From a virus: a stretch of 30,895 bases of DNA. This document shows positions 1 to 30,895 of this stretch, in pieces (position 1 is the first letter of the stretch; the number at the start of each line of letters is the position of its first letter). The notes under the pieces are model-generated. The model did not search any database, was not told the origin of the DNA, and worked only from the letters and a program-made list of their open reading frames with translations. A program made the position numbers and the translations under genes. The DNA lies in the IMG/VR virus record IMGVR_UViG_3300044970_001249, positions 1 through 30,895 of that record. The stretch is one strand, 5' to 3'.

Positions 1-1358
1 TTCGCAAGCAGTTCAGAGAATCCTTGGTTCGGTCCACACACGCCCCCGTCCGTCACCCAAATGACTGGAGCAGACGAGTGTTGGCGATGCTTCACGCCCC
101 ACTCAAGCGCAGGGAAGTCCACACCGTTGCCTGAACCCATGTCGGGGAAGTCGTGGTCAGACACCATGCGACCCTTGTCGGCAAGCACCCATGCGTTCGG
201 TGCGCCGTTGCAACCGTCCACATCGGAGTATGCGATGACGGTACACCCTGGACTTGCATCAAGCATTTTGCGAACATCGTTGCGAGTGAGTGTCATAGAG
301 CCTGAAGCGTCAATGACGACCACGCCACCCATGCCACGCCTCTTGTTGTCAAAGATGCGCTTCTGAGGGTCGCTCATGTATCGGTGCAGTCGGCGTGGAG
401 AGCGACCAGTATTGGATGCACTGCGCTTCTTGCCGAGGTTGCCCTGAGTCAGAACCGTGAGTGGCAGACGAGAGACGACCAGTTCACCCCAATAGGGTGC
501 GCTCGCCCTGCCCATTCCGTCAGGAGACACCTTGGTAATCTTGTTCAGGTATTCCTTCTCGGAAAGTGGCTTGGGTGCGTTCTCGCCCCTGTTGTCGTGG
601 GCGACAGTAATGGTGTCCTCGTCCTCAACAGCAACGGCACTGCCCTTCTTGCTGTCCTTGCTGTCCTTGCTGTCCTCTTCCTGAACATTCTCGGGTGGCA
701 TACCAGCGAGCCTGTCCACCCATTCAGCCAGTTTCTCGGTGAAGCCGAAGCCGACTGGAGCGAGACCACTCCTTCTGTCTGTTCCCGTGGAAGCGAGAAA
801 GCCCGTTCGGTGAGCCTTCTCCATTTCCTTCACTGCTCGCTTGGAGATAGAGAGCAGAGCCTTGCCCCACATTCTGTTGTGTCGGCGCACACCGTTCAGG
901 AACGGCTTGTTGGATGCAGTGCCAGCAGTGGCGACAGCCATGTGAACAGCACCCTTCCAGTCATTCGTGCAGGCATAGCGTTCACCGTCAGCAGTCTCAG
1001 TTCCGTCAGTGAGGTGAGTCTCCACATCAAAGCCAGCCTTCTGACAGAGAAAGTTCACTCGCAGTTCCTCGCACACGACCATAGCCTTGACGCTTGCGAC
1101 CTTGCGAGCCTGCCACTGCTCCCACTCTCCAGCAGGAGAGACCTTGGCATGCATCATTTCGTGCGCTCGGATAGCCCTTGCCTGAGGAGTGTCTGCCTTG
1201 GGTGCGAGCATCGTGCGCTCGGTGATAGAGGTTGCAGGGATGCCACGCCTTGCCTCGCAGTCGTGAACATCCCACGCACCGTTCTCGGTGTCCTCTCGGT
1301 GAATCCACTCAGGCTCAGCAGTGTGGAGACCAATGTCCTCGGTGTCGTAGATGCTCAT
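1..1358 (-). CDS. VWA-domain protein with HExxH motif, partial (3' end outside window)
   Basis: The frame is open from the ATG at 1358 to the window edge (over 450 codons), so the C-terminus is missing. The N-terminal part has a zinc-metallopeptidase-like HEMMH at about residues 66-70. A Lys/Asp/Ser-rich low-complexity linker follows in the middle. A von Willebrand factor A domain starts near residue 345 with the MIDAS motif DASGS, and a later VTDGG fits the distal MIDAS aspartate. VWA proteins of this kind (CobT-like, DUF2201-like) usually act with a MoxR/CobS AAA+ ATPase, which is the gene immediately upstream: its TGA overlaps this ATG by 1 nt (TGATG). The likely role is as a substrate or metal-binding partner of that ATPase; the target is unknown. 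Whether the HEMMH is catalytic cannot be decided here. Confidence 0.85.
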   Translation of the reverse strand, partial: MSIYDTEDIGLHTAEPEWIHREDTENGAWDVHDCEARRGIPATSITERTMLAPKADTPQARAIRAHEMMHAKVSPAGEWEQWQARKVASVKAMVVCEELRVNFLCQKAGFDVETHLTDGTETADGERYACTNDWKGAVHMAVATAGTASNKPFLNGVRRHNRMWGKALLSISKRAVKEMEKAHRTGFLASTGTDRRSGLAPVGFGFTEKLAEWVDRLAGMPPENVQEEDSKDSKDSKKGSAVAVEDEDTITVAHDNRGENAPKPLSEKEYLNKITKVSPDGMGRASAPYWGELVVSRLPLTVLTQGNLGKKRSASNTGRSPRRLHRYMSDPQKRIFDNKRRGMGGVVVIDASGSMTLTRNDVRKMLDASPGCTVIAYSDVDGCNGAPNAWVLADKGRMVSDHDFPDMGSGNGVDFPALEWGVKHRQHSSAPVIWVTDGGVCGPNQGFSELLA

Positions 1359-2110
1359 CAGCGAACACCGTCCACTCGGATAGCGTCCAGCACATCCTGA
1401 GAGCGTGAGCCGAAGATGACACGGCTTGCGTTCTCGTCACCCAACTGCTTACGCAACTTGTCGTATGCCATGAAGGTTCGGAGCGAGATGCGCCTCTTGC
1501 CTGCGTCACACATACGCACTGCGTACTTGCGAAGGTCGGGAGACAACTTGGCGAGAGCAGTCGGATGAGGCTCGTTGATTCGGATGCGAACGGGGAAACG
1601 GTCAGCCAATGCAGTCGGCAGTTCTTCCATGTTCTCAATGTTCGTGGTCATCACGGCAGAGAACCCGTCCTTGGGTCGGTGGATGCGACCAGTCTCGGGA
1701 TGCTCCCACGATGCAGACTCAGGTGAGTCAAGCATGGCGAGCAGGAGTGCGAACACATCGCCCGATGCCTTGTCCACCTCATCCACGATGAGGCGACCAC
1801 CACGGATGCCGTTGCCTTCCCATGCCTTGAGAGCCGACCCTGCGACCCATGAGAACTTGCCGTTCCCGTCAGGCATGAACGCTCCAGTCACATCCATGCT
1901 CGTCATGTCCTCGGTGCAGACCAGTCGGTGTGCGCCTGCCTCGGTGTCTCCGAAGTGGAGACCTGCGTATGTCTTGCCCGTTCCAGCAGGACCGAAGAGG
2001 ATGACTCGGTCAATGCCAGCGTTCAGGCAGTCCTGAACATCCTGCCAGCACTGAGGAAGGGGGGAAGGTGTCGGGCTTGCGCCCATGTCGGAGTTGGTAA
2101 TGTTGCTCAT
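1358..2110 (-). CDS. MoxR/CobS-like AAA+ ATPase
   Basis: 250 aa. Walker A GPAGTGKT at residues 40-47, Walker B LIVDEVDKA at about 107-115, sensor-1 MTTN at about 154-157, and an ADRF arginine-finger region near 169. The size and order fit the compact MoxR/CobS branch. These ATPases remodel or load a VWA partner, and the VWA gene follows with a 1-nt stop/start overlap, so the two are an operon and probably a complex. The start at 2110 was chosen because a leaderless-type promoter (-35 TTGTGG, -10 CACACT) ends exactly 6 nt before this ATG; upstream in-frame codons would be translated promoter DNA. The cellular target is not evident. Confidence 0.9.
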   Translation of the reverse strand: MSNITNSDMGASPTPSPLPQCWQDVQDCLNAGIDRVILFGPAGTGKTYAGLHFGDTEAGAHRLVCTEDMTSMDVTGAFMPDGNGKFSWVAGSALKAWEGNGIRGGRLIVDEVDKASGDVFALLLAMLDSPESASWEHPETGRIHRPKDGFSAVMTTNIENMEELPTALADRFPVRIRINEPHPTALAKLSPDLRKYAVRMCDAGKRRISLRTFMAYDKLRKQLGDENASRVIFGSRSQDVLDAIRVDGVR

Positions 2111-2145
2111 GTCATCAGTGTGGCTTGTAAGACTTGAGACCACAA
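2111..2145 (-). promoter_or_regulatory. Leaderless promoter for AAA+/VWA operon
   Basis: -35 TTGTGG, 17-bp spacer, -10 CACACT, then 6 nt to the ATG at 2110. Copy of the window-wide repeated promoter. Confidence 0.8.
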
Positions 2146-2153
2146 CCTGTCCG

Positions 2154-2516
2154 TCAAGATTTTTCTGACTTTCTGTCGGCATCGGCATCACGCACTTCCC
2201 ATAGACCCTTCTTGACCTTACGGAAAGTCGGTGACTCTTGCAGGAACTTCAGGGTGGTGGGATAGGAGAAGCCTGATACCTCTACTATCTGCTCAGTAGT
2301 GAACTGCTCAAAGAGGTGGTCTTTCGCCCATTCCAATAGAGCGTCATACTTGTCGGCTCGCTTGGTGAGAGCAGAGGTGTTGGACTCCATAAGAAAGGCG
2401 AGAGTCTCGGGGGGAACAAGGCGCACAATACGCATAGGGACGCGACCCAACCATGCGGGGCGTCCGAACTCTTCTATTGCTTCGGCGACCATTTGTATCG
2501 CCTGCTCAACCGTCAC
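2154..2516 (-). CDS. Predicted winged-helix protein, function unknown
   Basis: 120 aa, GTG start at 2516 overlapping the previous stop as GTGA, the coupling seen repeatedly here. The C-terminal third (about residues 72-112) reads as a winged helix: a helix with TTEQIVEVSGFSYPTTLKFL, then a strand pair ending KKGLWEV. This suggests DNA binding or a protein-protein wHTH. The N-terminal half is helical, without a recognised motif. It is the second gene of a two-gene unit with the small Zn protein at 2513-2683. Confidence 0.7.
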   Translation of the reverse strand: MTVEQAIQMVAEAIEEFGRPAWLGRVPMRIVRLVPPETLAFLMESNTSALTKRADKYDALLEWAKDHLFEQFTTEQIVEVSGFSYPTTLKFLQESPTFRKVKKGLWEVRDADADRKSEKS

Positions 2517-2683
2517 TTCCACGGGCGTTCCTCCATGCACGACACACACGCCCAAGAGCCTGGCTCAAAGTCGTATGGCTGTCGCCAAGTGTAGGTCGCC
2601 TCAGGGTCGTCCTGACCACACCATGTGCATTCCTTATCCACATCGGGGTCATCGTTCGTCTCTAGGTGTTGGTAGTTGCTCAT
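2513..2683 (-). CDS. Small zinc-ribbon-like protein
   Basis: 56 aa. Two CxxC knuckles, CTWCG and CVSCM, about 20 residues apart, fit a single zinc site. The start at 2683 is set by the leaderless promoter upstream (-10 CACACT, 6-nt gap). A TTATCCACA (DnaA-box consensus) lies inside the coding region at 2634-2642. No specific function can be given. Confidence 0.75.
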   Translation of the reverse strand: MSNYQHLETNDDPDVDKECTWCGQDDPEATYTWRQPYDFEPGSWACVSCMEERPWK

Positions 2684-2718
2684 GCCTCCAGTGTGGCATT
2701 TATGAGTGGTAGTCACAA
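2684..2718 (-). promoter_or_regulatory. Leaderless promoter with degenerate upstream box
   Basis: -35 TTGTGA, 17 bp, -10 CACACT, 6 nt to ATG 2683. On the minus strand GTCGGATAA at 2736-2744 sits at the same distance (17 bp before the -35) as the TGTGGATAA boxes of five other promoters. Confidence 0.8.
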
Positions 2719-2847
2719 CCTCATTCTAGAAAGATTTATCCGACTTCAGGGGGTGTGTCATAGTTTCGCCGGAGCCCCGTGTGTTATTCTGTATTTTCAC
2801 AAAAGTTATTTGGACTTGTTCCAGATTCGCTAGGAAGGTTATTCCAT

Positions 2848-3075
2848 ATGAGAAAGAAGAACTATCGCAATCGCGGGGCTGAGCCAAAGCAGTATGTAGA
2901 GCCCGAAGTTGTAGAGGTTGAGGTCGTCGAGGACGTCCCAGTCGCAGAGAAAAAATCCAAAAAATCTGCGAAGGCTGCCGCAGCAGCAGAGACCACAGAA
3001 CCAGAAGTTGTACAAGAAGTTGTACAAGTTGAGGAACCATCAGAGTCAGAGGCTTCAGGCGACTCTGCTGAGTAA
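2848..3075 (+). CDS. Small Lys/Ala- then Glu/Val-rich acidic protein
   Basis: 75 aa. A basic N-terminus (RKKNYRNR), a central Lys/Ala stretch and Glu/Val-rich repeats on both sides; probably disordered. The only rightward gene in the leftward first 4.8 kb. Unlike most genes here it has a Shine-Dalgarno (AGGAAGG, about 8 nt before ATG 2848) and a leader. The unit is preceded by GGGGGTGTGTCA at 2749-2760. No family recognised; a scaffold or DNA/RNA-associated role would be guesswork. Confidence 0.6.
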   Translation: MRKKNYRNRGAEPKQYVEPEVVEVEVVEDVPVAEKKSKKSAKAAAAAETTEPEVVQEVVQVEEPSESEASGDSAE

Positions 3076-3096
3076 GTCAAAAATCTGACTTTCTTT
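3075..3096 (+). terminator. Possible weak terminator
   Basis: AGTCA/TGACT inverted repeat (5 bp) followed by TTCTTT, right after the stop of the 75-aa acidic protein gene. The stem is short, so this is tentative. Confidence 0.35.
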
Positions 3097-3111
3097 AGGG
3101 GTGTGTCAGGG

Positions 3112-3124
3112 TTTCCGCCACCGT
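3112..3124 (+). repeat. Stoperator-like element copy 1
   Basis: Exact TTTCCGCCACCGT, followed 4 nt later by CTTAGAAA. Lies between convergent genes, just downstream of GGGGTGTGTCA (3098-3108). Confidence 0.7.
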
Positions 3125-3129
3125 AAGGC

Positions 3130-3555
3130 TTAGAAAGGCTCAGGATTTTCGGCACGCCATCTGAGGGCGTCCACCACATTTTCCCGAAATCCTTCCCATG
3201 CTTGGTCACCTTCGAGGATGTACTGGGCGAGCCACACAAGGTCTGCATCCGTGGCATCGTTGATAGCCCACTCCAGCCAGCCCCGTGTTTCATCAGTGGC
3301 ATCTTCAAGCATGACCTTGGCTTCGTTTCTCAAAGCAGTTGGTCCATAGGAGACCGAGGTAAGCCTTCCGTACACAATCCACTCCAGTGAGTCCTGTATT
3401 GAAATGCCCGACTGGCGTCCGACCTCTGCAATCTCTGAGTCAGACCCGTTGTCAAGGGCATGCTCTTCAGACTCAGTCAGTGAATCCTCAAAGACGATGT
3501 AGCAGTTGGAGAGGTCCAGGATAGTCCCGCTTGTTGCATCCACGATGATGGTCAT
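3130..3555 (-). CDS. Hypothetical protein
   Basis: 141 aa, acidic. Last gene of a three-gene leftward unit; its ATG overlaps the upstream stop as ATGA. The C-terminal part is Trp-rich (EWAIND, LVWLAQY, WEGFRENVVDALRWR), suggesting a compact alpha-helical domain. No catalytic motif or known family seen. Confidence 0.7.
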   Translation of the reverse strand: MTIIVDATSGTILDLSNCYIVFEDSLTESEEHALDNGSDSEIAEVGRQSGISIQDSLEWIVYGRLTSVSYGPTALRNEAKVMLEDATDETRGWLEWAINDATDADLVWLAQYILEGDQAWEGFRENVVDALRWRAENPEPF

Positions 3556-3734
3556 GAGTGCGCCTTTCCATACTCACCGAGGTCTCCAGTTCGGTAGGTC
3601 GGCGAGAAGACGGGTCCGTAGCCGTGCTCGTCAAGCAGGTTGCTGACCATCTCTAGGCACTCGCCGTCTGTTGCGAGTTCTCCGTCGATACGCAGGATAC
3701 GGATGATTTCCTGAATGATTTCTTCGGGTGTCAC
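3552..3734 (-). CDS. Hypothetical small protein
   Basis: 60 aa from a GTG at 3734 overlapping the previous stop (GTGA). A longer in-frame ATG at 3770 exists, but the overlap start matches the coupling pattern of its neighbours. Contains a helical TPEEIIQEIIRIL segment. Function not recognised. Confidence 0.6.
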   Translation of the reverse strand: MTPEEIIQEIIRILRIDGELATDGECLEMVSNLLDEHGYGPVFSPTYRTGDLGEYGKAHS

Positions 3735-3913
3735 GAGATTTCCTCCACATCCCATGGATGGGTATCCCAATCTGCCTGACCGTCAAGGTCAAGTTCTTTG
3801 AGTTGAGCGTCGTCGTAGGAGTGGTAGATATCCACAGCCTGCTCCTTCGTCTCAGCCTCAATCTCGTAATCGTGGTTGATGGATTCGGTGACCCGAACTA
3901 GAAACTTCTTCAT
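3731..3913 (-). CDS. Hypothetical small protein (DpnD/PcfM-like fold possible)
   Basis: 60 aa. MKKFLVRVTE...YEIEAETKEQAVDIY resembles small beta-alpha domains of the DpnD/PcfM type common in phages and plasmids, a weak family resemblance only. First gene of a coupled three-gene unit; leaderless start at 3913. Confidence 0.65.
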   Translation of the reverse strand: MKKFLVRVTESINHDYEIEAETKEQAVDIYHSYDDAQLKELDLDGQADWDTHPWDVEEIS

Positions 3914-3948
3914 ACCCTCAGTATGGCTTGTAAGACCTCAGAACACAA
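3914..3948 (-). promoter_or_regulatory. Leaderless promoter
   Basis: -35 TTGTGT, 17 bp, -10 CATACT, 6 nt to ATG 3913. The -35 lies inside the last codons of the upstream gene (3938-4183). Confidence 0.8.
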
Positions 3949-4183
3949 CCTCTGCTGGGTCATCTACCAAGCGAATGTTTGTGCGCTGAACCCAACGGGA
4001 GCCAGTCCCGGCGAGAGGGGTAACGAGTAGGTCTAGATGTCCGTAGCGATACCGAGCAGAGGTGATGACCACGGGAAAGTCCAAGCCGTTTTCGGTGATG
4101 AAACCTCGGCAGTTCTTGTAAGCCTCGTAGTTCACTTTGCCTGAGTTGTCACGGGCAACGGGATAGTTATGTGCTGTTTTCAT
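3938..4183 (-). CDS. Hypothetical protein
   Basis: 81 aa, single-gene unit. No motif recognised; predicted beta-rich (FPVVITSARYRYGHLDLLVTPL). Its last codons (Glu-Val-Val-Phe-stop) double as the -35 of the next gene's promoter. Start set by the promoter with -10 CAAACT. Confidence 0.65.
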   Translation of the reverse strand: MKTAHNYPVARDNSGKVNYEAYKNCRGFITENGLDFPVVITSARYRYGHLDLLVTPLAGTGSRWVQRTNIRLVDDPAEVVF

Positions 4184-4218
4184 GAGACCAGTTTGGCGTC
4201 TATCAGGGATAACAACAA
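4184..4218 (-). promoter_or_regulatory. Leaderless promoter, weak -10
   Basis: -35 TTGTTG, 17 bp, -10 CAAACT (most divergent of the set), 6 nt to ATG 4183. GGGTGTGTCG (minus strand, 4223-4232) abuts it upstream. Confidence 0.7.
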
Positions 4219-4280
4219 CCTCGACACACCCTTTTATTGAGTGACGACGGACACGGGTCGAAACCCGGGGCTGCGCCCTT

Positions 4281-4322
4281 GGGTGGGTCGGGGAGAAAGA
4301 AAGGAGAAACCCCGACCCACCC
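4281..4322 (-). terminator. 13-bp hairpin downstream of 4370-4789
   Basis: GGGTGGGTCGGGG (4281-4293) and CCCCGACCCACCC (4310-4322) are perfectly complementary over 13 bp with a 16-nt purine-rich loop. There is no U-run, so it may be a barrier or RNA-stability element rather than a classic intrinsic terminator. Confidence 0.55.
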
Positions 4323-4324
4323 TT

Positions 4325-4355
4325 GGGGTCACCCGAGTTGGTTTCAGGTGACCCC
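4325..4355 (-). terminator. 9-bp hairpin downstream of 4370-4789
   Basis: GGGGTCACC (4325-4333) pairs with GGTGACCCC (4347-4355), perfect 9 bp. Immediately 3' of the leftward gene and before the 13-bp hairpin; together a two-hairpin 3' end. Confidence 0.5.
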
Positions 4356-4369
4356 TCGCTGGGGGGCGA

Positions 4370-4789
4370 TTACTTGATGAGTCTTGCGACACCCTTGTAG
4401 GTGCTGGTGCTGACGAACTCCTCGTCAGACATGGTGAGGATTGCGATTGCGTTCTCCAACTCCTCAATCTCCTGCTTGACCTGCCACACGGGGGGAAGGT
4501 TGTTGTCCTCCTTGGGGAAGGCGAGATTGGCTGGCAGGGTCACCATGACCTGTGCCTCGTCTGTCTCGGAACGCCAATTTCGGTTGTTGGACACGGAGGT
4601 CACCTTTGCCTTGCCCGACTTGATGAGGTCAAGGATTTTGGCTTCCCACTCCTTGACCGACTTCTTGTGGTCGGCTTCTGCCTTGTCGTGTGCCACCAAC
4701 TGCTTCTGCCGTGAGGCGAGTGCTTCGGTGAGTGCGGTCATAAGTTTTACCGTCTTGACCTTGACGCTGATTGGCTTGTTGTTGCTCAT
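4370..4789 (-). CDS. Hypothetical coiled-coil protein
   Basis: 139 aa. Residues about 15-60 and 100-120 are long charged helices (ALASRQKQLVAHDKAEADH; KQEIEELENAIAIL), compatible with a coiled coil. No enzyme motif. Leaderless start at 4789; its 3' end has two strong hairpins. Conserved family not identified. Confidence 0.75.
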   Translation of the reverse strand: MSNNKPISVKVKTVKLMTALTEALASRQKQLVAHDKAEADHKKSVKEWEAKILDLIKSGKAKVTSVSNNRNWRSETDEAQVMVTLPANLAFPKEDNNLPPVWQVKQEIEELENAIAILTMSDEEFVSTSTYKGVARLIK

Positions 4790-4824
4790 GTCTCCATTGT
4801 GGCTTGTAAGGGAGTGGGCAACAA
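4790..4824 (-). promoter_or_regulatory. Leaderless promoter (leftward, divergent region)
   Basis: -35 TTGTTG, 17 bp, -10 CACAAT, 6 nt to ATG 4789. Faces away from the promoter at 4868-4902; the boundary between the leftward and rightward blocks. Confidence 0.8.
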
Positions 4825-4867
4825 CTCTTTCCCACAGATTTATCTAGAAAGTTTCTTGGCTCATAGG

Positions 4868-4902
4868 TTGTGAGGCATAACGCTAAACGCCATACTGATT
4901 AC
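4868..4902 (+). promoter_or_regulatory. Leaderless promoter (rightward, divergent region)
   Basis: -35 TTGTGA, 17 bp, -10 CATACT, 6 nt to ATG 4903. Confidence 0.8.
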
Positions 4903-5196
4903 ATGAGCAACACAATCACCAAGCGAGACACGGACTGCCTCGCTTACAGCAACAACGAACACGCCTTCTTCATCATTGAGGGTGCGTACCTCGCTTCCAG
5001 TCCGAAGAACAGTTCTGCCGTTCAGTTCTGGTCATACGACATTGCCAACGGCACTCTCACCGTTCAGTACAAGTCGTCACCGACTTTCTACCGATACGAG
5101 AGCGTTCCGTTTCAGGTCATCTTTGACCTCATGCTGGCAGACAGCCTCGGTCAGTTCATCGCAAAGGTGGTGAAGCCGAACTATTCGGTGGCGTGA
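4903..5196 (+). CDS. KTSC-domain protein
   Basis: 97 aa. The C-terminal half matches the KTSC domain pattern: VQYKSSPTFYRYESVP, then VIFDLMLADSLGQFI and a closing KPNY. KTSC domains are small alpha/beta modules of uncertain biochemical role, found alone in phages and next to nucleic-acid enzymes. A second copy lies at 12459-12764. Start set by the leaderless promoter. Confidence 0.8.
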   Translation: MSNTITKRDTDCLAYSNNEHAFFIIEGAYLASSPKNSSAVQFWSYDIANGTLTVQYKSSPTFYRYESVPFQVIFDLMLADSLGQFIAKVVKPNYSVA

Positions 5197-5198
5197 GG

Positions 5199-5233
5199 TT
5201 GTCGTTCCGACACTTACAAGCCATAATGAAGGC
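5199..5233 (+). promoter_or_regulatory. Leaderless promoter
   Basis: -35 TTGTCG, 17 bp, -10 CATAAT, 6 nt to ATG 5234; begins 2 nt after the previous stop codon. Confidence 0.85.
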
Positions 5234-5668
5234 ATGAGCATGATTACCCAAGAGCAACTAATCGGGTGGGCGAGAGAGATAGACGCTCAACTCCCCATTC
5301 CAACCGAACCCGAGGACACCACGACACCGTTGGATTTCGGCAGGACAGGCATTGTCGTTATGTCCGACAACGCCCCACTCCTTATCGCAGTAGGCGATGA
5401 CCCGTTCGCACTCTTGGAGAGCGATGAGGTGCGTGTGTTCGCCCGTGGATACGGTGCGTTCTTCATGGTCACTTACGGTGGCGTAATCCAACAGGACATG
5501 GAGACAGGAGATACGGAGGCGCACATCGCTCGCTGTATCATGGGCATGACCTACAACGGAGTGAACACGGCTCTCATGCGCTTCTTGGACAACGACCACA
5601 TTGAGGTGGACATGGAAGGCACGGGCGCAGGCTCGGCACACGAAGCCATGTTGGAGGTGTTCGCATGA
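5234..5668 (+). CDS. Hypothetical protein
   Basis: 144 aa, acidic, predicted alpha/beta. No motif recognised. First gene of a two-gene unit: its TGA overlaps the next ATG (ATGA). Start set by the leaderless promoter. Confidence 0.75.
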   Translation: MSMITQEQLIGWAREIDAQLPIPTEPEDTTTPLDFGRTGIVVMSDNAPLLIAVGDDPFALLESDEVRVFARGYGAFFMVTYGGVIQQDMETGDTEAHIARCIMGMTYNGVNTALMRFLDNDHIEVDMEGTGAGSAHEAMLEVFA

Positions 5669-6237
5669 ACCCGTCAGAACTTCTCGCCCGTATCGCAGAA
5701 ACAGCGAAAGAGACGAAGTTGGAACTGTGCCAAGAGCACGGGGGCCCCGCCGATGGTATGCCCATCTTGCTTGGTCTTGACCCCGTGGGAACACCGTTCA
5801 TGCTTCCCGATGTGCTGGAAGGACACCCGACAGACAACTTGGCTGTCATTCTGAACCTGCTTGCTCAGAAACTCAACGAGAAGAATGAGACGATGAAGTG
5901 GGAGTGGCTCGCCTACATTGTTGAGGGTTATCTAAACGACTCTCCGACTGTGGAAGAACTAGATGCCCATGAACGGGGAGACTACGAACGGGACTACAAG
6001 AACAACCCTGCTTCCACGGTCAAGGAAGGACTCATCATCACATTGTTCACATGGGAGGGCGAGTCAGCCTGTGCGACCATCGTGTACCACTACGGTGACG
6101 ATGGTATGCCCGTGTGGGAGAACACGCTGGAACCCGATGAGGAACCACAAGGCTTGGTTCCCGACATCTTCCGTGATTTCCGTACCTTCTGTCATTACGA
6201 GGGCGACATGAACGCTGTCCTCGCAAGCCGAGAATAG
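5665..6237 (+). CDS. Hypothetical protein
   Basis: 190 aa, acidic. Reads as a soluble alpha/beta protein with a charged middle (ERGDYERDYKNN). Translationally coupled to the previous gene. Family not recognised. Confidence 0.75.
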   Translation: MNPSELLARIAETAKETKLELCQEHGGPADGMPILLGLDPVGTPFMLPDVLEGHPTDNLAVILNLLAQKLNEKNETMKWEWLAYIVEGYLNDSPTVEELDAHERGDYERDYKNNPASTVKEGLIITLFTWEGESACATIVYHYGDDGMPVWENTLEPDEEPQGLVPDIFRDFRTFCHYEGDMNAVLASRE

Positions 6238-6238
6238 G

Positions 6239-6251
6239 TTTCCACCACCGT
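6239..6251 (+). repeat. Stoperator-like element copy 2 (one mismatch)
   Basis: TTTCCACCACCGT, one base off the consensus, starting 1 nt after the stop at 6237 and overlapping the GTG of the small membrane protein at 6250. Confidence 0.6.
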
Positions 6252-6402
6252 GAAGTCTAAAGAAAGAGCGATAAGGCACGTTTTCTACGGCTTAGTGCTG
6301 TCGTATGCCGTTCTCTTTCCGAACCTCCACCCGGGGCTCACGCTCCTGTGCGTGGCAGGGTCGGTGTACGCCTACACGGTTGCGTTCCGAAACCTACAAT
6401 AA
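6250..6402 (+). CDS. Small membrane protein
   Basis: 50 aa from a GTG at 6250. A basic N-terminus is followed by two hydrophobic segments (about residues 9-20 and 28-43), so a two-TM hairpin protein is likely. No good Shine-Dalgarno is seen and the start overlaps the repeat element, so the start is uncertain. Function unknown. Confidence 0.5.
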   Translation: MKSKERAIRHVFYGLVLSYAVLFPNLHPGLTLLCVAGSVYAYTVAFRNLQ

Positions 6403-6417
6403 ATCTTTCCCGACAGG

Positions 6418-6452
6418 TTGTTGCCTCGCCCCTTAGAAGCCATAATGAAGTT
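6418..6452 (+). promoter_or_regulatory. Leaderless-type promoter driving a structured RNA
   Basis: -35 TTGTTG, 17 bp, -10 CATAAT; the base 7 nt after the -10 (6453) is the first base of the closing helix of the RNA, giving a precise predicted transcript start. Confidence 0.8.
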
Positions 6453-6702
6453 GTGAGGGCAACACCCTCCGAAATACATAGCAACCACTTCGGTTGTATC
6501 TATCGTTTGGCAACGCTAAGGCTCTTCGGATTGATAAGGCTCTTCTGCGAAACTTTGTTCTCCTAGGGAACATCGTCACTCCAGCAACCCGTCCTCTTCT
6601 CCGCAATCCGTCCGCCTCTCGCCAGTAGATACAGCCAGCCGACGGGCAAGAGGTGGGAGGGTCGCTCCCTCGGCTGTGTGTTTCGTAGGGTGTTGCGCTC
6701 AC
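6453..6702 (+). ncRNA. Structured noncoding RNA, unrecognised family (~250 nt)
   Basis: The 5' end (6453-6474) pairs with 6681-6702 at 20 of 22 positions, closing the molecule exactly at the predicted transcription start. Inside: 6492-6502 pairs with 6626-6636 (11 bp, one G-U), competing with a CAACC/GGTTG hairpin (6482-6496); hairpin TGTTC/GAACA (6556-6572); 7-bp helix 6636-6642/6670-6676 enclosing GGGAG/CTCCC (6655-6669). CCTCTT (6593-6598) could pair with AAGAGG (6648-6653). TAAGGCTCTTC occurs twice (6517-6527, 6535-6545). A 37-codon GTG frame starts at 6453 but does not look like protein. It does not match tRNA, tmRNA or RNase P conserved sequences known to me. It could be a free RNA or a long 5' leader controlling the gene at 6717. 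Confidence 0.75.
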
Positions 6703-6716
6703 AGGAAGGAAACGAA

Positions 6717-6944
6717 ATGGATACTCTGTACGACATTGAGTGTAAGCAGAAGTACGAAGAGATGTTGGCATCGGAGCCCCGAGAACCTGGCTATTCGCCG
6801 TCTCAACTGTTCTCTGTCATGGTCGTCATGCGCTGTAGTCGTGAGAAGGCTAAGTCCCTCATTGACAAGTACGCAAGTGAACTTGACTGGTCAGAATGTA
6901 CTTGGTGCGAAATGCGGGACTACTTCATTCTCTGTACCTCATAA
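6717..6944 (+). CDS. Hypothetical protein downstream of structured RNA
   Basis: 75 aa. ATG 6717 is preceded by a good Shine-Dalgarno (AGGAAGGA, 6-7 nt away) that begins 1 nt after the RNA closing helix, so ribosome access could depend on that RNA's fold. Contains CTWC near the C-terminus and a helical middle. One of the few genes here without its own leaderless promoter. Function unknown. Confidence 0.7.
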   Translation: MDTLYDIECKQKYEEMLASEPREPGYSPSQLFSVMVVMRCSREKAKSLIDKYASELDWSECTWCEMRDYFILCTS

Positions 6945-6966
6945 GCAAACTTTCTTGTTGCCGAGG

Positions 6967-7001
6967 TTGTGGTCTCACTCACTACAAGCCATAATGAAAA
7001 C
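6967..7001 (+). promoter_or_regulatory. Leaderless promoter
   Basis: -35 TTGTGG, 17 bp, -10 CATAAT, 6 nt to ATG 7002. Confidence 0.85.
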
Positions 7002-7334
7002 ATGATGACGCAGATAGAAGCAGTAGAACAGAGCAACACCGACACACTCCCCGAATACCGAGTGCTGTGTGACGGGTTGGAAATCCAAGACAAGAGCGCA
7101 CAGATGACTGTGACCGTCAAGAAGTACCGAAAGATGTACGAGAGGGTCAAGGGCGACACCTACGCCACATGGACAGTCATGGTGAACATCACAGATGACT
7201 GTGGCAAGCCGTTCCATTCGTGGGGCGTATTCATGCTCACGGCAAGGTCAAATGGGTGGAGCCTGTTCGGTGGGGACTACTTCCACACCGAGGAAGAGGC
7301 ACTCACTCGCTATTACGAAAGGGGTGGTGAGTGA
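7002..7334 (+). CDS. Hypothetical protein
   Basis: 110 aa, predicted beta-rich (MTVTVKKYRKMYE...TWTVMVNITD), starting with a double Met. Single-gene leaderless unit; its stop lies 2 nt before the next promoter's -35. No known family seen. Confidence 0.75.
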   Translation: MMTQIEAVEQSNTDTLPEYRVLCDGLEIQDKSAQMTVTVKKYRKMYERVKGDTYATWTVMVNITDDCGKPFHSWGVFMLTARSNGWSLFGGDYFHTEEEALTRYYERGGE

Positions 7335-7336
7335 GG

Positions 7337-7371
7337 TTGTTATTCCAACCCTTACAAGCCATACTGAACAC
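7337..7371 (+). promoter_or_regulatory. Leaderless promoter
   Basis: -35 TTGTTA, 17 bp, -10 CATACT, 6 nt to ATG 7372. Confidence 0.85.
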
Positions 7372-7878
7372 ATGAACAAGATGAACAAGAAACTTCAAGA
7401 ACTTCTAGACCTTGCCGTAATCAACGGCGTGACCGTGGACGAACTTCTCCGAGAGAAGGAACTGGGCGCAAAGGTGGACAAGCCGTTCACTCTCGCACTC
7501 AAGTTTGACCGACTCCAAGAGTTGGTGGACTTCGTGAACAAGAACATCGCAGGTTGCGTGTGGCGAGCAGACGGGCTTGACCCTGAGTTCGGGACTCGCG
7601 GAGGAGCGAACTGTTATGTCATTCGTGGCGAGACCTGTTCCAAAGCAGAGGAACTCCGAATCACCAATCCTGACGGTTCACTCGCTGTGGAAGGCAACAA
7701 GCCCGAACAGTTCCGTGAGTGTCCACGCTGTACGCACTTCATTCCCAATGACGAAACGCCCGGGGCTTACCCCGGAGCCATCTCCCGAGTGGACAATGAG
7801 ACAGAAATCTGTTCGTCGTGTGGCGTTGAGGAAGCACTTCTCCAGTATCAGGGAATCTTGGAAGACTGGCGTAAGTAG
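7372..7878 (+). CDS. Zinc-ribbon-containing hypothetical protein
   Basis: 168 aa. The N-terminal ~60 residues are helical and charged. The C-terminal part has a zinc ribbon: CPRC near residue 117 and CSSCG near residue 150, inside the block SRVDNETEICSSCGVEEAL, a pattern common in actinobacteriophage zinc proteins. Likely a nucleic-acid or protein adaptor. The ATG at 7372 follows the promoter by 6 nt, so the longer upstream reading frame was rejected. Confidence 0.8.
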   Translation: MNKMNKKLQELLDLAVINGVTVDELLREKELGAKVDKPFTLALKFDRLQELVDFVNKNIAGCVWRADGLDPEFGTRGGANCYVIRGETCSKAEELRITNPDGSLAVEGNKPEQFRECPRCTHFIPNDETPGAYPGAISRVDNETEICSSCGVEEALLQYQGILEDWRK

Positions 7879-7879
7879 G

Positions 7880-7914
7880 TTGTGACCTGTCGGCTTACAA
7901 GCCATAATGAAGGC
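7880..7914 (+). promoter_or_regulatory. Leaderless promoter
   Basis: -35 TTGTGA, 17 bp, -10 CATAAT, 6 nt to ATG 7915; begins 1 nt after the previous stop. Confidence 0.85.
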
Positions 7915-8331
7915 ATGAGCAACACTTTCATCGCCTCAGGCGAAATCACCAACGACTGCCAATGCCTTGTCTACAACGACGGCTCAGGCGACCAATCACT
8001 TGACCCCGACTACACCTGTTATGGGGACTGTTGGGAGTTTGCCGTTGAGGACTTCACAATGCTGACAGAGGACTTCCGAAAGACCAACCTGTCGGGTTGG
8101 TGGAAGGTCACCGACTTGCGCCTGTGGAACGGCAACACCTCAGGTTACTTCCATGCCGACAATGTGGCAGGACTCATTGAGGGCATGACCGTCCGTTCAG
8201 GTTGGACAATGCGCTACGAAGTCTTTGCTGACCGCATTGAGTACTCGCTGTCTCACCATGACGCACCCACGGGGAGCGCAACCACGCTGACCGTTGTCAC
8301 CGAGGAAGAGGCTGAGAGGTTGGGGCTGTGA
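7915..8331 (+). CDS. Hypothetical protein
   Basis: 138 aa, acidic, several Trp and Cys. Beta-rich appearance (WWKVTDLRLWNGNTSGYF). First gene of a two-gene unit with GTGA overlap. No family recognised. Confidence 0.75.
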   Translation: MSNTFIASGEITNDCQCLVYNDGSGDQSLDPDYTCYGDCWEFAVEDFTMLTEDFRKTNLSGWWKVTDLRLWNGNTSGYFHADNVAGLIEGMTVRSGWTMRYEVFADRIEYSLSHHDAPTGSATTLTVVTEEEAERLGL

Positions 8332-8549
8332 ACGAAGAGTTCCGCACCGACTATGTCACCCGAGAGTTCGGAGGCTTGGTGGGCAAGACTGTCAAGGCAG
8401 TCCGCCCCCTCAGCCCCGCCGAGTGCGCTGAGTTCATGTGGCAGTACGACTCTCAAATGGCATGGCTCATTGAGTTCACGGACGGGACTCTCGCCGTGCC
8501 GTCGTGCGACCCCGAAGGCAACGGCAGGGGACACCTGATTATTCTCTGA
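8328..8549 (+). CDS. Hypothetical protein
   Basis: 73 aa from a GTG at 8328 overlapping the upstream stop (GTGA). LVGKTVKAVRPLSPAE and MAWLIEFTDGTLAVP suggest a small beta-barrel-like fold. Function unknown. Confidence 0.7.
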   Translation: MNEEFRTDYVTREFGGLVGKTVKAVRPLSPAECAEFMWQYDSQMAWLIEFTDGTLAVPSCDPEGNGRGHLIIL

Positions 8550-8566
8550 TAAATCTGTGTGGCAGG

Positions 8567-8601
8567 TTGTCGTCTCTGCCCTTACACGCCATAATGATTA
8601 C
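8567..8601 (+). promoter_or_regulatory. Leaderless promoter
   Basis: -35 TTGTCG, 17 bp, -10 CATAAT, 6 nt to ATG 8602. Confidence 0.85.
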
Positions 8602-9006
8602 ATGAACCACAAACACATCACCGAACAAATCATCACCGATACCCCAATGGAACTTCCACAGGCTGTCCTGTACGGAGTGAACCCACAGGGCGACACGGTG
8701 GAACTCGGTCGTTATCCCGACATTTACGACCTTCTCGCAAAGGACTACGACAACGAGAACCTTGTCGGTATCGCAATCCACACAACGGGTTGGGCGGCAC
8801 CACTCAACGCAGACGGGGAAGTGGAAGGCGCACCTAGCGCACACCCCAATCGTGTCCGTGTTGCGCTTGTCGCCACAATCACCACTCACGGTTTCTGCTC
8901 GGCTATCGCCTTCGGTGACGGTCGTGAGACTGTCTTTGAGGAGAACGCCCCTTCGGGTGCGTTGTGGGAAGCCATGAACGACTGCTTGGAAAGGTTGGTG
9001 GGGTAA
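8602..9006 (+). CDS. Conserved actinobacterial-type hypothetical protein
   Basis: 134 aa. The core (VGIAIHTTGWAAPLN, then HPNRVRVALVATI, a Phe-Gly-Asp turn and a Trp-containing C-terminal helix) resembles a small conserved protein often seen in actinobacteria and their phages; its biochemical role is unknown to me. Single-gene leaderless unit followed by a strong terminator. Confidence 0.75.
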   Translation: MNHKHITEQIITDTPMELPQAVLYGVNPQGDTVELGRYPDIYDLLAKDYDNENLVGIAIHTTGWAAPLNADGEVEGAPSAHPNRVRVALVATITTHGFCSAIAFGDGRETVFEENAPSGALWEAMNDCLERLVG

Positions 9007-9047
9007 TCCCCCACTCGCCCAGCGCACTTCGGGGTAAGTCCCCCGTT

Positions 9048-9093
9048 GTGCGTGTCGGCAGTCCCGGCGTCCTGAGACACGCACAAGTTTTTT
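9048..9093 (+). terminator. Intrinsic terminator
   Basis: Perfect 9-bp stem GTGCGTGTC (9048-9056) / GACACGCAC (9076-9084), then AAG and six T (9088-9093). A CGGGG/CCCCG hairpin precedes it at about 9030-9045. Confidence 0.85.
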
Positions 9094-9103
9094 GTCTCAC
9101 AGG

Positions 9104-9138
9104 TTGTTACATAACTTCTTAGAAGCCACAATGTACGA
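9104..9138 (+). promoter_or_regulatory. Orphan leaderless-type promoter
   Basis: -35 TTGTTA, 17 bp, -10 CACAAT, but no start codon at the expected position. Directly downstream of a terminator, so it starts a new unit. Confidence 0.75.
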
Positions 9139-9181
9139 CCCTTTCCACAGATGTCTGTGGATAAGAAATCTCATTTTTTTT
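9139..9181 (+). ncRNA. Possible ~45-nt hairpin RNA
   Basis: From the orphan promoter's predicted start: TCCACAG-atgt-CTGTGGA (7-bp stem), then eight T at 9174-9181, 9-10 nt after the stem. The same bases form a TGTGGATAA box at 9156-9164, so it could instead be a protein-binding site. A start at ATG 9152 in-frame would give only 26 codons. Confidence 0.4.
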
Positions 9182-9192
9182 GCGAGGTGAGG

Positions 9193-9227
9193 TTGCCCCC
9201 TAAACGCTTACACGCCATAATGAAGGT
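9193..9227 (+). promoter_or_regulatory. Leaderless promoter
   Basis: -35 TTGCCC, 17 bp, -10 CATAAT, 6 nt to ATG 9228. Confidence 0.8.
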
Positions 9228-9605
9228 ATGAAGAAAGCACTAATCATCAAGGCAGACGGAACACTCCCTACCGTCATAGAAATCCCGTCACAGGTGGAGA
9301 CCTATCAGGTCATCAAGGACACGGTTGCCAGCCCAAACGGGGATTGGTTTGACTGTGTGCGTGGAGAGTCGTTTCACGGCTATGTGAACGACACAGGTCT
9401 GATTGACGGACTCCCCATGAACCCGATTGCTTCCATCCTGTTCGGGCAGGTCTTGTGTGGAGATGTAATCCTGTTCGGGTCATACTCTCCCAAGGGCGAG
9501 TATGACGGTGACGAGTACGACATTCCCGAATGGGTAGTCGCAAATGTCCGTTCAGCGTTCATGCTGTGGAAGATGAACGCAGACGCTCAGGCGGTCTGGG
9601 TATGA
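9228..9605 (+). CDS. DUF3846-like protein
   Basis: 125 aa. The pattern MKKALIIKADGTLPTVIEIP, then GYVNDTGLIDGLPMN and later GDVILFG matches the DUF3846 layout: beta strands around a G-L-P-x-N turn and a closing GDVxL. The family is widespread in phages and mobile elements with no fixed function. Start by leaderless promoter; ATGA overlap with the next frame. Confidence 0.8.
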   Translation: MKKALIIKADGTLPTVIEIPSQVETYQVIKDTVASPNGDWFDCVRGESFHGYVNDTGLIDGLPMNPIASILFGQVLCGDVILFGSYSPKGEYDGDEYDIPEWVVANVRSAFMLWKMNADAQAVWV

Positions 9606-10012
9606 CCCCTTTCCGCCACCGTCGCTTCATTAGAAAGAAGAAACTCCGTTACCCAGCAGCCCCGCAGCCCGATTGGAAGCGCATAGAGAAGGGCAGAGCA
9701 GATAGTGGCAAGTTCACGCCGAACGGGGCCACCGACAGGCAGGCTCGCCTGAACATTCATCAGTATCCCCATGACCGTGCCGACTACGAAAAAAATCCGT
9801 TTCGGAATGTTGTGAACCCAACCCTTACAAGCCATAATGGACTTATGAGGGAAGGAGGAATCACCGAGATGAGCAAGTCGCATCGTGTCGCAATGGCACA
9901 GGCACTTATCACCGAACTCGCCGAGGCGCACCAGCGTCACGGTGATACGGAAGGCACTCGGCGGTTGCAGGCGATGGTCGCCCGTATGGTCGCCGAACTG
10001 CTGTACCGCTAA
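9602..10012 (+). CDS. Basic hypothetical protein with internal in-frame leaderless start
   Basis: 136 aa from ATG 9602 (ATGA overlap). The frame runs without a stop through a full copy of the promoter into a second, internal start at ATG 9845 (55 aa) and another at 9869 (47 aa, GGAAGGAGG about 10 nt before). The upstream half is very basic (RHRRFIRKKKLR). The downstream product (SHRVAMAQALITELAEAHQRH...) looks like a small helical protein. Either a long and a short form share a C-terminus, or only the short form is made and the upstream frame is fortuitous. Confidence 0.5.
   Translation: MTPFRHRRFIRKKKLRYPAAPQPDWKRIEKGRADSGKFTPNGATDRQARLNIHQYPHDRADYEKNPFRNVVNPTLTSHNGLMREGGITEMSKSHRVAMAQALITELAEAHQRHGDTEGTRRLQAMVARMVAELLYR
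9610..9622 (+). repeat. Stoperator-like element copy 3
   Basis: Exact TTTCCGCCACCGT, then 5 nt, then CATTAGAAA; 4 nt after the stop at 9605. Here it would be inside the 9602 frame, which argues against that frame being selected as protein. Confidence 0.7.
9810..9844 (+). promoter_or_regulatory. Leaderless promoter inside an open frame
   Basis: -35 TTGTGA, 17 bp, -10 CATAAT, 6 nt to ATG 9845. Confidence 0.8.
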
Positions 10013-10268
10013 TCGGTAAAGTGCTACCGAGTCAGACTCGGCGCTCGGGGGAGCGTGGCAACAGAATCCCCCCAGCCCCCACGGAGGTTCCCGTGGGCGT
10101 TCACGGAGTATGGCTCCGAGGCGCAAGCCCCCCTTGCGTTAGCACTCTGAGTGCCGTGAACCCCTACGGGAGCAACTGTGGTGAGTGGCTCCGCGCGGGA
10201 CTCAAGCCGTGGGTGGGTACTCCTTTATCTCCCTGCCCACGGCTTCCGCATCACACTCCCACATGGGG
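10013..10268 (+). other. GC-rich structured intergenic region
   Basis: No convincing gene. Successive inverted repeats: CCGAGT/ACTCGG near 10028-10041; CCCACGG/CCGTGGG (10078-10084/10091-10097); GTTCACGG/CCGTGAAC (10099-10106/10154-10161) enclosing CGCAAG/CTTGCG (10122-10138) and CACT/AGTG (10143-10153); GGAGC/GCTCC near 10169-10192; AAGCCGTGGG/CCCACGGCTT (10204-10213/10236-10245). This could be a branched RNA read through from the gene at 9845 or a 5' leader of the gene at 10293. Confidence 0.55.
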
Positions 10269-10292
10269 CATAATGAGCCCCGAGGTACAACT

Positions 10293-10709
10293 ATGTCTGA
10301 CACAATCACCACAATCTGCGACAACTGCGAGCGTGAGGTCAAGAGCGTTTACATGGGCGTGGACTTGCCCGATAACGGTCTTTACTTCTCGCCTAACAGC
10401 ATGGGCTATTACGCAGGCTTCTTTGACAACTTCCCACCTGACGAAGAGGACAAGGATGGGTATTCCATTTGCCACGAATGTGCCGTGAACTTCATGACTG
10501 CGTTGCCGGGGCTGGCGAAGCGTCTGCTCCCGTTCGGAGGGGGACACCCGATAAGCGGTCACTACCCTGACCCACCTTGCTGTCCGTGGGCGTGGACATG
10601 GGACGAGGAAGCCCCGTGTCCCGAGTGTGGAGCCGTCACGACCTGTCTCGCCAATCACGACATGATGTGGGAAAGACAAAAATGTCGGTGCCTGAGGTTG
10701 TCAAACTAA
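10293..10709 (+). CDS. Multi-zinc-knuckle hypothetical protein
   Basis: 138 aa. CxxC pairs at CDNC (about residue 9), CHEC (about 56) and CPEC (about 113) with a following C. Probably two zinc sites. ATG 10293 has a GAGGT Shine-Dalgarno 7 nt upstream; a CATAAT -10 lies farther up (10269-10274) within a GGGGC/GCCCC inverted repeat, so this gene is leadered, unlike its neighbours. The last codons form the -35 of the next promoter. Confidence 0.7.
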   Translation: MSDTITTICDNCEREVKSVYMGVDLPDNGLYFSPNSMGYYAGFFDNFPPDEEDKDGYSICHECAVNFMTALPGLAKRLLPFGGGHPISGHYPDPPCCPWAWTWDEEAPCPECGAVTTCLANHDMMWERQKCRCLRLSN

Positions 10710-10732
10710 CCCTTACAAGCCACAATGGGTGT
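10698..10732 (+). promoter_or_regulatory. Leaderless promoter overlapping previous stop
   Basis: -35 TTGTCA, 17 bp, -10 CACAAT, 6 nt to ATG 10733; stop codon 10707-10709 is inside the spacer. Confidence 0.85.
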
Positions 10733-11002
10733 ATGACCAACTACGACGCATGGCTCGAGAAGCCGTACCAAGACCAATACGACGCAGAAGTGACACGCAA
10801 CCTCATCTGCTCAGAGGACAAGGAAGAGGGCGACCCCTACTGCGACTACGAGGGCGAGGCTGATGCCTGCGTCACGGACGAGTCAAGCGGTAAGCGTTGG
10901 TGGTCGGTGACCTACGAGGGCGAGTGTCCGAAGTGCGGTGCCTCTTTCCGACAGACGGAAGGCGACTACGACGACTCCCCCGAGGAGTACTGGTACGGAT
11001 GA
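10733..11002 (+). CDS. YDxWLExPYQDQY-family zinc protein
   Basis: 89 aa. N-terminus MTNYDAWLEKPYQDQY is shared with the protein at 14977 and recalls short N-terminal modules in other actinophage proteins. The C-terminal part has a single CPKCG knuckle plus upstream cysteines. Very acidic. Leaderless first gene of a two-gene unit. Confidence 0.75.
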   Translation: MTNYDAWLEKPYQDQYDAEVTRNLICSEDKEEGDPYCDYEGEADACVTDESSGKRWWSVTYEGECPKCGASFRQTEGDYDDSPEEYWYG

Positions 11003-11265
11003 AAATCTACTGGGATGACGACCTAGTTCCAGGCGACTTCCTGGAACACCTGGAAGAGTCGGGCTACAACGAACCCGAGGACTGCGTTTGCGAATGTGGG
11101 GAAATCACCGAGGGCGTAGCCCCGTGGTTCCATCTGTCGGCGAACGGGCTGTGGATTCACTACGAGTTCCCGTGCGGGGCTTGCGACGCACAGTCCACCG
11201 AGGCGATGGACATAACTGACATCTATGCCCGTTGGGGCGTGAGAAAGTTGGAGAAATCTCTCTGA
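10999..11265 (+). CDS. Small Cys-rich hypothetical protein
   Basis: 88 aa, ATGA overlap with the previous gene. CVCECG near residue 33 and CGAC near residue 65 could form one zinc site; the rest includes WFHLSANGLWIHYEF, a beta hairpin. Function unknown. Confidence 0.7.
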   Translation: MKIYWDDDLVPGDFLEHLEESGYNEPEDCVCECGEITEGVAPWFHLSANGLWIHYEFPCGACDAQSTEAMDITDIYARWGVRKLEKSL

Positions 11266-11271
11266 TGAAAG

Positions 11272-11306
11272 TTGTGAAGTCCACCCTTACAAGCCACAAT
11301 GATGGT
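11272..11306 (+). promoter_or_regulatory. Leaderless promoter
   Basis: -35 TTGTGA, 17 bp, -10 CACAAT, 6 nt to ATG 11307. Confidence 0.85.
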
Positions 11307-11555
11307 ATGACCACCACAACGAAGTACACAGATACCTTTCAGGGCTTGCTTGACTGCGAGTACTACTCCCTCGGCGCAACGGGCGCAGAAGCGTTGGCAG
11401 CGATGCTTGACGACTACAACGAGGGTCGCCTCACCGAGTTCCTCGCAGAGCAGGGCGTGACGGACGCAGAGTTCCTCGCAACCGTGAACCGCCTCGCCGT
11501 GAAGTGGGCGAGCGAGAACCTCCTCAACTTCCGAATCGGGGTGGACGGGCGATGA
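11307..11555 (+). CDS. Hypothetical helical protein
   Basis: 82 aa, Ala/Glu/Leu-rich helices (AEALAAMLDDYNEGRL, FLATVNRLAVKWASENLL). Leaderless start; ATGA overlap with the DUF4314 gene. No family recognised. Confidence 0.7.
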   Translation: MTTTTKYTDTFQGLLDCEYYSLGATGAEALAAMLDDYNEGRLTEFLAEQGVTDAEFLATVNRLAVKWASENLLNFRIGVDGR

Positions 11556-11770
11556 ACCAGCCAACCGAAAGCATCCTCGCAATCTTGCGAACCTACAAGG
11601 GGAAGCGAGTACGCCTTCACCACACAAGTGATGCGTTCACCCGCCTAGTCCCGGGCGACGAAGGCGTCGTCACTTTCGTTGATGACTGCGGGACTGTCCA
11701 TGTCGCATGGGACAACGGTTCCACCCTCGGACTTATTTACAGAGAAGATAGTTATGAGGTTGTGGCTTAG
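11552..11770 (+). CDS. DUF4314-domain protein
   Basis: 72 aa. GKRVRLHHTSDAFTRLVPGD, EGVVTFVDDCGTVHVAWDNG and a closing YREDSYEVV match DUF4314, an SH3-like small beta barrel common in mobile elements, role unknown. Its last codons (Tyr-Glu-Val-Val-Ala-stop) overlap the next promoter's -35. Confidence 0.85.
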   Translation: MNQPTESILAILRTYKGKRVRLHHTSDAFTRLVPGDEGVVTFVDDCGTVHVAWDNGSTLGLIYREDSYEVVA

Positions 11771-11794
11771 TCCCTTAGAAGCCATAATGAACAT
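11760..11794 (+). promoter_or_regulatory. Leaderless promoter overlapping previous stop
   Basis: -35 TTGTGG, 17 bp, -10 CATAAT, 6 nt to ATG 11795; stop 11768-11770 is inside. Confidence 0.85.
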
Positions 11795-12253
11795 ATGGGA
11801 TTAGACCAATACTTATCAGCAAAAACAGTCGTAGTGGGTGGAGACAGCCCACGAAGCGAGACCTACAACAAAATCCTCACAGCAGTCGGCTCACCGACAA
11901 CCCGTGAGCGAGTTCTGCCAATGGCGACAGTCACCGTTCAGGTGGGCTACTGGCGCAAAGAGAACGCCATTCACAAGTGGTTCGTGGACAATGTTCAGGA
12001 CGGCGAGGACAACTGTGCCGAATACTTTGTCGGCAGAGAGCAGTTGGAAGAACTGAAAGAACTGTGCGAGAAAGTTCTCGCAGACCACTCACTCGCAGGC
12101 GAGTTGCTTCCCACGCAAGAGGGCTTCTTCTTCGGCTCAACGGAGTTTGACGAGTGGTACTTCACGGGACTGCGTGACACGGTGGAAATCGTGAACCTTT
12201 GCTTCTCACCTGAGTACGAGAACTGGGAGTTCACATACCAGTCGTCTTGGTAG
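11795..12253 (+). CDS. Conserved phage protein (MGLDxYL family)
   Basis: 152 aa. MGLDQYLSAK, then VGYWRKENAIHKWFVDNVQDGEDNC and GFFFGSTEFDEWYFTGLRDT are hallmark blocks of a small protein found in phages of many hosts. The invariant Trp/Arg/Lys/His cluster hints at a ligand- or nucleic-acid-binding site, but no function is established to my knowledge. Full length for the family. Confidence 0.85.
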   Translation: MGLDQYLSAKTVVVGGDSPRSETYNKILTAVGSPTTRERVLPMATVTVQVGYWRKENAIHKWFVDNVQDGEDNCAEYFVGREQLEELKELCEKVLADHSLAGELLPTQEGFFFGSTEFDEWYFTGLRDTVEIVNLCFSPEYENWEFTYQSSW

Positions 12254-12257
12254 GGGC

Positions 12258-12270
12258 TTTCCGCCACCGT
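12258..12270 (+). repeat. Stoperator-like element copy 4
   Basis: Exact TTTCCGCCACCGT, 5 nt, CATTAGA; 4 nt after the stop at 12253. First part of composite control region I. Confidence 0.7.
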
Positions 12271-12338
12271 GACCACATTAGATAACACTTCTCCTCGGTC
12301 GGGGAGTCCCGCCGGTGATAAATCCTTCCCTCATAGGC

Positions 12339-12406
12339 TTATCCACAGGCGGGGCTCTCTCAGGGGGTGTGTCAGGGTTGTTTATCCACAGGAAAGTTGT
12401 GGATAA
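12339..12406 (+). promoter_or_regulatory. DnaA-box-like cluster, control region I
   Basis: TTATCCACA at 12339-12347 and 12382-12390, then TGTGGATAA at 12398-12406, ending 17 bp before the -35 at 12424. GGGGGTGTGTCA lies between (12363-12374). Confidence 0.7.
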
Positions 12407-12423
12407 CTTTCTTCGGTGGAATG

Positions 12424-12458
12424 TTGTGAGTACGACCCTTACAAGCCACAATGGAGTT
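12424..12458 (+). promoter_or_regulatory. Leaderless promoter with phased upstream box
   Basis: -35 TTGTGA, 17 bp, -10 CACAAT, 6 nt to ATG 12459. Confidence 0.85.
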
Positions 12459-12764
12459 ATGAGCAACACAGCAACCCTCAAAAAGTCCCTCACGGGGAAG
12501 TTCACCTACATTGAGTACACCAACGGCGAGTGCGCCATTATCGGCGAGGACTACATCATGTCGTTCCCTGAGAACAGCACGGCTATCGCAGAGTGGACAT
12601 ACCGACCTGCCGTACAGAACCTTGTGGTCGCCTACAAGAACAGCACCACCACCTACATCTACGAGGGTGTCCCCATGAGCGTCATCTTCGCCATGCTCAC
12701 AGCCGACAGCCTCGGTGCGTTTATCGCCCGTGAGGTCAAGCCGAACTACGGGGTGAAGGTCTAA
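12459..12764 (+). CDS. KTSC-domain protein, second copy
   Basis: 101 aa, clearly paralogous to 4903-5196: same length, matching VVAYKNSTTTYIYEGVP, VIFAMLTADSLGAFI and final KPNYGV. The N-terminal halves share MSNT and a hydrophobic strand. This copy is under a promoter with the DnaA-box-like element; the other is not, so the paralogs are probably expressed under different conditions. Confidence 0.8.
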   Translation: MSNTATLKKSLTGKFTYIEYTNGECAIIGEDYIMSFPENSTAIAEWTYRPAVQNLVVAYKNSTTTYIYEGVPMSVIFAMLTADSLGAFIAREVKPNYGVKV

Positions 12765-12949
12765 TGGGCTTGTTCACGACCTACCTCGCCTACAAGGTGG
12801 GCAAGCGTGTCGGCAGAAGCGGGGCAGAGCCCGACGAGTTCTTCACGGGCGACCCGACCTGCCTACACTATGACGAGTGTGCCAACGAAGGTGGGTGTCT
12901 CAACCGTGCCTGTGAGTTCGGAGAAATCTCGGATGAAGGTTGTTGTTAG
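12764..12949 (+). CDS. Small protein with hydrophobic N-terminus and Cys-rich tail
   Basis: 61 aa, TAATG overlap with the previous gene. MGLFTTYLAYKVGKRVG is an amphipathic N-terminal helix; the tail has CLHYDECANEGGC, C and CC, resembling small phage proteins of unknown role. Its end overlaps the next promoter. Confidence 0.7.
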   Translation: MGLFTTYLAYKVGKRVGRSGAEPDEFFTGDPTCLHYDECANEGGCLNRACEFGEISDEGCC

Positions 12950-12974
12950 TCCCACTAAAAGCCATAATGAATGT
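12940..12974 (+). promoter_or_regulatory. Leaderless promoter overlapping previous stop
   Basis: -35 TTGTTG, 17 bp, -10 CATAAT, 6 nt to ATG 12975. Confidence 0.85.
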
Positions 12975-13091
12975 ATGAGCATCAACGACATTTACGAAAA
13001 CTGGGACACCCCCGACACCTGCTATTGCCGAGACAACTACGAAGGCGAGTGCCGAGTGTGTGAAAAAGAGGAAGAGGAGGACGACGAGTGA
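12975..13091 (+). CDS. Acidic Cys-containing microprotein
   Basis: 38 aa: four cysteines (CYC, CRVC) then a poly-Glu/Asp tail. Possibly a one-zinc microprotein. Leaderless; GTGA overlap couples it to the next gene. Confidence 0.65.
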   Translation: MSINDIYENWDTPDTCYCRDNYEGECRVCEKEEEEDDE

Positions 13092-13669
13092 CCAAGCGCA
13101 AGCGCAGGGTAGAGCAACTGTGCCTGCCCGAAGAACTACCCATGCTGGTTGAGTCGCTGGCTCAGGCGTGGATGCTGGGCGCAGCCCCGAAGGTCGTACA
13201 GAACGCCTGTGTCGCAGGCGCACGGTTCGCCGTTGAGTACCTTCGGCGTGTCGGCGTAGAGGCGTGGGCTACGCAGGTGGATGCTCTCGCCCTAGACGAG
13301 CAGTCGTACCAAGATGTTCTCGCCAAGCGAAATCCAACTGGCTGGTCGGTCGGGGCTCTCTCGCTGACCACCGTACCGAACACATGGAACGGTCATGTTG
13401 TTGTGGAGACGCAGGACTGGTTCATTGACCTGACGGCAGGGCAGATGAGCCGACCACACAAAGAAATCACGATTCTCAACGGGCTGTGTGTCCCAACCGA
13501 AAAACTGCTTCACCATGAAAATGTTTGGCAAGGTGAGTGGTATGAAGTCCCGGTATCCCAGGGTCACTACCTGTTCAGGGACGCCGTGGTTCAGAGAGAC
13601 ATCACCACAGCCCCCGACTGGCACGGTGGTCTAGACCTTCTAAAAGATGTTGTAAAACTTACCGACTGA
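13088..13669 (+). CDS. Transglutaminase-like / cysteine-protease-fold protein
   Basis: 193 aa from GTG 13088 (GTGA overlap). The order Cys41 (QNACVAGARFAVEYLRRVGVEA), His103 (WNGHVVVE) and Asp114 (WFIDLTAGQ) fits the Cys-His-Asp triad of transglutaminase-like proteins, with the typical helix after Cys and a G-H-strand-W-F-x-D-T/L block. Related stand-alone proteins occur in actinobacteria and phages. Activity (crosslinking, proteolysis or deamidation) cannot be told from sequence. Confidence 0.65.
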   Translation: MTKRKRRVEQLCLPEELPMLVESLAQAWMLGAAPKVVQNACVAGARFAVEYLRRVGVEAWATQVDALALDEQSYQDVLAKRNPTGWSVGALSLTTVPNTWNGHVVVETQDWFIDLTAGQMSRPHKEITILNGLCVPTEKLLHHENVWQGEWYEVPVSQGHYLFRDAVVQRDITTAPDWHGGLDLLKDVVKLTD

Positions 13670-13671
13670 GG

Positions 13672-13706
13672 TTGTGGTTGTGTTCACTACAAGCCATAAT
13701 GGGTGT
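13672..13706 (+). promoter_or_regulatory. Leaderless promoter
   Basis: -35 TTGTGG, 17 bp, -10 CATAAT, 6 nt to ATG 13707. Confidence 0.85.
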
Positions 13707-13937
13707 ATGAGCAACACCAACATCCAATGCGAATACTGTGGCGAAGTCCCCATTTCGGGAGACTGTCCCCACGGCTGTCACGAGCGTCTCCCGAAGGCGT
13801 GGCGCAACGGCAGATACATCTACTGCCTGAGCCACAGCACGGAGCAGGTCTTTGAGTACGAAATCATCTACAAGGGCGACCCTGCGCTGTCCTACGGTAA
13901 GCGCAAGTGCGACTGGTGTAAGAAGGTGCTGGCATGA
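13707..13937 (+). CDS. Small zinc-ribbon protein
   Basis: 76 aa. N-terminal CEYCG...CPHGCH and C-terminal CDWCKKVL give six cysteines and a histidine, probably two zinc sites. The CPxGC pattern recurs in the protein at 15614. First of a run of overlapping small genes (13707-14148). Confidence 0.75.
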   Translation: MSNTNIQCEYCGEVPISGDCPHGCHERLPKAWRNGRYIYCLSHSTEQVFEYEIIYKGDPALSYGKRKCDWCKKVLA

Positions 13938-14083
13938 GCAGGCGCAAGCACATTGCCCAAGACAAGTGGTGCGAAGCCGACAGGCAAGCGTTCGCTGACG
14001 GAAATCGTCTAAGGGCGACCACCATTCCTGACAAGCGCAAGAAAGCAAGCCGAGAAGCCTGCCGAGCATGGAGGCCCCGATGA
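13934..14083 (+). CDS. Small basic protein
   Basis: 49 aa, ATGA overlap on both sides. Strongly basic (MSRRKHIAQDK; PDKRKKASREACRAWRPR), suggesting nucleic-acid contact. No family recognised. Confidence 0.65.
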   Translation: MSRRKHIAQDKWCEADRQAFADGNRLRATTIPDKRKKASREACRAWRPR

Positions 14084-14148
14084 TAGGCACGCTTGCGTTT
14101 ATCTGCTGGTTGTCTATTATCGCTTATGCCATACACAAAGGAGTCTGA
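14080..14148 (+). CDS. 22-aa membrane microprotein
   Basis: ATGA overlap start at 14080. Reads M-I-G-T then a hydrophobic stretch to a Lys-containing end: one TM helix. Supported by overlap with its neighbours rather than by family. Confidence 0.5.
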   Translation: MIGTLAFICWLSIIAYAIHKGV

Positions 14149-14150
14149 GC

Positions 14151-14228
14151 ATGAGCGAGTATCTAGGAATGTTTGCGGTTTGTAGCCTGCTGTTCTTTGC
14201 GGTTTCGTACATCATCAAGAACTGGTAG
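14151..14228 (+). CDS. 25-aa membrane microprotein
   Basis: ATG 14151 preceded by AAAGGAG (about 8 nt). Sequence is almost all one TM segment (GMFAVCSLLFFAVSYII) ending KNW. Adjacent to another TM microprotein, so the two may interact. Confidence 0.5.
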   Translation: MSEYLGMFAVCSLLFFAVSYIIKNW

Positions 14229-14239
14229 ACTCGGGGCTC

Positions 14240-14428
14240 ATGGCACGATACATCTGCGAAATCTGTGATGCCGAAGTAGACCCCAAAGCATCTAATGTCT
14301 TACACCTTGTGACCGTTTGGGTAAAGGGCGGGTCTAACAGCATCAAGAAAACCGAAACACAGCATTATCGTTTCGTTCACGACTTCTGCCAACGCCCCGC
14401 GAATGAAGACCAACTTTCTTTGTTCTAA
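14240..14428 (+). CDS. Small zinc-knuckle protein
   Basis: 62 aa. CEIC near the N-terminus and a later H...C (HDFC) could make a treble-clef-like site. No leaderless promoter and a weak Shine-Dalgarno, so it is probably read through from upstream. Confidence 0.65.
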   Translation: MARYICEICDAEVDPKASNVLHLVTVWVKGGSNSIKKTETQHYRFVHDFCQRPANEDQLSLF

Positions 14429-14450
14429 CCAAATAATGTTGTAAGACAGG

Positions 14451-14485
14451 TTGTTGTTCTAACCACTAAACGCCATAATGAGTGT
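14451..14485 (+). promoter_or_regulatory. Leaderless promoter
   Basis: -35 TTGTTG, 17 bp, -10 CATAAT, 6 nt to ATG 14486. Confidence 0.85.
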
Positions 14486-14803
14486 ATGGATAACTACAAC
14501 ATCACCCTCAATAAGAATGAGTTGCGTGTTGGTGGTCGGAAGGTGGCAACCGTGTCAAACTTCCCTGCCTTGCGTGACGCATTGTTCTCAAACCTGACAC
14601 GACACGAAGCCGTGTACCTCGCTGTTTCACTTCTCGGTGAAGCCCGAACTGCCGAAATCGCCAAACTGCTTGGCGAGGACAAGGCAAACACTACGAAGCG
14701 TTTGGAAGCACTCGTAGATGACGGCAGGCTGACAATCGTGGAAACGGCAAACCGAAAGCCGGGACCGGGTCGCCCCTCTCGTGTGTGGGCGATAGCCGAC
14801 TAA
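14486..14803 (+). CDS. Winged-helix DNA-binding protein (paralog A)
   Basis: 105 aa. Residues about 55-82 (TAEIAKLLGEDKANTTKRLE, ALVDDGRL) form an HTH with recognition helix; the wing follows and ends GRPSRVW (about 95-101). This is the MarR/ArsR-like layout. The same HTH plus GRPSRxW signature recurs at 20173-20439. It is a candidate regulator of the repeated promoters or DnaA-box-like sites. Single-gene unit, followed by a stoperator-like element. Confidence 0.75.
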   Translation: MDNYNITLNKNELRVGGRKVATVSNFPALRDALFSNLTRHEAVYLAVSLLGEARTAEIAKLLGEDKANTTKRLEALVDDGRLTIVETANRKPGPGRPSRVWAIAD

Positions 14804-14806
14804 GGC

Positions 14807-14819
14807 TTTCCGCCACCGT
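14807..14819 (+). repeat. Stoperator-like element copy 5
   Basis: Exact TTTCCGCCACCGT, 5 nt, CATTAGAAA; 3 nt after the stop at 14803. First part of composite control region II, followed by a CGGGGG/CCCCG-type GC-rich hairpin near 14842-14860. Confidence 0.7.
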
Positions 14820-14903
14820 AAGGGCATTAGAAACACACAACCTTCGGGGGCGAAGCCCCGCGCAGAGTTTGTTAGTTCGCAACGATTGTTGTTTAGCATC
14901 AGT

Positions 14904-14924
14904 TGTGGATAAACCTGTGGATAA
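14904..14924 (+). promoter_or_regulatory. Tandem DnaA-box-like pair, control region II
   Basis: TGTGGATAA at 14904-14912 and 14916-14924: direct repeats at 12-bp periodicity, ending 17 bp before the -35 at 14942. Confidence 0.75.
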
Positions 14925-14941
14925 CTTTATGGTGGTCAAGG

Positions 14942-14976
14942 TTGTTGTTTCTACCATTACAAGCCATAATGGGTGT
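14942..14976 (+). promoter_or_regulatory. Leaderless promoter with phased upstream boxes
   Basis: -35 TTGTTG, 17 bp, -10 CATAAT, 6 nt to ATG 14977. Confidence 0.85.
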
Positions 14977-15171
14977 ATGACCGATTACGACTCATGGCTG
15001 GAACAGCCCTACCAAGACCAATACGCATGGGACGACCTGTGCGAACAGTACGAAGGTACTGACCAACACAAGGAAGACCTTGCCGAGTGGCTTGCGGAGA
15101 ATCCCGACATGAAGGCAGAGGACTTCTGGGACTACTGCGAGGACTTCGTGAGAAGGTGGGCAGACCGATGA
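14977..15171 (+). CDS. YDxWLExPYQDQY-family protein, second copy
   Basis: 64 aa, acidic. N-terminus MTDYDSWLEQPYQDQY is nearly the same as in 10733-11002, but the rest is a helical acidic tail without cysteines, so the shared N-terminal module is joined to different C-termini. ATGA overlap with the next gene. Confidence 0.75.
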   Translation: MTDYDSWLEQPYQDQYAWDDLCEQYEGTDQHKEDLAEWLAENPDMKAEDFWDYCEDFVRRWADR

Positions 15172-15398
15172 ACCAAGACGACTTTGACCAAGACCCCGAG
15201 GAGAGCCCCGAGTTCGTTCCCGTAGAGGAGAGCGAGGATGAGGAGTTTGACCCGTTCAGCGACCCGAACTACCATGCCCCCAACAGGTGTAGCGACCCTA
15301 ACTGTTGGGAGTGTGATGACGACGATGACGGGGCTGGCTCGGAGAAGTTCCCAGGCGAGGACATTTGGTGGAAGACCAACGACAAGTGGAACAAATAA
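15168..15398 (+). CDS. Very acidic protein with one Cys cluster
   Basis: 76 aa. Dominated by Asp/Glu (DDFDQDPEESPE; WECDDDDDG) with CSDPNCWEC in the middle, possibly a metal site. Acidic phage proteins can act as DNA mimics, but nothing specific supports that. Second gene of a coupled pair. Confidence 0.65.
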   Translation: MNQDDFDQDPEESPEFVPVEESEDEEFDPFSDPNYHAPNRCSDPNCWECDDDDDGAGSEKFPGEDIWWKTNDKWNK

Positions 15399-15411
15399 TC
15401 TTCATGGAATG

Positions 15412-15446
15412 TTGTGATTCTGACTCTTACAAGCCATAATAGAAGT
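15412..15446 (+). promoter_or_regulatory. Leaderless promoter
   Basis: -35 TTGTGA, 17 bp, -10 CATAAT, 6 nt to ATG 15447. Confidence 0.85.
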
Positions 15447-15614
15447 ATGAGTGCTATGAAACGAATCACCGAAATACTGGACGACATGTTCCGTCCGATG
15501 TGTCCCAAGTGCGGGTACATCCCCAAGAACAAGCCCGAGGGCTACTGCTTCTACTGCGAAATGGCAGGAGACTGGTGCCAGTGCGATGTGTCTGACATGT
15601 GTAAGTGCGACTGA
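15447..15614 (+). CDS. Cys-rich zinc-ribbon microprotein
   Basis: 55 aa. CPKCG...CFYC forms a plausible zinc ribbon; the tail adds CQC and CKC. TGATG overlap with the next Cys-rich gene, so they are probably made together. Confidence 0.7.
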   Translation: MSAMKRITEILDDMFRPMCPKCGYIPKNKPEGYCFYCEMAGDWCQCDVSDMCKCD

Positions 15615-15796
15615 TGCCGAACAGGTGGTCACACAGGTGTTCGGGGTGCGGCGCAGCCCCGATAAACGGTTTCTGCCCGTACGGGTGCGAGGAGTTTCTC
15701 TGCGGAGACTGCGCCCAAGACGAAGCCTATGCCGAAGAACTGCGGGGCTACCCGCTGGCGCAACTACCCCCGTGCGACCGATGTGGAAATAAATAG
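15614..15796 (+). CDS. Cys-rich zinc protein
   Basis: 60 aa. CSGCG, CPYGC, CGDC and CDRCG give eight cysteines, enough for two zinc sites in a compact fold. The GAxPINGFCPYGC part resembles PISGDCPHGC of the protein at 13707, suggesting paralogy. Confidence 0.7.
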   Translation: MPNRWSHRCSGCGAAPINGFCPYGCEEFLCGDCAQDEAYAEELRGYPLAQLPPCDRCGNK

Positions 15797-15815
15797 GTAA
15801 ATCTTTCTCAACAGG

Positions 15816-15850
15816 TTGTGGTCATAACTACTAAATGCCACAATGAAGAT
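15816..15850 (+). promoter_or_regulatory. Leaderless promoter
   Basis: -35 TTGTGG, 17 bp, -10 CACAAT, 6 nt to ATG 15851. Confidence 0.85.
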
Positions 15851-15991
15851 ATGAACGAAGAAACCTTCCCCATCATCAAGTGCGTCACCGAAGAGTGCGA
15901 GAACATGACCGACATGGTCGTCTGCGAGGACTGCGTGGACAGAATGCTCCCTGCCTACGAGCGACACCTAGAGAGGCAACAGGGGCTGTAA
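15851..15991 (+). CDS. Small zinc-knuckle protein
   Basis: 46 aa. Cys11, Cys16, Cys25 and Cys28 (CVTEEC...CEDC) are spaced like a single zinc finger; the rest is a charged helix. Supported by the leaderless promoter at the exact distance. Confidence 0.7.
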   Translation: MNEETFPIIKCVTEECENMTDMVVCEDCVDRMLPAYERHLERQQGL

Positions 15992-16039
15992 GCCCCCTAG
16001 TCGCCGTTGTGCTACATTCTCACCAAGCGAGGTGAGACT

Positions 16040-16141
16040 ATGAGCAATGGCAGAATAAAGGGCAAGAAGTACGGCGGTCTGTTTGACTGGAGGCGTAAGC
16101 CGACCACACGGACTGGTGCGAAGAAGCGGAAGAGCAAGTAA
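16040..16141 (+). CDS. Small basic protein
   Basis: 33 aa: KGKKYGGLFDWRRK and a Lys/Arg-rich tail. ATG 16040 has GGTGA about 5 nt upstream. Its TAA shares a base with the next ATG (TAATG). A nucleic-acid-binding peptide is possible. Confidence 0.5.
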   Translation: MSNGRIKGKKYGGLFDWRRKPTTRTGAKKRKSK

Positions 16142-16467
16142 TGCCCGTTGGTTGGGGCGGCAGCCCCGGTGCAGAAGAAATGACTGGCGACTTAGCGCAA
16201 TACACCAAGTACTTTGCTCTCCATGACCTTGACTTTGACATCATGTACAGGTCGGGGCTGTGGAGTGTGACGGTTTGGGGAAAACGAGAAATCCCACCCG
16301 TGAAGGTGAGAAATGTGAAAGTAATGGACGACACAGATGGTGGATTTCATTGGGAATACTCCACACTCACTCATTTGCGAGACTTTGTTGCGACGAGCGA
16401 GTCCCGCGCGACGCTTGACGAGGCTTTACAGCAGGCGTATCAAGCCGTGAAGGTGGCTAGGGTCTAG
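16141..16467 (+). CDS. Hypothetical protein
   Basis: 108 aa, N-terminal GWGGSPGAEE, then alpha/beta. A C-terminal helix (TLDEALQQAYQAVK) ends the protein. Its TAG lies in a CTAG that is also the stop of the leftward gene 16464-16634 (convergent, sharing the palindrome). Confidence 0.65.
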   Translation: MPVGWGGSPGAEEMTGDLAQYTKYFALHDLDFDIMYRSGLWSVTVWGKREIPPVKVRNVKVMDDTDGGFHWEYSTLTHLRDFVATSESRATLDEALQQAYQAVKVARV

Positions 16468-16634
16468 CCCTTCCGCTGAACCCAGCCGTCGCCCTCAGGC
16501 TCCCAGCCAGCGTCCTTGAGGAGTCCAACGATGACCTGCATCGCAATCCACTCCCCCTTGTCCAGTATCGCCTTTGCTTCGGCGAGGTACTTGACTTCGG
16601 TGGGGTGCTCTTCTATGTACTGATTGCTGTTCAT
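16464..16634 (-). CDS. Small protein, lone leftward gene in a rightward block
   Basis: 56 aa: helical N-terminus (YLAEAKAILDKGEWIAMQVI) and WEPEGDGWVQRKG end. Leaderless promoter on the minus strand. Its 5' side faces a parS-like palindrome and a rightward promoter, so it is well placed to be a regulatory gene, but no DNA-binding motif is clear. Confidence 0.7.
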   Translation of the reverse strand: MNSNQYIEEHPTEVKYLAEAKAILDKGEWIAMQVIVGLLKDAGWEPEGDGWVQRKG

Positions 16635-16669
16635 ATGACCATTATGGCGTCTAAGCAACCGAACCACAA
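16635..16669 (-). promoter_or_regulatory. Leaderless promoter (leftward)
   Basis: -35 TTGTGG, 17 bp, -10 CATAAT, 6 nt to ATG 16634. Confidence 0.8.
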
Positions 16670-16684
16670 CCTCTAATTTATTTG

Positions 16685-16715
16685 TATTGTACAACAATGT
16701 TTCACGAGAAACATT
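16685..16715. promoter_or_regulatory. parS-like palindrome between divergent promoters
   Basis: TGTTTCACGAGAAACA at 16698-16713 differs at one position from the widespread bacterial ParB site TGTTTCACGTGAAACA. Arms extend to 8 bp (AATGTTTC/GAAACATT). A second dyad TTGTA-TTG-TACAA lies beside it (about 16682-16694). It could bind host ParB/Noc or a phage regulator. Confidence 0.6.
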
Positions 16716-16725
16716 GGTCGGCAGG

Positions 16726-16760
16726 TTGTGGTCAGACCCACTACAAGCCATAATGAAGGT
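16726..16760 (+). promoter_or_regulatory. Leaderless promoter
   Basis: -35 TTGTGG, 17 bp, -10 CATAAT, 6 nt to ATG 16761. Confidence 0.85.
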
Positions 16761-17033
16761 ATGAAAGCAACCAAGCCCAACCCCCAAGACCTCCTCCTCA
16801 TCGCCTTCAAGGCTGCTGAACTGGAGGTTCTCCTGAAGCGACTCGGCACCATGCCCTCTTACTTCAACCCGAACCCAGCCGACCTGCCCGACCTGCCGTG
16901 GTCGACCACGACCCTCGCCAACCTTGTGAACGACCTCGCCTCGGTCACGAGGTTGATTGACGACGAGATGGAGCAGGAAGAGTGGGGCATCACCGACGAC
17001 ATGGTCGACGAAATCTGCGAGGTTCTCGGATGA
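16761..17033 (+). CDS. Hypothetical helical protein
   Basis: 90 aa. Two helical segments (DLLLIAFKAAELEVLLKRL; TTTLANLVNDLASVTRLI) around a Pro-rich linker. No motif. Leaderless start. Confidence 0.7.
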   Translation: MKATKPNPQDLLLIAFKAAELEVLLKRLGTMPSYFNPNPADLPDLPWSTTTLANLVNDLASVTRLIDDEMEQEEWGITDDMVDEICEVLG

Positions 17034-17039
17034 CGCAGG

Positions 17040-17074
17040 TTGCGAAGCCGACCCTTACAAGCCATAATGGTGAT
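17040..17074 (+). promoter_or_regulatory. Leaderless promoter
   Basis: -35 TTGCGA, 17 bp, -10 CATAAT, 6 nt to ATG 17075. An ATGA overlap with the previous stop also opens a frame through this promoter (start 17030), giving a 15-residue N-terminal extension if used. Confidence 0.8.
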
Positions 17075-17344
17075 ATGAACAACAACGACACCATCGACCT
17101 CGGCATGTACACAGATGGGGGCAACAACCTCCTCGCTGAAGCCCTCATGGACGCCCTGCGTGTCCCCGCCCACGAGTTCCCCCGTGACGGACACGAGGAC
17201 TGGTTCACGGCGTGGGTGAAAGCCCATCCTGTTCACAGCGGGGCCCTCGTACGGCACACCGAGTGGACAGATACCGATGTGATGGACAGGGTGGTGTGGG
17301 CGCTGTCTGACCCCGAGCGTGGCATGAGGTGGCTCACCTCCTGA
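17075..17344 (+). CDS. Hypothetical protein
   Basis: 89 aa. N-terminal Asn-rich, then LLAEALMDALRV and WFTAWVKAHPVHSGALVRH. No recognised family. Followed 4 nt after its stop by a stoperator-like element. Confidence 0.7.
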   Translation: MNNNDTIDLGMYTDGGNNLLAEALMDALRVPAHEFPRDGHEDWFTAWVKAHPVHSGALVRHTEWTDTDVMDRVVWALSDPERGMRWLTS

Positions 17345-17348
17345 GGGC

Positions 17349-17361
17349 TTTCCGCCACCGT
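17349..17361 (+). repeat. Stoperator-like element copy 6
   Basis: Exact TTTCCGCCACCGT, 5 nt, CATTAGAAA. First part of composite control region III, followed by GC-rich GGGGCCCC and GGGGGTGTGTCA (17444-17455). Confidence 0.7.
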
Positions 17362-17463
17362 GACTCCATTAGAAAAGCGCATTTGTTCCCCGGAGGGGCC
17401 CCGCGTGTCTATTTAGCGAACTGAGGGCGCGGGGCGTCCGAAAGGGGGTGTGTCATGGTTTCC

Positions 17464-17484
17464 TGTGGACAAATCTGTGGATAA
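17464..17484 (+). promoter_or_regulatory. Tandem DnaA-box-like pair, control region III
   Basis: TGTGGACAA (17464-17472; the complement of the actinobacterial-type DnaA box TTGTCCACA) and TGTGGATAA (17476-17484), 12-bp period, ending 17 bp before the -35 at 17502. Confidence 0.75.
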
Positions 17485-17501
17485 CTTTCCCTGCCTTCGG
17501 G

Positions 17502-17536
17502 TTGTGGTGATACCCACTACAAGCCATACTGGCGGC
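17502..17536 (+). promoter_or_regulatory. Leaderless promoter with phased upstream boxes
   Basis: -35 TTGTGG, 17 bp, -10 CATACT, 6 nt to ATG 17537. Confidence 0.85.
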
Positions 17537-17719
17537 ATGACCAAACACACCAACCCCACCCCCATCGGCACCTCCCTTCCGCTCGCCCGCAAGGTGAAGC
17601 GCCGTCCCCTCACGCCCGTCACCCACGAGGGCGACCACCCTGGTGCCTTCGGGCTGACCTACGAGGAGTTGCACGGGCTCGTGCGCTGGGCGCAGGCGAT
17701 GAGGGGGGAGGTCGTGTGA
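17537..17719 (+). CDS. Small basic hypothetical protein
   Basis: 60 aa. Thr/Pro-rich start, basic middle (ARKVKRRPLTPVTH), then helix YEELHGLVRWAQAM. Controlled by a DnaA-box-like promoter. Family not recognised. A GTGA overlap opens the next frame. Confidence 0.7.
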   Translation: MTKHTNPTPIGTSLPLARKVKRRPLTPVTHEGDHPGAFGLTYEELHGLVRWAQAMRGEVV

Positions 17720-17749
17720 ACCCATCGCCCAAAATGTTTGAGAACGAGG

Positions 17750-17784
17750 TTGTTGTTTTGACCCTTACACGCCATAATGGTGAT
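17750..17784 (+). promoter_or_regulatory. Leaderless promoter
   Basis: -35 TTGTTG, 17 bp, -10 CATAAT, 6 nt to ATG 17785. Confidence 0.85.
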
Positions 17785-17847
17785 ATGAACATTTTCATAG
17801 CCGTTTACGCAATAGCCTCAGTCACCATGATTTTGTGGGCAAGGTAG
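17785..17847 (+). CDS. 20-aa membrane microprotein
   Basis: MNIFIAVYAIASVTMILWAR: a single TM segment with one terminal Arg. Supported by a full leaderless promoter at exact spacing. A GTG at 17716 (GTGA overlap with the previous gene) is in frame and would give a 43-aa form through the promoter, so two starts are possible. Confidence 0.6.
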   Translation: MNIFIAVYAIASVTMILWAR

Positions 17848-17914
17848 TTGCAAGAAGCCCACACTTGGGATAAAGTCCCGTTTACCTCACAACCCCCACT
17901 TTGAGGCGCAAGTG

Positions 17915-17950
17915 CCCCCACCCAGTTCGAACATCAGGGTGGGGGTTCTT
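17915..17950 (+). terminator. Intrinsic terminator
   Basis: CCCCCACCC (17915-17923) and GGGTGGGGG (17937-17945), perfect 9 bp, then TTCTT. Confidence 0.8.
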
Positions 17951-17954
17951 GTCG

Positions 17955-17966
17955 TATTATGGGTAC
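17955..17966 (+). promoter_or_regulatory. TATTAT -10 with leaderless spacing, fused to terminator
   Basis: TATTAT at 17955-17960, then 6 nt, then ATG 17967. No -35 match; the preceding bases are the terminator stem. Same arrangement as 26996-27007. Confidence 0.5.
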
Positions 17967-18074
17967 ATGGCAGAAGACAAAGACGGGGCTAAGCCCAAAG
18001 AAGAAAAACAGAAAAAGGCGAAGCCAAGATTTCTACAAAGAAAGCCTCGCAGGTGTTGCGGTAAGCCTTCATAA
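17967..18074 (+). CDS. Lys-rich small protein
   Basis: 35 aa, M-A-E-D-K-D then Lys/Glu-rich, ending RKPRRCCGKPS. ATG 17967 sits 6 nt after a TATTAT -10, consistent with leaderless expression. A different frame from ATG 17959 overlaps and continues into the next gene; both cannot be main products, and I favour this one plus a separate start at 18091. Confidence 0.45.
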   Translation: MAEDKDGAKPKEEKQKKAKPRFLQRKPRRCCGKPS

Positions 18075-18090
18075 ACCGTACACTGACCTA

Positions 18091-18396
18091 ATGGTAGGAA
18101 AAGACGCAGAAAACTTTGACCCCAAAGAAGTCATGGGCAAAGAAGAAGAACTCCACGACTTCTACATTGAGACCTTTGATGATTGGCTCAAGTACGGCTA
18201 TGTGAAAGGCTGGTGCGGAGCCCCGGTTTGCTACACACACGACGGACTGCCGACCACAGAAGCAGAAGATGCCGAGTTTGAGGAAGGCGACCCATGCATC
18301 CAAATCGTTCGCCTTTATTGGGACGAAGACGAAAAGCGGGGCGTTGAGGAGAACCACTCACCTTCACAATGGCGAGCGAGTAATCGTGGTCTCTAA
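18091..18396 (+). CDS. Conserved phage hypothetical protein
   Basis: 101 aa from ATG 18091. Blocks GKEEELHDFYIETFDDWL, GWCGAPVCYTHDGLPTTEAE and GDPCIQIVRLYWDEDEK, ending EENHSPSQWR, look like a protein recurrent in phages of aquatic and soil actinobacteria; function unknown. The frame is open back to ATG 17959 (145 aa), but the extra N-terminus is low-complexity Lys/Arg that overlaps another small frame. Confidence 0.75.
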   Translation: MVGKDAENFDPKEVMGKEEELHDFYIETFDDWLKYGYVKGWCGAPVCYTHDGLPTTEAEDAEFEEGDPCIQIVRLYWDEDEKRGVEENHSPSQWRASNRGL

Positions 18397-18398
18397 GG

Positions 18399-18433
18399 TT
18401 GTGAAACCATCGCTTACAAGCCATAATGAAGTT
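18399..18433 (+). promoter_or_regulatory. Leaderless promoter
   Basis: -35 TTGTGA, 17 bp, -10 CATAAT, 6 nt to ATG 18434. Confidence 0.85.
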
Positions 18434-18541
18434 ATGAGCAGATGGACTGAACAAGAAATAGAAGCCTTCCTTGACTACGAAGAAAGCAGAGCAAACGCTT
18501 ACCTGTGTGAAACAGAGGACGACGAAGAGGAGACCGAATGA
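18434..18541 (+). CDS. Acidic microprotein
   Basis: 35 aa: helix EQEIEAFLDYEESRANAYL then acidic tail. Leaderless first gene of a three-gene overlapping unit (18434-18896). Confidence 0.6.
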   Translation: MSRWTEQEIEAFLDYEESRANAYLCETEDDEEETE

Positions 18542-18663
18542 TTACAGTAATCGGGCTCACAACCTACATCACCCTGTTGCTGTTTGGCATGAGTGGAGCA
18601 ACCCTCGCCAAGCCGAAAGAAGTTCAGCAGCCCCGCGACTACAAGCATTGGGGGGAAGGGTGA
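18538..18663 (+). CDS. Small membrane or secreted protein
   Basis: 41 aa, ATGA overlap. One hydrophobic segment (about residues 4-22) followed by a polar tail (KPKEVQQPRDYKHWGEG); a membrane anchor or short signal-like peptide. Confidence 0.6.
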   Translation: MITVIGLTTYITLLLFGMSGATLAKPKEVQQPRDYKHWGEG

Positions 18664-18896
18664 ACTACTACGGATTTCGTCTTGTTGTTCAACAGGAATG
18701 GGCAGAGACCAAGAACCTCAGGCTCGGACAGGTGTACTTCAACATCCTTCACGAACTACGACCCGACCTCGCAAACCGTTTACGGGGCTCTCTACACGAC
18801 CCGTTCTACAGGGAAGAAATACCCCTAGAAGCAGAGCAGTTGGTTGAACGAGAGTGGGACGACACCACCGAGTTCGCTGAACCTCGCTACCTGTGA
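18660..18896 (+). CDS. Hypothetical protein
   Basis: 78 aa from GTG 18660 (GTGA overlap). YYGFRLVVQQEWAETKNLRLGQVYFNIL and acidic C-terminus. No family recognised; third gene of the unit. Confidence 0.65.
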   Translation: MNYYGFRLVVQQEWAETKNLRLGQVYFNILHELRPDLANRLRGSLHDPFYREEIPLEAEQLVEREWDDTTEFAEPRYL

Positions 18897-18973
18897 CCGA
18901 CAACCCGTAGTTCCTGACCGGACGAAGCCCCGTGCTTTCCTACAATGTCTTGGAACTTTACGGAGGTCAAGTC

Positions 18974-19105
18974 ATGTTGGTAGGTCTAATAGCATTTATG
19001 GCAGTCGGAATAGCAGGCGCAGTTCCATTCGCTCTTGTATCCCTGATGGTTGAGCGGACGGGGCTCGAGGTTGCCGAGGACAGAGTTTACGACCGCAGGT
19101 TGTGA
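18974..19105 (+). CDS. Small membrane protein
   Basis: 43 aa. ATG 18974 with GGAGGT 7 nt upstream; a TACAAT -10 candidate at 18941-18946. The first ~28 residues are one long hydrophobic helix, then a charged tail. Its stop (19103-19105) is part of the -35 of the next promoter. Confidence 0.6.
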   Translation: MLVGLIAFMAVGIAGAVPFALVSLMVERTGLEVAEDRVYDRRL

Positions 19106-19134
19106 TTCGGCTCCTTACACGCCATAATGGAAGT
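19100..19134 (+). promoter_or_regulatory. Orphan leaderless-type promoter driving a small RNA
   Basis: -35 TTGTGA, 17 bp, -10 CATAAT; the start position (19135) is AGC, not a start codon. Confidence 0.8.
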
Positions 19135-19259
19135 AGCAACAAAGTAACTGCGTCCAACAGGCAGAAAGCGTAAGCCCTGTTCGCCCCAGCGAAAGAAGTT
19201 GTAGGGACAAACCCCATTGGGACAATAGGCGACTGTTGAGAGCACCCGATGGGGTTTTT
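19135..19259 (+). ncRNA. Small noncoding RNA, ~125 nt, unrecognised family
   Basis: Starts at the predicted +1 of an orphan promoter and ends at an intrinsic terminator (12-bp stem 19210-19221/19245-19256, five T). It has no open frame of note. Internal AACAGG/CCTGTT helix near 19157-19184. Both ends are defined by sequence signals, the main reason to call it an RNA gene. Confidence 0.7.
19210..19259 (+). terminator. Intrinsic terminator of small RNA
   Basis: AACCCCATTGGG (19210-19221) pairs with CCCGATGGGGTT (19245-19256) over 12 bp (one G-U), with T-run 19255-19259. Confidence 0.9.
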
Positions 19260-19329
19260 CTCTGCCCTTTTTTCTTCCGCCCGTCGGCCCCGCCGTCGTT
19301 CTTCGCTTCGTAAACTTTTACGCCATTGC

Positions 19330-19342
19330 TTTCCGCCACCGT
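19330..19342 (+). repeat. Stoperator-like element copy 7
   Basis: Exact TTTCCGCCACCGT, 5 nt, CATTAGGAAA. Confidence 0.7.
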
Positions 19343-19388
19343 AATACCATTAGGAAACACAAAGAGTCCGCCACGCGGGACTCGCAAA

Positions 19389-19418
19389 TAATCAGATTTC
19401 TGATAATCAGATTTCTGA
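19389..19418 (+). repeat. Tandem 15-bp repeat with internal dyad
   Basis: TAATCAGATTTCTGA occurs twice back to back; each unit contains TCAGA/TCTGA, an inverted repeat, so the site is both direct and palindromic, as expected of an operator pair. Confidence 0.7.
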
Positions 19419-19435
19419 GTTCTTGTCCCCAGACT

Positions 19436-19468
19436 TGTGGACAAACCTGTGGAAAAATCTGTGGATAA
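19436..19468 (+). promoter_or_regulatory. Triple DnaA-box-like array, control region IV
   Basis: TGTGGACAA (19436-19444), TGTGGAAAA (19448-19456) and TGTGGATAA (19460-19468), strict 12-bp period, the last ending 17 bp before the -35 at 19486. Confidence 0.8.
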
Positions 19469-19485
19469 CTTTCTTGGTCAGAATG

Positions 19486-19520
19486 TTGTGTTCCGTACCA
19501 CTAAATGCCATAATGAAGGT
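19486..19520 (+). promoter_or_regulatory. Leaderless promoter with phased upstream boxes
   Basis: -35 TTGTGT, 17 bp, -10 CATAAT, 6 nt to ATG 19521. Confidence 0.85.
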
Positions 19521-19640
19521 ATGAAAGCAATCAAAACCGCAATCCGCAAGACAATCCGCCGAGCACTCGGTCAGACCCCGAAGCCCATGCCAGAGCATTG
19601 GTGGAAGGCTTGGGAGGAGTACCAAACCTACGAGCAGTAG
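19521..19640 (+). CDS. Small basic protein
   Basis: 39 aa: amphipathic basic helix (KAIKTAIRKTIRRALG) then EHWWKAWEEYQTYEQ. Could bind membrane or nucleic acid. Under the strongest DnaA-box-like promoter in the window (three boxes). Confidence 0.65.
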   Translation: MKAIKTAIRKTIRRALGQTPKPMPEHWWKAWEEYQTYEQ

Positions 19641-19692
19641 GAGGTGCGAGGGAGGCACACTCCGCACCACAGCCCCGTGATAGCGTCGTGGC

Positions 19693-20097
19693 GTGGGATA
19701 CGAACCGAAGTACGACTTTCAGGCAGACCTCGCTTACGGGGAGAGTGGCGAAGAAAACGCCAAGGAGTTCTTCGGGGCTGTCGGAACGGGCAAAGTTGAG
19801 GTCAAGTCCGATAGATACAGAAACGGCAAGATGGTCGTTGAGACCAACCAAAAGCCAGCAGGCAAGGATTGGCAACTATCAGGCATAAATGTGACCGAAG
19901 CCGAGTGGTGGGCTTATCGGTTAGCCCCGGACTCGTTCTTCTTGGTCAGCGTCGCACGGCTCAAGCGGTACTTGCGAGCCAACGCAGGGTCGCTCACAAA
20001 AATAAATCTTGCCCAAGATGGTGATAATCCAGCCCGGGGCTTCCTGCTGAGTGCAGACCAGGTTCGCTGGATGATGACTAGCGCAGAGTACGACTAG
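19693..20097 (+). CDS. Predicted PD-(D/E)XK-fold nuclease
   Basis: 134 aa from GTG 19693. The E-V-K of KVEVKSDRYRNGKMVVET with following beta strand, then the SGINVTEAEWWAYRL block, matches small phage nucleases of the PD-(D/E)XK superfamily (EVKxD...GNxxIE...SGI..T.AdyW). The preceding DLAYGESGEENAKEFF helix supplies the usual N-terminal Glu. Probably DNA processing or repair. The start is uncertain; no clear Shine-Dalgarno. Confidence 0.7.
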   Translation: MGYEPKYDFQADLAYGESGEENAKEFFGAVGTGKVEVKSDRYRNGKMVVETNQKPAGKDWQLSGINVTEAEWWAYRLAPDSFFLVSVARLKRYLRANAGSLTKINLAQDGDNPARGFLLSADQVRWMMTSAEYD

Positions 20098-20099
20098 GC

Positions 20100-20120
20100 T
20101 GTGGATAAATCTGTGGATAA
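20100..20120 (+). promoter_or_regulatory. Tandem DnaA-box-like pair before wHTH/helicase operon
   Basis: TGTGGATAA at 20100-20108 and 20112-20120, ending 17 bp before the -35 at 20138. No stoperator-like element here. Confidence 0.8.
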
Positions 20121-20137
20121 GTTTTGTGTACATGAGG

Positions 20138-20172
20138 TTGTAGTTTCTACCTTTACACGCCATAATGTTTCT
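20138..20172 (+). promoter_or_regulatory. Leaderless promoter with phased upstream boxes
   Basis: -35 TTGTAG, 17 bp, -10 CATAAT, 6 nt to ATG 20173. Confidence 0.85.
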
Positions 20173-20439
20173 ATGAGCAATGCCAAGACATTCACCTACG
20201 AGGAAGTCATCGCACTTCTGAACACCTACTCACCCAAGACGCAGGCTGTGCGCCTCCACATGGAGACCGTTCTCCAAGCGACTACGGGTGAGGTCGCCCG
20301 AGCACTCGGCTGGGACAGGAGCAACACGGGTCGCCGACTGGAAGCACTTGCCGAGGACGGTGTGCTGGAAATCGTGGACGACTGCCACCATGACGGGAGG
20401 CAGGGTCGCCCGAGCCGACTGTGGAGGCTGGTCGGGTGA
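20173..20439 (+). CDS. Winged-helix DNA-binding protein (paralog B)
   Basis: 88 aa. HTH at about residues 37-67 (TTGEVARALGWDRSNTGRRLE, ALAEDGVLEI) and wing ending GRPSRLW (78-84), as in paralog A (14486). First gene of a GTGA-coupled operon with the SNF2 helicase; promoter has the DnaA-box-like pair. Candidate autoregulator. Confidence 0.75.
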   Translation: MSNAKTFTYEEVIALLNTYSPKTQAVRLHMETVLQATTGEVARALGWDRSNTGRRLEALAEDGVLEIVDDCHHDGRQGRPSRLWRLVG

Positions 20440-22361
20440 GCGTCCTGCGCTTGGAGGACGACCATCTAGTCCTTGACTTCCCCTACGACCCCGAGCAGGT
20501 CGCAGGGGTCAAGCGCATACACGGGGCTAAGTGGGACAAGATTGCTCGTGTTTGGCGAGCCCCCATGTCGAGCGTTGAGGAAGTACGGGCGTTTGCGACA
20601 GCCAACAAGTTCACCATTGAGCCCGAAGTCCTTATCTTCACACTCCCCTCTCGCAAGAACTCGGAGCGGGGCGTCCGATGCGACGGGAAGTGGCTGAGTA
20701 TGGCGTTTGGCTACGACAGAGTGATGATTCAGTCAGTCAAGCAAATCCCAGGAGTCACATGGGACAGGAAGACGATGGCATGGCGAGCCCCGCTCACCAG
20801 CATCTCCGAGGTAATCAAGTGGGCAGACACCTTCAAGCAGGAAGTATCAGATGACATACGAGAGATGCACACGAACATCAACACATCACTTTCCGAACTC
20901 AAAGATGCTTCCCGAATGGTTGATGCGGAAGTTGAGGTCGCGGGGCTACAGGGGGAACTGCTCCCTTATCAGAGAGCGGGAGTTGCGTACGCTGCGAGAG
21001 CGAGACGGACTTTCATCGCTGACGAAATGGGGCTTGGCAAAACGCTACAAGCGATAGCGACATTGGAGTATGTGAATAACTCGTATCCAGCCGTCGTCGT
21101 GTGCCCCGCAACTCTGGTTCTGAACTGGCAAGCCGAGTACAAGAGGTGGCTTCCACATCGGACTGTCAAGGTCGTCACCGACAGGAAAGAGTTTCCTTCG
21201 GACTACGATGTTGTAGTTGTTGGTTATTCTAACATCAAACATTGGGAAAAGCAACTTCTGAACCATAAATCTTATGTTTTTGATGAAAGCCATTACTGCA
21301 AGTCGCCCCAAGCACAACGCACCAAGAGTGCTGTGAAGATGGCGAAGTCAGCCCCGAAATCCGGAACAGTTCTGTGTCTGACGGGTACGCCAGTTACGAA
21401 CCGACCAGCAGAGTATGCAAGCCAACTCGCAATACTCGGAAACCTAGATAAGTTCGGAGGAGAGTGGGGCTTCTACCGAAGATACTGCGGGGCTTTCAAG
21501 GACAAGTGGGGGCAGTGGCATCTTGATGGTCATAGCAACTTGGATGAACTAAACGACAGACTTCGCTCAACCTGCTACATCAGGCGTACAAAAGAGCAAG
21601 TACTTTCCGAACTCCCACCCGTCATTCACGACCCAGTTCTCGTCGACGGGGCTGCGGCCGCCATGAAGGAATACAGAAAAGCCGAAACAGACATTGTGGA
21701 GTACCTCGTTGAGAGGGCAAAGCAGATTGCGTCAGAACTTGGACTCAGTCCAAAATCTGCGGCAGTAATTGCAAAAATAAAAGCCGAGTCCAACCAGCAT
21801 CTCGTTCGCCTCTCTGTCCTGCGCCGTCTAGCGGCTAAAGCAAAAATGCCCGTTATCAAGGAGTGGGTGGAGTCCCGCGTGGCGGAGGGTCGCAAGGTCG
21901 TCATCGCTGCCCACCACAGAGATGTTGTGGACGAACTCGCCCTCGCATTCGGGAACCTGCGTATTCAGGGTGGCATGGACATCAACGATGTGGAAGAACA
22001 GAAGCGCAAGTTCATGACCATGTCTTGTGAAGAAGCCCCAGTCATTGTCCTCTCAATCCAGGCTGCGAAAACGGGGCATAACCTCCAGGTCGCACAAGAT
22101 GTTCTGTTCGTGGAACTTCCGTGGACACCCGCTGATGTAGACCAGACCTACAGTCGCTGTCATAGGCTGGGGCAGAAGTCTTCCGTCACCGCAACTTATT
22201 TGTTATGTGATGGAACCATTGACGAGGAGATTTATTCCCTTATTGAGCGTAAGCGTGGTGTTGTGAACCAAGCCGTGGACGGCGGTCCCGCCGATGAGGC
22301 TGAGGGGGTTGGGCAGTTGGTTCTGAGTCTCTTGGGTGTGGGGTCAGAAACCTTTGAGTGA
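20436..22361 (+). CDS. SNF2-family helicase with N-terminal HARP-like repeats
   Basis: 641 aa from GTG 20436 (GTGA overlap). Residues about 15-60 and 80-130 carry two similar blocks (VKRIHGAKWDKIARVWRAP; VKQIPGVTWDRKTMAWRAP) like HARP domains of SMARCAL1-type annealing helicases. Helicase motifs: I DEMGLGKT (about 196-203), II DESH (about 283-286), III TGTPVTN (about 316-322), and the C-terminal lobe with QAAKTGHNLQ and VI-like QTYSRCHRLGQ. A double-stranded-DNA translocase acting in fork remodelling or DNA annealing is the best guess. Complete length for a phage enzyme. Confidence 0.92.
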   Translation: MSVLRLEDDHLVLDFPYDPEQVAGVKRIHGAKWDKIARVWRAPMSSVEEVRAFATANKFTIEPEVLIFTLPSRKNSERGVRCDGKWLSMAFGYDRVMIQSVKQIPGVTWDRKTMAWRAPLTSISEVIKWADTFKQEVSDDIREMHTNINTSLSELKDASRMVDAEVEVAGLQGELLPYQRAGVAYAARARRTFIADEMGLGKTLQAIATLEYVNNSYPAVVVCPATLVLNWQAEYKRWLPHRTVKVVTDRKEFPSDYDVVVVGYSNIKHWEKQLLNHKSYVFDESHYCKSPQAQRTKSAVKMAKSAPKSGTVLCLTGTPVTNRPAEYASQLAILGNLDKFGGEWGFYRRYCGAFKDKWGQWHLDGHSNLDELNDRLRSTCYIRRTKEQVLSELPPVIHDPVLVDGAAAAMKEYRKAETDIVEYLVERAKQIASELGLSPKSAAVIAKIKAESNQHLVRLSVLRRLAAKAKMPVIKEWVESRVAEGRKVVIAAHHRDVVDELALAFGNLRIQGGMDINDVEEQKRKFMTMSCEEAPVIVLSIQAAKTGHNLQVAQDVLFVELPWTPADVDQTYSRCHRLGQKSSVTATYLLCDGTIDEEIYSLIERKRGVVNQAVDGGPADEAEGVGQLVLSLLGVGSETFE

Positions 22362-22363
22362 GG

Positions 22364-22398
22364 TTGCATTCGTACGCCTTACACGCCATACTGTAAGC
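22364..22398 (+). promoter_or_regulatory. Leaderless promoter
   Basis: -35 TTGCAT, 17 bp, -10 CATACT, 6 nt to ATG 22399; starts 2 nt after the helicase stop. Confidence 0.8.
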
Positions 22399-22545
22399 AT
22401 GGGCAAGAAGCACGACATCATACGGCAGGCTCTCAACCACAAGGGCGTGTGCGTCACCAGCGGAATACCTGAACACATCATTGAACTTCTTGGTTTGCAT
22501 GGATACAAAATCAAGAAGCGCAAGAAGGTCAAGCCGTGGAAGTAA
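22399..22545 (+). CDS. Small basic protein
   Basis: 48 aa: IIRQALNHKGVCVTSGIPEHIIELL then KKRKKVKPWK. The layout (short helical domain, basic tail) suggests nucleic-acid binding. Leaderless; overlaps the next gene by 10 nt. Confidence 0.65.
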   Translation: MGKKHDIIRQALNHKGVCVTSGIPEHIIELLGLHGYKIKKRKKVKPWK

Positions 22546-22655
22546 GCATCTCCGTTGACCCGTGGTTGGTCATCATCATCGTTGCGTCTTTTATCGCCCT
22601 TCGTGTGTGGCACCCGATTACTTCGTACGCGGGGCGTCGGAAAAAGAAATCCTGA
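22536..22655 (+). CDS. Small membrane protein
   Basis: 39 aa from GTG 22536, with AAGG 7 nt upstream. One TM segment (about residues 9-23) and a basic C-terminus (GRRKKKS). Confidence 0.55.
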   Translation: MEVSISVDPWLVIIIVASFIALRVWHPITSYAGRRKKKS

Positions 22656-22661
22656 CAGGGC

Positions 22662-22674
22662 TTTCCGCCACCGT
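22662..22674 (+). repeat. Stoperator-like element copy 8
   Basis: Exact TTTCCGCCACCGT 6 nt after the stop at 22655; the CATTAG half is degenerate here. The following ~80 bp (to 22756) are T-rich with no supported gene, only a short hydrophobic frame. Confidence 0.65.
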
Positions 22675-22762
22675 AATAGTTATTTGTGTTTTGGTGGTCT
22701 TCCCGGTTGCCCCGTTTTTTCAGTTTTTTGGGTTGCTGTGTTGGCTCTCGGAATGAACTAAT

Positions 22763-22789
22763 CCTGTGTTGTGACTCTCGTCACACAGG
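22763..22789 (+). promoter_or_regulatory. Operator-like inverted repeat abutting a -35
   Basis: TGTGAC-tctc-GTCACA (22770-22785), flanked by CCTG/CAGG, ends directly at the -35 at 22790. Unique to this promoter copy. Confidence 0.55.
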
Positions 22790-22824
22790 TTGTGGTTATG
22801 ACTACTAAAAGCCATAATGGGTGT
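22790..22824 (+). promoter_or_regulatory. Leaderless promoter
   Basis: -35 TTGTGG, 17 bp, -10 CATAAT, 6 nt to ATG 22825. Confidence 0.85.
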
Positions 22825-23001
22825 ATGAACATCTTCCAAGAAGCACTAATCGCCGTATGGTTTCTCACCAAACTCGGCTTCGTCACCCTCGCCGTTATCG
22901 GCGCAAAGGTCGTATGGGACAAGTACGGACACCACGCACCGAAACTCCTTGACCTGACCCGCAAAGAGGACGAGGACGAGGATTGGCTGACCCGCCTATG
23001 A
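22825..23001 (+). CDS. Small membrane protein
   Basis: 58 aa: one or two hydrophobic segments (EALIAVWFLTKLGFVTLAVIGA), then a charged tail ending EDEDEDWLTRL. Possibly a membrane-anchored cytoplasmic tail. No family recognised. Confidence 0.65.
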   Translation: MNIFQEALIAVWFLTKLGFVTLAVIGAKVVWDKYGHHAPKLLDLTRKEDEDEDWLTRL

Positions 23002-23021
23002 CCAGCCCACTACCGCCGAGG

Positions 23022-23050
23022 TTGCGGCCCCGCCGATGGGGTGCTATGCT
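23022..23050 (+). promoter_or_regulatory. Leadered promoter for DUF932 gene
   Basis: -35 TTGCGG (23022-23027), 17-bp spacer with CCCC/GGGG dyad, -10 TATGCT (23045-23050). ATG is ~26 nt after the expected start, with GGAAGGA at 23067-23073. Confidence 0.65.
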
Positions 23051-23082
23051 TCGGATAAATCTATTCGGAAGGATTAGACGAC

Positions 23083-24108
23083 ATGGCACACGCACTAGAA
23101 ATGGACGGAGCAGGCAGAGCCAAGATGGCTTACGCCGATAGGGAAATCCCGTGGCACAGGCTGGGGAAGCCGATGGCGGGGCTCCAGACGGCAGAGGCGA
23201 TGCTAGAAGCCGCCCAAGCCGACTTTGATGTAGCACTTACAAAGGTTATTGCGGTAGACGATGACCTCAACCCCCTTAGAAACCCCGACGGCAGCCCCGT
23301 GTACATCTCGGACAGCCGAGCAACAGTTCGGTTAAATCCAGATGGAACCATAGATGGTCTGTCAACAGTTGGGACTCGTTTTGTCGTACAGCAGAACAAG
23401 GACTGTCTTGACCGTGCGCTTGACATTGTCGGGGCATCCAAGGGCGACGCAATCGTGGATACCTGTGGTGTTCTCAACGAGGGTCGTGAGTTCTTCGCCT
23501 GTCTTGACCTCGGAGCATTGTTCATTGACCCACATGGTGTGAATGACAAGGTTCAGCGTTATCTGCTTGTTCGCAACGGACATGACGGAAAGACGCCGAT
23601 TACTTATGCAAACACATCTATTCGTGCCGTTTGTAAGAACACGGTTATGTCGGGACTGCGCGCGGCGAACGCCGTATTCACAGCCCGTCATACACGCAAC
23701 GCAGATAACGCAATTGAGCAGGCGAGTGAAGTTCTTGCGATGTCAGGAATGTGGGCAACATCATTTGTTTCTATGGCTGAGACAATGCTTCGCATCCCAG
23801 TCCCGGCTGGTTCTTCTCAGTTGGACAAGATTGTCAATCAAGTGTTCCCACACAAAAAAGACGAAACAGAGCGACAGAAGAAAAACATTGAGGACATTCA
23901 TCTCCTTGTTCGTGGTCTGTATGTGAACGACAAAAACGCAGGCGGATACGGGTTCAATGGTTGGGCTGCTTACAACGCAGTCGGCGAGTATCTAGACCAT
24001 TATCGGGACGCCAAGCCAGAAGAGCGAGCAATCGCATCAATGGATTACAACTCGTGGGTCACCCGCAAAAAGGTTGAGGCACAATCACTTATTCTTTCGC
24101 TGGCTTGA
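23083..24108 (+). CDS. DUF932 family protein (phage/plasmid-like)
   Basis: 341 aa. N-terminus with GRAKMAYADREIPWHRLG and further blocks (VQQNKDCLDRALDIV; YLLVRNGHDGKTPITYANTSIRAVCKNT) match the DUF932/TIGR03299 family, common in phages and plasmids; its role is unresolved but it accompanies replication/recombination genes. Full length. Has its own leadered promoter and Shine-Dalgarno, unlike most neighbours. Confidence 0.9.
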   Translation: MAHALEMDGAGRAKMAYADREIPWHRLGKPMAGLQTAEAMLEAAQADFDVALTKVIAVDDDLNPLRNPDGSPVYISDSRATVRLNPDGTIDGLSTVGTRFVVQQNKDCLDRALDIVGASKGDAIVDTCGVLNEGREFFACLDLGALFIDPHGVNDKVQRYLLVRNGHDGKTPITYANTSIRAVCKNTVMSGLRAANAVFTARHTRNADNAIEQASEVLAMSGMWATSFVSMAETMLRIPVPAGSSQLDKIVNQVFPHKKDETERQKKNIEDIHLLVRGLYVNDKNAGGYGFNGWAAYNAVGEYLDHYRDAKPEERAIASMDYNSWVTRKKVEAQSLILSLA

Positions 24109-24153
24109 CACACCCTGATGTCACAATGGTGTTAGTGATACATTGGGGGTCAC

Positions 24154-24567
24154 ATGGATGAGAATGACGACCAACAAGAACCCTCGGAGATAATGGCTGA
24201 GTTTCTTACTCAGTTCATGGCTTCGGGAACTGCCGATTTATTGTACAGAAAGACCTATTGCGACATTGTTGCTGGAAAGGTCTACAACGAGTTCGGGTAT
24301 GACGGTCTAGCCGAATTGATGATGGCGATGGACAAAAAGGCTGACTGGATTTCGGACATTCTGATTGAAGCCCCGGACTTGGACAACATCGCATTCAAGA
24401 CATACGGAACATTTGACGACAAACTCGCACAGAAGGCTAGACAAACAGAGGCTCTCCGTGAGTTCAACGAGAAACTGTGGAGACTCCGCAGAAAATACGC
24501 AAAGTTGATTGTCGCCGAGATTATGGAATGGGACAACCTGCCAGAAGATGACACTCCGCAACTTTAG
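24154..24567 (+). CDS. Hypothetical helical protein
   Basis: 137 aa, acidic N-terminus, otherwise long helices (LREFNEKLWRLRRKYAKLIV). GGGGGT lies just before ATG 24154. Overlaps the next gene by 20 nt. No family recognised. Confidence 0.7.
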   Translation: MDENDDQQEPSEIMAEFLTQFMASGTADLLYRKTYCDIVAGKVYNEFGYDGLAELMMAMDKKADWISDILIEAPDLDNIAFKTYGTFDDKLAQKARQTEALREFNEKLWRLRRKYAKLIVAEIMEWDNLPEDDTPQL

Positions 24568-24844
24568 AGAACGGGCTGGCGAAGTCAAGCCGTTCAACGG
24601 GACCGACGCAGAACGGGCAGAAAACAGGCTTTCACACGCATGGGTACAGGTTCCTAACCCGATGAAGGCAATGCCATTGCCGAAGAGTTGGGTTGAGCAA
24701 CTCAGCAAAGAAGAGGCTTACGAACTAGCAAAGCCCAAACTAGAGACATGGGGGAAATGCTCGGTGTGTGGGTGCTGGTTCAACGAGGAAGAGGCTTCTT
24801 GGAAGTGTGGTGAAGCGCCCCGCTTCACAGAGTCAAAGTTCTAA
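24548..24844 (+). CDS. Hypothetical protein with C-terminal zinc knuckle
   Basis: 98 aa from ATG 24548. Middle part AWVQVPNPMKAMPLPKSWVEQL; C-terminal CSVCGCWF...WKCG could hold one zinc. Its stop is 2 nt before the tRNA-Leu 3' end on the other strand. Confidence 0.7.
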   Translation: MTLRNFRERAGEVKPFNGTDAERAENRLSHAWVQVPNPMKAMPLPKSWVEQLSKEEAYELAKPKLETWGKCSVCGCWFNEEEASWKCGEAPRFTESKF

Positions 24845-24845
24845 G

Positions 24846-24927
24846 TGGGCTTGGAGGGAATCGAACCCTCACTCCAAAAGGAACAGGAACCTAAATCCTG
24901 CGCGTCTGCCTGTTTCGCCACAAGCCC
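24846..24927 (-). tRNA. tRNA-Leu (anticodon UAG)
   Basis: On the minus strand: 7-bp acceptor GGGCTTG/CAAGCCC, anticodon stem CAGGA/TCCTG with loop TTTAGGT (anticodon TAG), a long variable arm (TCC-TTTT-GGA) typical of class II tRNA-Leu, and T-arm GAGGG/CCCTC with TTCGATT. The 3' CCA is not encoded. Confidence 0.93.
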
Positions 24928-24928
24928 T

Positions 24929-25004
24929 TGGTGGGTTGCCTGGGACTCGAACCCAGAACCTGCGGATTAAAAGTCCGTTACTCTGCCAATTGAGTTAGCA
25001 ACCC
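24929..25004 (-). tRNA. tRNA-Lys (anticodon UUU)
   Basis: Acceptor GGGTTGC/GCAACCC, anticodon stem ACGGA/TCCGC-type with loop CTTTTAA (anticodon TTT), T-arm CTGGG/CCCAG with TTCGAGT, and encoded CCA (76 nt). 1 nt from the tRNA-Leu, so the two are co-transcribed. Confidence 0.95.
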
Positions 25005-25014
25005 GTATGCGGGA

Positions 25015-25200
25015 CTAACGTTTCAATCCGTGATAAGACTCAATCTCTTCGTATGAATCTCCGAGCAGAAACTTCGTTCTATCCCCACAGCGAGGACAGC
25101 GAGGTTCACGACCGTCCATCAGGTGCGAACGGTGTGCGCTACACGAGCAAAGCAGTATGACTTCTTGCCCGTACTGGTATTTCAGTTCTTGCCTGTTCAC
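25015..25200 (-). CDS. Small zinc protein
   Basis: 61 aa from GTG 25200. CSC...CPRCG gives four cysteines with an intervening RSHL. The promoter has a consensus-like TTGACG -35; the GTG lies 7 nt after the -10, one more than in the other copies, so the start may be GTG or the transcript may begin one base later. Confidence 0.6.
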   Translation of the reverse strand: MNRQELKYQYGQEVILLCSCSAHRSHLMDGREPRCPRCGDRTKFLLGDSYEEIESYHGLKR

Positions 25201-25236
25201 TACCATCATTATGGCATGTAAGGGGGCAAACGTCAA
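25201..25236 (-). promoter_or_regulatory. Leaderless promoter variant
   Basis: -35 TTGACG (25231-25236), 17 bp, -10 CATAAT (25208-25213), 7 nt to GTG 25200. Confidence 0.7.
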
Positions 25237-25982
25237 CTCGGAACAACAGAAGTTGGTGGAGATTTTACTGGTATTGGCGGAACGCCCTCGGTGGAGTAGC
25301 CCCGCTTCTTGAGCCATCTCAGGTGCCAACGGCGCGTCTCCTTGTCGTACTTCCCGTTGACAGGGAGTAGCAACCATGTTTGGAGGTCTCTAACTATTCT
25401 ATTCTTTTCGCCGAATGCGAACTTCGCATGGGGGACAAGCGATGGCTCCTCTGCGTGGTAGTAACGGGGCTTGGCCATCCGGTACTTTCCTGTGGCTTTT
25501 GACTTGTAGCAACCCCACCCGCCGAGACCTACTGCTGGCTGAAAATATGGTTTGTTATTTAGTTTGTCGTCGAGTGTTCTGTAGGACTTTGTTTGGTAAC
25601 CCTCAACAGCAATTCTATTAGCAACTATTATTTGCTCTTCACGGGTTGCCCCGCTCGGATGCTTGGCGAACTCTCTACCCCCGAAGCGGTTCCATGTTCC
25701 GACATAGATACCCAAGCCTCCAGCCCACTTACCTCTGTCCTTCCAGTTCTGTGCTGTTTCACACTGAGCAAGTTTGTCCCAAAAAGCCTTTGGTGGACGG
25801 GATTTTTTGTGGATAACGATGGTGGACCTGATTTGCTCAGCCCTGCTCACCACCCCTGCTGTACTTACATGCTGCGGGGCTTCCGTTGTTGGCGGTGGCT
25901 CCTCAGCAATTCCCTCTGCATGTGCTACAGCGGGTGCGAGTAAAAGCATGGAAATGGCAAAAGCCAGGGTTTGTTTCTTCAT
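25233..25982 (-). CDS. Secreted Rpf-like lytic transglycosylase (probable lysin)
   Basis: 249 aa from ATG 25982 (GGAG 6 nt upstream). Signal peptide: MKK start, hydrophobic core, cleavage after VAHA (about residue 22). Pro-rich linker, then an Rpf/transglycosylase-like domain: FWDKLAQCETAQNW with Cys74 and predicted catalytic Glu75, WAGGLGIYVGTWNRFGG, and the EQIIVANRIA helix. The C-terminal IVRDLQTWLLLPVNGKYDKETRRW resembles a peptidoglycan-binding repeat. Rpf enzymes cut peptidoglycan glycan strands of actinobacteria; here it may serve host lysis or wall remodelling. The -35 of the downstream promoter overlaps its 3' end. Confidence 0.88.
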   Translation of the reverse strand: MKKQTLAFAISMLLLAPAVAHAEGIAEEPPPTTEAPQHVSTAGVVSRAEQIRSTIVIHKKSRPPKAFWDKLAQCETAQNWKDRGKWAGGLGIYVGTWNRFGGREFAKHPSGATREEQIIVANRIAVEGYQTKSYRTLDDKLNNKPYFQPAVGLGGWGCYKSKATGKYRMAKPRYYHAEEPSLVPHAKFAFGEKNRIVRDLQTWLLLPVNGKYDKETRRWHLRWLKKRGYSTEGVPPIPVKSPPTSVVPS

Positions 25983-26101
25983 GGGTCTCCAATGTCCGAG
26001 GGATAGGTCAACAAGCAAATAACACGCGCTTGCCTATTTCGTCAGCGGATAACTGAACTAATACCAGTTTACCTGCTTGGGCGGTGGTTGTCTACACCTG
26101 A

Positions 26102-26147
26102 AAACCCTTACCCAGCAAGGGTTTGCCGGGGCTACCCGCTGTAGCCC
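26102..26147 (-). terminator. Double-hairpin terminator for 26155-26430
   Basis: Minus strand: GGGCTAC/GTAGCCC (26129-26135/26141-26147), then AAACCCTT/AAGGGTTT (26102-26109/26117-26124) ending in four T. A further AAGGGTTTGC copy at 26157-26166 is a direct repeat. Confidence 0.7.
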
Positions 26148-26154
26148 TTATGTA

Positions 26155-26430
26155 TCAAGGGTTTGCGGACGCCTCTTCAGCCAACTTTTTTTTGATGTAT
26201 TCCTCAGGGTCTTGGAGCGAGAAAGTAGCGGTAAAACTCGCCCCGTCTTCAGACGGCCCCGCCTGAAAGCCCATGGAATCAAGCATGTGGTTGGCTACCT
26301 CCTCGAAATCCTCAAGATAGGCTTCTTCTTCTTCGGGGGTCATTGTGTCAAACTCAACATTTGCCATTTCAAGCAACATTCGTGACATATGTTTGATTGT
26401 GTTGAGGCGTACCTGAAACTCGTCTTGCAT
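26155..26430 (-). CDS. Hypothetical acidic protein
   Basis: 91 aa. Helical (HMSRMLLEMANVEFDTM; EEEEAYLEDFEEVANHML), then FTATFSLQDPEEYIKKKL. Leaderless start at 26430. Family not recognised; faces SSB across a divergent region. Confidence 0.75.
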   Translation of the reverse strand: MQDEFQVRLNTIKHMSRMLLEMANVEFDTMTPEEEEAYLEDFEEVANHMLDSMGFQAGPSEDGASFTATFSLQDPEEYIKKKLAEEASANP

Positions 26431-26465
26431 AGTTGCAGTATGGCATGTAATGGGCTAGGATGCAA
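26431..26465 (-). promoter_or_regulatory. Leaderless promoter
   Basis: -35 TTGCAT, 17 bp, -10 CATACT, 6 nt to ATG 26430. Confidence 0.75.
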
Positions 26466-26500
26466 CTTGTCGGAATCACAAAGTAGATACGGAGACAGCA

Positions 26501-26926
26501 ATGGCAATCACGCCGACAACAATCGTGGGAAATCTCACAGCAGACCCACAACTCAAGTTCACCGCTGGTGGAAAGGCACAACTGACTTTCTCGCTCGCAG
26601 TGAATGACAACTACACCAACCAAGATGGCGACAAGGTCGAAAAGACTGCGTACTTCAATGTTGTTGCATGGGGTTACACCGCAGAGAACGCTGCGAACAT
26701 TCTTGAAAAGGGAATGGGCGTAATCGTGGTCGGGACTCTCGACCAGCGTTCATGGGACGACAAGGAAACTGGTCAGAAGCGTTCAACCGTCGAAATCAAA
26801 GCGATGGAGATTGGCGCTCGTGTCGGTTCACTTGAGTCAGTCACCCGTCGTAAGTCCAATCAGGGCGATTCGTCCAGCAAGCCAGCACCGAAGCGTGTAA
26901 CGGTTCCAGCAGACGAACCTTTCTAA
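26501..26926 (+). CDS. ssb: Single-stranded DNA-binding protein
   Basis: 141 aa. OB-fold pattern: TTIVGNLTADPQLKFT, LTFSLAVND, KTAYFNVVAWGYTAENA, LEKGMGVIVVGTLDQRSW. A short disordered linker ends in the acidic tip PADEPF, the usual docking peptide for repair proteins. Shorter than host SSBs, as in phages. Shine-Dalgarno GGAG 7 nt before ATG. Followed by a strong terminator. Confidence 0.95.
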   Translation: MAITPTTIVGNLTADPQLKFTAGGKAQLTFSLAVNDNYTNQDGDKVEKTAYFNVVAWGYTAENAANILEKGMGVIVVGTLDQRSWDDKETGQKRSTVEIKAMEIGARVGSLESVTRRKSNQGDSSSKPAPKRVTVPADEPF

Positions 26927-26957
26927 ATCGTTAAACCGCATTAGCGGAACATCTGCG

Positions 26958-26992
26958 AACCCCGTCCAGTACCCCCTGCTGGATGGGGTTTT
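26958..26992 (+). terminator. Intrinsic terminator after ssb
   Basis: AACCCCGTCCAG (26958-26969) pairs with CTGGATGGGGTT (26979-26990), 12 bp with one G-U, then T-run to 26992. The stem foot resembles that of the small-RNA terminator at 19210. Confidence 0.9.
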
Positions 26993-26995
26993 CGC

Positions 26996-27007
26996 TATTA
27001 TGCGTTT
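26996..27007 (+). promoter_or_regulatory. TATTAT -10 with leaderless spacing, fused to terminator
   Basis: TATTAT (26996-27001), 6 nt, GTG 27008. No -35 match; directly follows the terminator, as at 17955. Confidence 0.55.
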
Positions 27008-27427
27008 GTGACGACAGAACATCGCAAAGCCCCGCGTCGCGAAGTAGTTGAGATACGAAGAGTCGGCGGTTGGGGAAAAGTTAAATACCATCATGTGCTT
27101 TCGTGCGGTCACATGGAGACACGACCGAGAGCATCTACATCGCCAAAACTTGCATGCGTTGAATGTCTACGCACGGAGACACGAGTATCCGAAATGAAAG
27201 CGATACCACCTCCTGTCAGATTGCCAGTTGCGTCAGACGATGAAATGGCAACAGCAGAAACAGAGTTCTCTTTGATGCGTGCAACCATTGCTACGAGATT
27301 TGGTGTACCAACTGAGTCTGTTGATTTGGTAACAACGGATGACACTGGTATTCTTCGTGTTCGTTATGCGACAGTGTTCCTCACTGAAAAAGATGTGAAT
27401 CGCATAACAAACAACAGGGAGGCATAG
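27008..27427 (+). CDS. Hypothetical zinc-site protein
   Basis: 139 aa from GTG 27008. HHVLSCGHMETRP...ACVECLR is a C-x2-H / C-x2-C zinc site common in actinophage proteins. The C-terminal part is a helical alpha/beta region. Overlaps the WhiB gene by 1 nt (TAGTG). Confidence 0.75.
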   Translation: MTTEHRKAPRREVVEIRRVGGWGKVKYHHVLSCGHMETRPRASTSPKLACVECLRTETRVSEMKAIPPPVRLPVASDDEMATAETEFSLMRATIATRFGVPTESVDLVTTDDTGILRVRYATVFLTEKDVNRITNNREA

Positions 27428-27780
27428 TGGGTCAAGGTGTGTTTGCTCCGGAAGACGGGGCCTGTAAGGGTTATCCGACCGAATGGTGGTTTCCACTTCA
27501 AAAAACAGGCAAGCGTGATGAACTGATTCGTCTTCGTGAATCAACGCAAAAAGCAAAAACGATTTGTATTGGTTGTTCACACAAGCAAGAATGTCTTGAG
27601 TATTCACTACAGTGGGAACCGTGGGGTATTTGGGGTGGACTTGACGAACAAGAGCGTGCTCGCCTTCGCTGGGAGCGCAAAGTGAATCTTGGTAGAGAGG
27701 GCAGAATCGTCTTCAAGGGAGTCGGCTTGCGGGACGCAAACGGCGGAGAGTTTTTGTTGGAGAGGGCTGCAAAGCAGTGA
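27427..27780 (+). CDS. WhiB-family Fe-S transcription factor
   Basis: 117 aa from GTG 27427. The four Fe-S ligands are Cys13, Cys47, Cys50 and Cys56 (CIGCSHKQEC), followed by the WhiB hallmark GIWGGLDEQERARLR. WhiB proteins bind a [4Fe-4S] cluster and act with the primary sigma factor; phage copies can alter host transcription. A basic C-terminal tail may touch DNA. GTGA overlap with the primase gene. Confidence 0.93.
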   Translation: MGQGVFAPEDGACKGYPTEWWFPLQKTGKRDELIRLRESTQKAKTICIGCSHKQECLEYSLQWEPWGIWGGLDEQERARLRWERKVNLGREGRIVFKGVGLRDANGGEFLLERAAKQ

Positions 27781-29477
27781 CACTTCAACACACAGATGAT
27801 TTTCTCTCTCGTCTAAAAGGTGTTAGAGAAACAGCAAATGGATGGGAAGCACGATGCCCGTGTCGCAATGATGACGACAATCCATCGTTATCAATATCTG
27901 AAGACGAATCAACTGGCAATATTCTTGTTACATGTCATCGGGGCTCACCGTGTTCAACAAAGCAGATATGCGAATCTGCTGGTGTGACAATGGCTTCTTT
28001 GTTCCCTCCGCAAAAGAGAACGAAAGAAAAACTTGACTTAGTAAAGACATACAACTACAATGATGTTGATGGAACTTTATTGTTCCAAAAGTTGCGATAT
28101 GTAGACGGCGCTGGAAAGAAAACATTCAGACAACGCAAACCAGATGGTCGTGGTGGTTGGGAATACTCGTTAGGTGATACGCCAAAAGTTTTGTACAACC
28201 TGCCCGCCGTTGTAAAAGCAGTAGCAGACGGATACCCAATCTGGGTCGTTGAGGGAGAGAAAGATGCTGACACGCTTATTGAACTCGGCATTATCGCGAC
28301 CACGATGCCAGGCGGGGCTGGCAAGTGGCTCGACATACACACCGCTGTGCTTGCTGGTGCAGAAGTAGAAATCATCGCAGACAATGATGAACCAGGAATA
28401 GCGCATGCAAAGTTGGTGTTTGAAGAACTAACAAAGGCTGGATGTAGCGCAAACATATGGGCTACACCAAAGGGCAAAGATGTAAGCGAATACCTTGCTG
28501 TCGGTGGAAGCCTTGATGACTTCGTTGCTCTCGAATATGCGCCAAAGAACGAACCCGAGGCCCCGCCTCAGGCCGATGTCTTCTCCGACGCAAAGTCGAA
28601 GTTGGAGGCTCTCCTCATCAGGAGCGACCTCACCCCACAGCAGATTCTTGTCAGAGCGCAAGACATTGCTTTACTGGCAGCGAGGGATAAGCCGACCGAC
28701 TTCGGACGACTGGTTGATTGGGCTTCGTTTGTAAACGAGGGTGGAGACGATTCGTATGACTGGGTCATAGATGAACTCATTGAGCGTGGCGAGCGAGTAA
28801 TCGTTGTGGCGGCTGAGGGTGTCGGTAAAACAATGTTGGCACGGCAGGTAGCCATTCTCTCTGGTTGTGGGATACATCCGTTCACCTATCAAAAGATGAA
28901 ACAAATCAGGACATTGACGGTTGACCTTGAAAACCCAGAGCGAATCATCAGGAGAACATCTACCGCAATCATGAAGACTGCCCTCGCTCGTGGATACACG
29001 AATAACCCGTCTGCTCAACTGCTGGTCAAACCATCGGGGCTGGACCTGCTCAAACCCGAGGACAGAATGGTGTTGGAGAGGGCTATTGAGGACGCAAAGC
29101 CAGAGTTGCTTGTGATGGGTCCGCTGTACAAGGCGTTCATTGACCCAGGTGGTCGTACATCAGAAGCAGTCGCAGTAGAAGTCGCTCGTTATCTTGACTA
29201 CATCAGAGATGTGTACAAATGCGCCCTGTGGTTGGAACACCACGCACCACTCGGTGAAAGCATGACAAATCGCCAACTTCGCCCGTTTGGCTCCGCCGTG
29301 TGGTCCCGCTGGCCAGAGTTCGGCATCTCGCTCACACCAGACCTCACAGGAGGGCTTCATGTTTACGATGTACGACATTTCAGAGGTGCTCGTGACGAAC
29401 GCCCATTTCCTACTAAAATGAGGAGAGGAAAACTCTTCCCGTTTGAAGTGTTGGAATACGCCAAGGTGAACAAATGA
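27777..29477 (+). CDS. Primase-helicase (TOPRIM plus RecA-like ATPase)
   Basis: 566 aa from GTG 27777. A Cys/His cluster (CPC at 27-29, TCHRGSPC at 52-59) forms a zinc-binding start. TOPRIM motifs EGEKDAD (159-165) and DNDEPG (202-207) mark a DNA-primase-type catalytic domain. A linker leads to an AAA_25/RecA-like ATPase with AEGVGKT (346-352), VDLEN (about 382) and LLVMGPLYK (444-452), as in phage bifunctional primase-helicases. Main replication enzyme of this phage. Coupled to the next gene by an ATGA overlap. Confidence 0.92.
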   Translation: MTLQHTDDFLSRLKGVRETANGWEARCPCRNDDDNPSLSISEDESTGNILVTCHRGSPCSTKQICESAGVTMASLFPPQKRTKEKLDLVKTYNYNDVDGTLLFQKLRYVDGAGKKTFRQRKPDGRGGWEYSLGDTPKVLYNLPAVVKAVADGYPIWVVEGEKDADTLIELGIIATTMPGGAGKWLDIHTAVLAGAEVEIIADNDEPGIAHAKLVFEELTKAGCSANIWATPKGKDVSEYLAVGGSLDDFVALEYAPKNEPEAPPQADVFSDAKSKLEALLIRSDLTPQQILVRAQDIALLAARDKPTDFGRLVDWASFVNEGGDDSYDWVIDELIERGERVIVVAAEGVGKTMLARQVAILSGCGIHPFTYQKMKQIRTLTVDLENPERIIRRTSTAIMKTALARGYTNNPSAQLLVKPSGLDLLKPEDRMVLERAIEDAKPELLVMGPLYKAFIDPGGRTSEAVAVEVARYLDYIRDVYKCALWLEHHAPLGESMTNRQLRPFGSAVWSRWPEFGISLTPDLTGGLHVYDVRHFRGARDERPFPTKMRRGKLFPFEVLEYAKVNK

Positions 29478-30115
29478 GCAAACAAAATAAAGTCATGACC
29501 AGAGAGTTTCTGGCAGAACGGGACCTCCGTGTCTTCAAGATGCGTCAGGCTGGCGTTTCCGCTCAGGAGATAGCAAGAAGATTTGACATGTCAACCAGCG
29601 CAGTTAATATGGCTGTGCGCCGACAGTTGGAGAAGATGAACAAGGAGGCATTGCTCGCCTACCCAGAGGTTCTCCGCATGGAACTAGAGCGTTTGGATAA
29701 CTTACAAGCAGCCATTTGGCCTCTGACTCAGCATCGCAAGGTCAAGATGGATGACGGTACAGAAGTAGCCGTCGAGCCAGACATGAAGGCTGTACAACAG
29801 GTTTTGTCAATCATAGACAGAAGAGCAAAACTTCTCGGCATGGAACAGTCCTCGTCCAACAACATCAATGTCAACATGGACATCAGAAACACCGAAACAA
29901 CAATAAACGCAACTCTTGCCGGTGCTGCCGCCAGCCCCGCTGCCGTCAACGCCTTCGACCCAGAAACAGAGGCACGGAAACTGCTGGAAATCATGGGAGC
30001 ATCTGGCGTGCTGCCATCTGCTACTGTTACTGGAATATTGGCACAAGCAACAAGAAATGAAGAAGTCTTGATAGACTCAGACATTGTGGATGCGGAGATT
30101 ATCGATGAGCGATAA
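29474..30115 (+). CDS. Probable terminase small subunit (HTH)
   Basis: 213 aa. N-terminal HTH (RQAGVSAQEIARRFDMSTSA, VNMAVRRQL; about residues 24-53), then helices with LERLDNLQAAIW and VQQVLSIIDRRAKLLGM, the pattern of phage small terminase or related HTH proteins. The Asn/Thr/Ala-rich middle and acidic tail are unusual. It follows replication genes and precedes the window's right end, where packaging genes would be expected. Confidence 0.7.
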   Translation: MSKQNKVMTREFLAERDLRVFKMRQAGVSAQEIARRFDMSTSAVNMAVRRQLEKMNKEALLAYPEVLRMELERLDNLQAAIWPLTQHRKVKMDDGTEVAVEPDMKAVQQVLSIIDRRAKLLGMEQSSSNNINVNMDIRNTETTINATLAGAAASPAAVNAFDPETEARKLLEIMGASGVLPSATVTGILAQATRNEEVLIDSDIVDAEIIDER

Positions 30116-30410
30116 CAAGAACATAGAGGCTGCGTTAGAGAACGAGATTGCGCAGGGTCTACACATCTCCACGGAGTTGTCACCAGAGTCGGGTCCAGCG
30201 GACAAGACAGTTCTTATCCGTTTGACTGAGTACGACAGGGAGAGATGGAAGCAGGCTTCTGAGAAGATTGGCAAGACAATGTCTCAAATGATTCGTGAAG
30301 CAGTCAATGATTTTGTAACAGAAACAATCGACTGCACCCATCCAGTCAACATGCGTCGTTACTACCCGTGGTCGGAGTTCTGCCTGAAATGCGAGACGAG
30401 ACTGAGGTAA
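30105..30410 (+). CDS. Ribbon-helix-helix-like protein with C-terminal zinc site
   Basis: 101 aa. TVLIRLTEYDRERWKQASEKIG...TMSQMIREAVNDFV reads as a ribbon-helix-helix DNA-binding fold. The C-terminus (DCTHP...FCLKC) could bind zinc. Overlaps both neighbours. Probable transcriptional regulator. Confidence 0.75.
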   Translation: MSDNKNIEAALENEIAQGLHISTELSPESGPADKTVLIRLTEYDRERWKQASEKIGKTMSQMIREAVNDFVTETIDCTHPVNMRRYYPWSEFCLKCETRLR

Positions 30411-30577
30411 CGGGGCCCCTGCGTAAGGTGCCCCTCGCTGTCGCCGCGTATAGGTATGCGGCTTGCAAGAAATGCCCGCACATGCGCAAGTGGGGCAAGA
30501 AATGTAAGTTGTGCGGCTGTTTTCTGCTTACAAAAGTTGAGTACGAAATGGAGTCTTGCCCTCTCGGAAAGTGGTAA
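30389..30577 (+). CDS. Small zinc protein (DUF6171-like)
   Basis: 62 aa from ATG 30389. Core CKKCPHMRKWGKKCKLCGCF then ESCPLGKW matches a small Cys-rich family common in phages next to packaging or head genes. Overlaps the RHH gene by 22 nt in another frame. Confidence 0.8.
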   Translation: MRDETEVTGPLRKVPLAVAAYRYAACKKCPHMRKWGKKCKLCGCFLLTKVEYEMESCPLGKW

Positions 30578-30604
30578 TATGAACCTTCTTTGATGGAGGT
30601 GAGT

Positions 30605-30778
30605 ATGACCATTCTCTTTTTTGTTTTATCTATTGCGCTTGCTTGCCAGTGGGTCGCTATTGCAAGGCTCCATAGGAGAGTTGATTACATTCGTGCCGAA
30701 CTGGACAGACAGGCGGGGGCAATACGGGGTATGAAGTTGATTTTTCAGATGATGTCTAAGAAGGCAAGAAAAAAGTAG
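30605..30778 (+). CDS. Small membrane protein
   Basis: 57 aa, ATG 30605 with GGAGGTGAG 5 nt upstream. One TM helix (about residues 3-18), then a charged helix with RLHRRVDYIRAELDRQAGAI and a Lys/Arg tail, possibly a coiled-coil cytoplasmic part. A spanin- or holin-like role cannot be concluded from this. Confidence 0.7.
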   Translation: MTILFFVLSIALACQWVAIARLHRRVDYIRAELDRQAGAIRGMKLIFQMMSKKARKK

Positions 30779-30786
30779 AAATCTAA

Positions 30787-30895
30787 CTACTTGTTGCGGG
30801 CGTTGCGACCCGCTCTCTCAGCAGCCTCTGTGTTTCCAACGAACTGATTACCCGCGCGACTTCCCTTGATTTTCTTTCTATTCGTCGCTGCCCTC
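30787..30895 (-). CDS. Partial C-terminus of a leftward gene
   Basis: An open minus-strand frame enters from the right edge and ends at TAG 30787-30789. The visible 35 residues are basic and Asn/Gly/Ala-rich (GNQFVGNTEAAERAGRNARNK). Ends 8 nt from the convergent membrane-protein gene. Family not identifiable from this fragment. Confidence 0.5.
   Translation of the reverse strand, partial: RAATNRKKIKGSRAGNQFVGNTEAAERAGRNARNK

Follow-up and report, generated by a model that had tools for sequence, protein, structure and literature searches.

A previously undescribed family of structured phage RNAs with a predicted homodimer contact

It is known that the HIV-1 DIS is a hairpin loop whose 6-base palindrome is flanked by unpaired bases and which dimerises by loop-loop kissing, and that the phi29 pRNA is a phage-encoded, stand-alone RNA multimerising through loops, two different complementary loops giving rise to rings. 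In mycobacteria, Ms1 is found in place of 6S RNA. Homomultimers are rare among natural RNAs and have unknown roles, in particular the phage-borne ROOL and GOLLD RNAs (PMC12286853); in OLE and GOLLD RNA, palindrome switching has been taken as evidence for intermolecular kissing loops (PMC12286853). The RNA described in this work belongs to a previously undescribed family and is of a known kind, that of structured phage RNAs with a gene of their own, here with a predicted contact for homodimer formation.

The stretch of DNA analysed (the window) is the IMG/VR virus record IMGVR_UViG_3300044970_001249, 30,895 bases long, and the RNA lies on its plus strand at 6453-6702. A preliminary description of this DNA had proposed here a structured RNA of about 250 nt, and the predicted fold (-114.8 kcal/mol, z -8.4, with 0 of 200 dinucleotide shuffles equally stable), together with the covariation disclosed in relatives, supports that proposal. 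On sequence evidence, the locus is confirmed as a genuine structured RNA gene and no chance fold, transcription itself being inferred. Its features are the following:

6418..6446 (+): promoter, with TTGTTG at 6418-6423 (-35-like), a 17-nt spacer and CATAAT at 6441-6446 (-10)
6453..6702 (+): structured non-coding RNA of about 250 nt; +1 is 6453, and the 3' end, about 6702, is inferred from where helix P1 ends
6453..6481 (+): 5' arm of the terminal helix P1, pairing with 6674-6702
6485..6491 (+): 5' strand of P2, CCACUUC, pairing with 6650-6656 (CCGCAAG/CUUGCGG in L042)
6492..6502 (+): 5' strand of P3, GGUUGUAUCUA, long-range, pairing with 6626-6636
6515..6525 (+): first GAUAAGGCUCU-type repeat, GCUAAGGCUCU in the window; conserved, unpaired in the consensus
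6533..6543 (+): second GAUAAGGCUCU repeat, invariant in 12 aligned members
6556..6572 (+): P4 apical hairpin, UGUUC-U-CCUAGG-GAACA; palindrome at 6562-6567, putative kissing-loop homodimer contact
6587..6596 (+): first AUCCGUCCUC-type repeat (ACCCGUCCUC)
6606..6615 (+): second AUCCGUCCUC-type repeat (AUCCGUCCGC)
6626..6636 (+): 3' strand of P3, UAGAUACAGCC
6638..6647 (+): P5 side hairpin, GCC-GACG-GGC; the stem covaries (GCC/GGC, CCC/GGG, GUC/GAC, UCC/GGA)
6650..6656 (+): 3' strand of P2, GAGGUGG, covarying
6657..6671 (+): P6 hairpin, GAGGG-UCGCU-CCCUC; the stem covaries
6674..6702 (+): 3' arm of P1, pairing with 6453-6481
6717..6944 (+): small downstream ORF (MDTLYDIE...), outside the RNA, without a promoter of its own seen in the window and not adjacent in relatives

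In leaderless mRNAs, which are common in actinobacteria, the start codon coincides with the transcription start. In Mycobacterium avium, one third are reported to be leaderless (PMC3774663). The host of the phage is inferred to be a member of Actinomycetota, since WhiB and a transglycosylase-like protein are encoded in the window; WhiB is also present on a contig carrying two RNA copies. A 12-mer, AAGCCATAATGA, mostly with GGTTGT upstream, occurs in 35 copies in the window (up to two mismatches), the plus strand alone having 30 matches versus 0.95 per strand in shuffles, and in 30 of the 35 copies an ATG lies at one identical offset. The promoter of the RNA belongs to the same series as these leaderless-gene promoters, about 30 in number. 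The preliminary description had predicted a start at 6453 from a dedicated promoter, and the offset rule leads to the same base, i.e., the first base of P1. A generic sigma-70 scan returned no call here, and the support for this promoter comes from the window's own series.

Promoters of the series with ATG at a fixed distance (about 30) extend over 4887-22809 on the plus strand, with additional minus-strand sites; judged from the letters alone, this array is one of small leaderless genes with one promoter each. A second promoter of the series without ATG precedes 19135 to about 19265 (+), which has a terminator-like end, CCCCAU...AUGGGGUUUUU; the predicted fold of 19135-19420 is strong (z -4.4), and another non-coding RNA is likely there. 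A third one, at 9139 to about 9180 (+), is followed by the hairpin CCACAGATGTCTGTGG and then by eight consecutive T, and a very short RNA is possible.

In order to retrieve relatives, the MoxR-like neighbour was used as a query, leading to related phages, three of which carry the RNA at about 69-74% identity; a wider set was obtained through a pattern of doubled TAAGGCTCT, and further members through a second pattern. About 14 distinct members are known in some 20 viral contigs (the window, L006, on the same contig as L002, L004, L011, L058, L042, L067, L054, L064, L090, L051, L065, L092 and L070), besides the reduced forms L117/L120 and L121; as the scans required exact patterns, the size of the family is underestimated. 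When MoxR and two neighbouring genes were used as protein queries, relatives both with and without the RNA were recovered, and the covariance model R1 detected no diverged copy in the MoxR relatives lacking it. In whole records, two full copies exist in seven contigs, and two full copies plus a partial third in 3300036770_005499 (at about 13.3, 16.0 and 29.9 kb); in L069, the two copies are about 2.9 kb apart. The reduced form L121 (11735-11783, minus strand) consists of one GAUAAGGCUCU and one AUCCGUCCUC with a UCUAGA hairpin between them, and is perhaps a minimal module. The last pattern scan yielded no full new member, its only result being L199 (1-54, minus strand), a contig end that matches the RNA in its 5' part at E 0.006 and is probably a cut-off member.

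When the window and three members were compared at the DNA level with 50,697 phage records, for near as well as for distant similarity, all matches were at chance level. A pattern scan of 84,980 bacterial and archaeal genomes (a species-level collection) gave 16 matches and no convincing member, those inspected being coding-repeat-like or lacking the rest of the RNA. Actinomycetia phage DSL-LC01, which is from a lake and whose genes include WhiB, AAA ATPase and cobalamin-type ones, has no copy of the RNA in its full sequence. With Rfam 15 at gathering scores, the window and 11 relative loci matched two tRNAs only, outside the RNA (the window's sole matches, at 24.8-25.0 kb), and permissive scans of three members, extended to E 5-10, gave only chance-level matches. 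The preliminary description had recognised no hallmarks of tRNA, tmRNA, RNase P or 6S RNA, and this was upheld, tRNA, tmRNA and all Rfam families being negative.

The structure P1, P2, P3, P5 and P6 (48 pairs, defined from the window) was mapped onto two alignments. In A5 (nine sequences, aligned by sequence alone), 89.8% of the pair cells are standard and 35 of the 48 pairs have changed on both sides; when the structure was slid by 1-3 columns, these values fell to 39-44% and 7-11 pairs. A6 comprises fourteen sequences fitted to R1, the A5 count being therefore the cleaner one, and has 91.9% standard pairs, 42/48 changed on both sides. R1, built on the nine sequences, retrieves group B, absent from the building set, with E values from 6e-25 to 1e-20, and L117/L120 at 3e-7; in L117 and L121, the consensus is incomplete. 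Taken singly, the relatives fold with more modest z-scores (-2.5 to -8), so that the case for the structure rests mainly on covariation. The preliminary description had suggested a covariance search, holding that its proposal would fall if homologous loci kept the short reading frame and lost the pairing; the relatives found show the reverse, the frame being lost and the pairing kept (89.8-91.9% standard pairs, with changes on both sides in 35 of the 48 in A5 and in 42 in A6).

The terminal helix it placed as closing at 6702 is present in three segments (6453-6457/6698-6702, 6459-6468/6687-6696 and 6470-6481/6674-6685); both sides have changed in 20 of the 22 counted pairs, 95% paired in A6, while the outermost 5 bp were left outside the counted structure and checked by eye in the closest relatives only. 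The 11-bp long-range helix, 6492-6502/6626-6636, is likewise found. The pseudoknot CCTCTT/AAGAGG, which the preliminary description had called possible, is not supported and was rejected: AAGAGG shares bases with the 3' strand of P2, a strand that covaries with a different partner, and the complementarity is lost in relatives. As for P5, the GACG loop is constant in 9/9 members of the building set, and its complement, CGUC, is contained in the second repeat type; a contact between them is possible, with too little variation on either side to test it.

Two readings other than an RNA are to be weighed against these data. A small leaderless protein might be encoded, as the promoter series normally has ATG at +1 and this position is occupied by ATG or GTG in six of the nine members (the window group and L042/L067). 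However, L054, L064 and L090 have ATA, ATC and GTT at this position, the peptides are dissimilar, L011 meets a stop after nine codons, and the spacing of the two GAUAAGGCUCU repeats is 17, 18 or 19 nt depending on the relative, which rules out a frame; a coding role is practically untenable, and the embedded 37-codon frame, already judged non-protein-like, is indeed not conserved. Direct repeats and palindromes are typical of replication origins and of recombination or packaging sites, so that the pairing might reflect dyads of a DNA element. This is very improbable, since G-U pairs outnumber A-C mismatches by 57 to 11, indicating selection on one RNA strand, with the plus strand as the functional one; moreover, an extra base in the P4 loop, most often a single 5' U, breaks the dyad symmetry, and the series promoter sets +1 at the first base of P1.

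Between the P3 strands, two GAUAAGGCUCU repeats are followed by hairpin P4 and then by two AUCCGUCCUC repeats. The 11-nt sequence repeated 18 nt apart, previously noticed, is present at 6515 and 6533; what had been missed is that the apical loop holds a palindrome, that a second motif is repeated as well, and that relatives exist which form a family. The P4 palindrome is CCUAGG in the window and L117, GCUAGC in L051, L065 and L092, CCCGGG in L042, L067 and L054, CCGCGG in L090, ACUAGU in L064, and UCUAGA in L070, L121 and L004/L006/L011, i.e., six different 6-base palindromes whose letters vary and whose self-complementarity is kept. All 11 distinct P4 intervals contain one (0.25-0.55 per interval in shuffles), and in nine it is off-centre within the hairpin loop (0.06-0.19 per interval in dinucleotide shuffles); the sequences are related, and the independent events are fewer than 11. 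In L004/L006/L011, the palindrome has no clear stem and is not clearly in a loop. Among paralogues, the L042 and L054 types both have CCCGGG, while L064 and L090 differ (ACUAGU, CCGCGG), and contig 3300044732_003033 harbours an ACUAGU loop in one copy and CCGCGG in the other.

The minimum-energy monomer folds of several members run the stem into the palindrome, pairing part of it inside the hairpin and leaving a 3-nt loop. The RNA might then act in trans as a monomer, with the palindrome as a mere hairpin tip whose inner bases pair together. This remains unlikely without being negligible, since the central steps switch among UA, CG and GC even though these neighbouring bases are sterically unable to pair within one hairpin, which points to pairing between two molecules; in L064, L070 and L121, moreover, the palindrome lies in open loops of 9-14 nt. 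Homodimerisation through P4 is considered probable, as inferred from the palindromes and not demonstrated.

The neighbours of the RNA in the window are small genes of unknown function. No promoter is seen there in the interval that separates the RNA from the ORF at 6717, as would be compatible with the RNA acting in cis on this downstream gene, as a leader of the riboswitch, attenuator or antitermination type. A conserved position ahead of one gene type, however, is not found: neighbours differ in relatives, copies adjoin unrelated small genes, and the ORF next to L002/L006 is a different, unrelated one that has a promoter-like sequence to itself. In several relatives (the L042/L054/L064/L090 group), a promoter-like sequence, TATAATGA, lies immediately behind the RNA, and the closing helix P1 takes in both RNA ends. 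A leader is decidedly improbable; the differing downstream genes and the promoter-like sequences make trans action the most likely, and a structured RNA acting in trans is held with high confidence, its transcription being inferred.

Concerning its partner, no antisense targets of either repeat motif were found in the phage DNA examined beyond the RNA itself, save isolated one-mismatch sites, making a host RNA or protein likelier. Mimicry of an anti-Shine-Dalgarno sequence was considered and rejected: CCUCCU is limited to some members, CCGYCCUC alone being general.

The following mechanism can be proposed. A promoter of the leaderless-gene type of an actinobacterial tailed phage would start an independent non-coding RNA at 6453, whose product of about 250 nt would fold into a stacked rod (P1-P2-P3) with the side hairpins P5 and P6. 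The apical domain at its far end, mostly single-stranded, would display two GAUAAGGCUCU and two AUCCGUCCUC around P4, whose self-complementary loop may pair with that of another molecule, so that the resulting homodimer would carry each motif four times. The dimer might act in trans as a scaffold or decoy binding a host component via the repeats. Taken as a whole (promoter, rod, P4 homodimer, trans scaffold or decoy), this is the best explanation and is favoured with some reserve, transcription, dimerisation in solution and partner being inferred. That the RNA is a scaffold or decoy for a host factor is, on its own, a doubtful guess. It is possible, and no more than tentative, that these RNAs represent a new family of phage RNAs which form specific homodimers and capture a host factor via repeated motifs in the course of infection, i.e., an actinophage dimeric decoy, with loop palindromes that stay distinct between some paralogues (ACUAGU versus CCGCGG in 3300044732_003033).

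Among known RNAs, 6S and Ms1 resemble the phage RNA in size range, long terminal helix, stand-alone gene and presumed trans action, so that it might bind RNA polymerase in the same way. However, no Rfam match to such families was obtained, even at E 5-10, and conserved repeats and a palindromic loop are not known as features of 6S; a 6S/Ms1-like role is improbable. The phi29 pRNA differs in that its loops form a complementary pair, whereas the P4 loop is self-complementary; the phage RNA has no Rfam match to pRNA, and no link to packaging genes was seen. The HIV-1 DIS likewise has a palindromic hairpin loop, the comparison being one of working only, as it resides in packaged genomic RNA and the RNA described here is a small RNA of a DNA phage.

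OLE, ROOL and GOLLD are, like the phage RNA, structured non-coding RNAs, ROOL and GOLLD being phage-borne, and their symmetric kissing loops with palindrome switches support homo-oligomers (PMC12286853). The phage RNA is less than half their length, differs in fold and sequence, has no Rfam match and has one predicted self-contact, compared with five or more in theirs. Of the criteria for homo-oligomeric ornate RNAs, which also include a multimer seen by cryo-EM, mass photometry or light scattering, the two that concern sequence are fulfilled, namely a covarying complex secondary structure in a non-coding RNA and a palindrome-switching symmetric loop (PMC12286853), L004/L006/L011 being unclear for the latter. 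Its size of 250 nt, clean covariation, exact predicted start and testable 6-base dimer contact make it suitable for rapid biochemistry, and the family would offer a way into two questions, the reason for which phages make structured RNAs and the partners that these bind in actinobacteria. By the tests available, the phage RNA belongs to no described family and, with dimerisation inferred, appears to work like the homo-oligomeric RNAs and the retroviral dimerisation site.
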